Positions 1 through 64,000 of a DNA stretch of 64,000 nt are shown here, piece by piece (within the stretch, counting starts at the first letter, position 1; every line of letters starts with the position of its first letter). The notes below the pieces were generated by a model. The model saw nothing but the letters and a program-made list of their open reading frames with translations, was not told the DNA's origin and searched no databases. The stretch lies in assembly GCA_015069095.1 (NCBI GenBank), contig SVJH01000006.1, positions 1 to 64,000 of the forward strand. The letters run 5' to 3'. Both the position numbers and the translations under genes were made by a program. The stretch comes from Oscillospiraceae bacterium (lineage in GTDB: Bacteria; Bacillota; Clostridia; UMGS1810).

Positions 1-5
1 GAGGA

Positions 6-835
6 ATGTTAGAAAAAAAACCAGAAAATAAACCAGAAAATAAACCAGAAAATAAAAAGAGTATAGACGTTAGAAAAGATATAAAAAACATAAAAACAGA
101 TACTATAAAAATAGAAACAGAAAAGAATAGAAAAAAACCTCAAAAAAAATCTTTATGGGTAACAATTCTCATGCTACTTGTGATATCGCTTACAATATGT
201 GTTGGCGTACTGTTTTTTGATAGCAGAAAGTATTATTTTATAAGTATTCTTATTATTTGTGAAACGGTTATGATGTTTTCTATGAGGTATGAGTCAAAAA
301 AACCAAAAGCAAGAGATGTTGTACTTGTAAGTGTTTTATGTGCGATTGCAATTAGTGGCAGAATGGCATTTTTTGCGATTCCTGAGTTTAAACCTACAAC
401 AGCACTTATTATCATTAGCGCAGTGTGTTTCGGCAAGGAAACCGGATTTTTAGTCGGTGCTGTTACAGGCTTTGTTTCAAATTTTTTCTTCGGACAAGGT
501 CCTTGGACTCCGTGGCAAATGTTTGCATTTGGTATTATTGGTTTTATATCGGGAATAGTTTTTGAAAAAGGATTTATTAAAAAAAGCAGATTTTTACTTT
601 GCGCATTTGGATTTTTTTCATCTTTTGTCATTTATGGTGGCATTATGAATCCTGCATCAGTTATTATGGTGCAAAATAAAATTACTTGGCAGATGATACT
701 AACTTCTTTAGTTGCAGGGATACCATTCGATTTAATTCATGCATTTCAACTGCATTTTTCCTTTGGTTTCTTTCAGGTGTTATGATAGAAAAATTTGAAA
801 GAATTAGAGTTAAATATGGTATTATGACTACATAA
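6..835 (+). CDS. ECF transporter S component, frameshifted near the 3' end
   Basis: Integral membrane substrate-binding (S) subunit of an energy-coupling-factor importer, probably for a vitamin or cobamide; the substrate is not readable from sequence. A charged N-terminal stretch with PENK repeats (residues 5-50) precedes two membrane segments (about 50-70 and 75-93). The S-component core starts near residue 102 with the family-like stretches SGRMAFFAIPEFKP and GPWTPWQM. The open frame stops at 785 with a poor end after PFDLIHA. From about 743 the next frame continues as ISTAFFLWFLSGVMIEKFER and on to KYG, the usual family ending, stopping at 833-835. One missing base in 741-747 explains this, so it is a pseudogene or an assembly error. 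The ATG at 6 has a GAGG only 1-2 bases away, so the true start may lie outside the window. Confidence 0.8.
21..56 (+). repeat. 12-bp tandem repeat, three units, coding PENK
   Basis: Three perfect head-to-tail copies of ccagaaaataaa at 21-32, 33-44 and 45-56. They encode PENK repeats in the N-terminal tail of the ECF S component, and the length is likely to vary by replication slippage. Confidence 0.85.
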
Positions 836-863
836 AAAAGCTGACCTTTAAGGTCAGCTTTTT
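835..863. terminator. bidirectional terminator between convergent genes
   Basis: Near-perfect inverted repeat with arms AAAAAGCTGACCTT and AAGGTCAGCTTTTT, giving a U-tract on both strands. It overlaps the TAA of the ECF gene frame (833-835) and the TGA of the minus-strand isomerase (854-856). Confidence 0.85.
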
Positions 864-1729
864 ATTTGATTTATCAAATGTTTTCCTGTCTCTGCAAGAT
901 GATTAAGTGTTGACTGATAAAGTGCGACAGGTCTTGAAGAAGTAAAAACATATGACGTTTCGTATGTAAAATCGCCATCATATTGGATTTCTTTTAAGGC
1001 TTTTGTTACTTTATCCCATCTAACAATGCCATAATATGGAATAGTGTGAGAATCGTTAATTCCGTCAACATCGTGAACATGAAGTGCTTTTAGTCTGTCT
1101 TTTCCAAGCATTTTTATAAAATTATATAAATCTTCAGTAACAAGTTCAGCATGTCCGATATCAAGACAAGCAACAAAATGCTTACTGTTTAAAGTGTCAA
1201 TGTATTTTATAAATTCTTCCGGCTTTGAACAGGTAGAATGTGTGATTTTTTTGCCGATATTCTGCCACATATTTTCAATAGCAATTTTAACATCATATTC
1301 TTCGGCATATGGTTTTAATCTGTTGTAAAATTCCATATTCATTTCAAAAAGTTTTTCCGGTACTTCTTCTTCGTCATATTTAAGATGCTGACAAGGATGA
1401 ACAACTATGCATTTTGCACCGAGATATGATGCATTTTTTATAGAAATCACAATTTCATTAAAGATTTCTTCTGTTCGTTTTTCTTCGCTTACACTCGATG
1501 GATAAGGTGCGTGTGCTTGATTAAATACAAGACCTTTATCTTCTGCAATTTTTCTAAATTCTGTAAAAGTTTTTTTGTGCCAATCATCAGTAAATTCAGT
1601 TGAAACATATTTTCGGTCAACATTAAAAGAAAAATCAAGTGCATCAAAACCCGCATTCTTTGCCATATTTATAACATCTGTGTATTCACAGGTTTTCATT
1701 AAAGTGCCGATGGTAGTAGATAGTAACAT
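854..1729 (-). CDS. sugar phosphate isomerase/epimerase (AP endonuclease 2-like TIM barrel)
   Basis: 291-residue protein of the xylose-isomerase-like TIM-barrel family, which includes sugar isomerases, epimerases and endonuclease IV relatives. The expected metal-ligand pattern along the barrel is visible: CIVVHPCQH, IAIENM, CLDIGHAEL, LHVHDVDG and a terminal FTYETSY. The exact substrate cannot be assigned. The start is well supported by AAAGGAG upstream of ATG at 1729. It lies 34 bp after the protease gene on the same strand and is probably the last gene of the smc-ftsY-protease transcript. Its stop codon is inside the terminator hairpin. A soluble cytoplasmic enzyme of sugar or inositol metabolism is the best guess. 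Confidence 0.85.
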   Translation of the reverse strand: MLLSTTIGTLMKTCEYTDVINMAKNAGFDALDFSFNVDRKYVSTEFTDDWHKKTFTEFRKIAEDKGLVFNQAHAPYPSSVSEEKRTEEIFNEIVISIKNASYLGAKCIVVHPCQHLKYDEEEVPEKLFEMNMEFYNRLKPYAEEYDVKIAIENMWQNIGKKITHSTCSKPEEFIKYIDTLNSKHFVACLDIGHAELVTEDLYNFIKMLGKDRLKALHVHDVDGINDSHTIPYYGIVRWDKVTKALKEIQYDGDFTYETSYVFTSSRPVALYQSTLNHLAETGKHLINQIKS

Positions 1730-1763
1730 TTTATTTCTCCTTTTAACATTATAAATTATTGGC

Positions 1764-3668
1764 TTAATTTTCAGATTTATCTTCTAAATTCTTAGACATT
1801 ATAAGTCTTGATTTAGGTTGTGCTTCTTTAGGTTGCTCAACAACAGTTGTATTTGTGTCTTCTGTACTATTTATATTATTAGACTTGTTAAATGTCGAGC
1901 GTAAACTATTTGAAACAGAAGAAATATTAGTGCTTTGCTTTTCGATATTTTCTTGTATATTAGGTGTAACTGGCATATGTTTCATTGTGTTTTCGATGTT
2001 TTCTGCATTGCTGATACTATTTTGAGAAACAGCCTTTTCAGTTGTTTTTACAGAAATACTTGATGTTACAGGTTTATCATATGTCGGTGGAGTTGATGTT
2101 TTTATTGAGTATGCTTTTGTATATTCTGATTCTGGTAATATTTCAGGTTCGGTTGTACTACTATATGATATATCTTTTGCTGGGATTGATTTTTTCTTTT
2201 TTCGAGATTTAGTAATAATTATTACAAGTGTTATTGTCAAAATAATTGCAACTGCGACACAAACGATAATTATAATAGTTGTTGTCGAAAGAAATGGTTT
2301 TTCTTCTTTTTCGTTTGAATTTTCATTTTTCTTTTCTTCCTCTTTTTCTATTTTCGGTGCTTCTTCGTCAGGTGCATTTTTGGCAGTTTTTATTAGTTCT
2401 TCTATAAAAGGAGTATCGTTTCTTATTTCTTTTACTCTTTCAAAACACTCAACAGCAGTTTTTCCGTATCCGTCTTGTAAACACTGTAGTCCAAGTAAGA
2501 ATGTTTTTGATGCTTCGCCTTGCTCTACATTGTATTCGTCTGCCAAAACTGAAACGTATTCTGCAGAAATCATATAAGCATATCTGTTATCTGCTGCTAA
2601 AGAATATGTATTTAAACCTTCGATTTCAAGATGAGTATCAACAGAAGGTCCACCACTGTTACCGCCTGAAATAGTTGATGAAATTTCAATTGATTTATAA
2701 TCTGAATTTGCAAGAGATACTATTCTTTGTATTTGACCGGATGTAACTGTTACGCTAAGTACAGATTGCATACTGTTTGCAAGTTCCTGAAAAAGTTTGT
2801 CAGAAGCAACTGGATATCCGGCTGAAACTATTTTACTGTTTAATTCAGGATAAGTTTCTGATAGTTTTAAAGCAACAAGGTTTTCTTCGTCAATTTTTAA
2901 AATAGCAGTGTCCTGAGTTAAACCGTCTACGCCTTCTTGTGTACCTTCTGATTTAACTTTTGCTTTATATTTGTTTGCTTTGTCATAATGTGTATTTCCG
3001 TCTGCAGCAGGAAAGCAAACTTCTATTTTTGTTTCTTCGTCAACATATTTTGCATTATTTATTATCTTTTCATACAATAAATCGTAGAGTTCATAAGTTT
3101 CTAAGGGAATGCCTCTTGAAGAGAACTCCTGATTTAAAGATTCTGAATTATTATGGATAACATCAATAAGATAATCATATTTGAACATTTCTTTGTCATC
3201 TTCGCTAAGTTGGATAACGTGGGCATTTGTAGCAATATAACCCTGGTCATCAATAACAACACCACTGCCAACCGCCTGAAGAGGCGATAGACTTATTTTG
3301 TTGGTATTAAGTTCGCATATGTATTTTTCAGGATTTTCACGCACGTAGTTGTTAAGATATTCAGTTATTTCATCATCAGTATATTGATCGGAACTGTCTA
3401 AAAGTAACTTTTCGTAGTCTTCGTCGTATTTATCGTCGTCAAAAGTATATCTGATGTATTCAAGTGATGCGCTATAAGTTAAAACAATTTTTGGAACAGC
3501 GGTTTTTAAAGCATATCCAATTATTTCATCCTTATACTCATAGTCCTCTTGAAGTTCATAGATTTCATAAAGTTTCTCGTCGTTATCTGCTGTTGCAATA
3601 TACAATTGAGAAAGTAATAAAGTGGATATACAAATAAATATTACAAGATTTTTTAAAAGTTTTTTCAT
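1764..3668 (-). CDS. membrane-anchored trypsin-like serine protease with long C-terminal tail
   Basis: 634 residues. A signal peptide (about 1-27, ending ATA) is followed by a chymotrypsin/HtrA-type protease domain. The catalytic triad is readable: His150 in YIATNAHV, Asp253 in LTQDTAIL and Ser338 in SGGNSGGP. A short helical, TPR-like stretch follows (about 388-430), then an acidic Lys/Glu linker and one strongly hydrophobic segment (about 464-486) ending in KSRKKKK. The last ~148 residues are low-complexity and rich in Ser, Thr and Asn. There is no PDZ domain, unlike DegP/HtrA. Predicted topology is protease outside and tail inside. It starts 21 bp after ftsY and is probably cotranscribed with smc-ftsY. 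Substrate unknown. Confidence 0.85.
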   Translation of the reverse strand: MKKLLKNLVIFICISTLLLSQLYIATADNDEKLYEIYELQEDYEYKDEIIGYALKTAVPKIVLTYSASLEYIRYTFDDDKYDEDYEKLLLDSSDQYTDDEITEYLNNYVRENPEKYICELNTNKISLSPLQAVGSGVVIDDQGYIATNAHVIQLSEDDKEMFKYDYLIDVIHNNSESLNQEFSSRGIPLETYELYDLLYEKIINNAKYVDEETKIEVCFPAADGNTHYDKANKYKAKVKSEGTQEGVDGLTQDTAILKIDEENLVALKLSETYPELNSKIVSAGYPVASDKLFQELANSMQSVLSVTVTSGQIQRIVSLANSDYKSIEISSTISGGNSGGPSVDTHLEIEGLNTYSLAADNRYAYMISAEYVSVLADEYNVEQGEASKTFLLGLQCLQDGYGKTAVECFERVKEIRNDTPFIEELIKTAKNAPDEEAPKIEKEEEKKNENSNEKEEKPFLSTTTIIIIVCVAVAIILTITLVIIITKSRKKKKSIPAKDISYSSTTEPEILPESEYTKAYSIKTSTPPTYDKPVTSSISVKTTEKAVSQNSISNAENIENTMKHMPVTPNIQENIEKQSTNISSVSNSLRSTFNKSNNINSTEDTNTTVVEQPKEAQPKSRLIMSKNLEDKSEN

Positions 3669-3688
3669 AATAAATTCTCCTGATTGTA

Positions 3689-4624
3689 TTATTCTTCTAC
3701 AACTTGTTCGTCATCCAAAAGGGCAGATGCAAAATCGTTTGCATCAAAGTTTTGTAAATCGCCAATCTGCTCTCCAACGCCAATGAGTTTTACAGGTATT
3801 TTTTGTTCATGACCGATTGCAATAACAATTCCACCTTTTGCAGTGCCATCAAGTTTTGTAAGAACAATACCTGTTATGTCTGCGGCCTCAGCAAATTGCT
3901 TTGCCTGCATAATTGCATTTTGACCTGTAGTAGCATCTAAAACAAGAAGAATTTCTTTGGAAGAGTTTGGAAGCTCCTTGTCAATAATTTTGTATATTTT
4001 TTTAAGTTCGTCCATAAGATTTTTCTTGTTGTGAAGTCTTCCTGCGGTGTCAAAAATTAAAACATCTGATCCTCGTGCCTTTGCTGCATTTATAGTATCA
4101 AAAATAACTGCACCAGGGTCTGCGCCTTCCTGATGTGATATTATATCTACATCAACTCTTTGAGCCCAAACTTTAAGTTGGTCAATTGCCGCAGCTCTGA
4201 ATGTATCTCCCGCGCCAAGAATTACTTTTTTTCCTTGTTCTTTAAGATTTGCCGCAATTTTTCCAATGGAAGTAGTTTTTCCAACGCCGTTTACACCAAT
4301 TACCATAATAACTGCAGGTTTACCTTCTATAACAAGTTCGTTTGAATTTTCGGTAAGGATTCCTTTTATAATATCTTTGAGGACATCTTTTACTTCACTT
4401 GTTTCTGTAAGTTTTAATTCTTTAACTTTATTTCTTAATTCTTCAATAATGTACATTGATGTTTCTACACCAACATCTGCCATAATTAGTGCTTCTTCAA
4501 GTTCTTCATAAAAATCTTCGTCAATTTTTTTGAAAATTTTAAGTACATTATCAATTTTTTCACTAAAAGAGTTTCTTGTTTTTTCAAGACCTTTTTTTAG
4601 TTTTTCTTTCAATGATTTAAACAT
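3689..4624 (-). CDS. ftsY: signal recognition particle receptor FtsY
   Basis: SRP receptor GTPase that docks ribosome-SRP complexes at the membrane and hands them to SecYEG. An N-terminal helical N domain is followed by the SRP GTPase G domain with GVNGVGKTTS (P-loop), DTFRAAA, DTAGR and LTKLDGTAKGG. About 311 residues, so it lacks the long acidic A domain of E. coli FtsY, as is common in Firmicutes. I chose ATG at 4624 (MFKSLKEK) because GGAGG sits six bases upstream. The first seven codons of the longer frame have no ribosome-binding site. The start overlaps the smc stop by 8 bp, which suggests translational coupling. Confidence 0.96.
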   Translation of the reverse strand: MFKSLKEKLKKGLEKTRNSFSEKIDNVLKIFKKIDEDFYEELEEALIMADVGVETSMYIIEELRNKVKELKLTETSEVKDVLKDIIKGILTENSNELVIEGKPAVIMVIGVNGVGKTTSIGKIAANLKEQGKKVILGAGDTFRAAAIDQLKVWAQRVDVDIISHQEGADPGAVIFDTINAAKARGSDVLIFDTAGRLHNKKNLMDELKKIYKIIDKELPNSSKEILLVLDATTGQNAIMQAKQFAEAADITGIVLTKLDGTAKGGIVIAIGHEQKIPVKLIGVGEQIGDLQNFDANDFASALLDDEQVVEE

Positions 4625-7600
4625 CGTATTCCTCCAAGTCGTCAAAGTTAAGTTTTAAAAGTTTTGAAACACCTTTTTCTTGCATTGTAACACCATACAT
4701 AATGTCAGCAGCTTCCATTGTACCACGTCTGTGAGTAACAATTAAAAATTGTGTATTCTTACTGTATTTTTTAGCATAATCTGCAAATTTATACACGTTT
4801 ACTTCGTCAAGTGCTGCTTCTACTTCATCAAGTAAGCAGAACGGAGTAGGGGCTGTTTTAAGAACTGCAAATAAAAGTGCAATAGCTGAAAATGCTCTTT
4901 CTCCACCTGATAAAAGTGTAAGATTCTGAAGTTTTTTGCCCGGAGGCTGAACTTCGATTTCAATTCCGCTTTCTAAAATGTTTGAGTCATCCGAAAAATA
5001 AAGTTTAGCAATACCGCCTCCAAAAAGTTCGCGGAATACGTTGTTGAATTCAACTTTGATAAGATCAAAACTTGCAATAAATTTTTCTTTCATTATCGAT
5101 TGCATTTTTGTTATTATATCAGTTAAATTTGCTTTGGCTTTATTTAAATCGGCTTCCTGATTTGACAAAAATTCATGTCTTTCTTTTACAATTTTGTACT
5201 CTTCAATCGCATCAACATTAACGTTGCCAAGTTCTTTTATCTGTCGTTTTAATGAGTTTGCCTCTTTTATAGCATCAGATAAATTACCAATGTCTTTTTG
5301 GTAAACAGTTGCATCGGTGTATGTGATTTCATAATCTTCCCAAAGCTTGTTTATTACACTTTCGGTATCTGCTTCAGCTTTTGCAACTTTGTTTTCACAT
5401 CTTGTAACTTCTTGTCCGAGAACAAAAACAACATCTTGTTTTTCTTTTGCTGAAATTTGAATTCTTTTAATTTCATCAAGTGTATTTGTATATTGCATTT
5501 GTAAGTCTTTTTCTTGTTTTTCAAGGTTATCAAAAACATCTTTAGAGTTTTTCATATTAGATTGAAGTTCTAAAATCTGAGAAGAAAGCAGTTCGTTCTG
5601 TGTACTAAACTCATCTAAATCATTATTTTTTGATTTAATATCGCCTTCAATTTCTGCTTTTAAGTTCAAAAGAGATTCAAGTTGTGTTTTTATATGTTCG
5701 ATATCTTTTAAAGTATCATTAAGGCTTATTTTTGCATTTGTTATTTCTTCTTCAGTTTTTGACTCTTTTACAAGTTCCTCTTCATAAGATTGCTCAAGAG
5801 AGTTAAGAATACTTCTGATGTTTAAAATGTTTTCTTCGTTTTCTTTAATCTGGTTATTATAATCATTTTTTTGAGTTTTAATATCATCAATTTCTTTGTT
5901 AATATTTCCAATTTCATTGTTGAGAAGAAGGATAGTATCTTTGCATTCTTTAATTTTTGTAAGAATAAGTGTTTTTTGTGAGTTAAGTCTTACATCCTCA
6001 TGCTGACACATAGCGATGCTCGAATCAATTTTTTCTTTTTTATCAGCAATAAGTCTTATTGATTCAATATTTTTTTCTATTTTATCATCAATTTTATCAA
6101 TTTCTTTTTGAAGATTTGTAATTTCAACTTTAAGTTCTTCAATTTCTTTAGAACGGCTGATAAGACCAAAGTGTTTATCAATACTTCCGCCAGTTAAAGT
6201 TCCGCCTGCATTAAGGATTTGTCCGTCAAGAGTAACAATTCTGAATTTATAGCCGTATTTTTTTGAAATCTTTATGGCGTTATCAATATTATCTACGACA
6301 ACTGTTTTACCAAGAAGAAATTCAAATATATTTTTGTATTCACTTTTGTACGAAATTAGATTATGTGCAAGGTCAATATAACCTGATTCATTTTTCGGTA
6401 CGTTTGTTAAAACAGAAGATGATATCGATGTAAGTGGCATAAAAGTAGCACGGCCGGAATTTGAAGTTTTTAGCATTTCAATACATTTTTTTGCACAGTT
6501 TTCATCTTTTACCACAATGTTTTGAAGTGCTCTTCCAAGTGCAGTTTCAACTGCTACAACGTATTTTGAATCAACTTCTAAAAGCTTTGATACAACACCA
6601 CATATTCCGTTGATAGATTTATTTGCCAAAATGACTTTTACGCTTTTTGTATATCCTTCAAACGAACGCTCCAAATCTTCAAGAGCTTTTCTTCTTGAAA
6701 GTTTTTGATTGAATTTAGAAGCAACATCATTTTGTTGTTTTTTTAGATTATCGTTTTCTTCTGTAATTTTAAAATAATCTTTTTTTATCTTTTCAAGTTC
6801 ATCTTTTTCTTTTTGGCAAATCTTGGTATTTGACGAAATCTTTTCCTCAATTGTTCCAAGTTCTATTTCATTTTCCTTAATAATTGTTTCTTTTTGGTTA
6901 ATTTCATCCTTAACTGCATTATCACGGTTTGTAAAGTTGCCTGAAATAACATCTAAGCTTGAAAGACTTGCTTTAAGCGACGAATTTTTGTTTAAAAATT
7001 CAATAATTTCACCTTTTTTGGATTCAATGTCATCAAACAGTTTAGAATTTTCGGCTTTTATTTCATCACTTTTTTTAATAAGCATTTCTATATTCTTTTC
7101 TTTGTCTTTTACGTCGTTGTTTCTATTGTTGAATTCAAAAGTAAGAATATTTCCGTTGTTTTCATTTTCTACAAGTTTTTTATTAAGTTGTTCAATTTCG
7201 TAGGATAGTCTTTCTTTATTTAAATTATTGTTTGCAATATCATTTTTGCAAAGTTCAATTTTATTTAAAGTACTTCCTTCATCTTTTTCAAGACTAAAGC
7301 GTTGTTCTTTAACTTTGTTTATTTCGTCATTGAGACGAATGCTTTCATTTTGCGAATTTTCAAGTTTTAATTCTATTTCTTTTTGTTCATTTTTAGATGT
7401 TTCAAGTTGGTTTAAAGATATTTTAAGTGCTTCTTCGGATTCTTTTGATATCTTTCTGTACTTATCAATATTTTGCATAGCAATATTAACCTCGAGTACT
7501 TTTAAAACTTCCCTGAGGTCTAAATATTTTCTTGCTTTTTTACTTTGAATTTCAAGCGGGCCTACCTGTGATGAAAGTTCTGTAAGGATATCTCTTATTC

Positions 7601-8168
7601 TTGTGAGGTTATCCTCTGTTTTTAGAAGTTCTTTTTCAGCTTCGTTTTTTCTGAATTTGAATTTACTTATCCCAGCTGCTTCTTCAAAAATATGACGCCT
7701 GTCTTCAGATTTATTAGATAATATCTGGTCAATTTTACCTTGTCCTACAACAGAATAACCTTCACGTCCTATACCAGTATCCATAAAAAGTTCATGAATA
7801 TCTTTAAGACGGCAAGGTGACTTGTTTATTAAATATTCGCTTTCGCCACTTCTGTGGACTCTTCTTGTAACAACAACTTCATCAAAATCAATGTTCAAAG
7901 ATTTATCTTTGTTGTCAAGGATAATCGATACTTCAGCAAAACCCATAGGTTTTCTCTGCGTGGTACCAGAGAATATAACATCTTCCATTTTGCTGCCTCG
8001 AAGTGTTTTGGCACTTTGTTCACCCATAACCCAGCGTATAGCATCAGAAACGTTACTTTTTCCGCTTCCGTTAGGACCTACTATTGCAGTAATACCATGT
8101 CCGAATTCAAGATCAATTTTATCAGCAAAGGATTTAAATCCTTGCATTTTTATCCCTTTTAAGTACAA
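4617..8168 (-). CDS. smc: chromosome segregation protein SMC
   Basis: Condensin ATPase that organises and segregates the chromosome with ScpA and ScpB. The N-terminal Walker A GPNGSGKSN is followed by a long coiled coil, a hinge (around GICGVVSKLLEV and SGRATFMPL), a second coiled coil, then the ABC signature LSGGERAFSAIAL and Walker B CLLDEVEAALDE. I take TTG at 8168 as start: it gives the canonical MYLKGIKMQGFKSFADK beginning, has AAAGGA upstream, and yields 1183 residues, the normal size. The upstream in-frame ATG at 8237 lies inside the promoter. First gene of smc-ftsY-protease-isomerase. Confidence 0.96.
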   Translation of the reverse strand: MYLKGIKMQGFKSFADKIDLEFGHGITAIVGPNGSGKSNVSDAIRWVMGEQSAKTLRGSKMEDVIFSGTTQRKPMGFAEVSIILDNKDKSLNIDFDEVVVTRRVHRSGESEYLINKSPCRLKDIHELFMDTGIGREGYSVVGQGKIDQILSNKSEDRRHIFEEAAGISKFKFRKNEAEKELLKTEDNLTRIRDILTELSSQVGPLEIQSKKARKYLDLREVLKVLEVNIAMQNIDKYRKISKESEEALKISLNQLETSKNEQKEIELKLENSQNESIRLNDEINKVKEQRFSLEKDEGSTLNKIELCKNDIANNNLNKERLSYEIEQLNKKLVENENNGNILTFEFNNRNNDVKDKEKNIEMLIKKSDEIKAENSKLFDDIESKKGEIIEFLNKNSSLKASLSSLDVISGNFTNRDNAVKDEINQKETIIKENEIELGTIEEKISSNTKICQKEKDELEKIKKDYFKITEENDNLKKQQNDVASKFNQKLSRRKALEDLERSFEGYTKSVKVILANKSINGICGVVSKLLEVDSKYVVAVETALGRALQNIVVKDENCAKKCIEMLKTSNSGRATFMPLTSISSSVLTNVPKNESGYIDLAHNLISYKSEYKNIFEFLLGKTVVVDNIDNAIKISKKYGYKFRIVTLDGQILNAGGTLTGGSIDKHFGLISRSKEIEELKVEITNLQKEIDKIDDKIEKNIESIRLIADKKEKIDSSIAMCQHEDVRLNSQKTLILTKIKECKDTILLLNNEIGNINKEIDDIKTQKNDYNNQIKENEENILNIRSILNSLEQSYEEELVKESKTEEEITNAKISLNDTLKDIEHIKTQLESLLNLKAEIEGDIKSKNNDLDEFSTQNELLSSQILELQSNMKNSKDVFDNLEKQEKDLQMQYTNTLDEIKRIQISAKEKQDVVFVLGQEVTRCENKVAKAEADTESVINKLWEDYEITYTDATVYQKDIGNLSDAIKEANSLKRQIKELGNVNVDAIEEYKIVKERHEFLSNQEADLNKAKANLTDIITKMQSIMKEKFIASFDLIKVEFNNVFRELFGGGIAKLYFSDDSNILESGIEIEVQPPGKKLQNLTLLSGGERAFSAIALLFAVLKTAPTPFCLLDEVEAALDEVNVYKFADYAKKYSKNTQFLIVTHRRGTMEAADIMYGVTMQEKGVSKLLKLNFDDLEEYDV

Positions 8169-8208
8169 ATTAAAACATCCTTTTACATAAATATATATAC
8201 CAAGTAGT

Positions 8209-8237
8209 ATTATAACATAATAATACAAATTTTTCAA
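8209..8237 (-). promoter_or_regulatory. sigma-A promoter for smc operon
   Basis: Minus strand: TTGAAA (-35), 17-nt spacer ending in TGT (extended -10) and TATAAT (-10). It is about 40 bp upstream of the TTG start of smc. Confidence 0.75.
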
Positions 8238-8252
8238 TAATAAAAATTGTTC

Positions 8253-8281
8253 TTGATTTTACTAATTTTATGAGATATACT
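8253..8281 (+). promoter_or_regulatory. sigma-A promoter for DUF486 gene
   Basis: TTGATT, 17-nt spacer, TATACT. The predicted transcript start near 8288 is downstream of the first possible ATG (8270) and so supports the later start at 8312. It lies next to, and diverges from, the smc promoter. Confidence 0.65.
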
Positions 8282-8311
8282 CGTATTATAAAACAAATGG
8301 GGGATGATTTT

Positions 8312-8650
8312 TTGCTAAAAATGTTAACACCGATAGGATTACTTATAATCTCTAACGTTTTTATGACATTTGCTTGGTATGGGCACCTTAATCATAAAAG
8401 CACTTCGCTTTGGGTGGTTATTTTCTTAAGTTGGGGATTGGCTTTTTTTGAATACATATTTCAGGTTCCTGCAAACAGACTTGGTAATGAATTTTTCAGT
8501 GCAGGACAACTTAAAGTTATTCAGGAAGTTATATCGCTAACTGTTTTTAGTATCTTTTCGGTATTGTATCTTAAAGAAAACTTTACTATGAATCATTTAT
8601 ATGCATTTTTATGCATACTTGGTGCAGTATTTTTTATGTTCAAAAAATGA
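8312..8650 (+). CDS. DMT-family small membrane protein (DUF486)
   Basis: About 112 residues with four predicted membrane segments. It matches the DUF486 family, a half-size relative of drug/metabolite transporters, through YGHLN and the conserved FEYIFQVPANRLG stretch, then KVIQEVISL and a hydrophobic C-terminus. Function unknown; proteins of this size in the superfamily usually work as dimers. TTG at 8312 is preferred over ATG 8321 because GGGGG lies eight bases upstream of it. Followed by a metallophosphoesterase gene 15 bp downstream, so the two are probably cotranscribed. Confidence 0.8.
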   Translation: MLKMLTPIGLLIISNVFMTFAWYGHLNHKSTSLWVVIFLSWGLAFFEYIFQVPANRLGNEFFSAGQLKVIQEVISLTVFSIFSVLYLKENFTMNHLYAFLCILGAVFFMFKK

Positions 8651-8665
8651 TAGGAGATGTAAAAC

Positions 8666-9568
8666 ATGGAAAACTTATTTCCTAAAAGCTGGGAAAAATA
8701 TGTTGATGAAGTAAAAGATTTAGTTAAAAATAAATTCGCTTTTGCAATACAGACAGATACACATGTTGACTTTGATAATTCATCGGGAAAAAACTGGTCT
8801 GATATTGACGTTGGACACAACGTAAGAATTTTTGCCGAAAAAACAGGTCTTGATTTTTTTGCTAATCTTGGCGATATGATTGAAGGTTATCCTCGTGATA
8901 CTACAGAAGATATGAAAAAAGATATGAAAGAACTTGTAAGAAGATACACAGAAGGTGCAAAATGCCCTGTGCTTACTGCAATTGGAAATCACGACAATAA
9001 TCATATGTGGGCTGAAAAAAACGCCGGAGATGAAATTCCGTATAATGAAATTTTGGAAAATATAATACATCCTATAAAAAACACATCTGATAAATTTGTT
9101 TTTTCAGGCAATGTTGCGTATTATTACATAGATTTTGACAAAGTAAGAGTAATTGTTTTAAACACACAGGATATGGATGATACAACAAGTGAATTTATTA
9201 TCCGTGAAAAACAGATTGAGTGGTTTAAAACAGAAGCGCTTAACACAGATAAAGCTGTTATTGTAATGTGTCATGTACCGCTTTTAGATGAACTTACTCA
9301 AAATAAAGTTAAAAATAGCGAAAAAATACTTGATGCCTTATACGAATTCAAAAATAGCGGAAAAACTGTTATAGGTGGATTTTACGGCCATAATCATGAA
9401 CAAAAACATATTGTTGAAAATGGAATTTTGCATGTTGGATTTGAAAAACTTGGAACAAGGGCAGAAGTTGTTATTGTAGATATAGAAAACAAAAAAATAA
9501 TAACAAAAGCAATTGGCGATGTTGAAAAATACGACGCAACAATAGTAGACAGAGAATTTGAATTTTAA
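8666..9568 (+). CDS. metallophosphoesterase (calcineurin-like)
   Basis: 300 residues with the full set of calcineurin-like phosphoesterase motifs in order: QTDTHVD, NLGDMIEG, GNHDNNH, VMCHVP and GFYGHNHEQ. These residues bind a two-metal centre and hydrolyse phosphoesters. No signal peptide is visible, so it is probably cytoplasmic; the substrate could be a nucleotide or sugar phosphodiester and cannot be told from sequence. GGAG lies upstream of the ATG at suitable spacing. Ends at a bidirectional terminator facing the glycyl-radical activase gene. Confidence 0.88.
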   Translation: MENLFPKSWEKYVDEVKDLVKNKFAFAIQTDTHVDFDNSSGKNWSDIDVGHNVRIFAEKTGLDFFANLGDMIEGYPRDTTEDMKKDMKELVRRYTEGAKCPVLTAIGNHDNNHMWAEKNAGDEIPYNEILENIIHPIKNTSDKFVFSGNVAYYYIDFDKVRVIVLNTQDMDDTTSEFIIREKQIEWFKTEALNTDKAVIVMCHVPLLDELTQNKVKNSEKILDALYEFKNSGKTVIGGFYGHNHEQKHIVENGILHVGFEKLGTRAEVVIVDIENKKIITKAIGDVEKYDATIVDREFEF

Positions 9569-9571
9569 AAC

Positions 9572-9603
9572 AAAAAAGAGAACGATTATACGTTCTCTTT
9601 TTT
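9572..9603. terminator. bidirectional terminator
   Basis: Perfect arms AAAAAAGAGAACG and CGTTCTCTTTTTT around a 6-nt loop. It serves the metallophosphoesterase (plus) and overlaps the stop codon of the activase gene (minus). Confidence 0.88.
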
Positions 9604-10441
9604 AATCTTCAACTGCACCGTTAACAGCGTTAAGTCCATACTTTTTTAGTGTTTGAACTGCATTTTCAACATCACTATTTGTTGTTTCAGTGTCTGGCAT
9701 TGTGCACTCCATATTAAGTGCATCGTAGCGCGATGCTGCAAACGGGTGATATTTAAGTACTTTTACTTTTGAAATTCCTTTTAAATCTTTTAAAAACTTT
9801 CCTATATGCTTGCATTCTTTATCGTTGTAATTAGTTACAAGTGGGTAGCGTATTTCGATATTACAATTGTTTTCTAAAAGAAATTTTAAGTTTTCTAAAA
9901 TAATTTTGTTATCACAGCCGGTGTACTTTTTGTGAACATCGGGATTTATCGCTTTTATATCATATAAAAATTTGTCGGTGTAGGGGATGATTTTTTTAAA
10001 AATATCCTGCTTTACAAATCCGCAAGTATCAATATATACACTTATACCTTTTTTATATAGTTCTTTTGCTAAATTAACTGCAAATTCGCCTTGCATCAAG
10101 CATTCTCCGCCAGAAAGAGTTACACCGCCTCCGCTTTTTTCAAAAAACAGTTTATCTTTAATTAAAACTTCACAAAGTTCTTTTTCCTCATATTCTGTGC
10201 CATATAGAACTATTGCATCAGAAGGGCACTTTTGCGCCGTTTCTTCGGTTTTCTTGCCACCACATATGTTGCAACCTATACATTTGTTTTTGAAGAATGC
10301 AACTTGTTTTTTTGTTGAAATACTTTCCGGATTATGACACCAAATACATTTAAGTGGACAACCTTTAAAAAACACAGTTGTTCTAAGTCCGTCCCCGTCG
10401 TGAATTTCCATTCTTTTTATGCCGGAAATTAGTCCTTTCAT
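9602..10441 (-). CDS. glycyl-radical enzyme activating enzyme (radical SAM, PflA family)
   Basis: 279-residue radical SAM activase that abstracts hydrogen from a glycine of its partner enzyme. The radical-SAM cluster ligands are Cys28, Cys32 and Cys35 in GCPLKCIWC. A ferredoxin-like insert follows with Cys54, Cys57, Cys60 and Cys72 (KCIGCNIC ... KCP), enough for one extra [4Fe-4S] cluster, whereas many non-PFL activases have two. GGGVTLSGGE is the family SAM/glycyl-binding stretch. The start overlaps the stop of the glycyl-radical enzyme by 4 bp (ATGA). The pairing leaves little doubt about its substrate protein. It is a PFL-type activase family member but not necessarily for PFL itself. Confidence 0.93.
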   Translation of the reverse strand: MKGLISGIKRMEIHDGDGLRTTVFFKGCPLKCIWCHNPESISTKKQVAFFKNKCIGCNICGGKKTEETAQKCPSDAIVLYGTEYEEKELCEVLIKDKLFFEKSGGGVTLSGGECLMQGEFAVNLAKELYKKGISVYIDTCGFVKQDIFKKIIPYTDKFLYDIKAINPDVHKKYTGCDNKIILENLKFLLENNCNIEIRYPLVTNYNDKECKHIGKFLKDLKGISKVKVLKYHPFAASRYDALNMECTMPDTETTNSDVENAVQTLKKYGLNAVNGAVED

Positions 10442-12501
10442 CGCACTGACCTCGCTATAAATTCATCTTTTTCCTTGTCAGAAAGTGTAGAAAATAGTAC
10501 ATTCCAACCGCATAATCTTACCTGAAGGTTAGGATATTTTTCGGGATTGAGTTTTGCATCTTTAAGCACATTTGTATCAAGAACATTATAGTGAACTGCA
10601 AAACCACCAAGTTCAAAATATGTTTTTAATGAAGATATGAGTGCATTAAGTCCGTTTTCTCCTTGTACTGCGGATGAATGAAGGTCGATATCTATAATTG
10701 TACCGTTTGGTGTATTTGATGTATCAAGTGATGCAACAGAGATTAAATGCGATGTTGCACCTTCTTTATCTGCACCGAAAGTAGCGCTTGTATTTTGTGA
10801 AATAGGTTCGCCTTTTTTTCGTCCGTCGGCAGATGCACCAAGTTTTTCACCAAATTCCCATCTCCAGTCGATAGAGAATAATCCTAAACGGTAAATACCG
10901 CCTTTTTTATTAGGTCTACCGTTTATAAGATTTGAAAGAACATTTACAATATTTTGTGCAATTTTGTCTACTTTTTTGTTTGCAGTGCCAAATTTAGGAA
11001 ATTTATTCTTTATAAGTAAACGTAGTGGCTCGTTGTTATCCCAGTTTGATTTTAATATGTTTACAAATTCATCAAGTGAGTACGTTTCATCTTCAAAAAC
11101 CAGTTTTTGTATCGCACAAAGTGAATCAACTGCAGTTGCAAGTCCGAGTGCATTTAATGAAGAATTATTATATTTAGCGCTATAATCACAATATAAATCT
11201 CCGCCTTTTTCAAGTGCTGAAGTATAAGTAGCAGACATAATAGGTGCAGCGTGAACATTTTTGTAAGATTCTTCGTAATAATCTGTAGAGCGTATTGCAC
11301 AGTTACACAAATATTCAAGTTGATGTGTAAATTCTAAGCATAAATTTTCAAAACTTGTGAGTTCGTATTTTTTGTCAAGACCGATTTTTTCGCCGGAAAC
11401 TATGTCTATTCCTCCAGTAAGTGCATATTCAAGCGCTTTTGGTAGGTTAACTCTTGCATTACACGAACATGTAATTTCGCCATCAGCACCACATTCGTAA
11501 CATCCTACAACGTGATAATTTGTAGCGTCATCTCTTTCTGCTTTAATTTTTACAAGGGATTCAATAACTTTTTCATCGGACATAAAAACTATACTGTTTT
11601 TGCCTAATCTTACACTGCCCAATGCTTGTTTTATTATATCGTCCTCAGTGTTTTTTGAGCAAAGTAAGTGCATTTTTATATTTGATGTATTTTCATTCAT
11701 GTATGTATCAAGAATCATATATGAAAGTTCATTTATTTTTGACATTCCATTTGTGTTAGTTCCTCCAAGTGCAAACGGAATGTTTGCAGTTGCACAAAAT
11801 CTATCGATTTCCCAAAAGAACTCTTTTAAGAGTTTATATGTTTCTTCTTTTTTTGTTTTATCATAAAAAGGGTAGAATATTGTATCCAATCTTCCAAGAG
11901 TTCTTAAATGTGTTCCTTCAAAAAGTTGTTGCAAGGTGTAATATATTATTGATGTCTGCATTGCCTGATACAATGTAGATGGAGAGTTTTCGCTTAAAAA
12001 CTCAAGGTTTATTGCCATTTCATTTTTACCGCATTCGTATGCTTTTTTTGAAGCTCGTTTTATAAATCTTAGTGCTGCTTCATATACTCTTAAAGTGTTA
12101 GAATAAAACCTTTGTTTTTTATCATCTGTACTGTATTTTTCTGAATATGAAATAATTCTGTTTTTAAGACCATAAATTCCAAGAGAAATAACATCTTCCC
12201 ATTTAACGTTTGTATGTCCTAAATCTGCATAACCTGTATATGCAAACACCTCGCGTCCTGGCATAAGACTTTTGTCAAAACGGTCTAAAGAATACTTTTT
12301 AAAACGTGTCATATAAACCTTGTTTAAGACATTTTTACAGTTAACATTTACAAAAAAATAGTTTTCTTTCTCGAGTGTAATTTCACAGTTATCAAGTAAA
12401 AACTCAATAATATCGCAATCAGTTTTTAATACATCATATTCATCTTCAAAATCAATGCGCTCAAAAGCATATTTTTCCAATGCTTCTCTATTAAGTGGCA
12501 T
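10438..12501 (-). CDS. atypical glycyl-radical enzyme (pyruvate formate-lyase-like family, function unknown)
   Basis: 687 residues. The C-terminal glycyl-radical loop reads VRLCGWNVLF with the radical glycine at Gly665, instead of the usual RVSGY/RVAGY. The thiyl-radical cysteine is Cys334 in VVGCYECGADG, where dehydratase-type relatives have GCVEP. Both motifs are intact for radical chemistry but differ from PFL, glycerol/diol dehydratase, CutC and HypD as I know them, so the reaction is unassigned. ATG at 12501 (MPLNREAL) has AAGGAAGG upstream; the longer frame starts with TTG inside that site. Transcribed from its own promoter, with the activase gene coupled behind it and an AraC regulator diverging. 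Cytoplasmic and oxygen-sensitive by family. Confidence 0.88.
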   Translation of the reverse strand: MPLNREALEKYAFERIDFEDEYDVLKTDCDIIEFLLDNCEITLEKENYFFVNVNCKNVLNKVYMTRFKKYSLDRFDKSLMPGREVFAYTGYADLGHTNVKWEDVISLGIYGLKNRIISYSEKYSTDDKKQRFYSNTLRVYEAALRFIKRASKKAYECGKNEMAINLEFLSENSPSTLYQAMQTSIIYYTLQQLFEGTHLRTLGRLDTIFYPFYDKTKKEETYKLLKEFFWEIDRFCATANIPFALGGTNTNGMSKINELSYMILDTYMNENTSNIKMHLLCSKNTEDDIIKQALGSVRLGKNSIVFMSDEKVIESLVKIKAERDDATNYHVVGCYECGADGEITCSCNARVNLPKALEYALTGGIDIVSGEKIGLDKKYELTSFENLCLEFTHQLEYLCNCAIRSTDYYEESYKNVHAAPIMSATYTSALEKGGDLYCDYSAKYNNSSLNALGLATAVDSLCAIQKLVFEDETYSLDEFVNILKSNWDNNEPLRLLIKNKFPKFGTANKKVDKIAQNIVNVLSNLINGRPNKKGGIYRLGLFSIDWRWEFGEKLGASADGRKKGEPISQNTSATFGADKEGATSHLISVASLDTSNTPNGTIIDIDLHSSAVQGENGLNALISSLKTYFELGGFAVHYNVLDTNVLKDAKLNPEKYPNLQVRLCGWNVLFSTLSDKEKDEFIARSVR

Positions 12502-12523
12502 ATTAGCACCTTCCTTCAATTAC

Positions 12524-12552
12524 ATTTTATACTCAACCCTAAATTATGTAAA
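12524..12552 (-). promoter_or_regulatory. promoter for glycyl-radical enzyme operon
   Basis: Minus strand TTTACA, 17-nt spacer, TAAAAT, 23 bp before the ATG of the glycyl-radical enzyme. The divergent AraC promoter begins about 50 bp away, so a single regulator-bound site could control both. Confidence 0.6.
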
Positions 12553-12604
12553 TGGTAATAAACGATTTTTTTGCACTTTTCGAAACAAAAATGTGTATTA
12601 TGAG

Positions 12605-12633
12605 TTGAATTTATTTGTCGATTGCTGTATAAT
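12605..12633 (+). promoter_or_regulatory. promoter for AraC regulator
   Basis: TTGAAT, 17-nt spacer and a perfect TATAAT. The predicted transcript start near 12640 fits the GTG start at 12658. Confidence 0.7.
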
Positions 12634-12657
12634 ATACTTGTGAAGGAAGTGGTTTTT

Positions 12658-13443
12658 GTGATAAATGTAGATAAAAATATGATTTATATTAAAAATCTAA
12701 TAAGTGTTTTTAAATCACAAATAAAAAAAGATGTAAAACTAAGAAACGTTGACGGTAGGTTTTCTGACGCATTTATTTACATTATTTCGGGGAGTTGTAA
12801 GTACGAATTTGCCGATAAAAGTGAATTTACAGTAAATGGGGGAGATATACTTTATCTTGCCAAAGATGCCAAATATAAAATGAATGTACTATCGGATATA
12901 TATAAATATGTGTGCTGTAATTTTGATTTTGACTTAAATGAAACTTGCCAAAGTAATGTATACACACCGAAAAATTCATCTTCAGTTGAAAATCTTTTTT
13001 ATAGACTTTTAAAACTTTACATTTCATCGCTTCCATCTTCAAATGCTGAATGTTTATCGATTTTATATAGTATATATAGTGATGTTATAAGTACATCACA
13101 AAGCACATATATCGATAAAGAAGCAAAAAATAAAGTGTTATCAGCAAAAGAGTTTATTGATGCATGTTTAAAGGATGTTTCATTAAGCGTAAGCATTGTT
13201 TCTGATAACTTAAATATAAGCGAAGTGTATTTCCGTAAACTTTTTAAGTCGCAATATGGTATTTCTCCATCACAGTATATCATAAACAAACGTATAGAAA
13301 ATGCAAAACATCTTATGAAACATCAGTATCTGACACTTGAAGAATGTGCACTGCAAAGCGGGTTTTCATCACTTCAGTATTTTTGCAGAATTTTCAAAAA
13401 ACTAACTGGAATAACACCTTCACAGTATAGAAAAAATAAATAA
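12658..13443 (+). CDS. AraC family transcriptional regulator
   Basis: About 261 residues: an N-terminal cupin-like sensing domain (SGSCKYEF...GGDILYLAKDAKYK) and a C-terminal AraC double helix-turn-helix (VSDNLNISEVYFRKLFKSQ, then LEECALQSGFSSLQYFCRIF and ITPSQYRK). I chose GTG at 12658 because AAGGAAG lies upstream and the promoter -10 falls inside the longer frame that begins at 12622. It diverges from the glycyl-radical enzyme operon and is its most likely activator; the inducer is unknown. Ends at a terminator shared with the facing DUF1653 gene. Confidence 0.9.
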   Translation: MINVDKNMIYIKNLISVFKSQIKKDVKLRNVDGRFSDAFIYIISGSCKYEFADKSEFTVNGGDILYLAKDAKYKMNVLSDIYKYVCCNFDFDLNETCQSNVYTPKNSSSVENLFYRLLKLYISSLPSSNAECLSILYSIYSDVISTSQSTYIDKEAKNKVLSAKEFIDACLKDVSLSVSIVSDNLNISEVYFRKLFKSQYGISPSQYIINKRIENAKHLMKHQYLTLEECALQSGFSSLQYFCRIFKKLTGITPSQYRKNK

Positions 13444-13473
13444 TCCGTGCATAGAGCACGGATTATTCTTTTT
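13442..13473. terminator. bidirectional terminator
   Basis: Arms AATCCGTGC and GCACGGATT around ATAGA, then ATTCTTTTTC. Placed between the convergent AraC and DUF1653 genes, and overlaps the stop of the latter. Confidence 0.8.
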
Positions 13474-13678
13474 CTTCAATTAGCGTAAATCTTTTAACTC
13501 TTTTTCCTTCAAATTCTACTATTTCGTCCCACATATTTATTGGGCGTACCCAAATACCGCCATCGCCGTACAACGCCTTGTAAACAACCATTTCACTTAA
13601 ATCCTCGCTGTGTTTAGCAGTGCATATAACTTCGTATTTGTTACCTTTAAAATGTTTGTAAATACCTTTTTTAATCAT
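13463..13678 (-). CDS. DUF1653 domain-containing small protein
   Basis: 71 residues, matching the DUF1653 family across its length: KKGIYKHFKGNKYEVI near the start, the central VVYKALYGDGGIWVRP and the ending RVKRFTLIEE. These small proteins are cytoplasmic and of unknown function, and often stand alone. AGGAG lies a few bases upstream of ATG at 13678. No partner is suggested by the neighbourhood. Confidence 0.85.
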   Translation of the reverse strand: MIKKGIYKHFKGNKYEVICTAKHSEDLSEMVVYKALYGDGGIWVRPINMWDEIVEFEGKRVKRFTLIEEKE

Positions 13679-13728
13679 TTAACTACTCCTTAGTAAATAT
13701 ATTTTTATTATAAAATTATTTATTCATC

Positions 13729-13757
13729 TTGTCAATAAAATAAAATTGTGATAATAT
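13729..13757 (+). promoter_or_regulatory. promoter for CDF transporter
   Basis: TTGTCA, 17-nt spacer ending in TGA (extended -10), TAATAT; 16 bp before the ATG. Confidence 0.65.
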
Positions 13758-13773
13758 ATATATCGGTGATTAT

Positions 13774-14940
13774 ATGACAAAATTTCTTATTAAAAAATTT
13801 GTTCCTGACTATGAAAATACATCTGATAAGTATGTCCGCGAAAGATATACTGTTCTTGCGGGAATAATGGGCATTATATGCAACTTTTTATTATTTTTGG
13901 TAAAATTATTTATTGGCGTGTTTATGGGCAGTATTGCCATAATTTCAGACGGATTTAACAACCTTACTGACATGGGGTCATCTTTGATTGGAATTATTGG
14001 TGCCAAACTAAGCAATATGCGTCCTGATAAGGAGCATCCGTTTGGTCATGGAAGGCTTGAATACATTTCGTCTTTAATTGTTGCGTTTTTAATTATTTTG
14101 GTTGGTATTGAACTTTTTAAAGCATCTTTTGCAAAAATTTTTAATCCGCAAAAAATAAATTTCGACCCAATTCTTATGTTTATCCTTATATTGTCTGTTT
14201 TTATAAAATTATGGATGTACATATACAATAGATACATGGGTAAAAAAATAAATTCGCAAATACTTACTGCAACATCTAAAGACAGTATAAATGATGTTTT
14301 TTCGACCATTACAGTTATTGTGTCTACTTTTTTAGGGCTATTTACATCTTTCCCTGTTGATGCAGTTATGGGTATTTTGGTTTCAGGTCTTATTTTGTAT
14401 TCGGGATATGACGTAGCGAAGGAAACAATAAATCTTCTGTTAGGAAACAGTCCTGATAAAGAACTTGTAAATGAAATATCAAATATAATTTTAAATGGTG
14501 AAGGTATTGTTGGAATTCACGATCTTATTGTTCATGATTATGGACCCGGAAGAATTATGGCATCTGTGCATGCAGAAGTTCCGTCTGATGTTGATATAAT
14601 AAAAATTCACGAAGTGATTGATGAACTTGAGCAGAACATTTTAAATAATATGGGAATAATGATTGTTATTCATATGGACCCTATATTAGTTAATTGCGAA
14701 AAAACAAATAAATTAAAAGAAATGATAAAAAATATCGTAAATGACATAGATGTGCGATTTTCAATACACGATTTTAGAATTACCGATGGTGATAACAGAA
14801 TAAATCTTATATTTGATATTGTTGTTCCTTGTGATTATGACGAAGCAAAACGAAAAGAACTTATTTTGAACATAAAAGAAAAAGTAAGTTTAATAGATAA
14901 AAAATACAGTTTGGTAATACATATTGACAATGAATATTAA
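13774..14940 (+). CDS. cation diffusion facilitator (CDF) family metal exporter
   Basis: 388 residues with six membrane segments and the family signature around SDGFNNLTDMGSSLIGIIGA and HPFGHGRLEYISSLIVAF, whose Asp and His residues form the metal site. After the membrane domain comes a cytoplasmic ferredoxin-like domain with VHDYGPGRIMASVHAEV and VIHMDP, then an additional ~85-residue C-terminal extension (from about 305) seen in the MMT1-like branch. Exports a divalent cation (Zn, Mn, Fe or Co) by proton exchange in known relatives; the metal cannot be fixed here. Own promoter upstream and a terminator downstream, so it is monocistronic. Confidence 0.9.
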   Translation: MTKFLIKKFVPDYENTSDKYVRERYTVLAGIMGIICNFLLFLVKLFIGVFMGSIAIISDGFNNLTDMGSSLIGIIGAKLSNMRPDKEHPFGHGRLEYISSLIVAFLIILVGIELFKASFAKIFNPQKINFDPILMFILILSVFIKLWMYIYNRYMGKKINSQILTATSKDSINDVFSTITVIVSTFLGLFTSFPVDAVMGILVSGLILYSGYDVAKETINLLLGNSPDKELVNEISNIILNGEGIVGIHDLIVHDYGPGRIMASVHAEVPSDVDIIKIHEVIDELEQNILNNMGIMIVIHMDPILVNCEKTNKLKEMIKNIVNDIDVRFSIHDFRITDGDNRINLIFDIVVPCDYDEAKRKELILNIKEKVSLIDKKYSLVIHIDNEY

Positions 14941-14952
14941 GGAAAAGATATT

Positions 14953-14993
14953 AAATAAGGCTCACATACAAAAATGTGAGTCTTATTTTTTTA
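14953..14993 (+). terminator. terminator after CDF gene
   Basis: 15-bp stem (AAATAAGGCTCACAT with ATGTGAGTCTTATTT, one G-U pair), loop ACAAAA, then a T-run. Confidence 0.82.
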
Positions 14994-15061
14994 ATTTTTA
15001 TTATATTTTAATTTTTCCTGTGCATAATAATGTTGAATTTATCTTTGAAAGGAAGAATTTT

Positions 15062-16399
15062 ATGATAAAAAGATTATTGACAGTAATCTTAACTGTCGCA
15101 GTTTTAACTATGAATACAGGTTGTATGAAAAAAGCATCTTCAGGAGAAGTATATTTTTTAAACTTTAAACCGGAAGTTGCTTCGGTTTATGATGAGATAG
15201 CAAAGGTTTATAAAAATGAAACAGGAAAAGATGTAAAAATTGTTACAGCAGCAAGCGGAACATATGAACAGACACTAAAATCAGAAATAGCAAAATCAAG
15301 CGCACCTACAATTTTTCAGGTAAACGGGCCGATTGGATTTGCTTCATGGGAAAAATATTGTGCAGATCTTAAAGACACAGCGTTATATAATAATTTGAAT
15401 GATAAGGATGTTGCAATAACAAAAGGCGATGGTGTATATGCAATACCATATGCAATTGAAGGATATGGAATTATATATAATGATGCAATAATGAGAAAAT
15501 ATTTTAGTCTGCCTAATAAATCCACTTCACTTACAGATGCGTCTCAAATTGATTCGTTTGAAAAACTTAAAGAAATTGTAGTAGATATGCAAAGTAAGAA
15601 AAAAGAACTTGGCATCGAAGGCGTTTTTGCATCTACATCTTTAAATGCAGGAGAACAGTGGAGATGGCAGACACACCTTGCAAATATTCCGTTTTATTAT
15701 GAATTTAAAGAAAATTTAAAAGAAGACGAAACTACTGTTACAAAAGGTCTTGATAAAAAAGAAATTACGTTTAAATTTGCCGATAATTTCAAAAATATTT
15801 TTGATTTATATATAAATAATTCTGTTACCGATAAAAAACTTTTAGGAAGCAAATCAACTTCTGATTCTATGGCAGAGTTTGCGCTTGGAAAATGTGCGAT
15901 GGTGCAAAATGGAGACTGGGCGTGGTCGCAAATAAAAAATGTTGACGGAAATGTTGTAAAAGAAAACGACATAAAATTTTTGCCTATTTTTACAGGAATA
16001 GAAGGGGAAGAAAATCAAGGGCTTTGTGTTGGTACTGAAAACTATATTGCTGTAAATAAAAATGCATCAGATGAGGCAAAGAAGAATTCAATTGATTTTT
16101 TAGAATGGTTATATACAAGTGAAACAGGTAAGGAATATGTTTCTAAAAGGCTTGGATTTAATGCTCCTTTTAAAAGTTTTTCAGAAAACGAAAGACCAGA
16201 TGACCCCCTTAGCAGAGAAGTAATAAAATGGCTTGATTCAGATAAAAATAATATTGAATGGACATTTTTATCATTCCCTTCAGATGAATTTAAAAATTAT
16301 TTTGGAGATGTGCTTTTGCAATATACACAAGGTAATCTCAACTGGAATGATGTAAAGAAAACAGTGGTAGAAAGATGGAAATCCGAAAGTAACAAATAG
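15062..16399 (+). CDS. ABC transporter sugar-binding lipoprotein (maltodextrin-type operon)
   Basis: About 446 residues. A lipoprotein signal peptide with lipobox MNTGC near residue 21 is followed by an extracellular solute-binding protein family 1 fold (STAPT-like KSSAPTIFQVNG, then WSQIKNVDG and CAMVQNGDWAW). It delivers an oligosaccharide to the two downstream permeases. The ATG at 15062 has AAGGAAG upstream; the longer frame from 14924 overlaps the CDF gene and its terminator and lacks a signal peptide. Being first in an operon that ends with malQ and glgP, maltodextrin or a glycogen-derived glucan is the likely ligand. I see no clear sigma-A promoter, only a CATAAT at 15023. Confidence 0.9.
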   Translation: MIKRLLTVILTVAVLTMNTGCMKKASSGEVYFLNFKPEVASVYDEIAKVYKNETGKDVKIVTAASGTYEQTLKSEIAKSSAPTIFQVNGPIGFASWEKYCADLKDTALYNNLNDKDVAITKGDGVYAIPYAIEGYGIIYNDAIMRKYFSLPNKSTSLTDASQIDSFEKLKEIVVDMQSKKKELGIEGVFASTSLNAGEQWRWQTHLANIPFYYEFKENLKEDETTVTKGLDKKEITFKFADNFKNIFDLYINNSVTDKKLLGSKSTSDSMAEFALGKCAMVQNGDWAWSQIKNVDGNVVKENDIKFLPIFTGIEGEENQGLCVGTENYIAVNKNASDEAKKNSIDFLEWLYTSETGKEYVSKRLGFNAPFKSFSENERPDDPLSREVIKWLDSDKNNIEWTFLSFPSDEFKNYFGDVLLQYTQGNLNWNDVKKTVVERWKSESNK

Positions 16400-16422
16400 A
16401 TTTTACAGAAAGGCGTGTATAA

Positions 16423-17265
16423 ATGGAAAACTCAATTAAAAAATATTTTCCGCTTTTTGTAATTCCAACATTAACAGCGTTTATAATATCATTTTTCATC
16501 CCGCTTATAATGGGGATTTATCTTTCATTTTCAGAATTCACAACTGTTTCTGATGCGGAGTTTACTGGATTTTTAAATTATATAAAAGCATTCTCAAATA
16601 AAGAGTTTTTAGACTCTTTGTGGTTTACCGTAAAATTTACAGTTGTATCAGTAGTAACAATAAATCTTTTTGCTTTTTTCTTAGCACTTCTTCTTACAAA
16701 AAATATCAGGGGAAGAAATGTGTTTAGAACAGTGTTTTTTATGCCTAATTTAATTGGCGGAATTGTTTTAGGTTATATTTGGCAACTAATAATAAACGGT
16801 GTATTGCTCAATTTTGGTGTTACTATAACATATAAGGCGTCATATGGTTTTTGGGGATTAGTAATTCTCTCAAATTGGCAGATGATTGGATATATGATGG
16901 TAATTTATATAGCAGGTATACAGAATATTCCAACAGAACTTATTGAAGCAGCAAAAATAGATGGTGCAAAAGGGTTTCAGGTGCTAAAAAACGTTACTTT
17001 GCCACTTGTGATGCCATCTGTTACTATATGTTTGTTTTTAACACTGTCAAACTCTTTTAAAATGTTTGACCAGAATCTTGCCCTTACTGCAGGTGCACCG
17101 GCAAAACAGACGCAAATGCTCGCGCTTGATATTTATAATACGTTTTATGGTACGGTAGGGTATGAAGGTGTTGGACAAGCGAAAGCAGTAATATTTTCTG
17201 TAATACTTGCGAGCATTGGCATTACACAATTATATTTTACTCGAAGAAGGGAGATAGAACATTAA
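16423..17265 (+). CDS. ABC sugar transporter permease (MalF type)
   Basis: 280 residues, six membrane segments, with the permease EAA loop ELIEAAKIDGAKGFQVLKNVTLP near residue 180 that docks the ATPase. CUT1-family first permease subunit. Follows the binding protein by 23 bp with AAAGG at the ribosome-binding position and abuts the next permease. No ATP-binding subunit is encoded nearby, so a shared MsmX/MalK-like ATPase encoded elsewhere is implied. Confidence 0.93.
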   Translation: MENSIKKYFPLFVIPTLTAFIISFFIPLIMGIYLSFSEFTTVSDAEFTGFLNYIKAFSNKEFLDSLWFTVKFTVVSVVTINLFAFFLALLLTKNIRGRNVFRTVFFMPNLIGGIVLGYIWQLIINGVLLNFGVTITYKASYGFWGLVILSNWQMIGYMMVIYIAGIQNIPTELIEAAKIDGAKGFQVLKNVTLPLVMPSVTICLFLTLSNSFKMFDQNLALTAGAPAKQTQMLALDIYNTFYGTVGYEGVGQAKAVIFSVILASIGITQLYFTRRREIEH

Positions 17266-18090
17266 ATGAAAAGTAAAAACCTACCTATAACTATATTTTT
17301 AATGGGATTGGCAATACTTTTTGTTGCACCGGTAATAATTGTTCTTATTAACTCGTTTAAAGGACAGTTTTATATATTGGATGCTCCTTTTAAACTTCCC
17401 GATTCATCAACGTTTTTTGGGATAAATAACTATATTAGTGGGATAGAAAAAACAAATTTTTTAAGCGCATTTGGATACTCGCTATTTATAACAGTATTTT
17501 CGGTTCTGGCGATTATATTTTTTCCTGCAATGACGTCTTGGTATATTGCGAGAGTAAAAAACGCTTTTACTAAAATATTGTATTATGGATTTATTCTGTC
17601 TATGGTAATTCCGTTTCAGATGGTTATGTTTACAATGGCGAAAACTGCAAATGTTTTAAGCTTAGATAACCCTTTAGGGATAATTTTTATATACCTTGGA
17701 TTTGGATCGGGGCTTTCAATATTTATGTATACAGGCTTTGTAAAATCTATTCCAAAAGAGATAGAAGAAGCAGCAATGATAGACGGTTGTAATCCTGTTA
17801 AAATGTTTTTTAGTATTATTTTTCCAATATTAAAGCCTATTGCGATAACTATAGCAATACTAAATGCAATGTGGATATGGAATGATTACCTTCTTCCGCT
17901 TTTGCTCATAGGAAATGATTATAAAACAATTCCTATTGCTGTGCAATATCTTCGTGGTGGATATGGTTCGGTTGATATGGGTGCAATGATGGCACTTTTA
18001 GTACTGTCAATTATACCGATTATTGTATTTTATTTAATAAGCCAGAAATATATAATTGAAGGTGTAGTTTCGGGGGCGGTAAAAGGATGA
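17266..18090 (+). CDS. ABC sugar transporter permease (MalG type)
   Basis: 274 residues, six membrane segments, EAA loop EIEEAAMIDGCNPVKMFF, and the typical C-terminal ending EGVVSGAVKG of MalG-type permeases. Its ATG directly follows the stop of the first permease, with GGGAGA inside that gene as ribosome-binding site. It overlaps the next gene by 4 bp. It forms the channel with the MalF-type partner. Confidence 0.93.
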   Translation: MKSKNLPITIFLMGLAILFVAPVIIVLINSFKGQFYILDAPFKLPDSSTFFGINNYISGIEKTNFLSAFGYSLFITVFSVLAIIFFPAMTSWYIARVKNAFTKILYYGFILSMVIPFQMVMFTMAKTANVLSLDNPLGIIFIYLGFGSGLSIFMYTGFVKSIPKEIEEAAMIDGCNPVKMFFSIIFPILKPIAITIAILNAMWIWNDYLLPLLLIGNDYKTIPIAVQYLRGGYGSVDMGAMMALLVLSIIPIIVFYLISQKYIIEGVVSGAVKG

Positions 18091-19559
18091 ATACCAAACT
18101 AAAACGTGGTGGCGGAGTTTTAATGCCCATCTTTTCGCTTCCTTCAAATCATGGTATAGGGTCATTTTCAAAAGAAGCGTTCGAATTTGTTGACGCGTTG
18201 CACAAATCGAAACTTTCTTACTGGCAAATACTTCCGATAAATCCAACAGGAGACGGAAATTCGCCGTATCAGTCATATTCTACTTTTGCAGGAAATATAA
18301 ACTTTATTGATTTGGAATCTTTAATTGATGAAAACAAAATTGATAGAGAAAATATAAAAAATCTTGATTTTGGAAAATATCCTTTAAAAATTGACTATGA
18401 CAAAGTAACAAAAAGCAAAATATATGCTCTAAAAGAATGCTTTGATAATTCGTTTGATGAAAACGACAGTAAGTATCAGCAGTTTGTAAAGAAAAATTCA
18501 TTCTGGCTTGATGACTATAGTCTATATATGGCATTAAAAGAGCATTTTAATGAAGAAGAATGGACAAAATGGGAATATGATATAAAAATCAGAAAAAAGA
18601 GTACTATTGATGAATATGAAAAGAAACTAAAAAATAGCATTGATTTTTATAAATACACACAATTTATTTTTTTTACACAGTGGCATAAACTCAAAAAATA
18701 TGCAAATTCAAAAGGTATAAAAATAATAGGGGATATCCCTATTTATGTTGCGCTTAATAGCAGTGATGTATGGGTAAATCCGAATCTTTTTGAACTCGAC
18801 AAAAACTTTAAACCGAAACTTATTTCAGGATGTCCGCCAGATGAGTTTTCAAAGAATGGTCAACTATGGAATAATCCTGTATACAACTGGAAATATAATA
18901 AAAAAACAGGATACGAATGGTGGCATCAAAGACTTGAGTTTTCTTTGAAATTATACGATGTATTAAGAATTGATCACTTCAGAGGATTTGACAGTTTTTA
19001 TGCCGTAAAATATGGTAGTATTGATGCAAAAGACGGCAAGTGGTATAAAGGTTGTGGGTATTCGTTGTTTGAAAGATTTAAAGGAGAAAATATAATTGCC
19101 GAAGATTTGGGATTTATTACAGATAGCGTAAAAAAACTCCTTGCAAAAAGCGGATTTTACGGAATGAAAATATTTCAGTTTGCTGTTGACAAAGGGAAAA
19201 TAACAGATGATATTCCTTTCTTTTACAAAACAAACAGTGTTGCTTACACTGGCACACATGATAACGACACAATAATCGGTTGGTATGAAAAATTAAAAAC
19301 AAAGGATAAACAAAGTATTAGTGAGTTTTTGTATAATGATGAGAACTTAAACTTTTCCTTAATCAAAAATGTTCTTTTTTCGTCTTCTGATGTTGCCGTA
19401 ATTCCAATGGCTGATTTTCTTGGTAAAGATAGTCAAGCAAGAATAAATGTCCCGGCAACGGTAGGGGAGAATTGGACGTGGAGAATGGGAAAAAATGAGT
19501 TTGATGATGACTTAATTGAAAGAATAAAGGACATAATTAAATTGTCTCTTAGAACATAA
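18087..19559 (+). CDS. malQ: 4-alpha-glucanotransferase (GH77, amylomaltase), copy 1
   Basis: 490 residues. Transfers alpha-1,4-glucan chains between maltodextrins and releases glucose, in the cytoplasm. GH77 signatures are all present: start RGGGVLMPIFSLPSNHGIG, QILPINPTGDGNSPYQ, the nucleophile region LRIDHFRGFD, acid/base IIAEDLG and GTHDNDT. The ATGA overlap with the permease gene shows coupling, and glgP follows 9 bp later. A second GH77 gene lies at 35310, so this organism keeps one copy with each transporter. Confidence 0.95.
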   Translation: MNTKLKRGGGVLMPIFSLPSNHGIGSFSKEAFEFVDALHKSKLSYWQILPINPTGDGNSPYQSYSTFAGNINFIDLESLIDENKIDRENIKNLDFGKYPLKIDYDKVTKSKIYALKECFDNSFDENDSKYQQFVKKNSFWLDDYSLYMALKEHFNEEEWTKWEYDIKIRKKSTIDEYEKKLKNSIDFYKYTQFIFFTQWHKLKKYANSKGIKIIGDIPIYVALNSSDVWVNPNLFELDKNFKPKLISGCPPDEFSKNGQLWNNPVYNWKYNKKTGYEWWHQRLEFSLKLYDVLRIDHFRGFDSFYAVKYGSIDAKDGKWYKGCGYSLFERFKGENIIAEDLGFITDSVKKLLAKSGFYGMKIFQFAVDKGKITDDIPFFYKTNSVAYTGTHDNDTIIGWYEKLKTKDKQSISEFLYNDENLNFSLIKNVLFSSSDVAVIPMADFLGKDSQARINVPATVGENWTWRMGKNEFDDDLIERIKDIIKLSLRT

Positions 19560-19568
19560 GGAGGAATT

Positions 19569-21812
19569 ATGTTAACCGAATATATGGAAAATACAAAACC
19601 AATAAAAGAATGCACAAAAGAAGAGATTTTTAAGGAACTTTTAAATTTTACAAAAGAACAGTTAACCCTTAGGGGAGAAATAGAAAACAAGAAAAAGATG
19701 TATTATTTTTCAAGTGAATTTTTGATAGGAAAATTACTTATAAATAATCTTATAAATTTAGGAATTTATGATAAAATAAATGATGAGTTAACCGAAATAG
19801 GATTACAGTTAACGGATTTTGAGAACTTTGAAAATGAACCTTCACTTGGAAATGGTGGGCTCGGTCGTTTAGCATCTTGTTTTTTGGATTCAGTTGCAAC
19901 ATTGAATCTTTGCGGAGACGGCGTAGGACTTAATTATCATTTTGGTCTTTTTAAGCAAAAGTTTGAAAAAAATATGCAAAAAGAATACAAAAACGAATGG
20001 ATAGAAAATGATAGTTGGCTTGAAAAAACTGACAAAAAATATACTGTAAAATTTAAAGATTTTTCTCTTTGTTCTCGCATGTATGACATAAAAATAATTG
20101 GTTATAAGGGTAACTGTAACAGATTGCATCTTTTTGATGTTGATACAGTTGACGAAAGTATTGTCATTGATGGAATTGAATTTGATAAGTCTGAAATAGA
20201 GAAAAATCTTACACTTTTTTTGTACCCGGATGACAGCGATAAAGAGGGTAAAAAACTTCGTATTTATCAGCAATATTTTATGGTAAGCTGCGGTGCACAG
20301 TTAATTATTGAAGAAGCACTAAAAAAAGGTAGCAATCTTCACAATTTAAAAGAATACGCAGTAGTTCAGATTAACGATACACATCCAACTATGATAATTC
20401 CTGAACTTATATATCAACTTAGAAAAAATGGAATTAACAAAACCGAATCTATCGATATCGTTGCAAGTATGTGCGCTTATACAAATCACACAATACTTTC
20501 CGAAGCGCTTGAAAAATGGCCTTCATCATATCTTAAAGAAATAGTACCACATATTTATGAAATTATAGTAGAACTTGACGAGTATGTAAAAGAAAAGTAT
20601 AACGATGAATCTGTTTATATTATTGACGAAAATGACACTGTTCATATGGCAGCATTAGACATTCATTGTACATTTAGCGTAAATGGTGTTGCGCGCCTTC
20701 ATACAGACATTTTAACAAATAGTGAACTTAAAAACTTTGCCAAAATTTATCCTAACAAATTCAATAATAAGACAAACGGAATCACTTTTAGAAGGTGGCT
20801 TGTAAAGGCTAATCCACGCTTAACTAAACTGATATCGCATTATATCGGCGATGATTTTATTGTGAATTACGAAAAACTTGCAGATTTTGGAAGATATATA
20901 AATGACACACATGTTCTTGATATGCTGCTTAAAATCAAAGCAGAAAATAAACTTGAACTTCAGGAATATATACTAAAAAATGAAAAAATAAATCTGATGC
21001 CTGAAGGAATATATGATGTACAGATTAAGCGCCTTCATGAGTATAAAAGACAACAACTTAACTTGCTGTATGTTATTGATAAATATTTAAAAATTAAATC
21101 AGGTAAAATACCGCACAGACCAATAAATTTTATATTTGGCGCAAAGGCTGCACCTGCGTATGTTTTGGCAAAAGATATAATCCATGCAATACTTTGTATT
21201 CAAAGCATAATAAATAACGACGATGAGGCAAATAAATATATAAAAATAGCAATGGTGGAAAATTACAATGTAACGTATGCAGAAAGAATAATACCTGCGT
21301 GCGATGTTTCTGAACAAATATCTCTTGCATCGAAAGAAGCATCGGGAACAGGTAATATGAAACTAATGCTTAACGGTGCAATAACGCTTGGAACACTTGA
21401 CGGTGCTAATGTTGAAATGGCACAGTATGTAGGAAATGACAATATCTATATTTTTGGCAGAAAAAGTGATGAGGTTATAGAAATACTGTCTGAAAAATCA
21501 TATAATCCAATAGATTATTATAACAAAAATAAACGTATGAAAAGCGCAGTTGATTTTCTTGTATCAGACCAAATGCTTAAAGTTGGAAACAGAACTAATC
21601 TTGAAAATCTATATAAAAATATTAAAGAAAAAGACAATTTTATGACACTTTTAGATTTTGAAGATTATTGCGATGTAAAAGATAAAGTCTTTTATGATTA
21701 TGAAAATCGTTTGGACTGGGCGAGAAAAATGCTAGTAAACATTGTTAATGCACGCTATTTTTCGTCAGATGCATCAATAAATAATTATAACAAGGAAATA
21801 TGGAAACTATAA
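19569..21812 (+). CDS. glgP: glycogen/maltodextrin phosphorylase (GT35)
   Basis: 747 residues. Phosphorolyses alpha-1,4-glucans to glucose 1-phosphate in the cytoplasm. Family features: YYFSSEFLIG and NEPSLGNGGLGRLASCF near the N-terminus, QINDTHPTM, KRLHEYKRQ, and the pyridoxal-phosphate lysine Lys598 in SGTGNMKLMLNGA. Length fits the shorter clostridial phosphorylases. RBS GGAGG precedes the ATG at suitable spacing. Together with malQ it completes a pathway from imported maltodextrin to glucose 1-phosphate; it could also act on stored glycogen. Last gene of the operon, ending at a terminator. Confidence 0.95.
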   Translation: MLTEYMENTKPIKECTKEEIFKELLNFTKEQLTLRGEIENKKKMYYFSSEFLIGKLLINNLINLGIYDKINDELTEIGLQLTDFENFENEPSLGNGGLGRLASCFLDSVATLNLCGDGVGLNYHFGLFKQKFEKNMQKEYKNEWIENDSWLEKTDKKYTVKFKDFSLCSRMYDIKIIGYKGNCNRLHLFDVDTVDESIVIDGIEFDKSEIEKNLTLFLYPDDSDKEGKKLRIYQQYFMVSCGAQLIIEEALKKGSNLHNLKEYAVVQINDTHPTMIIPELIYQLRKNGINKTESIDIVASMCAYTNHTILSEALEKWPSSYLKEIVPHIYEIIVELDEYVKEKYNDESVYIIDENDTVHMAALDIHCTFSVNGVARLHTDILTNSELKNFAKIYPNKFNNKTNGITFRRWLVKANPRLTKLISHYIGDDFIVNYEKLADFGRYINDTHVLDMLLKIKAENKLELQEYILKNEKINLMPEGIYDVQIKRLHEYKRQQLNLLYVIDKYLKIKSGKIPHRPINFIFGAKAAPAYVLAKDIIHAILCIQSIINNDDEANKYIKIAMVENYNVTYAERIIPACDVSEQISLASKEASGTGNMKLMLNGAITLGTLDGANVEMAQYVGNDNIYIFGRKSDEVIEILSEKSYNPIDYYNKNKRMKSAVDFLVSDQMLKVGNRTNLENLYKNIKEKDNFMTLLDFEDYCDVKDKVFYDYENRLDWARKMLVNIVNARYFSSDASINNYNKEIWKL

Positions 21813-21842
21813 AAAATGCTCTCGTAAAGAGGGCATTTTTAC
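21812..21842 (+). terminator. terminator of maltodextrin operon
   Basis: 12-bp stem AAAAATGCTCTC with GAGGGCATTTTT (one G-U pair) around GTAAA, ending in a T-run. Confidence 0.82.
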
Positions 21843-21912
21843 ATTTTTTTACCTATTCAGACAAAAAAGTTAACCGAAATTATAAAAATATATGAAAAAA
21901 CACAAATTTTTG

Positions 21913-21941
21913 TTGCAATTACAGAATAAATGTAGTATAAT
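21913..21941 (+). promoter_or_regulatory. promoter for first SLH protein
   Basis: TTGCAA, 17-nt spacer, perfect TATAAT. About 85 nt of leader follows before the GTG start at 22031. The rest of this 219-bp gap holds only the terminator above and the leader hairpin below. Confidence 0.75.
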
Positions 21942-21958
21942 ATATACATAATAGTATG

Positions 21959-21979
21959 TCGATTTATGCCAAAAATCGA
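21959..21979 (+). other. 5' leader hairpin of SLH mRNA
   Basis: TCGATTT pairs with AAATCGA around a 7-nt loop, about 10 nt downstream of the predicted transcript start. Position suggests a stabilising 5' stem-loop; it is too far from the ribosome-binding site to block it. Confidence 0.45.
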
Positions 21980-22030
21980 TTTATTGTTGAATGCTAATAA
22001 TTTCTAAATCTACTAAAGGGAGGAAAAAAA

Positions 22031-25000
22031 GTGAAAAAATTAATAGCAGTTTTACTTACTTTTACAATGCTTTTTACGATGTTTACATCATTTAGTATTG
22101 TAACAACACATGCTGCAACAACTCACGAGGTTGACAAAATCGTGTGGACGCAGACATTTGAAAAAAACATGGCGGCGGATAATCCATCGTCTAAATGGGA
22201 GGGAAGCACTAGCCCATATTTTAAAGGCGGACGTTTTACAAGTGCTTCTTCGGGTTCTGCACGATTTGATGATGGCGTGAACAACAATCGTTTGGTGGTT
22301 TTTCCGTCTAACGTTAAAGATGCTGCGCAGGACTCGGCGGTTAAAGTGTATCTTGACAACACAGTGTTTGAAGTTGGCAAAAAATACAAAGTTTCAGCCG
22401 AAGTTGAAGTTGATTTAAGCTCAAAGGCAGAAGAAGGCGAAACAAGAAATGTTTATGCTTACATACTTTCTAATACCGGTATGGCTGCTATAGGCAGTAC
22501 ACAAGGGGCAACAATTCCTTATCTTGATGGTGGGAAAGGTGTAGTTACAACAAAAGTTTTTGAGTACACACAAGATATGAAAAATGTTGCAAATACAATA
22601 GATGAAGAAAATTCAACTTCACAGAACACATATTACCATTCATTGAATTTAAGAGTTCAAGCTGCGATGTATGGTAAAGTTGATGGTGATAAAGATAGGT
22701 TCTACATTGATAATGTAAGAATTATTGAAGTTACCGATACAGAAGACGTTATTCCTGAAGGCGAAGGCTCTGTGTTTGAAGATTATGTTCTTGGCAGTGT
22801 GATGGATTTTGAAGATTTATCTTACAACACATTAAGACATAGCACTTCTACAACTGGCAGAGACACAGACAGTAACGGTATAAAATACATAGTTGACGAC
22901 CCAACAGGTGCAGACAACAAAGTTTTCAGAGGGCCATATGTATTGGATAAAACCGGCAATAATAATTCTGCAAGAACAGAACTTATTGGACTTTTGGCAA
23001 ATGCTAATAACACTGCCGGTAAAACATACACAATTTCGTTTAAAATGTATCCTTACGGATACTCAAATGTTCCAATTACAGTTGGTCTTAAACATAATGT
23101 TGGTGTAACATCTTACGGCGGTATGGCTACTCCTACAAATTTAGTTGAGGGAACAGATTTTGTACCAAATCAGTGGAATAGTATCCAGTTCGATATTACT
23201 ACTGCGCATGACGATGAAATCAACTTCTCGATGCATCAGCGTTCTTTAAATAATGGCGCCTCAATGGATTTTGATAAGTATGATTATTATCAGTATATTT
23301 ACCTTGATGATATCAAAGTAACAGAAAAAGTAAATCCTGAAACATACTTTACTGATGCTGATATATATAATGAAGAAAACTGGTCAACAGATTCTGAAGA
23401 CATTTTCACAGTAGGTGCTGATAAAATTGAAGTTGCTTCTTCTGAAAATGCAGAAGAATTGTCTTTAACATTTGATGGTGTTCAGGGCAGTTCGATGATG
23501 ATTACATATGATGCATCTTTAATCGAAGATGAAATAGAAGTTCTTGCTGACACTTTGGATATTCTTCCTTATATTAGTGTATGCACAGAAAATGGCGACG
23601 AACTTGCTATTTCTAAACTTGACAATTCAACTGTTAACGGTACATTGATTTTCAATGTTCCAGAAGACGAAAATAATCCTGGACAATACACAGATTTAAC
23701 ACTAAATATTGTTGCAGGTACAACAGCTGCAGAAATTACAGATTTTACTCTTGTTTCTGTTGGTGCACCATATGAAGTTTCGGCTCAAAGCACAGATGAT
23801 GCAAAAATTAAAGTTACTGCAGATTTTGACAATTTGCCAATTGATAGCAGTGAATTTACAGCAGTTGCACTTACAGAAGGCGAAACTGTTACAAACTTCA
23901 CTAAAGATATGATTGATTCATATCCAAGTGGTACAGCTAATGGCGCAGCTCAAATGGAAATTGAAATTGATATGGTTGACGTTGATGAATACAAATCAAC
24001 ATTCAGCGTTATATTATATAATGAAGAAAATTCCATTTATTTAAATGTTGGCGATGTTGAATACATCAATCCAAACTTTGCTTATACTGTATTAGGATAC
24101 ATTCAGGCTGCAGGCGATGCAGAAGAAGTGAAAAATGTTATCGAAACAGTAGATGCAGAAAACGACATAGTATATAAAAATGTTTTGGAAATTAACACAA
24201 TTGACTTTGTGGAAAATACAGCAGATGATGATGATTTAGAAATTATTTATAATCATATATACGAAAATAAAGCTAATATCATTAACGGCCAAAATACAAG
24301 TGATTTAACTTTATTGCATAATGTAATCAAAAAAGCAATTCCGGTTGCTTTGGTTAAAAATGGACATGGCGTACAGTCATTCAAAGAATATGTTTCTGAA
24401 AATGGTGCTCTTTTAGGTATCGGTGCTTATACAAAATATGTTACAGATAATGATACATATTCAGATGATTTGTTTGGAACATTCCTTGCAGATATTGCTG
24501 CTGATGAAACAATTACTACATTTGAAGAAATAATGGAAGCAATTGAAGCGGCTATGAATGAAACACCTGGTGATCTTGACGTTTATGTATTTTTCCATGA
24601 CATGGAAAATGGAGACTTTTCTAACCTTGTAAATAACGTAGATTATGAACTTGGTGGCGAAGGCGAAAGAGAATTTGGTGTTGTTAAAGCAAGTGATGAA
24701 GGTATTACTGATCCATACGGCAATCCTGACGGACATTTGTTTAAATTACATTCAACAAGTTCAGCCAGAATTAAATTTACTGACATATTCAATCCAAAGG
24801 GTGTTACACCAAGAGATTTAGGTAGCAAATACGAAATCAGTTTTGACCTTTACAGAGCAAGCGGTTCACCGCTAATTCGTCTTTTCTCTGTAAAAGACTT
24901 TAATGCTAACGGTTCAATCGGCTCTGCTAAATCTTCAAAATTTGCTACAGGCGGCGGACCAGCAATCAGTGTTTCAGGTACCGAAGAAGGCGAATGGTCT

Positions 25001-27106
25001 CACGTTACATATACATATACATTGGATAACTTAATGTTAACATCACTTGGTATAGAAAGAGGTACATCTTATTTTGATAACATTAAAGTAAAACGTATCG
25101 AAGACAATAGAAGAGTTCTTGATTCTGCGGACCTTCAACCATTAGATAACGATGCAGCACTTACACTCGACGGCGTTACAGAAACTGCTGACGGATTTGT
25201 ATTTACAGAAGGCGGCACATTAAAATACGGTGTTGGAACAGCCGAAAAACAAGGACAGAAATATGTTGCTAAAAACGGTGGTTTGTATGTTGTTACAATG
25301 GTTGTAAAAACAAATTCTGAAAATGCATTGACACTTACAGCAAACAGTTCTCAGGTACAAAGATCTTCTACTCAACTTGAAGATGCAAGTACATATCCAA
25401 ACCTTACAACTTATCCGGTTGCTGATGTAGATGACTTTATCTTAGAAGCAGGAAATGCAAATGATGTTATCATCGTTTCTGGTTCTTCTCTTGCGCAGGA
25501 TGGCGTTACAATGGTTAACACAAACGGCGAATTTAAATCTGTTACATTTATATATAAAGATACAGGTGCAAAAGGTGTAATAAACTATCTTGGTAAAGAA
25601 ATGGAAATTCTTCGTTCTATAAACATCACTTCTAATGAAGAAGGTGCTGTTGTTAAATCAATGAAGATTAAAGAATACGATCCTTCATCTCCAATTGAAA
25701 ACGGAGATTTCGAAGCAGAATTTGAAGGTTGGGGCGATGTTGACACAGATGCATTTGCAACTGCAGGTGGTCAACTTGTTATCACAGGTTCTACTGAAAA
25801 TGAAGGCAAACAGATTTCTCAGGTTGTTTTAATGCCAGTAGGCGAAGGACAGATTAAATATACTAATGTAGATAATGGTACATCTGATGCATACATAGAA
25901 ATTGCTGATGCAAACGGTAATGTTATAGCAAAATCGAAAATTTCTCCTGTTGAAGCTGCAAATACTGACAAAGTTGTTCCATTTGTAGTTCCTGGTGAAG
26001 CAGGTGAAACAGCTCCTGTAATTGTAAAAGTTGTAGCTGGTTCTGATGGAAATATCACTATTGATAACTTTGAAATAATTACAGCCGAAGATCCTGACTA
26101 CATTGATCTTTCACAATATCCTTCATTTACAGGATACTTTACAGGTTTGAAATCTAATGAAAAATTAGAAATTCTTGATTCTATCTTCGATACAGATTTC
26201 ATTACAGGTACTGATTATGTTGAAGCAATTTGTGATGCAGTAATTGATTCAAGAATTGAAAACGCTAATAAAAACTACAGTACAATTGTTGATGTTCTTG
26301 CTGAAAATGCTGACTATCTTGGTCTAACAAACTGGTCAAAAGTTACAGATGTTTCTAATAAATCATATTATAGTGATGTAAAAGAAGGCATTGCTAAATA
26401 TGTATTGAATAATGGATACGCAACATTAAATGATGAAATTGAAGATATTATTGATGATGCGAAAGATTCTGGTGGTTCTTCAGGTAATGGCGGTGGAACA
26501 AGACCAAGTATTCCACAGAATATAACAAATACAACTACACCGGTTGCTCCACAACTTCCTGATGTAAACTTTACAGATATTGATTCTGTAGAATGGGCAA
26601 AAGACAGTATTATCACACTTGCTCAAAAAGGTGTTGTTTCAGGTTATGAAGATGGAACATTCAAACCTAACAATGAAATTACAAGAGCAGAATTTGCAAA
26701 AATGCTTGTAACAGCATTTGAAGTATATGATGACAACGCATCATGTGATTTATTCAATGACGTTTCAACATTTGATTGGCATTATAAATATGTTGCTACA
26801 CTTGCAAAACTTGGCGTAACAAATGGTTTAGGAAATGGTTCATTTGGTGCGGCAGACAAAATTACAAGACAGGATATGGTTGTCCTAATTGTAAGAATGA
26901 CTCAGTTACTTGGCAAACCTATTAATGCAACAACTGCTGAAGTAACATTCAATGACAACGATGACATAGCAAGTTATGCTATAGATGCAGTAAAAGTTCT
27001 ACAAAAAGCTCAAATCGTTTCTGGATTTGAAGACGGAACATTCAAACCTGGTGCTACTGCTACAAGAGCACAGGTTGCAAAAATACTTTGTGCATTAATT
27101 GGATAA
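22031..27106 (+). CDS. giant SLH-domain cell-surface protein with carbohydrate-binding-like modules
   Basis: 1691 residues. Signal peptide (about 1-28), then beta-sandwich modules resembling carbohydrate-binding domains at about 35-235 and 242-437, two smaller beta modules to ~680, a helical module (~682-853), a further module beginning ENGDFSNLV (~856-1018), another beginning ENGDFEAEFEGW (~1220-1348), and a second helical module (~1358-1480). A Gly/Ser linker (GGSSGNGGG) leads to three S-layer-homology domains (~1512-1691) with EDGTFKPNNEITRAEFAKML and EDGTFKPGATATRAQVAKIL, expected to hold the protein to wall polysaccharide. No catalytic domain is recognised. GTG start with GGGAGG upstream. 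It probably captures or organises glycans at the surface; the next SLH gene follows 73 bp later. Confidence 0.85.
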   Translation: MKKLIAVLLTFTMLFTMFTSFSIVTTHAATTHEVDKIVWTQTFEKNMAADNPSSKWEGSTSPYFKGGRFTSASSGSARFDDGVNNNRLVVFPSNVKDAAQDSAVKVYLDNTVFEVGKKYKVSAEVEVDLSSKAEEGETRNVYAYILSNTGMAAIGSTQGATIPYLDGGKGVVTTKVFEYTQDMKNVANTIDEENSTSQNTYYHSLNLRVQAAMYGKVDGDKDRFYIDNVRIIEVTDTEDVIPEGEGSVFEDYVLGSVMDFEDLSYNTLRHSTSTTGRDTDSNGIKYIVDDPTGADNKVFRGPYVLDKTGNNNSARTELIGLLANANNTAGKTYTISFKMYPYGYSNVPITVGLKHNVGVTSYGGMATPTNLVEGTDFVPNQWNSIQFDITTAHDDEINFSMHQRSLNNGASMDFDKYDYYQYIYLDDIKVTEKVNPETYFTDADIYNEENWSTDSEDIFTVGADKIEVASSENAEELSLTFDGVQGSSMMITYDASLIEDEIEVLADTLDILPYISVCTENGDELAISKLDNSTVNGTLIFNVPEDENNPGQYTDLTLNIVAGTTAAEITDFTLVSVGAPYEVSAQSTDDAKIKVTADFDNLPIDSSEFTAVALTEGETVTNFTKDMIDSYPSGTANGAAQMEIEIDMVDVDEYKSTFSVILYNEENSIYLNVGDVEYINPNFAYTVLGYIQAAGDAEEVKNVIETVDAENDIVYKNVLEINTIDFVENTADDDDLEIIYNHIYENKANIINGQNTSDLTLLHNVIKKAIPVALVKNGHGVQSFKEYVSENGALLGIGAYTKYVTDNDTYSDDLFGTFLADIAADETITTFEEIMEAIEAAMNETPGDLDVYVFFHDMENGDFSNLVNNVDYELGGEGEREFGVVKASDEGITDPYGNPDGHLFKLHSTSSARIKFTDIFNPKGVTPRDLGSKYEISFDLYRASGSPLIRLFSVKDFNANGSIGSAKSSKFATGGGPAISVSGTEEGEWSHVTYTYTLDNLMLTSLGIERGTSYFDNIKVKRIEDNRRVLDSADLQPLDNDAALTLDGVTETADGFVFTEGGTLKYGVGTAEKQGQKYVAKNGGLYVVTMVVKTNSENALTLTANSSQVQRSSTQLEDASTYPNLTTYPVADVDDFILEAGNANDVIIVSGSSLAQDGVTMVNTNGEFKSVTFIYKDTGAKGVINYLGKEMEILRSINITSNEEGAVVKSMKIKEYDPSSPIENGDFEAEFEGWGDVDTDAFATAGGQLVITGSTENEGKQISQVVLMPVGEGQIKYTNVDNGTSDAYIEIADANGNVIAKSKISPVEAANTDKVVPFVVPGEAGETAPVIVKVVAGSDGNITIDNFEIITAEDPDYIDLSQYPSFTGYFTGLKSNEKLEILDSIFDTDFITGTDYVEAICDAVIDSRIENANKNYSTIVDVLAENADYLGLTNWSKVTDVSNKSYYSDVKEGIAKYVLNNGYATLNDEIEDIIDDAKDSGGSSGNGGGTRPSIPQNITNTTTPVAPQLPDVNFTDIDSVEWAKDSIITLAQKGVVSGYEDGTFKPNNEITRAEFAKMLVTAFEVYDDNASCDLFNDVSTFDWHYKYVATLAKLGVTNGLGNGSFGAADKITRQDMVVLIVRMTQLLGKPINATTAEVTFNDNDDIASYAIDAVKVLQKAQIVSGFEDGTFKPGATATRAQVAKILCALIG

Positions 27107-27119
27107 GAAAATAACTGTT

Positions 27120-27147
27120 TTCGAAAAGGAGATTTCTCCTTTTCGAA
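27120..27147 (+). other. intergenic hairpin without U-tract
   Basis: Perfect 12-bp stem TTCGAAAAGGAG / CTCCTTTTCGAA with loop ATTT between two SLH genes. No T-run follows, so it is not a normal terminator. The 5' arm holds a Shine-Dalgarno-like AAGGAG. An mRNA-processing or stabilising stem that lets the two genes be expressed at different levels is plausible. No separate promoter is obvious for the next gene. Confidence 0.7.
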
Positions 27148-27179
27148 GACGGATTTTCAGAAAGGAAGGTAACTAATAT

Positions 27180-30100
27180 ATGAAAAAATTAATTGCATTA
27201 ATTCTTTCTTTAACTATGGTATTATCTATGATGATTGTACCGACTGCTTCGGTATTTGCAGCAGATACAGTAGTTAAAAAAGTTGATTTTAATGATTTAA
27301 ACGCAGGCAGTCTTGATGCATTTAAAAAGACTCTTGTTGCCGGCGGTACGTACGATATGAATGGCTTGACATTAGAGTCTTCAATAAAATATGGTAATTC
27401 CGGCAGCAGTATTAAAATGTCCGGTGTTACAAAACCCGACCACAGAATTAAATTTACTGGCTTACTTGGTAAAGATACACTAACAGCAGCAGATAAAGGT
27501 AAAAAATACACAGTATCTGCTTATGTGTACTCTCCAACAGCGACAACTATTTTTATGGGATTGTTTGGAGCTACAGGAACAGCAAATGCTTTTGCTCCAA
27601 CGGCTGATTCAAAAACAGAAATTCCTGCTAATACTTGGACATTAGTTCAACTCGGAATTGAAATAAATGATGAGATGATAACTAATAATACTACACAGAT
27701 TGGTTTTGAACAAAAAGGTACAAAATCATTAAGTGATACAATTTATATCGATGAAATCGTAGTAACAGAAGGTTCACTTCCTGCAGCCGCTCCTTCAACT
27801 CCTGCAGCACCTTCTACACCTGCTACTCCACAAGCACCAGTGACTCCATCTGCTCCTGCAGTAAGTACTCCGGGTATTACATCAATTACTTTTGATGACT
27901 GGACATCAATCGATCAGTCAAAATTTATGGCTGGTGGTGCATACTCTCTTTCTGGTCTTTCTGTTTCTAACCAGTATGATCATACATCTGGAAAAGGCAA
28001 TAGTTTGTGTATCGGTAACAGATCTGGAAGTGGACGTTTAAAATTTGTTGATATATTCAATGCCGATGGTATTGGTACAACATATGATATATCTGCCTGG
28101 GTGTACACTCCTAAAGCAGCAAGTGTAATGGTTGGTGTTTACTCAACTCAGGGTACAGATTATGCTACAGCTCCACTTAAATCTTCAGGCAAAGTTTCAG
28201 TTTCTGCAAATACATGGACTCAGATTACTTTTAAATACACACATGAAAATGAACTTATAACACAACTTGGTATCGAACCAAATGTTGATACTACATATGT
28301 TGATGATATCGTTATTATGCCTGAGGGAATGGAACTTCCAAGTGAAGAAGAACTTGCAATGGCAAAATTCCCAGAAGAACTAAGAGGATATGTAAAATTG
28401 TTCAATTCTCTTGGTATGCTTGATAAATTCCTTGCAGTATTTGATGAAAATGCTACAATGAAAAGAGATGTTTTTGCATCAGTTCTTGCAGACTTCTTAC
28501 CAAATCATGTTCCTTCTGCTATGAATACAAGATTTAGTGATGTAGGTGCAGATAATCCTTATTCTGGTTGTATTCAGGCATTAGCAGATGTTGGTGCGTT
28601 AAAAGGCGACGATACTGGAAAATTCAATCCATCAAACGATGTTGCTTCGGAAGAAGCAGTTGCAGCGCTACTTTCTTTCTTAGGATATGATGTGTATGCC
28701 GATGGTAATGGTGGATATCCTCAGGGTTATCTTTCAACTGCTGCAAGAGTTGGCTTGACAGATAATGTTGCTATTACAGTAGGAAAACCTATTACACATA
28801 GTGAACTATTAAAAATGATGTATAATTTCATTAAAATTGATGTTTTAGAAGAAACACAGTTTGGTGATGTTACAAAATATGCTACAGTTGAAGGCAGAAC
28901 AGTACTTGCTAAAAACTTCGATATTTACTATGATGAAGGTAAAGTATATGCGAATGCTATAACAATGCTTTCTTCTGCATCAGGAGCAGGTGCAGATAGA
29001 ATTCAGATTGAAGATACTGTACTAAAAACAGAAGAAGATGTTAATGATCTATTAGGTTACTATGTAGAATATTTCTACAAACAGAATAAAAATGGTGTTA
29101 ACGAACTTCTTTATGTAGCACCTTACGAAGGATTTAACGATACTATTACAGTTTCTCCTGAAGATTTTTCTAATGAATCTAATGATACAAGATGGTACTA
29201 TTATGATGCTGAAACTGGCAATAAAAAAGGAATTAAATTACATGGTTCTCAGAATATAATTTATAACGGAATGTACAAAACATTCGATATAGATTTATTG
29301 GATATTGAAGAAGGAAATGTTAAATTCTTAGATTCTGATTGCGATGGAATTTATGAAACAATTTTTGTAAATGATATTTATTATATAGTAGTTTCTTCAG
29401 TTGATAAAACAAATGAAGTTATTTACGATAAATATGATCCAACAAAGAAAATTGATTTTGATTCAGAAGATAAAGACAATCCTGTTAGAATCTTTAGTAC
29501 ATCTGGGAAAGAAATTTCTATAGATAGTTTAAAAGAATGGGATATTCTTTCGGTTAAAAAATCTGAAACAGGTTCAACCGTTATTGATATTGTTATGACA
29601 CGTAAAACTGTAAGAGGCACAGTTACAGGTTATACAAAAGATGATGATGGTAAAATTGATACAATCAAAATTAAGGATAAACACTACAAAGTTTCAAAAA
29701 CTTTCCAGGATATGTTTACAGAGTATGATGATGGCGGAAATATCATTTTAAAACCTGAATTAAATCAGAATGTTGTTTTATATCTTGGAAATTTAGATAC
29801 AGTTGTTACCTATGAAACTGATACAAAATTAGCAGGTACAATTGGTTACCTAATTGACATCAACGTTCCTGACAGTTCTTCTGAAAGAATGCAGATGACA
29901 ATTTTGGATCAGAATAAGAAAACACAAGTATTAACAGTTGCTGAAAGAATTTTTGAAAACAATTCTAATACTTCAATTAACTACAAAACTTTCAAATCAA
30001 AAGATACTTTCTATGATCATACAACATATGAACCAAAACGTCAGATTCTTATGTTTGCTGTAAATGGTGACAATGAAATCAACAAAATATGGTATTATAC

Positions 30101-31085
30101 AGAAAACTCAGCAGAAGGTGCTAAAGAAAATGAATTCTACAAATCACTTGAAGCTGAACCAAAAGTTGGCAGCACACCAGCAAAGAATGTTTACTATTCT
30201 GGCGGAACCAATAAAACTCTATATAAAGGCAAGAACACAGGACTTCAGACAGAAGAAAACTGGATGATGTCAAATTCAGCAGTTGTATTTGAAATACCTG
30301 AAAGATCAGAATATGATGATGACATTGCTTACTATAGTGTAGGTACTTCATCAAAAATTCCTACTGATGAAAATGGTACTCAACGTTTTACAGGATATTC
30401 ACTTTGCGGTGATGACAGAATTATTGATGTTGTTGTAAGAAAAGGCGGCGATGGAATTTCTAATTCTTCTGACCAGATGGTTGTTAACGAAGTTATGAAC
30501 GGAATTAACGACGAAGAAGAAGATATTCTTATTGTTACAGGTCTTGTAAATGGTCAAGAAAAAACAATTGAAATTGTTGATAACAGAACAAATAAAACAA
30601 ATTACGTTTTAACACCTGGTGATATTATTGCATACACAACTGATGCTACTGGCAAGACTACATTTACAGGAAGCGGTTATTCTTGTACATATGTTGTTAT
30701 GTATTCTGATTATATTCCTTCAAACAATAAGGAGTTTGGTCAGTTCAAAACAACTTCTACAAGTTATAACTATAGCGTAACAACACGTGGTAGAACAGTA
30801 AGAACATATGGTATTCCATATAAATTTGAAGATGGTATTTTACAGTTTGCACCATATAATATGACAACAAAACCTGTTGGTACAAATCTTCCTGAAGATC
30901 CAAATCTTCATTTAATAAAACCAGAAGTTTTCAAAAATGTCTATGTATTTGATACAGCGACAAATAAATTCAGAGTTGGTACTGTTGATGAAATCTTGTG
31001 TGCATCGCAAGATTCGAACACATACACACCGGTTTATATGTATGGTTACGAAAACTCATTTAAAACAATGGTTATTTATAAATAA
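27180..31085 (+). CDS. SLH-domain surface protein with two carbohydrate-binding-like modules and a large beta-rich body
   Basis: 1301 residues. Signal peptide (~1-28). Two related beta modules (~34-200 and ~233-385) are separated by a Pro/Ala/Thr linker (~202-232); both resemble the module at ~856-1018 of the preceding SLH protein. SLH-type repeats lie at ~399-557 (FSDVGADNPYSGCIQALADV; GYPQGYLSTAARVGL). Residues ~600-1301 form a long beta-rich region with no family I recognise, but homologous to those at 36910 and 44318: shared patches are IIYNGMYKTF, FLDSDCDGIYE, LKEWDILSV and VRGTVTGY. Ends in KTMVIYK. RBS GGAAGG precedes ATG. Function unknown; wall-bound surface layer or scaffold role inferred. 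Confidence 0.85.
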   Translation: MKKLIALILSLTMVLSMMIVPTASVFAADTVVKKVDFNDLNAGSLDAFKKTLVAGGTYDMNGLTLESSIKYGNSGSSIKMSGVTKPDHRIKFTGLLGKDTLTAADKGKKYTVSAYVYSPTATTIFMGLFGATGTANAFAPTADSKTEIPANTWTLVQLGIEINDEMITNNTTQIGFEQKGTKSLSDTIYIDEIVVTEGSLPAAAPSTPAAPSTPATPQAPVTPSAPAVSTPGITSITFDDWTSIDQSKFMAGGAYSLSGLSVSNQYDHTSGKGNSLCIGNRSGSGRLKFVDIFNADGIGTTYDISAWVYTPKAASVMVGVYSTQGTDYATAPLKSSGKVSVSANTWTQITFKYTHENELITQLGIEPNVDTTYVDDIVIMPEGMELPSEEELAMAKFPEELRGYVKLFNSLGMLDKFLAVFDENATMKRDVFASVLADFLPNHVPSAMNTRFSDVGADNPYSGCIQALADVGALKGDDTGKFNPSNDVASEEAVAALLSFLGYDVYADGNGGYPQGYLSTAARVGLTDNVAITVGKPITHSELLKMMYNFIKIDVLEETQFGDVTKYATVEGRTVLAKNFDIYYDEGKVYANAITMLSSASGAGADRIQIEDTVLKTEEDVNDLLGYYVEYFYKQNKNGVNELLYVAPYEGFNDTITVSPEDFSNESNDTRWYYYDAETGNKKGIKLHGSQNIIYNGMYKTFDIDLLDIEEGNVKFLDSDCDGIYETIFVNDIYYIVVSSVDKTNEVIYDKYDPTKKIDFDSEDKDNPVRIFSTSGKEISIDSLKEWDILSVKKSETGSTVIDIVMTRKTVRGTVTGYTKDDDGKIDTIKIKDKHYKVSKTFQDMFTEYDDGGNIILKPELNQNVVLYLGNLDTVVTYETDTKLAGTIGYLIDINVPDSSSERMQMTILDQNKKTQVLTVAERIFENNSNTSINYKTFKSKDTFYDHTTYEPKRQILMFAVNGDNEINKIWYYTENSAEGAKENEFYKSLEAEPKVGSTPAKNVYYSGGTNKTLYKGKNTGLQTEENWMMSNSAVVFEIPERSEYDDDIAYYSVGTSSKIPTDENGTQRFTGYSLCGDDRIIDVVVRKGGDGISNSSDQMVVNEVMNGINDEEEDILIVTGLVNGQEKTIEIVDNRTNKTNYVLTPGDIIAYTTDATGKTTFTGSGYSCTYVVMYSDYIPSNNKEFGQFKTTSTSYNYSVTTRGRTVRTYGIPYKFEDGILQFAPYNMTTKPVGTNLPEDPNLHLIKPEVFKNVYVFDTATNKFRVGTVDEILCASQDSNTYTPVYMYGYENSFKTMVIYK

Positions 31086-31089
31086 TCTT

Positions 31090-31122
31090 AAAAACCTTCC
31101 GGATTTTCCGGAAGGTTTTTTT
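31090..31122 (+). terminator. strong terminator after SLH gene pair
   Basis: 14-bp stem AAAAACCTTCCGGA / TCCGGAAGGTTTTT with a T-run. Confidence 0.9.
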
Positions 31123-31214
31123 ACTTGATAACAGTCATTTTTAATTTCTTTGCTAAAATAACAAAATTTTGTGCATTTTTACTATAAAAAAATTTGTTAA
31201 TTATAAAAAATCTA

Positions 31215-31243
31215 TTGACGTAATTTGATATAAATGCTACAAT
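31215..31243 (+). promoter_or_regulatory. distal promoter P1 of oligosaccharide importer operon
   Basis: TTGACG, 17-nt spacer ending in TGC (extended -10), TACAAT. It lies in the 375-bp gene-free stretch 31123-31497, which is very AT-rich and otherwise holds only promoter P2 and a short leader; I see no riboswitch there. Confidence 0.65.
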
Positions 31244-31391
31244 ATACTTATAAATAAACAGAAAATTTGTGGAAAAGTATAATATATGCATAAAAAAAGT
31301 GAATAAAATGTGAATAAAGTGTCTTTTTGGATGAATTATTGTGATTATATAAAAAATTGTGAAAAATTACTATAATTTTTTAAATTTGCTA

Positions 31392-31420
31392 TTTACATTC
31401 TTACTAAATTATGTTATACT
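31392..31420 (+). promoter_or_regulatory. proximal promoter P2 of oligosaccharide importer operon
   Basis: TTTACA, 17-nt spacer ending in TGT (extended -10), TATACT, giving a ~70-nt leader. With P1 this makes tandem promoters 177 bp apart. Confidence 0.65.
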
Positions 31421-31497
31421 TTATGTAGTGCATTTGTGCATTTTATTTTGTTAATATTATTTTTTATAAATAATATAAAAAGAAGAGGAGAGATAAA

Positions 31498-33216
31498 ATG
31501 AAACTTTCAAGTAAAAAACGTTCAATTGCAGCGTTAGCTCTTGCAACTGCTATGCTTCTTACAGCTTGTGGCGGTGGTAGCAATGGTGTTGACCAGAAAA
31601 CAATTGAAAAAAATGATGCAAAAATTGCAGACGCAGTTAAAAACAAACAGTATCCGTTCGTACCAAAAGGTGAAAAAATTTCACTTGAACTTGGCGTTGG
31701 TGCAAGTGCCAATGTAACAAACTGGGATACAAACAGATATTCATTGTTCCTTGAAGAAAGAACAGGCCTTGATCTTAAATTTAAAGTTTATCAGGGACTT
31801 GGCGATGCTTTAAAAATCGCTTTCGCAGCAGATGACGACTCTATTCCTGACCTTATTATGAACTGGAACGTAGAAGATACTTTCTTGGTTCAGTACGGTG
31901 AAGAAGGCGAAGGCATGTTCGTTGATTTAACAAAATATATGGACGAATATGGCCACAACTTAAAACATGCTATAGAATATGCAAAAAATTATAAAGTTGA
32001 AGACAGACGAGTTGATATTGAAAAATGGCTTGTTTCTGCTGACGGACATAAATACTTTATGCCTTACATAGTACAGCAGGAAGGTAACGTTTACTCAGGT
32101 AAAGCTTATATCAACAAAGTATGGCTTGATAAATTAGGTCTTGAAGTTCCTACAACAACAGAAGAATTAAGAACAGTTCTTAAAGCTTTTGTTACTAAAG
32201 ACCCTAATGGAAATGGTAAAAAAGACGAACTTGGTATCACAGGTGCTAAAGGTTTATACCGTGGAACACCTTGGATGTTCCTTATGAACTCATTTATTTT
32301 TGAAGACCAGGGTAAACATTATGTAGTTGACCAGAACACAGGAAAACTTTCACTTGCTTACACACGTCCTGAATTTAAAGAAGGTCTTAAATACATTAAC
32401 TCTCTTGTAAAAGAAGGTTTGTATGATGTTGAATCATTCTCTCAGGACTCAACAGCTTTAAAAACAATTTGTTCACTTGACGATAACATCGTAGGTGTTA
32501 TTACTACAGGTTCTCCTGATGCTAACTTTGCAGCTAACCCAGAAAGAATGCTTGACTATGTTGCACTACCAAACCCAACAGGTCCTAATGGTGTTAACTG
32601 GGCATTCAGACAGGCAAGAGATGCTCGTGTAAACGGTACAATGACAAAATACTGCGAAAACAGACTTGCTGGTTTTGCTCTTATGGACTTCATGCTTAGC
32701 GAAGAAGCTTCATTATTCACAAGATACGGTGAAAAAGGTAAAGACTGGAGAGAAGCTAAAGAAGGCGATGTAGCAATGTTTGCTAATATCGGTCTTGAAG
32801 CAAGACTTGTTCCACTTATTCCTTATGGTCAGCCAACAGATGCTCACTGGCAGGCAGCATCACCTCAGTTCAGATTCCCTGAAATTGCTGATGGTATGGC
32901 TATAGCTGCTGAAAAAGTAGGTCAGGTTGACGGTGAAAAAGTTAAAGCTGATGCTATCACAGCATACTATGGAAAAGCTCCTAAGAAAATTGTAGAAAAA
33001 CAGTTGTTTACATTAGAAGAAAGTGAAGAATTCGCTGACTTAAATACACAGATTACTGCATGTGTAACACCAACAATCGCTGCATTTATCACTGGTGAAA
33101 AAGACATTGATAAAGAATGGGATGCATTCCAGGCAGAACTTAAAAAACTTGGTGTTGATAGATACTTAGAACTTTCTCAGGCTGGTTATGACAGATTTGA
33201 AAAAGGCGGTAAATAA
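31498..33216 (+). CDS. ABC transporter sugar-binding lipoprotein (LplA-like)
   Basis: 572 residues. Lipoprotein signal with lipobox LLTACGGG (Cys near residue 24), then an extended family 1 solute-binding protein of the LplA type (NVTNWDTNRYSLFLEERTGL; PDLIMNWNVED; DPNGNGKKDELGITG calcium-loop-like insert). Such proteins serve CUT1 importers for complex oligosaccharides such as xylan, pectin or mannan fragments; the ligand is not fixed by sequence. The gene uses more C-ending codons (AAC, TAC, ATC, GAC) than its neighbours, as expected for a highly expressed protein. RBS GAGGAGAG. A hairpin, not a terminator, separates it from the permeases. Confidence 0.92.
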   Translation: MKLSSKKRSIAALALATAMLLTACGGGSNGVDQKTIEKNDAKIADAVKNKQYPFVPKGEKISLELGVGASANVTNWDTNRYSLFLEERTGLDLKFKVYQGLGDALKIAFAADDDSIPDLIMNWNVEDTFLVQYGEEGEGMFVDLTKYMDEYGHNLKHAIEYAKNYKVEDRRVDIEKWLVSADGHKYFMPYIVQQEGNVYSGKAYINKVWLDKLGLEVPTTTEELRTVLKAFVTKDPNGNGKKDELGITGAKGLYRGTPWMFLMNSFIFEDQGKHYVVDQNTGKLSLAYTRPEFKEGLKYINSLVKEGLYDVESFSQDSTALKTICSLDDNIVGVITTGSPDANFAANPERMLDYVALPNPTGPNGVNWAFRQARDARVNGTMTKYCENRLAGFALMDFMLSEEASLFTRYGEKGKDWREAKEGDVAMFANIGLEARLVPLIPYGQPTDAHWQAASPQFRFPEIADGMAIAAEKVGQVDGEKVKADAITAYYGKAPKKIVEKQLFTLEESEEFADLNTQITACVTPTIAAFITGEKDIDKEWDAFQAELKKLGVDRYLELSQAGYDRFEKGGK

Positions 33217-33230
33217 TTTAATGTAATTTG

Positions 33231-33266
33231 TTTTATACGGTTCGCTTTTTTGCGGACCGTATAAAA
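33231..33266 (+). other. intergenic mRNA hairpin between binding protein and permeases
   Basis: 15-bp stem TTTTATACGGTTCGC / GCGGACCGTATAAAA with one G-U pair and a TTTTTT loop. The bases after it (TGTTTATAG) are not a T-run. Stem-loops here are known in sugar and peptide ABC operons to protect the upstream binding-protein message and give it higher yield than the permeases; that role is inferred. Confidence 0.75.
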
Positions 33267-33301
33267 TGTTTATAGTTTGATGTAATGGAGATATAGAATT
33301 T

Positions 33302-34300
33302 ATGAGCACAGAAAAAGTTAAAACACAAAAAACAAATACTAAAACAAAAGCTCCAAAAAATGATATAAAATTGCAGAATAATTTTAAAAACATTAAAGCT
33401 GCATGGCAGCTTTATGTGCTTCTATTATTGCCAGTAATCTATATTATTATATTTGCATACGTACCTATGTATGGTGTTCAGATTGCGTTTAAAGATTTCA
33501 GACCTTCTAAAGGTATAGCAGGAAGTGCTTGGGCCGATCAAGGTTTGTTTGAGCATTTTAAGATTTTGACAAACGCAAAATTTAAAGATGCTTTTGTTAA
33601 TACCATTGTTGTTTCTGTATATACATTAATTGCAGGTTTCCCAATTCCAATTTTACTTGCATTATCGCTTAATGTAATGAGAAACAAAGTGTTCAAAAAA
33701 ACAGTACAGATGGTATCTTACTTACCACACTTTATTTCAACTGTTGTTATGGTAAGTATTTTAACTCAGTTTTTTAATACAAAAGTTGGTCTTTTTGGAC
33801 AGATTTTAAAAACTCTTGTTCCTGGCGCTACATATACAGTCAGCCCAATGGGCAGTGCAAATGCATTCCCACATTTATATGTTTGGTCTGGTGTATGGCA
33901 GAATATGGGTTGGTCTACAATCATTTATTTGGCTGCATTGGCAAGTATTGATATGGAACAGACAGAAGCTGCTATGATTGATGGCGCTACAAGATTCCAG
34001 CGTGTAATACATATTGATATTCCAGCAATTTTACCTACTGCTATAATTCTTTTAATTATGGATGCTGGTAAAATTATGAGTGTTGGTTTTGAAAAAGCCT
34101 TTTTGATGCAGAATGATACTAACCTTAATGCCAGTGAAATCATTTCAACATATTCTTATAAACGTGGTTTCATTGATACGGGTTTAAATAACTTTTCACA
34201 GGCGGCTGCCATTGGCTTGTTTAACTCTGTAATCAATTTGATATTGGTTGTAACAGTTAATAAGATTTCAAGAAAAGTTAGTGATACAAGTTTATGGTAA
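33302..34300 (+). CDS. ABC oligosaccharide transporter permease (LplB-like)
   Basis: 332 residues. Charged N-terminal tail, then six membrane segments of the LplB permease type: PMYGVQIAFKDFRPSKGI is the typical first loop and TEAAMIDGATRFQRVIHIDIPAI the EAA loop. Ends in TVNKISRKVSDTSLW, typical of LplB. GGAG precedes the ATG at a rather long distance. Partner permease starts 15 bp after its stop. Confidence 0.94.
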   Translation: MSTEKVKTQKTNTKTKAPKNDIKLQNNFKNIKAAWQLYVLLLLPVIYIIIFAYVPMYGVQIAFKDFRPSKGIAGSAWADQGLFEHFKILTNAKFKDAFVNTIVVSVYTLIAGFPIPILLALSLNVMRNKVFKKTVQMVSYLPHFISTVVMVSILTQFFNTKVGLFGQILKTLVPGATYTVSPMGSANAFPHLYVWSGVWQNMGWSTIIYLAALASIDMEQTEAAMIDGATRFQRVIHIDIPAILPTAIILLIMDAGKIMSVGFEKAFLMQNDTNLNASEIISTYSYKRGFIDTGLNNFSQAAAIGLFNSVINLILVVTVNKISRKVSDTSLW

Positions 34301-34314
34301 GGGAGGAAGAGTAA

Positions 34315-35217
34315 TTGAAAGCAAAAAGAAATACAGCAATTTCAGTATGTACATCAGATAAAATTTTCTATGCAACTGTTAACGTGATTATGACGTTAGT
34401 ATTACTAATAGTTCTTATTCCAATGCTTAATGTTGTTGCATCATCTTTTTCATCAGGTAAAGCTGTTTCTGAGGGTAAAGTTACTCTTTGGCCTGTAAGT
34501 TTCAGTTTGGATGGTTATATTGAAGTATTTAAAAATAAAAACATATTAATTGGTTATGGTAATACGATTTTCTATACTGTAGTAGGTACAACACTTAACG
34601 TTATTATGACAGTTTTGTGTGCTTATCCTCTATCAAGAAGTGATTTACCTGGAAGAAACTTTTTAATGTTTTTATTCTCATTCACTATGTTGTTTAATGG
34701 TGGTATGATTCCTAACTTCGTTTTGATGAAAGACTTAAATCTTCTTGATTCAAGGTTGGTTTTAATCATCCCCGGCGCTATCGGCGTTTACAATATGATT
34801 ATTACAAGAACTAATTTCCAACAGTTACCAAAAGAACTTTTGGAAGCTGCTAAAATTGACGGATGTAGCGACTTTAGATTTTTCTTAACAATGGCATTGC
34901 CTTTATCTAAAGCTATTATTGCCGTTATTACATTGTTCTACGCAGTAGGTCATTGGAATGTGTTCTTTAACGCGAAACTATACTTAACAACAGAAAGCAA
35001 AATGCCTTTGCAGATTTTCTTGCAGCAGATATTGCTTGCTAACTCTTTAACAAGCGGTTCTAATATTGAACCTGAAGTTGCAGCAAAACTTGCAACAATG
35101 GCTGACCTTTTAAAATATTCGTTGATTATCGTAGCAAGTTTACCTGTATGGTGTGTATATCCGTTTATTCAGAAATACTTCGTACAAGGTGTTATGATTG
35201 GATCAATCAAAGGTTAA
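34315..35217 (+). CDS. ABC oligosaccharide transporter permease (YtcP/LplC-like)
   Basis: 300 residues, six membrane segments. Features of the YtcP/LplC group: PMLNVVASSFSSGKAV near the start, FNGGMIPNFVLMKDLNLLDS, EAA loop ELLEAAKIDGCSDFRFF, and the ending QKYFVQGVMIGSIKG. TTG start preceded by GGGAGGA. Last transporter gene; a terminator follows. As in the 15-kb operon, no ATPase is encoded. Confidence 0.94.
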   Translation: MKAKRNTAISVCTSDKIFYATVNVIMTLVLLIVLIPMLNVVASSFSSGKAVSEGKVTLWPVSFSLDGYIEVFKNKNILIGYGNTIFYTVVGTTLNVIMTVLCAYPLSRSDLPGRNFLMFLFSFTMLFNGGMIPNFVLMKDLNLLDSRLVLIIPGAIGVYNMIITRTNFQQLPKELLEAAKIDGCSDFRFFLTMALPLSKAIIAVITLFYAVGHWNVFFNAKLYLTTESKMPLQIFLQQILLANSLTSGSNIEPEVAAKLATMADLLKYSLIIVASLPVWCVYPFIQKYFVQGVMIGSIKG

Positions 35218-35223
35218 TATTAA

Positions 35224-35247
35224 AATCCGCCTTAGAGGCGGATTTTT
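35224..35247 (+). terminator. terminator after importer operon
   Basis: Stem AATCCGCC / GGCGGATT with loop TTAGA, followed by a T-run. Confidence 0.85.
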
Positions 35248-35309
35248 TTATTAAATAATATTTGTTTGGGTTGAATATTTTTAAATTATAATATAAATTG
35301 GTGGTAATA

Positions 35310-36743
35310 ATGGAAAGAAAAAGCGGAGTTTTAATGCATATTTCATCCTTGTATGGTGAATATTCTTCAGGTTCGTTTGGAGAAGAAGCAAAATGTTTTA
35401 TTGATTTTATAAAAGAATGTGGTTTTTCATATTGGCAAGTTTTGCCGTTTTGTATGGTTGATGAATGTAATTCTCCTTATAAATCGTATTCTGCATTTGG
35501 AGGCAATCCTTATTTTATTGATTTAAATACATTGTATAAAAAAGGATTACTTACAGAAAATGAACTTAATTTGCAGAAACAAGAAACTCCATACAGTTGT
35601 GAATATGTAAAATTATATCATAATCGCGTGAATTTGTTGAAAACGGCTGCAAAAAGAGTTACTGATAAAAAGGAAATTGAAGATTTTATTTCATCACATG
35701 ATGAACTTGAAAAGTTTTGTAAATTTATGGCTTTAAAAGAAAAAAATAACGAAAAACCGTGGTATGAATGGGAGAACGATAAATGCGATGACGACGTAGT
35801 TTTCTCCTGGAAATTTATTCAGTATGAATTTTTTGATCAGTGGTCAAAAATAAAGAAATATGCTAATTCAAAAGGTATTAAAATCATCGGAGATATGCCT
35901 ATTTATGTTTCACATGACAGTAGTGATGTGTGGAGTAATAAAAATGAATTCCTACTTGATAAAGATGGATTGTGTACAGATGTTGCTGGTGTTCCGCCTG
36001 ATTATTTTGCTGAGGATGGACAACTTTGGGGAAATCCGCTTTATAACTGGGATGTTATGAAAGAAAATAATTATTCATGGTGGAAAAAAAGAGTTTTACA
36101 TATGCTTGAGATGTTTGACGGAATACGTATTGACCATTTTAGAGCATTTGACAGTTATTGGGCTGTCGATTCAAGTGAAACGACAGCAAAAAATGGAACT
36201 TGGAAAATAGGTCCCGGAATAGATTTTATAAATGAAATTAAAAAGATTGCTGAAGATAAACTTATTATTGCAGAGGATTTAGGTGATATAAGTGAATCTG
36301 TTGTAAAACTTGTTGATGATAGCGGATTCCCTGGAATGCGAGTTTTTCAATTTGCTTTTTTCGGAGATAGTAATTCTCCTCATTTACCGCATAATTATGT
36401 AAAAAATTGTGTAGCATATTCAGGTACTCATGATAATAATACGCTTTTGGGATATTTGTGGGAACTTGATGACAACACAAGAAAATATATGCTTGATTAT
36501 TGTGGATATACAGATTCAAATTGGGAAGCAGGGTATAATCACATTGTACGAAGTATCATGGGATCATGCGCGGATCTTGTTATTTTGCCGATTCAGGATT
36601 TGTTAGGTTACGGTTCGGATACACGTCTTAATATTCCTGGCAAAGCAGATGGCAACTGGAGATTTAGAATTACTAAAGAACAATTAAATTCGATTGATAA
36701 AGATAGATTTTTGCACTATAATAAGTTGTATTCAAGATGCTAA
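35310..36743 (+). CDS. malQ: 4-alpha-glucanotransferase (GH77), copy 2
   Basis: 477 residues. Same enzyme family as the gene at 18087 and clearly paralogous (shared KKYANSKGIKIIGD, GQLWGNPLYNW, IRIDHFRAFDS, LIIAEDLG, GTHDNNT). Cytoplasmic maltodextrin disproportionation is expected. ATG at 35310 follows GGTGG; the in-frame TTG at 35298 would overlap that site. It stands alone between two terminators; TATAAT at 35287 could be its -10, but I find no good -35. Why two copies exist is unclear; different chain-length preference is possible. Confidence 0.93.
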   Translation: MERKSGVLMHISSLYGEYSSGSFGEEAKCFIDFIKECGFSYWQVLPFCMVDECNSPYKSYSAFGGNPYFIDLNTLYKKGLLTENELNLQKQETPYSCEYVKLYHNRVNLLKTAAKRVTDKKEIEDFISSHDELEKFCKFMALKEKNNEKPWYEWENDKCDDDVVFSWKFIQYEFFDQWSKIKKYANSKGIKIIGDMPIYVSHDSSDVWSNKNEFLLDKDGLCTDVAGVPPDYFAEDGQLWGNPLYNWDVMKENNYSWWKKRVLHMLEMFDGIRIDHFRAFDSYWAVDSSETTAKNGTWKIGPGIDFINEIKKIAEDKLIIAEDLGDISESVVKLVDDSGFPGMRVFQFAFFGDSNSPHLPHNYVKNCVAYSGTHDNNTLLGYLWELDDNTRKYMLDYCGYTDSNWEAGYNHIVRSIMGSCADLVILPIQDLLGYGSDTRLNIPGKADGNWRFRITKEQLNSIDKDRFLHYNKLYSRC

Positions 36744-36757
36744 ATTATATAAATTTT

Positions 36758-36795
36758 AAAAATATACAGTTAAATTTTTAACTGTATATTTTTTC
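36758..36795 (+). terminator. terminator after second malQ
   Basis: 16-bp stem AAAAATATACAGTTAA / TTAACTGTATATTTTT and a T-run. Confidence 0.85.
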
Positions 36796-36838
36796 ATTAT
36801 GTCTATTATTACATATTTTTTTCAAATTGCATAATTTG

Positions 36839-36867
36839 TTGACATAACAACATACAAATGGTAAACT
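36839..36867 (+). promoter_or_regulatory. promoter for SLH protein at 36910
   Basis: Perfect TTGACA, 17-nt spacer ending in TGG (extended -10), TAAACT. Confidence 0.72.
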
Positions 36868-36909
36868 TATTATGTAGTTGTTATATGTTAAAATAAGGAG
36901 GTTATAACA

Positions 36910-39891
36910 ATGAGAATTTTTAAAAAATTAACATCTATAGTACTTATTGTAGCGTTTGTTTTTTCTCTTATGCCTTTAGCAGTATTCGCAGAAGAAAAAA
37001 CAGATGTTGCAACTGACGAAACTACAACACAACCGACATCAATTTTTGCTGATGTAGATGAAAATACACAGTATAAAGATGCAATTGAAGAATTATACAA
37101 CAAAAAAATTGTTGACGGATATCTTGACGAAAATGGCGTTAGAACATTTAAACCTGACGCGACAATTACAAGAGGAGAGTTTGCAAAACTTCTTGCAGTT
37201 TCACTTCCAAGTAAAATTACACTTGATATGAATGTAAAATCATCAGGATTTTCTGATATTGATTCAGATGCTTCTGTAGCATGGACAATTCCATATGTAA
37301 AGGCAGCATTTAATGCATCTGTTGTAAATGGATATGAAGATGGTTCATTCAGAGCAAAAAATCCGGTTACATATGCAGAAGCAGTTAAAATGGTTGTATG
37401 TGCTATGGGTTATGCAGACAAAGTTGAGATAACAGATCCATGGTATACTGGTTATATCACAATTTCAGATCAGTTAAAAATTAGAATGTATGCTATGGGA
37501 AATGGAGATTTTAATGCTCCTGCTTCCAGAGGTCTTGTGGCGCAACTTATAAGTAATATGGCTTCTTCAAAATATATTATTGGGACTGTTGTTCCAGGTA
37601 TAAATGATAACACTGCCGGTAATGGTAATGGCTCAAATGTAATAGATCCATCTGATGAGGAAGAAATAGATGAAGTAAGCGGTATGATGATTGGAGCATT
37701 TGACGAAACATTAACCGGGGATACTTTAGATTTATCAAGAACTCAAGTAATGATTGATGATGAAGTGTATGAAATTGGAACTTCAAAAACAATCGACGAA
37801 ATGAAAGAACTTGTTGGCTATACAGTTGATGTTGAATATGAAAATGTTCGTTCAAAACGTGTTATTAAGAAAATTTCAAAAGGCGACGCATTAGATATTA
37901 AAATTGAAGATACAGATATCATTGATGTAGATAGTCTAACGCTTATATACGAAGACGATTCTAAAGAGAGAAAAATTAAATTCACCACTAACACATATAT
38001 TTTCTATAATGGTTCAGCAACTGGCACACTTACAAGTAATGAAATTGAAGATTTATTGTTAGGTATTGAAAATGGATATGTTGAAATAATTGATAATGAT
38101 TCTAACAAAACTGCAGATGTTGCAAGAATTTATAATTATGAAACATTCTTTGTAGGAGCAAAGGACTCAAGTTCTAATACTGTTACAGATATGTATACAG
38201 GCGAAAAAATTGTTCTTGGAGAAGCTGGCGAAGATGAAAGTGAAAATGTTGAAATTCAACTTTGCGACAATTCAGGAAAATTAAGCAAAGCTTATTTTAG
38301 TACTATTTCAAAAAATTCTGTATTGTCTGTTGCACGTCCATATGTTGAAACTCCAGATTCTGTAACTAAAGTAATAATTTCAAAAAGAACAGTTAAAGGT
38401 GATGTTACAAGAAAAGGTGAAGATTATTATACTATAGCAGGAAAACAATACAAATACACATCATATTATGAACAATTAGTTTCAATAAATCCTGATAAGA
38501 AAATAAATGCTGGTGATACAGGAACATACTATCTTGATTATACAGGCAAAATTGTTTCAACAGCACTTTCTGATACATTAAGATATGGTTATATAGTAGA
38601 TGCTGAAACCGAAGACACATCTTCTGCTGAACCTATTATAAGAATGGTAACATCTACAAGTAATAAAATTACAGATTTCACATTAAAAGATAGAGTATCT
38701 GTTAACGGCGAATCAATGACTAAGAAAAAAGTTATTGAATTTTTAGAAGAATCTGCTTCTGCTATCAATGATGGAAGTGGTAAGTATGATGCAGGTTATG
38801 CTGATGCTGCAACATATTCACAACCAATTATATTTGAAACCACATCATCAACTGGAACAGTTATTTCTTCAATTAAAACTGTTGCTCCAATAGGTGAAGA
38901 TGATTCAAACGCGTTAGAATATGACCTTGGTAAAACTTTAGATGGCGAAAAACTAACTTTCTATACAAGTGGTTACACATTTAAAGATTCATCAAATACT
39001 CGTCGTTTTTCTATGACATTTGCTTCTACATCGGATTACAGAGCAAAAATCTTCGTTGTTCCTACAGATAGAAGTGAAGAAGATGAATATGAGGTATATA
39101 CTTCTGCATCATATTTCAAAAATGGCTATAAATATGTAGTTGATGCATTTAACGTTGACCCAACTAACAGATATGGTAATATAATTGTTGTATATGGTGG
39201 TTCTCAGGTTAAAATCGATGGTTCTAATAAAGCTTGTATTATTACAAATATAGGTAGTGAATACGACGAGAAAACAATGGAAACGTATAAAACACTTTCT
39301 TATATGGAAGTTGGTGTAAAAGATCCACAAGTAAATACAGTTATTGTTGAAGATGCGTCGCTTTTAACTGGCCTTACAAATGGAGATATCATAAAAATTG
39401 CAACTAAGAATGACTTAGGCAAAGAAGCAACATTGATTGAAAAAGTTTTTGTTAACGATAAACTTTATGAACCATTTGATGAAAACTTAGATCAAGATGT
39501 TTCAACTGACTATACTTTTGTTGAAAAGTACGGTACTGATTCTGATTACTTCAATGCAATTGTAGGTAGAGTTTATTATTCAGATGAAACTGCTATTCAG
39601 CTTATTAAATGTTACGATATTCCATATGAAGAAGATGACCCTGAAGTTAACGAAATATATGAAAGTGCAGTTCCATATACTGTAAGTGGTACAGCAACAT
39701 ATGTTATGGTTGTTGACAGTTCTAAATTAACTACTGTTGATGACGTAGGAAATAACGAAGGCATTAAATATTATTTATATAATTCTGTCACACCTAATGC
39801 TATAACAGCAAATGGTCTTGGTCTCGAAGATTTTGTTTACATTCAAAGAAGTGGAACAGGCAGAATTACCGGAATTGTAATTTACAGATAA
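36910..39891 (+). CDS. SLH-domain surface protein with unknown beta-rich body
   Basis: 993 residues. Signal peptide (~1-28, ending AVFA). SLH repeats occupy ~36-190 at the N-terminus (FKPDATITRGEFAKLLAV; FSDIDSDASVAWTIPYV with YEDGSFRAKNPVTYAEAVKM). From ~255 to the end is a beta-rich region with repeated patches (VMIDDEVYEIG, LLGIENGYVEIIDNDSN, VIISKRTVKGDV, GTYYLDYTGKIV) that align with those of the proteins at 27180 and 44318. It ends GRITGIVIYR. RBS AGGAGG, own promoter and terminator. A wall-anchored surface or S-layer-like protein is the safest call; no enzymatic motif is seen. Confidence 0.85.
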   Translation: MRIFKKLTSIVLIVAFVFSLMPLAVFAEEKTDVATDETTTQPTSIFADVDENTQYKDAIEELYNKKIVDGYLDENGVRTFKPDATITRGEFAKLLAVSLPSKITLDMNVKSSGFSDIDSDASVAWTIPYVKAAFNASVVNGYEDGSFRAKNPVTYAEAVKMVVCAMGYADKVEITDPWYTGYITISDQLKIRMYAMGNGDFNAPASRGLVAQLISNMASSKYIIGTVVPGINDNTAGNGNGSNVIDPSDEEEIDEVSGMMIGAFDETLTGDTLDLSRTQVMIDDEVYEIGTSKTIDEMKELVGYTVDVEYENVRSKRVIKKISKGDALDIKIEDTDIIDVDSLTLIYEDDSKERKIKFTTNTYIFYNGSATGTLTSNEIEDLLLGIENGYVEIIDNDSNKTADVARIYNYETFFVGAKDSSSNTVTDMYTGEKIVLGEAGEDESENVEIQLCDNSGKLSKAYFSTISKNSVLSVARPYVETPDSVTKVIISKRTVKGDVTRKGEDYYTIAGKQYKYTSYYEQLVSINPDKKINAGDTGTYYLDYTGKIVSTALSDTLRYGYIVDAETEDTSSAEPIIRMVTSTSNKITDFTLKDRVSVNGESMTKKKVIEFLEESASAINDGSGKYDAGYADAATYSQPIIFETTSSTGTVISSIKTVAPIGEDDSNALEYDLGKTLDGEKLTFYTSGYTFKDSSNTRRFSMTFASTSDYRAKIFVVPTDRSEEDEYEVYTSASYFKNGYKYVVDAFNVDPTNRYGNIIVVYGGSQVKIDGSNKACIITNIGSEYDEKTMETYKTLSYMEVGVKDPQVNTVIVEDASLLTGLTNGDIIKIATKNDLGKEATLIEKVFVNDKLYEPFDENLDQDVSTDYTFVEKYGTDSDYFNAIVGRVYYSDETAIQLIKCYDIPYEEDDPEVNEIYESAVPYTVSGTATYVMVVDSSKLTTVDDVGNNEGIKYYLYNSVTPNAITANGLGLEDFVYIQRSGTGRITGIVIYR

Positions 39892-39894
39892 AAT

Positions 39895-39927
39895 AAAAAA
39901 GCAACCGAGAAATCGGTTGCTTTTTTT
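39895..39927 (+). terminator. terminator after SLH gene
   Basis: Stem AAGCAACCGA / TCGGTTGCTT with GAAA loop and seven T. Confidence 0.88.
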
Positions 39928-39928
39928 G

Positions 39929-39957
39929 TTGACTTTTACTTTGTTGTTTGATACAAT
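39929..39957 (+). promoter_or_regulatory. promoter for rhamnosidase-like operon
   Basis: TTGACT, 17-nt spacer ending in TGA (extended -10), TACAAT, starting directly after the preceding terminator. Confidence 0.7.
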
Positions 39958-39982
39958 AGCCGTATGAAAAGGAGTGAGATTT

Positions 39983-41989
39983 ATGCATGAGTTTAAAGGA
40001 AGTTGGATAACAAAAAAAGAACTTTCTAACATCAAACCGCAAAATGTGTTTCACAGACAGCTTGACACTAAAGAAATCGAAGGAAAAATACCTAAAAATC
40101 TTCATATACTTTTCAGGAATAAATTTTATGTTAAAAATGGCAATTTGGTAAAAGTATTTATATCTGCTGATGATTACTATAAACTTTATATAAATGGAAA
40201 GTTCGTTACTCAGGGACCTGCTCCTGGGTTTAATTTTCACTATTACTATAATGAGATAGACATAACAGATTTTGTAAAAGAAGGCGAAAATACGATTGCT
40301 GTTCACACTTACTACCAAGGATATATAAACAGAGTTTGGGTAAGTGGTGATGATAGATGCGGTCTTATATACGATGTTTTCGAAAATGACAAGTTAATTT
40401 TAAAAAGTGACGAAAACACAAAATGCGCCTATCACAGTGCATTTTCTGAAATGGGACATGTTGGTTACTTAACACAGTTTTTAGAAAGATATGATTCAAA
40501 TTCGCTTGAAATAGGTTTTGAAAAAGAAGATTACGATGACACAAACTGGGAAAAATGTGCTATAAATAATAATGCTGATTATGATATGTATTTGCAACCG
40601 ACAAAGCAGTTGGATATTGAAAAAATCACTCCTGTAAGTTTTACTATTAAAAACAATGTTGCAAAAATTGATTTTGGAAGCATTTATGTTGGTTATTTGT
40701 CATTAAATGCAAAAGGTAAAATAAACGAAAAAATAACTGTCAGATGCGGCCAGGAACTAAATGAAGATAGTAGTGTTAGATACGAGTTGCGTGCCAATTG
40801 CAAGTATGAAGAAGAGTGGATTCTATCCGGCAAAAAGGATACACTAAATCAGTTTGATTACAAGTCGTTTAGATATGTTGAACTTTTATTGCCCGATAAA
40901 TGTGAAATTGATGATATTTATCTTATTTCAAGACATTATCCATTTGAATGTAATAAAACGTGTAAATATGACGATGAAGAACTTTTAAAAATATGGAATT
41001 TGTGCATAAATTCATTGAAATATGGAGTTCAGGATATAATTCAGGATTGCATGGAACGTGAAAAAGGCCAGTATCTTGGAGATGGATGTTTGAGTTCAAC
41101 AGCGCTTAGTATTGTTACAAACGATACAAAAATGATGGAAAAAATGATTGATGATGCCCTTAGAACCTCGTTTATAAATGAAGGCCTTGTTACATGCTCT
41201 CCGTGTTCATTTATGCAGGAAATTGCTGAGTATCCGTTAATGCTTCCGCTTGCATTTCTTTGTCATTATAAACTGACAGGAAACAAAGAATTTATTAAAG
41301 AAAGATTTGATAAATTAAAATCAATTTTAGATTTTTATAAAAATAATTATGCCGACGAAAGTGGAATGCTTAAAGATTTAGATAAATGGTGTGTTGTTGA
41401 CTGGCCAAAAGAGTGTCGCGATGGTTATGATTTTGAACTTCCAAACCCTGGTATTGCTTATGGTGTTCACAATGTCATCAATGCTTACTATATTGGAGCA
41501 ATTAAGATAGTAAATGTGCTATCTAAGATAATTGGATATGATGATTATGCTGATGATGACATACTTCAAAAAAGATTTATTGAAGTTTTTTATGATGAAA
41601 ATAAAAAAATGTTTACTGATTCGTCTGTTTCAGAGCATATTAGCCTTCCTGCAAATGCATTTGCACTCATGTACAATTTGTGTCCTGATAAAGAAACAGA
41701 AGAGAATATTGTTGACATGATTATGACAAAAGATGCATCGCTTAGTGCGTTTTTTACATCATTTGCATCACTTTGTGCACTTAAAAGATTAAATAAAGAC
41801 GATTTAGTTAAAGAATTTATAAAAAACAAAGGCAGATGGCTTCGAATGATAAGAGAAGGTGCTACTGTAACATTTGAAGCATGGGGAAAAGACGGTAAAT
41901 GGAATACATCACTTTTCCATTTATGTTATACATTTGCGATTTTGTTTTTAACAGACTGGGGATTTGAAGATATATTAAAGGAGATATAA
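39983..41989 (+). CDS. alpha-L-rhamnosidase-like glycoside hydrolase (GH78-type)
   Basis: About 669 residues. An N-terminal beta-sandwich (FISADDYYKLYINGKFV; TYYQGYINRVW) and a jelly-roll are followed by an (alpha/alpha)6 barrel from ~330. The DCMEREKGQYLGDG stretch corresponds to the catalytic acid region of GH78 enzymes (DCPQRDER...GD), and the late EAWGKDGKWNTSLFH matches the conserved ESWG...NTS region. Distant from classical rhamnosidases, so the exact sugar is unsure. No signal peptide, so probably cytoplasmic and acting on imported oligosaccharides. ATG at 39983 follows AAGGAG. Followed after 1 bp by an SGNH hydrolase gene. Confidence 0.78.
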   Translation: MHEFKGSWITKKELSNIKPQNVFHRQLDTKEIEGKIPKNLHILFRNKFYVKNGNLVKVFISADDYYKLYINGKFVTQGPAPGFNFHYYYNEIDITDFVKEGENTIAVHTYYQGYINRVWVSGDDRCGLIYDVFENDKLILKSDENTKCAYHSAFSEMGHVGYLTQFLERYDSNSLEIGFEKEDYDDTNWEKCAINNNADYDMYLQPTKQLDIEKITPVSFTIKNNVAKIDFGSIYVGYLSLNAKGKINEKITVRCGQELNEDSSVRYELRANCKYEEEWILSGKKDTLNQFDYKSFRYVELLLPDKCEIDDIYLISRHYPFECNKTCKYDDEELLKIWNLCINSLKYGVQDIIQDCMEREKGQYLGDGCLSSTALSIVTNDTKMMEKMIDDALRTSFINEGLVTCSPCSFMQEIAEYPLMLPLAFLCHYKLTGNKEFIKERFDKLKSILDFYKNNYADESGMLKDLDKWCVVDWPKECRDGYDFELPNPGIAYGVHNVINAYYIGAIKIVNVLSKIIGYDDYADDDILQKRFIEVFYDENKKMFTDSSVSEHISLPANAFALMYNLCPDKETEENIVDMIMTKDASLSAFFTSFASLCALKRLNKDDLVKEFIKNKGRWLRMIREGATVTFEAWGKDGKWNTSLFHLCYTFAILFLTDWGFEDILKEI

Positions 41990-41990
41990 A

Positions 41991-42710
41991 ATGAGAATCA
42001 TAGAAAAACTTAACGAAAAAAATAATAATTTACATTCAATAAGACAACCTTTAATTGCGTTTTTAGGAGACAGCGTTACACAAGGATGCTACGAATTATA
42101 TGTAAAAGATGGAAAGGTTGACACTGTTTTTGATTCTAATAATAATTACAGTACAAAACTTAAAGAGATTCTTCTTACATTTTTTCCGTCGTCATCACTT
42201 AATATAATAAATGCAGGTATAAGTGGAGATAGAGCTGAAGTTGGATTAAGAAGATTAGAGCGTGATGTGCTAAGTTATAATCCAGATTTAGTTGTAGTTT
42301 GCTACGGGCTTAACGATGCTACAAGAAAAGAAGCAGAGTATGAATTATATTTGAATTCTCTAAAGAGCATTTTTGAAAAAGTAAAAGAAACAGGCGCAGA
42401 AATTATATTTATGACACCAAATTTATGGACAGATAAAATTGATGATTCAATAACCGATAATTTAATATATGATGCTGTAAAAAAAGTAGCTGATTGTGAA
42501 AAAGAAGGATGGCTTAAAAAATACATAACTTCTGCAAAAGAACTTTGTGATAAAATGGACATTCCTGTATGTGATTGCTACAAAATATGGGAAACGTTTA
42601 AAAGGGGAGGGGTAGATGTAAATCTTCTTCTTTCTAATAAAGCAAATCATCCAACACGTGATATGCATTATCTTTTTGCATACGAACTTGTAAAAACTAT
42701 GTTTAATTAA
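41991..42710 (+). CDS. SGNH/GDSL-family hydrolase (probable carbohydrate esterase)
   Basis: 239 residues with the SGNH blocks: FLGDSVTQG (nucleophile Ser), NAGISGDRAEVGL (Gly), VVCYGLNDATR (Asn) and a C-terminal KANHPTRDMH in which His-Pro fits the catalytic His. The usual Asp three residues before the His is an Asn or Lys here. Related proteins deacetylate plant or wall polysaccharides. No signal peptide, so cytoplasmic. AAGGAG precedes ATG. Tightly coupled to the rhamnosidase-like gene, suggesting removal of acetyl groups from the same imported oligosaccharide. Confidence 0.83.
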   Translation: MRIIEKLNEKNNNLHSIRQPLIAFLGDSVTQGCYELYVKDGKVDTVFDSNNNYSTKLKEILLTFFPSSSLNIINAGISGDRAEVGLRRLERDVLSYNPDLVVVCYGLNDATRKEAEYELYLNSLKSIFEKVKETGAEIIFMTPNLWTDKIDDSITDNLIYDAVKKVADCEKEGWLKKYITSAKELCDKMDIPVCDCYKIWETFKRGGVDVNLLLSNKANHPTRDMHYLFAYELVKTMFN

Positions 42711-42718
42711 GGTGAAAT

Positions 42719-43198
42719 ATGAAAATATACTATTATACAAAAGAAAAAAAATATAAATCTAAAGATACTGATGAGTACATAAAAAAAAGCGTATATGATT
42801 ACACAAAGAAAGATAATATTGCTGTATACAGAACAAAAGAAGGAAAACCATACGTTGATGATGTTTTTGTAAGCGTAACCCACACGGATTACTTTCTTGT
42901 AATTTGTGTTTCGGATTCAGAAGTCGGAATTGATGCAGAAAAGAAAAACAGAAAAGTAATGTTTAAATCGAGAATTATTAAAAAGTACTTTTCCAAAAAA
43001 GAAAAAGAGTATACTTTAAATTCTGATATTGGATTTTTGGAAGTGTGGGTAAAAAAAGAAGCGTATTTAAAATTTTTAGGAACCGGTCTTAAAGATATAA
43101 AAAATGCAGATACGTTTAACTTAAACGGGAAGTTTACAAAAATAGACCATAAAGATTTAATAATATATATTTATACAGAAGAAAACTCCTCATTATAA
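42719..43198 (+). CDS. 4'-phosphopantetheinyl transferase (Sfp type, short)
   Basis: 159 residues. Transfers the phosphopantetheine arm from CoA to carrier proteins. Motifs: VSVTHTDYFLVICVSD, the Mg-binding EVGIDAE and the signature WVKKEAYLKFLGTGL. It is shorter than Sfp (~225), lacking much of the N-terminal half. No carrier-protein or synthase gene is near. The start lies 8 bp after the SGNH hydrolase stop, so it is probably in the same transcript, but a functional link with sugar enzymes is not evident. Confidence 0.87.
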   Translation: MKIYYYTKEKKYKSKDTDEYIKKSVYDYTKKDNIAVYRTKEGKPYVDDVFVSVTHTDYFLVICVSDSEVGIDAEKKNRKVMFKSRIIKKYFSKKEKEYTLNSDIGFLEVWVKKEAYLKFLGTGLKDIKNADTFNLNGKFTKIDHKDLIIYIYTEENSSL

Positions 43199-43213
43199 AT
43201 GAGGAGTTTTTAA
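43182..43213. terminator. bidirectional terminator
   Basis: Arms AAAACTCCTCATT and AATGAGGAGTTTT between the convergent phosphopantetheinyl transferase and deacetylase genes. Confidence 0.85.
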
Positions 43214-43215
43214 TT

Positions 43216-44070
43216 TTACGAAATTTTAATTGTTTCACCTGGTTTAATTTCATATATATTGTCGTAATCGTAAGAAAACCAGAGTGTTGTAGCGGTAGGA
43301 TTGTGTACGTATTCCATATCTACACTGTATTGAAGCTGCTTAAAAGCACTCACATAATCAAATATTTCAATGTTTGTTGCATACCAAATATCATCTCTAT
43401 TTGCGATTTTTGATAAGATTTTTTCCATTTGATCCCAGTTATTGTTTTCGTCAAATTCGTATGAATGACCATATACGTAGAACAGAGACGGAAAACGCTT
43501 AGTTTTAATATTTAAAAATTCTTCAATTAAATCAAAAATCTTTGGATCGTTGTGATGACAAGTTGGTTGGTAATGAAGTAATCCTGTCATAGGCAAATTA
43601 AATGAATGAGTTGGAGTTGAACCTCTTGAATAAGCAATTCCTGAAACTTCACATGCTTTTATTACATCATCATCAACTGCCCAAGATCCATTCGGATATG
43701 CCATACCACGAATAATTCTGCCAAATATTTTTTCTAAGTTGTTTCTGTCCTCAATAATTTCTCTTGCCACTGTTGCCTGAGGAATTGCAATAAGGGAAGG
43801 GTGGGAAGCTGTATGAACAGCGATTTCGTGTTCTGTACCGTCAAAAAGTTCTTTTAATTCTTTTGAACTAAGGCGTTTTCTATGAGAAGGGTTTGCGATA
43901 CCTTTATCGACGTTAATAATTCTTTGACTGTTTAAGTTGAAAGTTCCTTTAACATTGTATTTGTTAAACATCTCAACAAGTGGCTTGTCAAACTCAGTAC
44001 CATCATCATAGCTTAAAGTAAATGCTTTTTTGCGTCCGTTTGGATATCTAAGAAATATATCATGTACCAT
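43216..44070 (-). CDS. polysaccharide deacetylase (NodB-homology, CE4-like)
   Basis: 284 residues. NodB motifs are complete: TLSYDDGTE (catalytic base and metal Asp), HTASH (metal His pair), MAYPNGSW and FYVYGHSYEFD near the C-end of the domain. A small ~60-residue domain follows (WFSYDYDNIYEIKPGETI). It hydrolyses N- or O-acetyl groups from a polysaccharide in known relatives. No signal peptide or membrane anchor is seen, which argues for an imported or intracellular substrate. Own promoter; divergent from the SLH gene at 44318. Confidence 0.88.
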   Translation of the reverse strand: MVHDIFLRYPNGRKKAFTLSYDDGTEFDKPLVEMFNKYNVKGTFNLNSQRIINVDKGIANPSHRKRLSSKELKELFDGTEHEIAVHTASHPSLIAIPQATVAREIIEDRNNLEKIFGRIIRGMAYPNGSWAVDDDVIKACEVSGIAYSRGSTPTHSFNLPMTGLLHYQPTCHHNDPKIFDLIEEFLNIKTKRFPSLFYVYGHSYEFDENNNWDQMEKILSKIANRDDIWYATNIEIFDYVSAFKQLQYSVDMEYVHNPTATTLWFSYDYDNIYEIKPGETIKIS

Positions 44071-44107
44071 AAAAACACTCCTTATACTTTTAAAAAATTA
44101 TACAGAT

Positions 44108-44136
44108 ATTTTAACACCAATTTTTGGTATTGTCAA
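44108..44136 (-). promoter_or_regulatory. promoter for polysaccharide deacetylase with palindrome in the spacer
   Basis: Minus strand TTGACA, 17-nt spacer ending in TGT (extended -10), TAAAAT. The spacer contains the inverted repeat ACCAATTTTTGGT (44116-44128), a possible operator. Confidence 0.72.
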
Positions 44137-44223
44137 TAAACGAGGAACAAATAAAAACTTTCTTCGTCTATATTACTGTAAATGCGTTATATAAAAATGA
44201 TTTTAATTACCATATTTTGATAC

Positions 44224-44252
44224 TTGATATCTTTTTGTATATACGTTATTAT
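44224..44252 (+). promoter_or_regulatory. promoter for SLH protein at 44318
   Basis: TTGATA, 17-nt spacer, TATTAT. The rest of the 247-bp gap 44071-44317 holds the divergent deacetylase promoter and plain AT-rich leader. Confidence 0.5.
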
Positions 44253-44317
44253 ATAGACATAGGTTGACATAAATAAACTTATGGAAACTAAATTCAAATC
44301 TCGAGGAGGAGTAAATT

Positions 44318-46903
44318 ATGTTTAAAAGATTATTGAGTGCTATTCTTTCAGTAGCAATGATAATCTCTGCAATGACAGCTGGTGTATTTGCTGCAATTCC
44401 TACAGATGTAATTGACACTAAATATGAAGAAGCAGCTCAAGTTTTGGGCGTACTTGACATAATGGTTGGCGATAAAGATACTGGACTATTCAGACCTGAA
44501 GATACAATAATTCGTTCAGAAGCAGCAAGAGTTGCAATATCTGCTTTAGGACTTCAGGATGTAGCAACATCTACAAATGGTCCTACAAGATACCCTGATG
44601 TATCAAAAGATCACTGGGCAAATGGATATATTAACGTTGCAACTACTCAAGGATTAGTTATTGGCGATGATTTAGGCAATTTCAGACCTGATTCAAATAT
44701 CACTTATGCTGAAATGGTAACAATTCTTATTAGAGCATTAGGATACGAACCAATGGCAAAAAGTAAAGGTTCATACCCACAAGGGTACCTTGTGGCAGCA
44801 TCTAACATTGGTCTTACAAAAGGTATTGGCGGAAATGCTAATGAAGGTATCAAAAGAGGAGATGTTGCACGTCTTGTAAACAATGCTTTAACTATTAAAC
44901 TTATGGAACAAGTAGGTTTTGGTACTGATGTTAAATATGAAATTGTTGATAAAACTCTTTTAAAAGATAACCTTGATGTTGAAAAAATTACAGGTCAGGT
45001 AACTGCAGTAAAATCTTCAGCACTAAATGGTGACAGTAACTTAAGAGAAGATCAAGTTCAGATTGAAGATAAAATATATTTAATCGGCGATGCTGATGTA
45101 AGAGAAATCTTAGGTTTTACAGTTGATGCATATATTAAAGAAGATACAAGAACAGGCGAAAAAACACTTCTTACAGCAATTCCTGTTGAAGGTCTTAACA
45201 AATCTATAAAAATTGATTCAGATAGCATAGAAGAAATTGTTAATGAAGAAAATGACAAGCATATTAAGTACTGGATTGATAAAGATAATGATCGTTCTCC
45301 TAAAAAGTTAAAAATTGACAAAGATGCAAAAATTATGTATAACGGAAAAACGGGTTCATTTGAAGACTTCAAAACTATTGAATCAGGTTACTTTACAGTT
45401 CTTGATTCTGATACAAACGGTTCGTACGATGTAGTTTTTGTTAATGAAACAGTTAACTATGTAGTAGAAGAAGTTATAGTAAATACAAACAAAATTATCG
45501 ATAAATATGGTCAGAAAACATTAGTGCTTGACCCTGAAGATACTGACTTAATTTTCTCAATAGAAAAAGGTACTCAGCTTATTGGTATTAAGGACTTAAA
45601 AGAATGGGATGTACTAACTGTAACACAGAGTAAAGACGGAGATTTTATTCACATTGAAGTGAGCAATGAATCAGTAAGCGGTAAAGTTACAGAAATAGAT
45701 GACGAAAAAGTTTATATAAACGGCACAGGTTATCTTGTAGCAAGTAACTACGAAGAAACAATTAACCTAAACGATGAAGGTAATTTCTATCTTGATGTAT
45801 TTGGTAAAATTGCAGGTGTTGACGCAAAAGGAACAATCAGCACAAACTATGCTTACCTTAACAAAATTGAATTATCAAATGGTTTAAATAAAGTTATAGA
45901 ACTTGAAATATTTGATAAAAACGGAAAAGTGTTGGTAGAAAAAACTGCTTCAAAAGTTAAAGTTAATGGTGGAAACTATGTAACATGCGAAGAAGCAATT
46001 TCTTTAATCGGCGATGCAGGACAACTTATCACATTTGAAAGAAATTCTGATGGTCAGATTAACAGAATTTATACTGCAAATAACACATCTGGTGCGATTG
46101 ATGAAGAAAACTTCTCTAAAAACCTTGTACTTTCTGATGCACAGTATAATGCAAATACAAATAAACTTTACGCATCAGGTAAAGGTGTTGTTGTAACAGA
46201 AGATACTTTAGTATTTGATATTCCTGCAGGAGAAACTGATGCAAGTGAATTTTCAATAAGAAATATGGACTTCTTTATTGACGACGATAAATACGATATA
46301 ATAGTATTTGATATGCAGCGTGATTTAACAGCCAAAGCAATAATTGTAACAAAATCAACTGGTGATGCAAATGAAGCATCTTCAATAGCGGTAGTCGATA
46401 GAATTACAAAAACACAGAACGAAGATGGCGTTGAAATTGAAAAATTATATGCAATTCAAAATGGTAAGCCGGTAACATTTGTTACAAGTGAATCAGGCAT
46501 ATTAGTAAAATCTAACGGCGAATCAAATGTTTCTTTAAGCCAGGGCGATATAATCCAGTTCAGAGTAAATGCACAAGGTCAGATTGAAAAAGTAAATGTA
46601 CTTTTTGATATATCAACAAAAGATACAGAAAAAGAAAATGTAATATCAGAGGATCTTGCAACGTACTATGGTAAAGTTACAGATAAATTCTCGAAAACAT
46701 TTAATTTAAAAATCAATGATGGCGAAGAAATGAACTTTAATTACACTCAGGCTGATGTTTATATTGTTGACTTGAGCAAAAACAATAACAGAATTACTGT
46801 TGGAGATAGCGGAGATATCCAAAAATATGATGACTTAGATCCTGAAAGAGTTTTTGTAAGAGTGTACAAAGACATTGTTGAAGAAATTGTTATCATAAGA
46901 TAA
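44318..46903 (+). CDS. SLH-domain surface protein with unknown beta-rich body
   Basis: 861 residues. Signal peptide (~1-26, ending GVFA). SLH repeats at ~28-195 (LFRPEDTIIRSEAARVAI; YPDVSKDHWANGYINVA; NFRPDSNITYAEMVTILI). From ~225 it carries the same beta-rich body as the proteins at 27180 and 36910: VQIEDKIYLIG, IMYNGKTGSF, VLDSDTNGSYDVVFVN, LKEWDVLTV, VSGKVTEI, GNFYLDVFGKIAG. Ends VEEIVIIR. RBS GGAGGAG. Simplest member of the family and so the best reference for its core. Wall-bound, function unknown. Confidence 0.85.
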   Translation: MFKRLLSAILSVAMIISAMTAGVFAAIPTDVIDTKYEEAAQVLGVLDIMVGDKDTGLFRPEDTIIRSEAARVAISALGLQDVATSTNGPTRYPDVSKDHWANGYINVATTQGLVIGDDLGNFRPDSNITYAEMVTILIRALGYEPMAKSKGSYPQGYLVAASNIGLTKGIGGNANEGIKRGDVARLVNNALTIKLMEQVGFGTDVKYEIVDKTLLKDNLDVEKITGQVTAVKSSALNGDSNLREDQVQIEDKIYLIGDADVREILGFTVDAYIKEDTRTGEKTLLTAIPVEGLNKSIKIDSDSIEEIVNEENDKHIKYWIDKDNDRSPKKLKIDKDAKIMYNGKTGSFEDFKTIESGYFTVLDSDTNGSYDVVFVNETVNYVVEEVIVNTNKIIDKYGQKTLVLDPEDTDLIFSIEKGTQLIGIKDLKEWDVLTVTQSKDGDFIHIEVSNESVSGKVTEIDDEKVYINGTGYLVASNYEETINLNDEGNFYLDVFGKIAGVDAKGTISTNYAYLNKIELSNGLNKVIELEIFDKNGKVLVEKTASKVKVNGGNYVTCEEAISLIGDAGQLITFERNSDGQINRIYTANNTSGAIDEENFSKNLVLSDAQYNANTNKLYASGKGVVVTEDTLVFDIPAGETDASEFSIRNMDFFIDDDKYDIIVFDMQRDLTAKAIIVTKSTGDANEASSIAVVDRITKTQNEDGVEIEKLYAIQNGKPVTFVTSESGILVKSNGESNVSLSQGDIIQFRVNAQGQIEKVNVLFDISTKDTEKENVISEDLATYYGKVTDKFSKTFNLKINDGEEMNFNYTQADVYIVDLSKNNNRITVGDSGDIQKYDDLDPERVFVRVYKDIVEEIVIIR

Positions 46904-46906
46904 TTT

Positions 46907-46938
46907 AAAACAGACAGGTTATACCTGTCTGTTTTTTT
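46907..46938 (+). terminator. terminator after SLH gene
   Basis: 13-bp stem AAAACAGACAGGT / ACCTGTCTGTTTT with loop TAT and T-run. Confidence 0.88.
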
Positions 46939-46949
46939 ACATATATTGA

Positions 46950-46978
46950 TTGACTTTAACCACTTTTTGTGATTTAAT
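46950..46978 (+). promoter_or_regulatory. promoter for serine hydrolase
   Basis: TTGACT, 17-nt spacer ending in TGA (extended -10), TTTAAT. Confidence 0.62.
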
Positions 46979-47014
46979 ATAGTTGATACAAATAAATTTT
47001 TTTGGAGGCAAAAA

Positions 47015-48493
47015 ATGAAGTATTCAACACCTGAAAAAGCAGGAATTTCATCAAAAAACATTAAAAAGTATATTGAAAAATTAGAAGAAAATGGATTAGC
47101 AACACACGACCTTATTATTGCTAAAGGCGACGAAATAGTTTTTGAAAAATACTGGGCGCCATTTCATAAAGATTATTTACACAGAATGTATTCTGTAAGT
47201 AAGAGTATTGTTTCGCTTGGTGTCGGTTTTGCCCAGCAGGATGGTCTTGTTAATTTAGATGACCCAATTAAAAAATATTTTCCAAAAGAATGTGAAAAAT
47301 GTCCGGATGAAGCAGTTAAAAATCAGACAGTAAGAGAAATGCTTATGATGGCAACAAGTTCGGGTTGGGGAAAATGGTTTCAAGCAGATTCGGATGACAG
47401 AGTAGCATTATATTTTCTTCAGGATGGCGAAAAAAAGGTTCGTCCTTCAGGAACGATTTTTGAATATGATAGCCCTGGTTCATTTGTGCTTGGTGCAATG
47501 GTAGAAAGACTTACCGGTAAAGATCTTTTAACATATTTAAGGGAAAAAGCCTTCGATGAAATAGGTGTTTCAAAAGAAGCATATTTTCTAAAATGTCCTG
47601 GTGGACATTCATGGGGCGACAGTGCACTTTTATGTACTGCACATGATTTACTTAAAATGGCGCGTTTCACAATGAATATGGGTAAGTGGAATGGCAAACA
47701 ACTTTTAAATGAAGAATATCTTAAAAAAGCAACATCTTGCCAAATTTACAATAATGATACAGGTGCAAGAACGTTTGACTCTTTAGGTTATGGATATCTT
47801 ATCTGGAGAACATATGATGATTCTTTCTTCTTTAACGGAATGGGATGTCAGTTTGCAATATGTGTTCCTCATAAAGATTTAATTATGATTTATAACGGCG
47901 ATAATCAAGGAAAAGATTACGCTAAAAAAGTTATTTTTGACTATTTCTACGATTATATCGTACGCGAAATGGAAGATAACGAAATAGAAGAAAATGATGC
48001 TGATGTAAAAGCATTAAAAGAATATGTTGAACCATTAAAACTTATAAAAATGGAAGGCCCTGTAGATTCTGAATATAAAGAAAAAATTAACGGCGTTACA
48101 TATGAACTTACAGAAAATCCTATGGGTATAAAAGAACTTACATTTAAATTTAACGGCAACAAAGGCACATTGTGTTATACTAATGCCCAAGGTTACAAAG
48201 AATTAAACTTTGGATTTGGCGAAAATGTATTTGGATTATTCCCACAGGAAGGATATTCTGACGAAGTAGGTTCTAAAGTTGCTCCTGGAAATAAATATAA
48301 ATGCTGTGCATCTGCTGCATGGGTAGAACCTCACAAATTACACATTTATGTTCAGATTGTAGATAAATATTTTGGTAATGCTCATATGACATTTAGTTTC
48401 AAGGGTAATGAAATCGGTGTTCTTATGAGAAAAACCGCAGAATATTTCTTGATGGAATACAATGGTTTTGCAGGCGGAAAAATAAAAGAATAA
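47015..48493 (+). CDS. serine hydrolase (class C beta-lactamase/esterase family)
   Basis: 492 residues. N-terminal ~330 residues are a beta-lactamase-fold serine hydrolase with SVSK (nucleophile Ser and Lys) and the second-motif tyrosine in EYDSPGS; where penicillin-recognising enzymes have YxN this has YDS. GHSWGDSALLCTAHDLLKMARF is a conserved family block. A ~150-residue C-terminal domain is beta-rich. No signal peptide, so an intracellular esterase or amidase is more likely than a penicillin-binding protein. GGAGG precedes ATG. Monocistronic. Confidence 0.82.
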   Translation: MKYSTPEKAGISSKNIKKYIEKLEENGLATHDLIIAKGDEIVFEKYWAPFHKDYLHRMYSVSKSIVSLGVGFAQQDGLVNLDDPIKKYFPKECEKCPDEAVKNQTVREMLMMATSSGWGKWFQADSDDRVALYFLQDGEKKVRPSGTIFEYDSPGSFVLGAMVERLTGKDLLTYLREKAFDEIGVSKEAYFLKCPGGHSWGDSALLCTAHDLLKMARFTMNMGKWNGKQLLNEEYLKKATSCQIYNNDTGARTFDSLGYGYLIWRTYDDSFFFNGMGCQFAICVPHKDLIMIYNGDNQGKDYAKKVIFDYFYDYIVREMEDNEIEENDADVKALKEYVEPLKLIKMEGPVDSEYKEKINGVTYELTENPMGIKELTFKFNGNKGTLCYTNAQGYKELNFGFGENVFGLFPQEGYSDEVGSKVAPGNKYKCCASAAWVEPHKLHIYVQIVDKYFGNAHMTFSFKGNEIGVLMRKTAEYFLMEYNGFAGGKIKE

Positions 48494-48524
48494 AATTGTA
48501 CATACACAAAACAAAGCACTTTTT

Positions 48525-48533
48525 CATATAATA
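48525..48533 (+). promoter_or_regulatory. possible sporulation-type (sigma-E/K) -10 element of sigK
   Basis: CATATAATA resembles the -10 of mother-cell sigma factors (CATA...), about 30 bp before the sigK start. No convincing -35 could be matched, so this is tentative. Confidence 0.3.
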
Positions 48534-48562
48534 GTTATATAATCTATCGGAGGTGCTTTGTA

Positions 48563-49255
48563 TTGTGGTCTACATTTGCAATTAGTCTTTTTTCAAATGT
48601 AATATTTCTTTTATCGTACGTTTCACAGACTAATTCATTTAAAAAACCGCTTACTGCCAAAGAAGAAAAAGAATATTTGCTAAAATGTAAAAGTGGAGAT
48701 TTAAAAGCCAGAGATATATTGATAGAAAGAAATTTAAGACTTGTTGCACATATTGTAAAAAAGTACACATCACAAGGAATTGACAACGATGATTTGATTT
48801 CTATAGGAACAATAGGTCTTATAAAGGCAATTTCTACTTTTGATGTTCAAAAAGGTGCTCGACTTGCTACATACGCTTCTAAATGCATAGAAAATGAAAT
48901 ACTTATGAGTTTTCGTGCCGATAAGAAAAGAAAAAATGACATATCTCTTTCTGATCCTGTAGGAAAGGACAAAGAAGGAAACGAAGTTACACTTATAGAT
49001 AAATTGTATGACGATGACAGTGAAATTTTTGAAAAAGTCAATTTAAAAATGCACGTAGTAAAGTTGTATGAAAAAATTAAAAGTGTTCTTACAAAGCGTG
49101 AACGAAATGTTTTAATAATGCGATATGGTATTGGCGGAAATAAAGTTTATACACAAAACGAGGTTGCAAAAAAACTTGGTATATCAAGATCTTATGTATC
49201 AAGGATTGAAAAAAAAGCGGTTGAAAAACTTTCTGAAAGTTTTAAAGAAGAATAG
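48563..49255 (+). CDS. sigK: RNA polymerase sporulation sigma factor SigK precursor
   Basis: 230 residues. Late mother-cell sigma factor of endospore formation. The hydrophobic N-terminal pro-sequence (FSNVIFLLSYV) ahead of FKKPLTAKEEKEY matches the pro-sigma-K layout, removed by SpoIVFB on activation in Bacillus. Region 2 has RNLRLVAHIVKKY, DLISIGTIGLIKAISTFD and RLATYASKCIENEIL; region 4 ends with KLGISRSYVSRIEKKAVEKL. TTG at 48563 follows GGAGG. The gene is continuous, with no skin-type element splitting it. Confidence 0.94.
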   Translation: MWSTFAISLFSNVIFLLSYVSQTNSFKKPLTAKEEKEYLLKCKSGDLKARDILIERNLRLVAHIVKKYTSQGIDNDDLISIGTIGLIKAISTFDVQKGARLATYASKCIENEILMSFRADKKRKNDISLSDPVGKDKEGNEVTLIDKLYDDDSEIFEKVNLKMHVVKLYEKIKSVLTKRERNVLIMRYGIGGNKVYTQNEVAKKLGISRSYVSRIEKKAVEKLSESFKEE

Positions 49256-49266
49256 TAAAAAAGTAC

Positions 49267-49295
49267 TTGATTTTTAATATTTCATATGTTATAAT
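49267..49295 (+). promoter_or_regulatory. promoter for secG
   Basis: TTGATT, 17-nt spacer ending in TGT (extended -10), TATAAT. Confidence 0.72.
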
Positions 49296-49340
49296 AACTA
49301 ATATGTTTTTAGTTTAATTTGTAAAGGATGGAAAATACTT

Positions 49341-49580
49341 ATGATTATCAAAACAATACTAACTGTAGTTCAAATAATTTTGGCAATAGTTTTAATCGCT
49401 GTTGTTTTACTTCAGTCAGGTAAACAGGCTGGACTTTCTGGTTCAATTGCCGGCGGTGCTGAAACATTTTTTGGTAAAAACAAAGCGAGAACATTAGATG
49501 GTATGCTTTCAAGATTAACAACAATCGTTGCTATTTTGTTTATTATCACATCTTTTGTATTAGCACTTGTTTTAAAATAA
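49341..49580 (+). CDS. secG: preprotein translocase subunit SecG
   Basis: 79 residues. Two hydrophobic segments flank the conserved loop VLLQSGKQAGLSGSIAGGAE followed by TFFGKNKARTLDGML, as in SecG of the SecYEG protein-export channel. GGATGG precedes ATG. It has its own promoter and terminator; in many Firmicutes rnr and smpB follow secG, but here a LacI regulator does. Confidence 0.95.
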   Translation: MIIKTILTVVQIILAIVLIAVVLLQSGKQAGLSGSIAGGAETFFGKNKARTLDGMLSRLTTIVAILFIITSFVLALVLK

Positions 49581-49586
49581 TTATTT

Positions 49587-49613
49587 AAGCCTGAACGTAT
49601 GTTCAGGCTTTTA
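49587..49613 (+). terminator. terminator after secG
   Basis: 10-bp stem AAGCCTGAAC / GTTCAGGCTT, loop GTAT, short T-run. Confidence 0.8.
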
Positions 49614-49647
49614 AATTATCTTAATTATGGTACGTCGGGGTGATAAA

Positions 49648-50607
49648 ATGACATTAAAAGAACTTGCACTTCTTGCTAATGTTTCTGTTTCAACCGCATC
49701 AAAAGCGTTTAATAATGCTCCTGATATCAGCATAGAAACACAAAAAGATATTTTTAGAATTGCAAAAGAATATGGTTGCTTCGGAAAATTTTACAAAGGC
49801 AAACATCATAAAAAAGTTTTTGCAGTTATATGTCCGGAAATAAAAGGAGATTATTATGAGAATTTTATTTCGTGCTTTAAAAAATATGCCGAAAGTAATA
49901 ATGCTTTGATAAGCGTTTCAGTGGATGATTTTGATGATGAAAAAAGGCGCGAACTTGTTGAGTATTACGCATCATACTTGCATGTTGATGGGATTTTAGT
50001 GTTCGGATATGTAGATGAATTGAAAAAAGGGTATGAAACACCGATTGTTTCAATAGGAAGTGCTTCAAAAGGTATTGATAGTATAAAAATTGACCTTTAT
50101 AAAGGTTTTTACAGTGCAGTAAAATATTTAAAAGAACAAAATCATAAAAAAATTGCTTTTATAGGAGAAAAATTAACTATTTCAAAACGTGATATGTTTG
50201 TTCGCGCAATGAATGAAAATGGCTTGTGTGTTAAAGATGAATGGATTATTATATCGGATAAGCGATTTGAATTTGCAGGGGTTACTTCTACTAAAAAAAT
50301 ACTGGAAATGCAAGAAAAGTGCACTGCAGTAGTTTGTGCATATGATTCAATAGCAATTGGTTTTATAAACGAACTTGAGCGAAATGGTTTTTCTGTTCCT
50401 GATGATTTTTCGGTGATTGGATGTGATAATTTTTCTATATCCGACTATCTTGCAAAACCGCTTACAACAATTGATCCTGCATCTGAAGAGTTAAGCAAAA
50501 TTGTTTTTGAAGTCTTAAATAATAAAATTAAAAACAAATACTATTCAATTGGCAGTGAAATTTGTGTAGAACCAAAATTGATAATAAGAGAAACTGTAAA
50601 AAAATAA
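49648..50607 (+). CDS. LacI family transcriptional regulator
   Basis: 319 residues. N-terminal LacI helix-turn-helix (TLKELALLANVSVSTASKAFN) followed by a periplasmic-binding-type sensor domain (VFAVICPEIKGDYYENF; TAVVCAYDSIAIGFINELER; DFSVIGCDNF). It normally represses sugar genes until an effector binds. ATG at 49648 with GGGGTGA upstream gives the proper MTLKEL start. Not next to a sugar operon, so its target is unknown; the glycan region 1-30 kb upstream is a candidate. Confidence 0.92.
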   Translation: MTLKELALLANVSVSTASKAFNNAPDISIETQKDIFRIAKEYGCFGKFYKGKHHKKVFAVICPEIKGDYYENFISCFKKYAESNNALISVSVDDFDDEKRRELVEYYASYLHVDGILVFGYVDELKKGYETPIVSIGSASKGIDSIKIDLYKGFYSAVKYLKEQNHKKIAFIGEKLTISKRDMFVRAMNENGLCVKDEWIIISDKRFEFAGVTSTKKILEMQEKCTAVVCAYDSIAIGFINELERNGFSVPDDFSVIGCDNFSISDYLAKPLTTIDPASEELSKIVFEVLNNKIKNKYYSIGSEICVEPKLIIRETVKK

Positions 50608-50633
50608 ACGATGCATAAGCATCGTTTATTTTA
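50601..50633. terminator. bidirectional terminator
   Basis: 14-bp arms AAAATAAACGATGC / GCATCGTTTATTTT around ATAA, between the convergent LacI and MBL-fold genes, and overlapping the stop of the latter. Confidence 0.83.
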
Positions 50634-51314
50634 TTCTTTGTTAAATTCAATTATTTTATATATTTGTGGTATTACAGTGTTTTCAAGATTAAATTCTAAC
50701 GGGTTAATATTGTCAAACATACCAAAATGAATAGGCACGATGTACTTTGCATTACATTTTTTTGCAAAGTTTTTTGCGTCGGTTATATTCATATTATTTC
50801 CAACTCCGTTAATCGGCAAAAACACAGCGTAAATATCATCAGGCAAATCATCAAAAATTTCTGAGTTGTAAAGAGTATCGCCGGTTACATAGAATTTTTT
50901 ATTTCCATCGTCTATTATTACACCAATTGCGGTTAAATCAGAATGACATGCTTTTACCGCTGTAAATTTTATTCCGAAACTTGTCCATGTAGTGTGTTTA
51001 TCAAAAAGAATATAATTATGATTATTACCATATTGTCGTACTTTGTTCCATGCGTTGTATGGAGCAAGTATCTCTAAATTTTTATTTTTGTTAAGTAAAA
51101 CTTCTAATGTTTCTGGATCGGTATGATCGAGATGATCATGCGTTAAAATAATCAAATCAAGTTTTTCGTCAAATAATTCTTCTTTAACCGGAACTCTCCT
51201 GTGTTTTTCTGGTGAAACTTTTCCTACACTGTCAGAAAGATATGGATCGATCATAAATCTTATATTTTCATTTTCAAACATAAGCCCTGCCTGACCTATA
51301 AAAGTAATTTTCAT
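50631..51314 (-). CDS. MBL-fold metal-dependent hydrolase (UlaG-like)
   Basis: About 228 residues. Metallo-beta-lactamase fold with THDHLDHTD, VTGDTLY and IVPIHFGMF, binding two metals. The start GQAGLMFE and the domain order resemble UlaG-type lactonases and related hydrolases, but the substrate is not known. ATG at 51314 follows GGAGG; the longer frame to 51359 runs into the promoter. Cytoplasmic and monocistronic. Confidence 0.87.
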   Translation of the reverse strand: MKITFIGQAGLMFENENIRFMIDPYLSDSVGKVSPEKHRRVPVKEELFDEKLDLIILTHDHLDHTDPETLEVLLNKNKNLEILAPYNAWNKVRQYGNNHNYILFDKHTTWTSFGIKFTAVKACHSDLTAIGVIIDDGNKKFYVTGDTLYNSEIFDDLPDDIYAVFLPINGVGNNMNITDAKNFAKKCNAKYIVPIHFGMFDNINPLEFNLENTVIPQIYKIIEFNKE

Positions 51315-51347
51315 AATAACCTCCAGATTGTGTATATTTATATTTGT

Positions 51348-51376
51348 ATTATACAACAAAAATAAGCGAATGTCAT
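51348..51376 (-). promoter_or_regulatory. promoter for MBL-fold hydrolase
   Basis: Minus strand ATGACA, 17-nt spacer, perfect TATAAT, about 35 bp before the ATG. Confidence 0.65.
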
Positions 51377-51408
51377 TATAAATTTAACTAAGTTTTTTAG
51401 ATATTTTA

Positions 51409-51437
51409 TTGATTTTAATAAAGTAATGTGATACACT
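51409..51437 (+). promoter_or_regulatory. promoter for EEP hydrolase
   Basis: TTGATT, 17-nt spacer ending in TGA (extended -10), TACACT. The predicted start lies beyond the first in-frame ATG at 51442, in keeping with use of 51472. Confidence 0.62.
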
Positions 51438-51471
51438 CTACATGGATAGTTCAATTGAAAGGGGAATTTTA

Positions 51472-52239
51472 ATGCGTATAATGACTGCAAATATATGGGG
51501 AGATTATTTTAATAATCCGGTTATGCCAAGAAAAAATGCAATAGTTAATCTTTTTAAAAAATTTTCTCCAGATATTATTGGACTTCAGGAAATCAACCCA
51601 TCTTGGTTTAATGCTGATATTCCGTCAGCAGTTAAAGATGAATATACGGTTGTTGGAAACATAGTTTCAAATTATGTGCCACTATATTACAAAACTGAAA
51701 AGTTTAGTATATTAGAATTTGGATGGGAAAGATACGAAAAAACAGAGGACAAATCAAAAGGTATTACGTGGGCACTATTAGTAGAAAAAGAAACTGAAAA
51801 GAAAATAGCAGTTTTAAATACACATTTATGGTGGAAACAAGGTTCTGAGCATGATGCCCTAAGAGTAATTAACGCAAAACAACTTTTTGCAAAAATGAAA
51901 TATCTTAAAGAAAAGTATTCTTGTCCTGTTTTTGCATTTGGTGATTTTAATGCAATTGATGGAAGTGATGCATTAAACTATTTAGAGAAAAACGGAGTTT
52001 TTACATCATATAAGTTTGCTGATAGTTTTTCTAAAATAAGTTCACACCACGGCGATCCTGAAAATTTGGGAAATGGTATTTTTAAGGGTAAAGAAACGTT
52101 AAATCCAAAAGAAAAATCGCTTGATCACATAGTAACTTTCAAAGATGAAATAAAAATTAAAAAACATGATTTGGCAATTTATCAGGAAATTCTTGATGCA
52201 ACTGACCATTCGCCGGTATACATTGATTTTGATCTATAA
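51472..52239 (+). CDS. endonuclease/exonuclease/phosphatase family protein
   Basis: 255 residues with the EEP-fold motifs in order: MTANIWG, IGLQEINPSW (metal Glu), LNTHLWWK, FGDFNAIDGS, SLDHIV and ATDHSPV (catalytic His). Related enzymes cleave phosphodiesters in DNA, sphingomyelin or inositol phosphates; the target cannot be told. ATG at 51472 has AAAGGGG upstream. No signal peptide. Single gene with promoter and terminator. Confidence 0.88.
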   Translation: MRIMTANIWGDYFNNPVMPRKNAIVNLFKKFSPDIIGLQEINPSWFNADIPSAVKDEYTVVGNIVSNYVPLYYKTEKFSILEFGWERYEKTEDKSKGITWALLVEKETEKKIAVLNTHLWWKQGSEHDALRVINAKQLFAKMKYLKEKYSCPVFAFGDFNAIDGSDALNYLEKNGVFTSYKFADSFSKISSHHGDPENLGNGIFKGKETLNPKEKSLDHIVTFKDEIKIKKHDLAIYQEILDATDHSPVYIDFDL

Positions 52240-52240
52240 T

Positions 52241-52268
52241 AAACTGCATCGAAAGATGCAGTTTTTCT
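52241..52268 (+). terminator. terminator after EEP gene
   Basis: Stem AAACTGCATC / GATGCAGTTT with GAAA loop and T-run. Confidence 0.85.
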
Positions 52269-52269
52269 A

Positions 52270-52298
52270 TTGAAAAATAGACTGAAAAGTGATAAAAT
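52270..52298 (+). promoter_or_regulatory. promoter for tadA
   Basis: TTGAAA, 17-nt spacer ending in TGA (extended -10), TAAAAT. Confidence 0.62.
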
Positions 52299-52343
52299 AA
52301 AAATGTAATAATAAAAAAGTTGAATTTTATTAAAAGGTGAAAA

Positions 52344-52775
52344 ATGAAGTTTAATAGTTATATGGAATATGCGCTTAATGAAGCAAAAAAAGCATTTTTG
52401 GAAGATGAAGTTCCTGTAGGCGCAGTAATTGTAAGAAACGGAGAAATTGTTTCTTTTGCGCACAACAAATGTGAAAATAATAATGTTTTGTATCACGCTG
52501 AAATGATTGCAATAAATGATGCATTAAATAAACTTAAAAGACGTTATCTTGATGACTGCGAACTCTATGTTACACTTGAGCCATGCGCAATGTGTACAGG
52601 TGCTATAATTCATTCAAAAATCAAAAGAGTTTACATTGGTGCTTTAGATGAAAAAGAAGGTTTTTGTGGTGGAAAAGATAATTTGCTTTTAAACACAAAA
52701 ACAGAAGTTTATCATGGAATTAAAGAAGATGAATGTAAAACTTTAATTAAAGAATTTTTTAATCAAAAAAGATAA
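52344..52775 (+). CDS. tadA: tRNA-specific adenosine(34) deaminase TadA
   Basis: 143 residues. Converts wobble adenosine 34 to inosine in tRNA-Arg. Zinc site HAEMIA (His and proton-shuttle Glu) and PCAMCTGAI (two Cys), with VPVGAVIVRNGEIV ahead, are typical of TadA rather than guanine deaminase. AAAGGTG precedes the ATG. It is followed after 49 bp by dacF. Confidence 0.93.
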   Translation: MKFNSYMEYALNEAKKAFLEDEVPVGAVIVRNGEIVSFAHNKCENNNVLYHAEMIAINDALNKLKRRYLDDCELYVTLEPCAMCTGAIIHSKIKRVYIGALDEKEGFCGGKDNLLLNTKTEVYHGIKEDECKTLIKEFFNQKR

Positions 52776-52824
52776 TATAAATGTTGTAGTTGGCATAATT
52801 ATAAAATAGAAAGGAATGGTAATT

Positions 52825-53976
52825 ATGCCAAAACGAATAATATCTTTACTCTTGATTATTTTAATTATTTCAGGATTAAGCACAGTTTTTGCACAAGATG
52901 TTTTGGAAATAAGTGCACCATCTGCAATACTTATCGAAATGCAAACAGGTAAAGTATTGTATGAAAAAAATGCTCATGATATTTTGCCACCTGCAAGCGT
53001 AACAAAGGTAATGACAATGCTTCTTATTATGGAAGCAATTGATGATGGCACACTAAAATATGATGATATGGTTGTAGCAAGTCAAAGAGCAAAATCAATG
53101 GGAGGGTCAACTATTTTCCTTGATGAAGGCGAAACATTGAGTGTGGAAGATATGCTAAAAGGAATAGCCGTTGCCTCAGGTAATGATGCATCAGTTGCAA
53201 TGGCAGAGCATATCTCGGGAAGTGTTGAGGCATTTGTTGAAAAAATGAATAAAAAAGCCTTTGAACTTGGAATGAAAGATACTAATTTTGTTAACTGCAA
53301 CGGTCTTGATGATGACAGTGTATATAATACAACTTCAGCATACGATATTGCTCTTATGAGTAGAGAACTTATGCTTAAGCACAGTGATATTAAAAAATTT
53401 ACTACAATATGGATGGATAGTCTAAGAGACGGAAAATTTCAACTTGCAAATACAAATAAATTAGTACGTTTTTACGATGGAGCGACAGGGCTTAAAACAG
53501 GCTCGACATCTAAAGCAAAAAACTGTCTTAGTGCAACAGCGACAAGAAATGGGTTAAGTCTTATTGCAGTCATTATGAAAGCACCAACATCGAAAGACAG
53601 ATTTTCTGATGCATCAAAACTTTTAAATTATGGCTTTGGTGCGTACAAAATTGACAATATAGTTAAAAAAGGTGAAAAAGTTTGCGCAGTTAAGGTAAAA
53701 AAAGGCAACGAAGACGAAGTTTCGCTTATTGCTTCTGATGATTATTCATACTTAACAGAAAAAAACAACAGTAAAAAAATTGAAAAAAATGTAGTTGTGA
53801 AAGATTATTACACAGCACCTTTAAAAAGTAATGATAAAGCAGGAAAACTTGAAATTGTATCTGATGGAAAAGTAATAAATGAAATAGATTTGGTGTATGA
53901 AAAAAATATCCAAAGGAAAAAACTTTTAATTGTATTTAAAGATTTAATTTTAAACTGGTCAGGAAGAAGGGCTTAA
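52825..53976 (+). CDS. dacF: D-alanyl-D-alanine carboxypeptidase (PBP5/DacF type)
   Basis: 383 residues. Signal peptide (~1-24), then the three active-site motifs of penicillin-binding carboxypeptidases: SVTK, SGN and KTG (TGLKTGSTSKAKNC), followed by the C-terminal PBP5-like beta domain and a basic end. It trims the terminal D-Ala of peptidoglycan stem peptides on the outer face of the membrane; DacF homologues act in the spore cortex. ATG at 52825 follows AAAGGAATGG; the in-frame ATG at 52816 lies within that site. ispG starts 1 bp after its stop. Confidence 0.9.
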   Translation: MPKRIISLLLIILIISGLSTVFAQDVLEISAPSAILIEMQTGKVLYEKNAHDILPPASVTKVMTMLLIMEAIDDGTLKYDDMVVASQRAKSMGGSTIFLDEGETLSVEDMLKGIAVASGNDASVAMAEHISGSVEAFVEKMNKKAFELGMKDTNFVNCNGLDDDSVYNTTSAYDIALMSRELMLKHSDIKKFTTIWMDSLRDGKFQLANTNKLVRFYDGATGLKTGSTSKAKNCLSATATRNGLSLIAVIMKAPTSKDRFSDASKLLNYGFGAYKIDNIVKKGEKVCAVKVKKGNEDEVSLIASDDYSYLTEKNNSKKIEKNVVVKDYYTAPLKSNDKAGKLEIVSDGKVINEIDLVYEKNIQRKKLLIVFKDLILNWSGRRA

Positions 53977-53977
53977 A

Positions 53978-55018
53978 TTGAACACAAAAGAGATAAAAAT
54001 CGGCAATAGAGTAATAGGTGGTAATAATCCCGTACTTATTCAGTCTATGTGCAATGTCAAAACCGCTGATTACGAAAAATGCATAGAGCAAATTCATGCA
54101 CTTGAAGAAGCCGGATGTGATATTATCCGAGTTGCTGTTCCAAATATAGAAAGTGCAAAAGCAATTTCAAAAATAAAAACAAAAATATCGATTCCACTTG
54201 TAGCAGATATTCATTTTGATTATAAATTAGCACTTGAATCAATTGAAAATGGTGTTGATAAAATCCGAATAAATCCTGGAAATATCGGTAGTGAGGATGG
54301 AATAAAGCAGCTTGTTAAAAAAGCGAAAGAACGAAATATTCCAATTAGAATTGGTGTCAATGGCGGAAGTCTTGAAAAAGATATTTTGGAAAAGTATTCA
54401 CACCCAACTCCTGAGGCGATGGTAGAAAGCGCAAAAAGACACGTCAAAATTTTAAATAAGTTTGATTTTGATGATATTATTATTTCTCTTAAAGCATCAA
54501 ATGTTAAAAATACTGTTGATGTTTACAGACTTGCTTCAAAAGAATTTAATTATCCTCTGCATCTTGGTGTAACTGAAGCGGGTACATATCTTTCGGGAAC
54601 TGTAAAGTCTGCAATAGGTATAGGGACTCTTTTAAACGAAAAAATAGGGGATACCATAAGGGTTTCACTTACGGATGATCCGATTAACGAAGTGATTGTT
54701 GCAAAAGAAATATTAAAATCATTAAATATGCTTACTAATGAACCGACTTTAGTGTCGTGTCCTACTTGTGCAAGATGCAATATCAACCTTATTGAACTTG
54801 CGCAAAAGGTTGAAAAGTATCTTCAAAATGTAAAAAAACCTATAAAAGTTGCCGTAATGGGATGCGTTGTAAACGGACCTGGCGAAGCAAAAGAAGCGGA
54901 TGTCGGAATTGCCGGAGGACTTGGAAACGGCATACTATTTAAAAAAGGTGAAATAATAAAAAAAGTAAGCGAAGATATGCTATTTGACACATTAGTCGAA
55001 GAAATAGAAAAAATGTAG
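53978..55018 (+). CDS. ispG: 4-hydroxy-3-methylbut-2-enyl diphosphate synthase
   Basis: 346 residues. Iron-sulfur enzyme of the MEP isoprenoid pathway that converts MEcPP to HMBPP. TIM barrel start IGGNNPVLIQSMCNVKT, DIHFDYKLA and RINPGNIG, then the cluster region CPTCARCN with a third Cys in MGCVVNGPGEAKEAD. TTG start directly after the dacF stop, with GGAAGAAGGG upstream. Elsewhere it often follows dxr and rseP; those are not here. Confidence 0.96.
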   Translation: MNTKEIKIGNRVIGGNNPVLIQSMCNVKTADYEKCIEQIHALEEAGCDIIRVAVPNIESAKAISKIKTKISIPLVADIHFDYKLALESIENGVDKIRINPGNIGSEDGIKQLVKKAKERNIPIRIGVNGGSLEKDILEKYSHPTPEAMVESAKRHVKILNKFDFDDIIISLKASNVKNTVDVYRLASKEFNYPLHLGVTEAGTYLSGTVKSAIGIGTLLNEKIGDTIRVSLTDDPINEVIVAKEILKSLNMLTNEPTLVSCPTCARCNINLIELAQKVEKYLQNVKKPIKVAVMGCVVNGPGEAKEADVGIAGGLGNGILFKKGEIIKKVSEDMLFDTLVEEIEKM

Positions 55019-55038
55019 ATTAAAAATAAAAATAACTA

Positions 55039-55067
55039 TTGAAATAATTAAAGTTTTATAGTATAAT
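55039..55067 (+). promoter_or_regulatory. promoter for SRP RNA
   Basis: TTGAAA, 17-nt spacer, perfect TATAAT, eight bases before the first paired base of the RNA. Confidence 0.8.
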
Positions 55068-55074
55068 ACTATAT

Positions 55075-55347
55075 GGTCGTACAGCCGGGGCGGTAGCGGT
55101 GCCCTGTACTTGCAATCCGCTATAGCAAGGGTTATGTCTAACTTGAGGGTTAGTCTTTGTGTGGTCAGTGCCGGATAAGTGGTGTTGAGAATTGGGTCTT
55201 GTGCAATACAAGGTTGTGAACCGGGTCAGGTGAGGAATCAAGCAGCTCTAAGCAATTTTTTTGTATGTGACGCAAGGCACCCCAATTTGAGCTAACTGTT
55301 TGGTAACGCATGGAAAGTTAATTCGATTTTTAGGCGTACGACCTTTT
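55075..55347 (+). ncRNA. ffs: signal recognition particle RNA, large (Alu-domain) type
   Basis: About 270 nt, the size of Bacillus scRNA. The ends pair (GGTCGTAC at 55075 with GTACGACC at 55336-55343) and a T-run follows. The Alu-domain stretch GCCGGGGCGGTAGCGGTGCC and CTTGCAATCCGCTATAGCA match Bacillus closely, as do GTGGTGTTGA and GAGCTAACTG. The S-domain tip reads GGTC-AGG-TGA-GGAA-TCA-AGCAG (55224-55245): the usual asymmetric and symmetric internal loops that bind Ffh, with a GGAA tetraloop whose closing helix is UGA/UCA instead of UCC/GGA. Located directly before dnaX, as in Bacillus. Partner of Ffh and of the FtsY encoded at 3689. Confidence 0.97.
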
Positions 55348-55372
55348 ATATTATAACAATAAGGAGAAGAAT

Positions 55373-56992
55373 ATGGGATACAAAGCACTTTACCGAAAAT
55401 GGAGACCAATTTTATTTGATGATGTTATTGGACAAGCACATATTACCAATACTCTTAAAAATGAAATTTTAGATAATAAAATTGCCCATGCATATCTTTT
55501 TACCGGTACAAGAGGTACAGGTAAAACTTCAACTGCAAAAATATTTTCAAGGGCAGTAAACTGTGAGCATCCCGAAAATGGTAATCCTTGCAATAAATGT
55601 GAAGTATGTAAAAGTATACTAAATGATACTGTACTTGATATTATAGAAATTGATGCTGCATCAAATACCGGTGTAGATAACATCCGTACTGTTATTGAAC
55701 AAGTTCAGTATGCACCTACAGTAGGGAAATATAAAGTTTATATAATTGATGAAGTCCATATGCTTTCGGGAGGTGCTTTTAATGCACTTTTAAAAACTCT
55801 TGAAGAGCCACCATCACACGTAATTTTTATTCTTGCTACAACAGAAACCCATAAAATCCCTGCTACAATTCTTTCAAGATGTCAGAGATTTGATTTTAAA
55901 ACTATAACAATAGATGATATTGCAATGAGAATTTCATATATTTTGAAAGAAGAAAAAATAGATGTGGAAGATGAAGCAATAAGATATGTTTCGTATCTTG
56001 GACGAGGTTCAATGCGTGATTCATTAAGTATTCTTGAACAGTGCTTGTCATTTTCCAAAGGTACTTTGACTTATGATGATACTATCGATATTTTAGGAAG
56101 CATTGACGACAATTTATTTTATGAAATTGCGCGTTTTGTGTCCGATGAGGATATAGCAAAACTTGTTATGTATTTTGAACAAATAGTTAAAGATGGAAAA
56201 AATCTTGATAATTTTACTCCGGGATTGCTTGATGTTTTTAGACAAATCATGGTAAGTAAAGTATCAAACGGCAGTGTTAAGACTGCATTTAATGAAGAAC
56301 GTAATAACCAGATTAAAGAAATAGCCGATGCATTTTCTAACGAAAAATTGCTTTATTGTATTGATGTTCTTTCTGACCTTTTAAATGCAGTAAAATCAAG
56401 TCCGTTTAAGCAAACACTTATTGAAGTTGCGCTTATAAAAATGGCATCCAAACCAATTGATAACGATGTTTCTTCATTAGTTATGCGAATAGAATCACTT
56501 GAATCTAAAGTCGATGGCATGCATGTTGCTAATTTTGAAAATAAAAGAAAAGAAACAGTAATAGAAGAATCAAAAAATATTGAAAAAGAAAAATTAGCAG
56601 TCCAGAACGAGGAAGTAAAAAGCACACCACAAGTTGAAAAACAAAGCGAAAAAACTTTAGAAAAACAAAATAACGATATAAAAATACAATGGAAAAAGGT
56701 TGTAGAAAAAGTCTTTAATGAAGGTGGATTACAACTTTATTCTGCTATTTTTTCGTCAACTGCTACCAAAAATGGCGAAACACTAATTATATACTGTAAA
56801 GATGAAGCGAAAAAGCAACTTTTAATAAGCATGAAAAATGATGTGTTAAACTATGTAAAAAGTGTTTTTGGAGATGATATTAAAATAAAAATTGACAGTG
56901 ATGTACAAGTTCCTGCAACAGATAATAATTCTCTATTTAATAGTCTTGATAATCTGTCAAATAAATATCCTGAAAATTTTGACATGAAATAA
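55373..56992 (+). CDS. dnaX: DNA polymerase III subunit gamma/tau
   Basis: 539 residues. Clamp-loader ATPase of the replisome. GTRGTGKTSTAK (Walker A), the zinc module CNKCEVC, DEVHML (Walker B) and the sensor LSRCQRFDF are present, then the collar domain and a charged Lys/Glu linker (~390-440) to a C-terminal tau-like region. RBS AAGGAGAAG. It follows the SRP RNA by 25 bp. The usual yaaK and recR genes do not follow; hom does, with its own promoter. Confidence 0.95.
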   Translation: MGYKALYRKWRPILFDDVIGQAHITNTLKNEILDNKIAHAYLFTGTRGTGKTSTAKIFSRAVNCEHPENGNPCNKCEVCKSILNDTVLDIIEIDAASNTGVDNIRTVIEQVQYAPTVGKYKVYIIDEVHMLSGGAFNALLKTLEEPPSHVIFILATTETHKIPATILSRCQRFDFKTITIDDIAMRISYILKEEKIDVEDEAIRYVSYLGRGSMRDSLSILEQCLSFSKGTLTYDDTIDILGSIDDNLFYEIARFVSDEDIAKLVMYFEQIVKDGKNLDNFTPGLLDVFRQIMVSKVSNGSVKTAFNEERNNQIKEIADAFSNEKLLYCIDVLSDLLNAVKSSPFKQTLIEVALIKMASKPIDNDVSSLVMRIESLESKVDGMHVANFENKRKETVIEESKNIEKEKLAVQNEEVKSTPQVEKQSEKTLEKQNNDIKIQWKKVVEKVFNEGGLQLYSAIFSSTATKNGETLIIYCKDEAKKQLLISMKNDVLNYVKSVFGDDIKIKIDSDVQVPATDNNSLFNSLDNLSNKYPENFDMK

Positions 56993-57025
56993 TTGTAAAA
57001 AAACGCATTTTTTTGTTGAAATAAA

Positions 57026-57054
57026 TTGACAAATTGTGCATTCGGTGGTATAAT
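57026..57054 (+). promoter_or_regulatory. promoter for hom-lysC
   Basis: Perfect TTGACA and TATAAT with a 17-nt spacer ending in TGG (extended -10). The strongest match in the window. Confidence 0.85.
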
Positions 57055-57085
57055 TTTATGCATTAGAAACACGCGGAGGTATAAT

Positions 57086-58291
57086 ATGGTTAATGTTGCA
57101 ATATTAGGATTTGGCGTAGTTGGTTCTGGTGTGTATGAAGTTATCACAAAAAATAATGAAATTATAAAACAAAGAGCCGGCAAAAAAATTAACGTTAAAT
57201 ATATATTAGATATTCGTGATTTTTCAAATCATGAGGCAGCAAATCTTTTTGTAAAAGATTTCGATACAATCTTAAATGATGATAGTGTTGAAATAATAGC
57301 AGAAGTTATCGGTGGTGCTACATTTGCTTATGAATGTACAAAAAAAGCGCTTTTAAAAGGGAAGAATGTCGTTACCTCAAACAAAGAACTTGTTGCTAAA
57401 TATGGCCACGAACTTTTGCAAATTGCAAAGGAAAACAATGTGAAATACTACTTCGAAGCAAGTGTTGGTGGTGGTATTCCAATTATCAGACCACTTAAAA
57501 CTTGCCTTAGTGCAAATCAGATTTGTGAAATTTGTGGTATTTTGAACGGTACAACAAATTATATTTTATCTCAGATGATAAATAATGATAAAACACTTGA
57601 AGAAGCACTAAAAGAAGCGCAGGAAAAAGGCTATGCTGAAAGAGATCCTTCTGCTGATATTGAAGGACATGATGCTTCAAGAAAAATTTGTATTTTATCT
57701 TCTTTGGCTTATGGTAAAAGAGTTGATAGTGATAAGATTTATACAGAAGGAATTACTAAACTATCATTAGAGGATGTAAAACTTGCCTCGAAATTTGGTT
57801 ATGTAATAAAACTTTTAGGTCATTGCAAAAAAGTTGGAGATATGTTGGATGTAGAAGTATCTCCGGCACTTGTTCCAAAGCATCATCCGTTGGCACCTGT
57901 TGAAGATGTATTTAACGCAATACTTGTTAATGGCGATGCAGTAGATGATACTATGTTCTACGGAAGAGGTGCAGGTAAACTTCCAACTGCCAGTGCTGTT
58001 GTTGCAGATGTTATTGATATTGCAAAAAGCGATGGCTTTGATCCTTCACTTATGTGGACAGATGAAGGGTCTGATAAGATAATTGATCATTTAGATTCTA
58101 AGAAAAAATTCTTTATTCGTCTTGAAGGCGTAAAAGATGTACAAACTATAAAATCAAACTTTGATGCAGTAGATGTATTAAACGAAAAAAATGAATGTGT
58201 ATTCATTACAGGTATTATGTCAGAAAAAGACATAAATGATAAACTTACTGCATTAAATTCTAAAATAGTTTCAAAAATAAAAGTTATATAA
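57086..58291 (+). CDS. hom: homoserine dehydrogenase
   Basis: 401 residues. NAD(P)-dependent reduction of aspartate semialdehyde to homoserine for threonine and methionine. Rossmann start VAILGFGVVGSGVYE, then SNKELVAKYG, GGIPIIRPLK, LNGTTNYIL, EKGYAERDPSADIEGHDA and GRGAGKLPTASAV. The C-terminal ~60 residues form a short ACT-like end that may mediate feedback control. ATG at 57086 follows GGAGG; the longer frame from 57026 starts in the promoter itself. Aspartate kinase follows after 20 bp. Confidence 0.95.
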   Translation: MVNVAILGFGVVGSGVYEVITKNNEIIKQRAGKKINVKYILDIRDFSNHEAANLFVKDFDTILNDDSVEIIAEVIGGATFAYECTKKALLKGKNVVTSNKELVAKYGHELLQIAKENNVKYYFEASVGGGIPIIRPLKTCLSANQICEICGILNGTTNYILSQMINNDKTLEEALKEAQEKGYAERDPSADIEGHDASRKICILSSLAYGKRVDSDKIYTEGITKLSLEDVKLASKFGYVIKLLGHCKKVGDMLDVEVSPALVPKHHPLAPVEDVFNAILVNGDAVDDTMFYGRGAGKLPTASAVVADVIDIAKSDGFDPSLMWTDEGSDKIIDHLDSKKKFFIRLEGVKDVQTIKSNFDAVDVLNEKNECVFITGIMSEKDINDKLTALNSKIVSKIKVI

Positions 58292-58311
58292 ATTAAATAG
58301 GGGGTAAGATT

Positions 58312-59523
58312 GTGAGTCTTATTGTTCAAAAATTTGGTGGTAGTTCAGTTGCCAACAAAGAAAGAGTAATGAACGTTGCACGTCGCATAGTTGATACTTA
58401 TAAGAATTCAAATTCAGTAGTGGTTGTTGTTTCAGCTCAGGGCGATACAACAGATGAACTTATTGAAAAAGCAAAAGAAATAACAAATAGTCCTTCAAAG
58501 AGGGAAATGGATATGTTGCTTTCAACAGGAGAACAGATTTCTATTTCACTTCTTGCTATGGCTATTCATGAACTTGGTTATCCTGCAATTTCTTTAACAG
58601 GATGGCAGGCTGGTATGAATACTGATAGTTCATATTCAAGCGCAAGAATTGGAAATATTGATGTATCAAGAATAAATAAAGAACTTGATCATAAAAATAT
58701 CGTAATCGTTGCCGGTTTCCAGGGAATTAACAGATTCGATGATATTACAACACTTGGCCGTGGCGGTAGTGATACAACTGCAGTTGCACTTGCAGCAGCT
58801 TTAAGAGCAGATTTATGTGAAATATATACTGACGTTGATGGTGTATATACAGCAGATCCTCGTGTAGTAAAAACTGCAACAAAAATGGATACAGTATCTT
58901 ATGATGAAATGCTTGAACTTGCAAGTATGGGTGCAAACGTTCTTCATAACAGATCTGTTGAAATGGCTAAAAAATATAATGTTAATTTATGTGTAAGATC
59001 AAGTTTAAATAATAATCCAGGAACAATTGTCAGGGAGGTTAAAGACGTGGAAAAAATGTTAGTTAAAGGCGTTGCACATGACTATGATGTTGCAAGAATA
59101 GCGCTTTGTGATATAGAAGATAAACCGGGTGTTGCATTTAGAATTTTCTCATTACTATCTCAAAAAGGTATAAATGTAGATATTATTTTGCAGTCAATAG
59201 GACGCGAAAATAAAAAAGATATCAGTTTTACAGTAACAGCTTCAAATCTTGAAAATGCAGTTAAAATTTTAGAAGACAACAAAGAAAGTATTGGATTTAA
59301 TGAAATCAAAACAAGAGACACTGTTGCAAAAGTTTCAATTGTAGGTGCAGGCATGGTTAACAACCCTGGTGTAGCTGCAAAAATGTTCGAAGCTTTATAT
59401 GAAGCAGGTGTTAATATTCATATGATTTCAACTTCTGAAATTAAAGTATCTGTACTTATTAGTGAAAGAAATGTTGAAAAAGCAGTTAATGCTATTCATG
59501 ATAAATTTAATTTAGGTAACTGA
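58312..59523 (+). CDS. lysC: aspartate kinase
   Basis: 403 residues. First step of the aspartate amino-acid pathway. Kinase domain VQKFGGSSVANKERV, VVVVSAQGDTTDEL, TLGRGGSDTTAVALAAAL and EIYTDVDGVYTADPRVV, then tandem ACT domains (DKPGVAFRIFSLLSQKGIN; GVAAKMFEALYEAGVNIHMISTS) for allosteric inhibition. GTG start after AGGGGG. Cotranscribed with hom. Confidence 0.96.
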   Translation: MSLIVQKFGGSSVANKERVMNVARRIVDTYKNSNSVVVVVSAQGDTTDELIEKAKEITNSPSKREMDMLLSTGEQISISLLAMAIHELGYPAISLTGWQAGMNTDSSYSSARIGNIDVSRINKELDHKNIVIVAGFQGINRFDDITTLGRGGSDTTAVALAAALRADLCEIYTDVDGVYTADPRVVKTATKMDTVSYDEMLELASMGANVLHNRSVEMAKKYNVNLCVRSSLNNNPGTIVREVKDVEKMLVKGVAHDYDVARIALCDIEDKPGVAFRIFSLLSQKGINVDIILQSIGRENKKDISFTVTASNLENAVKILEDNKESIGFNEIKTRDTVAKVSIVGAGMVNNPGVAAKMFEALYEAGVNIHMISTSEIKVSVLISERNVEKAVNAIHDKFNLGN

Positions 59524-59532
59524 TAATTTTCA

Positions 59533-59570
59533 AAATAAGGGGATACGAAAGTATTCCCTTATTTAAATTT
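59533..59570 (+). terminator. weak terminator or hairpin after lysC
   Basis: 14-bp stem AAATAAGGGGATAC / GTATTCCCTTATTT with GAAA loop. The 3' tail is AAATTT rather than a clean T-run, so some read-through into rlmB is likely. Confidence 0.5.
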
Positions 59571-59590
59571 ATAGTTTATAGAGGAATAAA

Positions 59591-60349
59591 ATGAATAATA
59601 ACGAAAATTCAAACATGATAAAAATCGAAGGCAGAAATCCTGTAATGGAGGCATTAAAAGCAGGTAGACAACTTGATAAGATTTTTATAAAAAAAGGAGA
59701 AATTTCAGGCTCTGCAACTAAAATAGTAGCAATGGCTCGTGATAGAAAAATTCCTGTATCTTATGTTGAAAAAAGTAAACTTGACCTTCTTAGCGAAACA
59801 TCTTCTCATCAAGGAATAATTGCTTTTGCACCTGCAAAAGATTATGTTAGTGTTGAAGAAATATTAAATGTTGCTAAAGAGAAGGGAACAAATAATTTTA
59901 TAATTATTGCAGATGAAATTGCAGATCCACATAATTTAGGCGCAATACTTAGAACAGCAAACAGTGCAGGCGCTGATGGTGTAATTATAAGCAAGCATAG
60001 AAGTGTAGGACTTACATCTGTTGCTGCCAAAACGTCTGCCGGCGCAATTGAATATACACCTGTTGCAAAAGCAACTAATATTGCTCAGACAATAGAAAAA
60101 CTAAAAAAGAATAATATCTGGGTAATTGGTGCTGATATGGATGGTGAAAATACTATTTATAATCAAGATTTTTCGGGTAATGTTGCTATTGTAATTGGTA
60201 GTGAAGGGTATGGAATATCGAAGATTGTAAAAGAAAAATGTGATTTTTTAGTAAAAATTCCAATGCTCGGTCAGGTAACATCTTTAAATGCATCTGTAGC
60301 AGGTGCGCTTATGATTTATGAAGTGGTAAGAAATAGAATAACAAAGTAA
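59591..60349 (+). CDS. rlmB: 23S rRNA 2'-O-ribose methyltransferase, RlmB/SpoU family
   Basis: 252 residues. An N-terminal substrate-binding domain (IEGRNPVMEALKAGRQLDKI) is followed by the SpoU knot: ADEIADPHNLGAILRTANSAG, IVIGSEGYGISK and IPMLGQVTSLNASVAGAL, which form the SAM-binding trefoil. RlmB methylates G2251 of 23S rRNA; relatives with other targets exist. RBS GAGGAA. It lies 9 bp before copA. Confidence 0.9.
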   Translation: MNNNENSNMIKIEGRNPVMEALKAGRQLDKIFIKKGEISGSATKIVAMARDRKIPVSYVEKSKLDLLSETSSHQGIIAFAPAKDYVSVEEILNVAKEKGTNNFIIIADEIADPHNLGAILRTANSAGADGVIISKHRSVGLTSVAAKTSAGAIEYTPVAKATNIAQTIEKLKKNNIWVIGADMDGENTIYNQDFSGNVAIVIGSEGYGISKIVKEKCDFLVKIPMLGQVTSLNASVAGALMIYEVVRNRITK

Positions 60350-60358
60350 GGTGATAGG

Positions 60359-62569
60359 ATGAAAAGCTGCGAATTCACCGTAAACGGTATGCATTGTGCT
60401 GCGTGTTCTGCACGAATTGAAAACACTGTTCGTAAACTTGATGGTATAAAAGTGGCAAACGTAAATCTTTCTACATCGAGAATGGAAGTTGTATTTGATG
60501 AAAATGTATTAGATACGAGTAAAATAGTTGATACAGTTAATTCCTTGGGATTTAAAGCCGTATTTACTTCGCTTGAAGAAGCGTTTGATGAGAAGAAAAA
60601 AGATGTAAAGCGTATGTTTAAGAAATTTTGCTTATCGTTAGCATTTGCATTACCTCTTTTTTATATTTCAATGGGACATATGATGGGTTTTTTTATTCCA
60701 CATATAATATCTCCTGAGTACCATCCGTTAAATTTTGCTCTAATCCAACTTGTTTTAGCAATTGGAAATATTATTATTGGATATAAGTTTTATACAGTAG
60801 GGTTTAAAAATTTATTTACACTTAAACCTAATATGGACTCACTTGTTGCAATAGGAACTTCAGCGGCATTTTTTTATGGAATATTTTTAATAGTTTTCGA
60901 TTATAAAAATATTCATCATAATGTCCATAATTTATATTTTGAGTCTGTAGGTATGATAATAACTCTTATTTTGCTTGGAAGATACTTAGAAAACAGGTCA
61001 AAACTTAAAACAAATTATGCAATTAAATCACTTATGCAACTTACTCCTAAAACAGCAAAAGTTGAAAGGGACGGACTGCAGATAGAAGTTGATATAAAAG
61101 ATGTATCAGAAAATGACATTGTGCTGATTTTTCCAGGCGAGAATATTCCTGTTGATGGCGAAGTTATCGAAGGAAAAAGTACTGTTGATGAGTCGATGCT
61201 TACAGGCGAAAGTATTGATGTAATAAAACAAGTCGGCGACAAAGTTTTTTCGGGTTGCGTAAATAAATACGGTCATTTAAAAATAAAAGCAAAAAGTGTT
61301 GGCGAAAAAACAGTGCTTTCTCAAATAATAAAAATGGTTGAAAAAGCAAGTAGCACGAAACCTCATCTTGCAAAACTTGCCGATAAAATTGCATTAGTAT
61401 TTGTACCTTCGGTAATAATTATTGCTACATTAACGTTTTTAATGTGGTTTTTAATTACAAAAGACTTTAATCATTCAATAAAATTCTTTATAACTGTTCT
61501 TGTTATTGCGTGCCCTTGTGCCCTTGGACTTGCAACACCTACTGCTGTTATTGTTGCAGTAGGAAAAGGTGCAACAGAAGGGGTTTTGATAAAAGACTCA
61601 AATGCCCTTGAACTATTTTCCAAATCTGATGTTATTGTGTTTGATAAAACAGGCACTTTAACTTATGGAAAACCTGAAGTTACTGATATAGTTTCTTATG
61701 GAAATTACAGTGATGATGAAATTTTAAAATATGCATATTCGGTTGAAAAAGCTTCAGAACACCCGCTAAGTGAGGCAATCGTTAATAAAGCTCATGGCAT
61801 GATTTCGTTTGATATTTTTGATTTCAATGCTGATGTAGGATATGGTGTTACAGCAACTGCCAACGGCAAAAAAATTGTTATCGGCAGCGAAAAAATACTG
61901 AATTTAAATAATATAAAAAACACCATGCAGGATTTGGCAGATAAACTTACAAAAAACGGGAAAACAATTATGTATGTTGCAATTGATGGCACTGTTGAAG
62001 GGATATTTGCCGTTATGGACGAGATAAAGAAAGAAGCCAAAGATGTAATAACACAGTTAAGAGCACTTGGAAAAGAAACATATATTCTTACGGGAGATAA
62101 CAAATATGTTGCAATGGCAGTTTGCAAAAAAATCGGTGCTGATAGTGAAATACACGAAGTACTTCCTGATGAAAAATCATATGTAATAGAAAAATTGCAG
62201 AAAGAAGGGAAAATTGTTGCAATGGTTGGAGATGGAATTAACGATTCTGTAGCTCTTGCAACAAGTGATATTGGTGTTTCTGTATCGGATGCTACACAAA
62301 TTGCTGTAGAAGCGGCAGATGTTGTTATTATGAACAATAATCTTTCGGGTATTATTAAAGCAATAAATTTAAGTAAAATGACAATAAAAAACATTAAGCA
62401 AAACTTATTTTTCGCATTTGTTTATAACACTATACTAATCCCTGTTGCTGCGGGTGCGTTAGTTTCTTTAGGAATAGAACTTAACCCAATGATAGCGTCT
62501 TTTGCAATGTCTTTAAGTTCTGTATCGGTTGTGCTTAATGCATTAAGAATTAAAAAAATTAAACTTTAA
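60359..62569 (+). CDS. copA: copper-translocating P1B-type ATPase
   Basis: 736 residues. One N-terminal heavy-metal-associated domain with GMHCAACSARIE, membrane segments, the actuator TGES, the intramembrane metal motif CPCALGLATPTAV, the phosphorylated DKTGTLT, HPLSEAI in the nucleotide domain and GDGINDSVAL. CPC plus CxxC points to Cu(I) export. It begins 9 bp after rlmB with GGTGATAGG as ribosome-binding site. No CsoR or copper chaperone gene is adjacent. Confidence 0.95.
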   Translation: MKSCEFTVNGMHCAACSARIENTVRKLDGIKVANVNLSTSRMEVVFDENVLDTSKIVDTVNSLGFKAVFTSLEEAFDEKKKDVKRMFKKFCLSLAFALPLFYISMGHMMGFFIPHIISPEYHPLNFALIQLVLAIGNIIIGYKFYTVGFKNLFTLKPNMDSLVAIGTSAAFFYGIFLIVFDYKNIHHNVHNLYFESVGMIITLILLGRYLENRSKLKTNYAIKSLMQLTPKTAKVERDGLQIEVDIKDVSENDIVLIFPGENIPVDGEVIEGKSTVDESMLTGESIDVIKQVGDKVFSGCVNKYGHLKIKAKSVGEKTVLSQIIKMVEKASSTKPHLAKLADKIALVFVPSVIIIATLTFLMWFLITKDFNHSIKFFITVLVIACPCALGLATPTAVIVAVGKGATEGVLIKDSNALELFSKSDVIVFDKTGTLTYGKPEVTDIVSYGNYSDDEILKYAYSVEKASEHPLSEAIVNKAHGMISFDIFDFNADVGYGVTATANGKKIVIGSEKILNLNNIKNTMQDLADKLTKNGKTIMYVAIDGTVEGIFAVMDEIKKEAKDVITQLRALGKETYILTGDNKYVAMAVCKKIGADSEIHEVLPDEKSYVIEKLQKEGKIVAMVGDGINDSVALATSDIGVSVSDATQIAVEAADVVIMNNNLSGIIKAINLSKMTIKNIKQNLFFAFVYNTILIPVAAGALVSLGIELNPMIASFAMSLSSVSVVLNALRIKKIKL

Positions 62570-62581
62570 GGAGATTTTAAA

Positions 62582-62851
62582 ATGAAAGCAATTATAACTG
62601 TACTTGGAAAAGATAAAGTTGGTATTATATGCGGTGTTAGTGCCGTTTTAAAAGATTTGAATGTAAATATTTTAGATATTTCACAAACAATTATCAATGA
62701 TATGTTTACAATGATAATGTCGGTTGACTTATCAAAGGCAAATGCCGATTTTAACTCGATTTCTCAAAAGATTGATGAGGAAGGAAAAAAACTTGGAGTA
62801 ATTATCAACATTCAACATGAAGATATCTTTAATTCTATGCATAAAATCTGA
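62582..62851 (+). CDS. ACT domain protein (UPF0237)
   Basis: 89 residues, a single ACT domain: AIITVLGKDKVGIICGVSAV at the start and ILDISQTIINDMFTMIM after it. Proteins of this family are predicted small-molecule sensors and are almost always encoded beside a DUF711 (UPF0210) protein, as here (17 bp). RBS AAGGAG. Ligand and role unknown. Confidence 0.93.
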   Translation: MKAIITVLGKDKVGIICGVSAVLKDLNVNILDISQTIINDMFTMIMSVDLSKANADFNSISQKIDEEGKKLGVIINIQHEDIFNSMHKI

Positions 62852-62867
62852 GGAGTGAAATTTAAAA

Positions 62868-64000
62868 ATGCTTAATCAAAACGAAATTTTAGAAACGCTA
62901 AATATGATATCTAAAGAAAATTTGGATATCAGAACAATTACAATGGGGATTTCTCTTTTGGATTGTGCTGGCGACGATGTAAATATAATTAAAAATAAAA
63001 TTTATGATAAAATTACTAAAAAAGCAGAAAGACTTCTTGAAGTTGGCAATCAAATTGAAAGAGAATACGGAATTCCTATCATAAACAAAAGAATCTCTGT
63101 TACACCAATTTCTCTTTTATCAAACAATTTAACATCAAAAGAATGTGTAGAAATTGCAAAAATTCTTGATAAAGCTGCAGATACAACTGGTGTAAATTTC
63201 ATTGGTGGATATTCTGCACTTGTTCAAAAAGGATTTACAAATGGTGATAGAGCTCTTATAAGTTCAATTCCTGAAGCACTTTCAGTTACAAATAAAGTTT
63301 GTTCATCTGTAAATGTCGGCAGTACTAAAGCCGGAATAAATATGGATGCAGTGAAAATGATGGGAGAAATAATCAAAGACACTGCACAAATGACAAAAGA
63401 TGCTGATGGGTTCGGATGTGCAAAACTTGTAGTTTTTGCAAATGCAGTCGAAGATAATCCGTTTATGGCCGGTGCTTTTCACGGTGTTGGTGAAGCTGAA
63501 TGCGTAATTAACGTAGGTGTAAGCGGTCCTGGGGTTGTAAAATGTGCTCTTGAAAAAGTAAAAGGTGCAGATTTTGAAACAGTTGCAGAAACCATTAAGA
63601 AAACTGCTTTTAAAATTACAAGAATGGGTAATCTTGTAGCAAAAGAGGCAGCAAAAAGACTTGATGTTCCTTTTGGTATAGTTGACTTATCACTTGCTCC
63701 AACACCGGCAGTGGGAGATAGTGTAGCGTACATTTTGGAAGAAATGGGACTTGAACAGTGTGGTGCTCATGGGACAACTGCTGCACTTGCGCTTTTAAAT
63801 GATGCTGTAAAAAAAGGTGGAGTTTTTGCTTCTTCTTCAGTTGGCGGTCTAAGTGGTGCTTTTATTCCTGTAAGTGAAGATGCTGGAATGATAAATGCTG
63901 CTGCAAACGGAAGTTTAACATTAGAAAAACTTGAAGCAATGACATGTGTGTGTTCTGTTGGTCTTGATATGATTGTTATTCCGGGGGATACACCAGCATC
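62868..64000 (+). CDS. DUF711 (UPF0210, 'PFL family') protein, 3' end outside window
   Basis: At least 377 residues are visible and the frame is open at the window edge; family members are about 450. Conserved patches: [60 protein letters not shown] and [18 protein letters not shown]. Despite the family name it is not a glycyl-radical enzyme as far as I can see. ATG at 62868 follows GAGGAGTG. Cotranscribed with the ACT protein, and possibly with copA and rlmB. Confidence 0.93.

What the first reader, a model, noticed from the sequence alone, without database searches (positions are those of the whole stretch)
36910..46903. Uncharacterised three-member SLH surface-protein family with a shared beta-rich body
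Three proteins (27180-31085, 36910-39891, 44318-46903) share a plan: signal peptide, SLH repeats in the N-terminal half, then 640-740 residues of beta-rich sequence with matching patches in the same order. Examples are YNGK/YNGMYKTF, VLDSDTNGSYD/FLDSDCDGIYE, LKEWDVLTV/LKEWDILSV, VSGKV/VRGTV/VKGDV, and a GNFYLD/GTYYLD strand. I recognise no Pfam family for the body. Finding three diverged copies within 20 kb, interleaved with sugar importers, suggests a dedicated surface layer or glycan scaffold.
Basis: partly seen in the sequence, partly recalled or inferred. Interest (0 to 1): 0.72.

Follow-up and report, generated by a model that had tools for sequence, protein, structure and literature searches.

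The report
Expanded bacterial surface-coat protein family
Three big proteins in this gut-bacterium window belong to a large, undescribed family of cell-wall-anchored surface proteins built as strings of small beta-barrels; one is a single-copy core protein across many related gut bacteria, while dozens of others sit in two-gene surface modules beside a second wall-anchored protein, sometimes with sugar importers and glycan-degrading enzymes.

Summary
The three ORFs exist; their 638-738-residue bodies are homologous and colinear (alignment z-scores 12, 13 and 36), and no Pfam, NCBIfam or PDB sequence match covers the body. "Three-member family" is wrong: this genome has at least four members, and expanded relatives have roughly 30-40.

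AlphaFold predicts a three-SLH anchor plus an all-beta string of small OB/SH3-like beads, one weakly resembling the four-fold assembly domain of the Viridibacillus arvi S-layer (Z 7.1).

Members differ in role. P0003 (44318-46903) is a core protein, one well-supported clade found in 80 public Clostridia records. A fourth paralog outside the window has the strongest codon bias and is the best candidate for the bulk S-layer protein. P0001 (27180-31085) belongs to a two-gene module: of 59 paralogs surveyed in three expanded genomes, 48 lie directly beside a second SLH protein on the same strand (typical gap 0-60 bp); in one genome importers and lyases are also enriched. In the window the partner is 22031-27106, and an importer follows.

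Best reading (inferred, untested): S-layer-type coat proteins, with accessory copies deployed beside lectin-like partners in glycan loci. New variant of a known kind.

The parts
44318..46903 (+). P0003, core member: signal peptide, SLH trimer, beta-bead body
   Evidence: orthologs in 80 public records; AF2 model pLDDT 87.3
44414..44971 (+). SLH trimer of P0003 (residues 33-218)
   Evidence: VIA-align Z about 20 to SpaA-SLH; Pfam SLH
44987..46900 (+). body of P0003 (residues 224-861), string of small beta-barrels
   Evidence: no Pfam, NCBIfam or PDB sequence match
27180..31085 (+). P0001, accessory member: CBM_4_9-like region, degenerate SLH region, body
28932..31082 (+). body of P0001
36910..39891 (+). 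P0002, divergent member: SLH trimer and body
   Evidence: SLH residues 44-224 Z 20 to Sap-SLH
37675..39888 (+). body of P0002 (residues 256-993)
22031..27106 (+). module partner of P0001: large secreted protein with C-terminal SLH x3
   Evidence: Pfam SLH x3; same-strand neighbour, gap about 75 bp
26567..27103 (+). C-terminal SLH trimer of the partner
26039..26455 (+). helical module of the partner, second copy (first copy 24101-24559)
   Evidence: shared with partners of paralogs in other genomes
31498..33216 (+). extracellular solute-binding protein of the importer after P0001
   Evidence: weak DUF3502 only in Pfam; lipoprotein start, homologs beside permeases in G001 and G008
33302..34300 (+). 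ABC permease
   Evidence: homologs carry BPD_transp_1; conserved order
34315..35217 (+). ABC permease
   Evidence: homologs carry BPD_transp_1; conserved order
35298..36743 (+). GH77 4-alpha-glucanotransferase upstream of P0002
   Evidence: Pfam E 7.5e-150; pair with P0002 conserved in G001, G003, G008

Best explanation
These are S-layer-type surface-coat proteins. Each is secreted, held to the wall by an N-terminal SLH trimer that binds a pyruvylated wall polymer, and carries a non-enzymatic string of small OB/SH3-like beta-barrels that probably packs laterally into the protein coat. One paralog (contig C30, outside the window) is probably the bulk coat; P0003 is a conserved core component. 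The many accessory paralogs, including P0001, are made as two-gene modules with a second SLH protein carrying lectin-, Ig- or CBM-like domains, in some loci together with an ABC importer and polysaccharide-degrading enzymes, so that a locus-specific coat element displays a glycan-binding partner. Shown: homology, architecture, predicted fold, core/paralog split, gene pairing, codon bias, importer enrichment in one genome. Inferred: wall-polymer binding, lattice formation, cooperation within the pair, identity of the bulk S-layer protein.
For: SLH fold Z about 20 and bead-string body; one bead resembles the V. arvi S-layer assembly domain 9fs9 (PMC11410804); beads-on-a-string is typical of known S-layer proteins (PMC12175726); PF04230 pyruvyl transferase present; codon bias of all members, strongest in C30; core clade in 80 records; 48 of 59 paralogs next to a same-strand SLH partner versus 3 of 80 core genes; partner domains F5/8C, Ig-like, CBM; permeases, PL8, heparinase, AXE1 and GH2 near G043 paralogs; conserved order in G001 and G008.
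Against: The 9fs9 match (Z 7.1) is within the range of common arrangements; no lattice was modelled. P0001 has a degenerate SLH region. Importers are rare near paralogs in G025 and G041 (2 and 1 of 20 loci). Co-evolution of body and partner is weak (r 0.13). The expression argument rests on codon usage alone.
Confidence: 0.55

Rival explanations
1. The accessory bodies are themselves glycan-capture proteins: their barrels bind oligosaccharides and pass them to the neighbouring importer, and no lattice is formed.
For: Importers, lyases and esterases are enriched near G043 paralogs; OB-like folds can bind oligosaccharides (general knowledge); P0001 carries CBM_4_9-like domains.
Against: The core gene P0003 has no importer nearby in any of 80 loci, nor do most paralogs in two genomes; lectin-like domains are mostly in the partner, not the body.
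Confidence: 0.2
2. P0003 itself is the bulk S-layer protein and the C30 paralog is an accessory.
For: Orthologs across many genomes and well conserved; codon bias clearly above typical genes.
Against: C30 has stronger codon bias than ribosomal proteins and relatives in most family genomes that diverge faster, as bulk S-layer proteins usually do.
Confidence: 0.15
3. The proteins are generic wall-associated spacers or adhesins with no common role; gene pairing reflects only that SLH genes cluster.
For: SLH proteins are very diverse, and paralog sequences are highly divergent.
Against: Pairing is immediate, same-strand and with gaps near zero in 48 of 59 cases, against 3 of 80 for core genes and 6 SLH ORFs among 217 control ORFs.
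Confidence: 0.1

Closest known systems
SLH-anchored S-layer proteins (B. anthracis Sap/EA1, Geobacillus SbsB, V. arvi Slp1)
   Same: Signal peptide, SLH trimer, beads-on-a-string all-beta region; one bead resembles the V. arvi four-fold assembly domain
   Different: No sequence similarity in the body; OB/SH3-like rather than Ig-like beads; tens of paralogs per genome
Gram-positive polysaccharide utilisation loci (gpPULs) and SLH enzymes next to ABC importers (Paenibacillus JDR-2; Roseburia/Eubacterium)
   Same: Glycan ABC importer, regulator and CAZymes with surface-anchored proteins (PMC4765114 and PMC5320581, seen by title and abstract)
   Different: Here a non-enzymatic body protein paired with a second SLH protein recurs in module after module; not described there as far as I could see
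SusC/SusD of Bacteroidota
   Same: Only the genomic logic: an adjacent pair of surface proteins in many divergent copies, some linked to glycan degradation and uptake
   Different: SusC/D sit in an outer membrane with a TonB-dependent transporter; no sequence relation was seen; not a member

Membership tests
SLH-anchored surface proteins | three SLH motifs folding as a trimer | tested here: met
   P0003 and P0002: Z about 20 to solved SLH trimers; P0001 degenerate, below Pfam cut-off
SLH-anchored surface proteins | pyruvylated wall polymer as ligand (CsaB-type enzyme in the genome) | tested here: inconclusive
   one PF04230 pyruvyl transferase, fused to a glycosyltransferase; binding not tested
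S-layer protein | self-assembly into a two-dimensional lattice | not testable with these tools
   only a weak fold match to an assembly domain
S-layer protein | very high expression | tested here: inconclusive
   codon bias elevated for all members, above ribosomal proteins only for C30
Known body domain in Pfam or NCBIfam | match over curated cut-off | tested here: not met
   body of 44 further members also without a common Pfam match
SusC/SusD system | TonB-dependent outer-membrane transporter with SusD lipoprotein | tested here: not met
   no such Pfam domain in the window proteins or partners scanned
gpPUL | ABC importer plus CAZymes plus regulator in one locus | tested here: inconclusive
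   met for the window locus in part (importer, GH77, GH78 nearby) and enriched in G043, rare in G025 and G041

The most novel reading that the evidence does not exclude
The body protein and its SLH partner form an obligate two-protein surface complex, one per locus, that captures polysaccharide through a locus-specific patch of the S-layer and feeds uptake systems: a wall-anchored functional counterpart of SusC/D in gut Clostridia.
Probability: 0.22. Interest if true: 0.8.

Novelty: new variant of a known kind. Interest (0 to 1): 0.6.

Why it matters
Monoglobus-like gut Clostridia include fibre specialists, but how they hold polysaccharides at their surface is little known. If the pairing is functional, it gives a genomic handle (body plus SLH partner) for finding glycan-capture modules in uncultured Clostridia, and a way to ask whether an S-layer can be assembled from substrate-specific parts. 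The core gene and the C30 paralog are concrete candidates for the coat itself.

Tried and rejected
Profile self-comparison of P0003 for internal repeats found only the SLH repeat, and HHalign between bead segments reached at most 50% probability, so common descent of the beads is not claimed. A PDB sequence search with the body profile found nothing credible. Long Foldseek hits (DDB1 and other propellers) have TM about 0.1 and were discarded as all-beta noise. Weak LptF/LptG, LysM_OapA and FlgA hits are far below cut-offs. Recent tandem duplication of the three genes was rejected by the tree. A Mantel test for co-evolution of body and partner gave only weak correlation (r 0.13, p about 0.02): suggested, not shown. 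Literature: no description found for Monoglobus SLH proteins in the open library; the main genome paper is not held. The P0002 model (pLDDT 68) was used only for its SLH fold and one bead.

Full report
OBSERVATION. Bodies of 713, 738 and 638 residues align in the same order; local alignment scores lie 12, 13 and 36 standard deviations above shuffles. Pfam, NCBIfam and PDB sequence searches find SLH domains, and CBM_4_9 in P0001, but nothing credible on the body. The SLH of P0001 is degenerate but aligns with that of P0003.

FAMILY SIZE. A body profile finds a fourth member in the same genome (contig C30, 1003 aa, E 5.9e-51). Of 392 genomes of the class, 90 have the body. Full scans of three relatives give 47, 41 and 27 matching stretches (some genes are split in two), and a one-contig genome gives 5. 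P0001 and P0002 were part of the profile, so their profile E-values are not independent; the pairwise scores are.

CORE VERSUS PARALOGS. P0003 has a near-full-length ortholog in 80 public records at 35-67% identity, among them Monoglobus, Ructibacterium gallinarum and Acetivibrio sp. MSJd-27 (the list was cut at 80). In a tree of 89 bodies the 27 core rows form one clade (SH-aLRT 100). P0001, P0002, the C30 protein and the paralogs of three genomes fall in scattered deep lineages, many weakly supported (quick tree). The window therefore holds three old lineages, not a recent triplication.

STRUCTURE. The AlphaFold model of P0003 (72-sequence alignment) has mean pLDDT 87.3; pTM is 0.55, so the relative placement of beads is uncertain. 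Residues 33-218 match SpaA-SLH and Sap-SLH at Z about 20. The rest is all-beta, with small barrels near 220-293, 376-451, 505-586, 683-768 and 770-860 that match OB-, SH3- or cold-shock-like domains at Z 5-7. Bead 376-451 matches 9fs9, the V. arvi S-layer domain that makes the four-fold axis (Z 7.1, 68 of 82 residues, 2.4 A; PMC11410804). At this Z it is suggestive only. P0002 (pLDDT 67.8) shows the same SLH fold and an OB-like bead at 762-850, aligned with the P0003 bead 683-768; its alignment was made mostly of P0003 orthologs, so this is not fully independent.

EXPRESSION PROXY. With one cluster of ribosomal-protein genes as reference and correction for amino-acid make-up, the C30 paralog exceeds ribosomal proteins per codon (0.284 against 0.237). 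P0001, P0003 and P0002 are at 0.188, 0.187 and 0.160; most other window genes are near zero, while the solute-binding protein at 31498 is at 0.287. C30 is therefore the best candidate for the bulk coat. A PF04230 pyruvyl transferase, of the kind that makes the usual SLH ligand, is present.

LOCUS. In the window the order is 22031 (C-terminal SLH protein), P0001, solute-binding protein, permease, permease, GH77, P0002. In G001 it is GH77, P0002 ortholog, SLH/CBM protein, P0001-like, solute-binding protein, two permeases. In G008 it is solute-binding protein, two permeases, one unassigned ORF, SLH protein, P0001-like. The GH77-P0002 pair also occurs in G003 and G008. The N-terminal region of P0001 resembles that of GH30 and GH10 enzymes of the same genome.

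TWO-GENE MODULES. Twenty paralog loci were fetched from each of three expanded genomes (59 bodies detected). Forty-eight bodies have another SLH protein as immediate same-strand neighbour (18/20, 17/19, 13/20), with typical gaps of 0-60 bp; for the core gene it is 3 of 80 (Fisher p 7e-23), and in 20 arbitrary 16-kb stretches of G043 only 6 of 217 ORFs have SLH. The loci were chosen from the best-scoring paralogs, not at random. The partner usually ends in SLH x3 after a glycine-rich linker; among 23 scanned, 9 carry F5/8C and others Ig-like, CBM_X2, CBM_4_9 or GDSL domains. About half of the SLH neighbours (33 of 68) share a helical module, of which 22031-27106 has two copies.

GLYCAN LINK. 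Around G043 paralogs, 16 of 86 nearby proteins carry BPD_transp_1, and there are solute-binding proteins, polysaccharide lyase 8, heparinase II/III, AXE1 and GH2; controls show at most one permease. 'At most 1 of 83' is a bound, because the tally lists only the 25 commonest families. In G025 and G041 permeases are rare in the fetched stretches (2 and 1 of 20 loci). Pairing is general; the importer link is not. Neighbouring ORFs were called mechanically.

READING. The simplest account is a family of wall-anchored coat proteins with one core copy, one probable bulk copy and many accessory copies paired with lectin-like SLH proteins, some in glycan-uptake loci. Everything beyond genes, predicted folds and gene order is inference.

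Noticed in passing
L073:3787-5568:-, L092:3390-5240:-, L095:3763-5655:-, L103:3559-5448:-; own genome L170:3698-5542:+: In 33 of 80 core loci a related SLH protein of about 600 aa, with several tandem beta repeats, lies within the fetched stretch, mostly divergently oriented next to the core gene; the own-genome homolog is elsewhere (beside tsaD) and has strong codon bias.
   Followed up: partly
window 24101-24559 and 26039-26455; L225, L227, L230, L233 partners: A helical module of about 150 residues recurs in SLH partner proteins and is not named by Pfam.
   Followed up: partly
window 14924-21812: A second importer set (solute-binding protein, two permeases) followed by a GH77-like gene and glycogen phosphorylase, the make-up of a maltodextrin locus.
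   Followed up: no
window 9602-12519: Glycyl-radical enzyme with a radical-SAM protein beside it, next to an AraC-type regulator at 12622-13443.
   Followed up: no
window 48563-49255; L056:10710-11456:+; L073:1756-2481:-: A sigma-70-family factor lies within a few kb of the core gene in the window and in some other core loci.
   Followed up: no
window 43216-44070; L048:4920-5795:-: A polysaccharide deacetylase gene lies divergently next to the core gene in the window and in L048.
   Followed up: no
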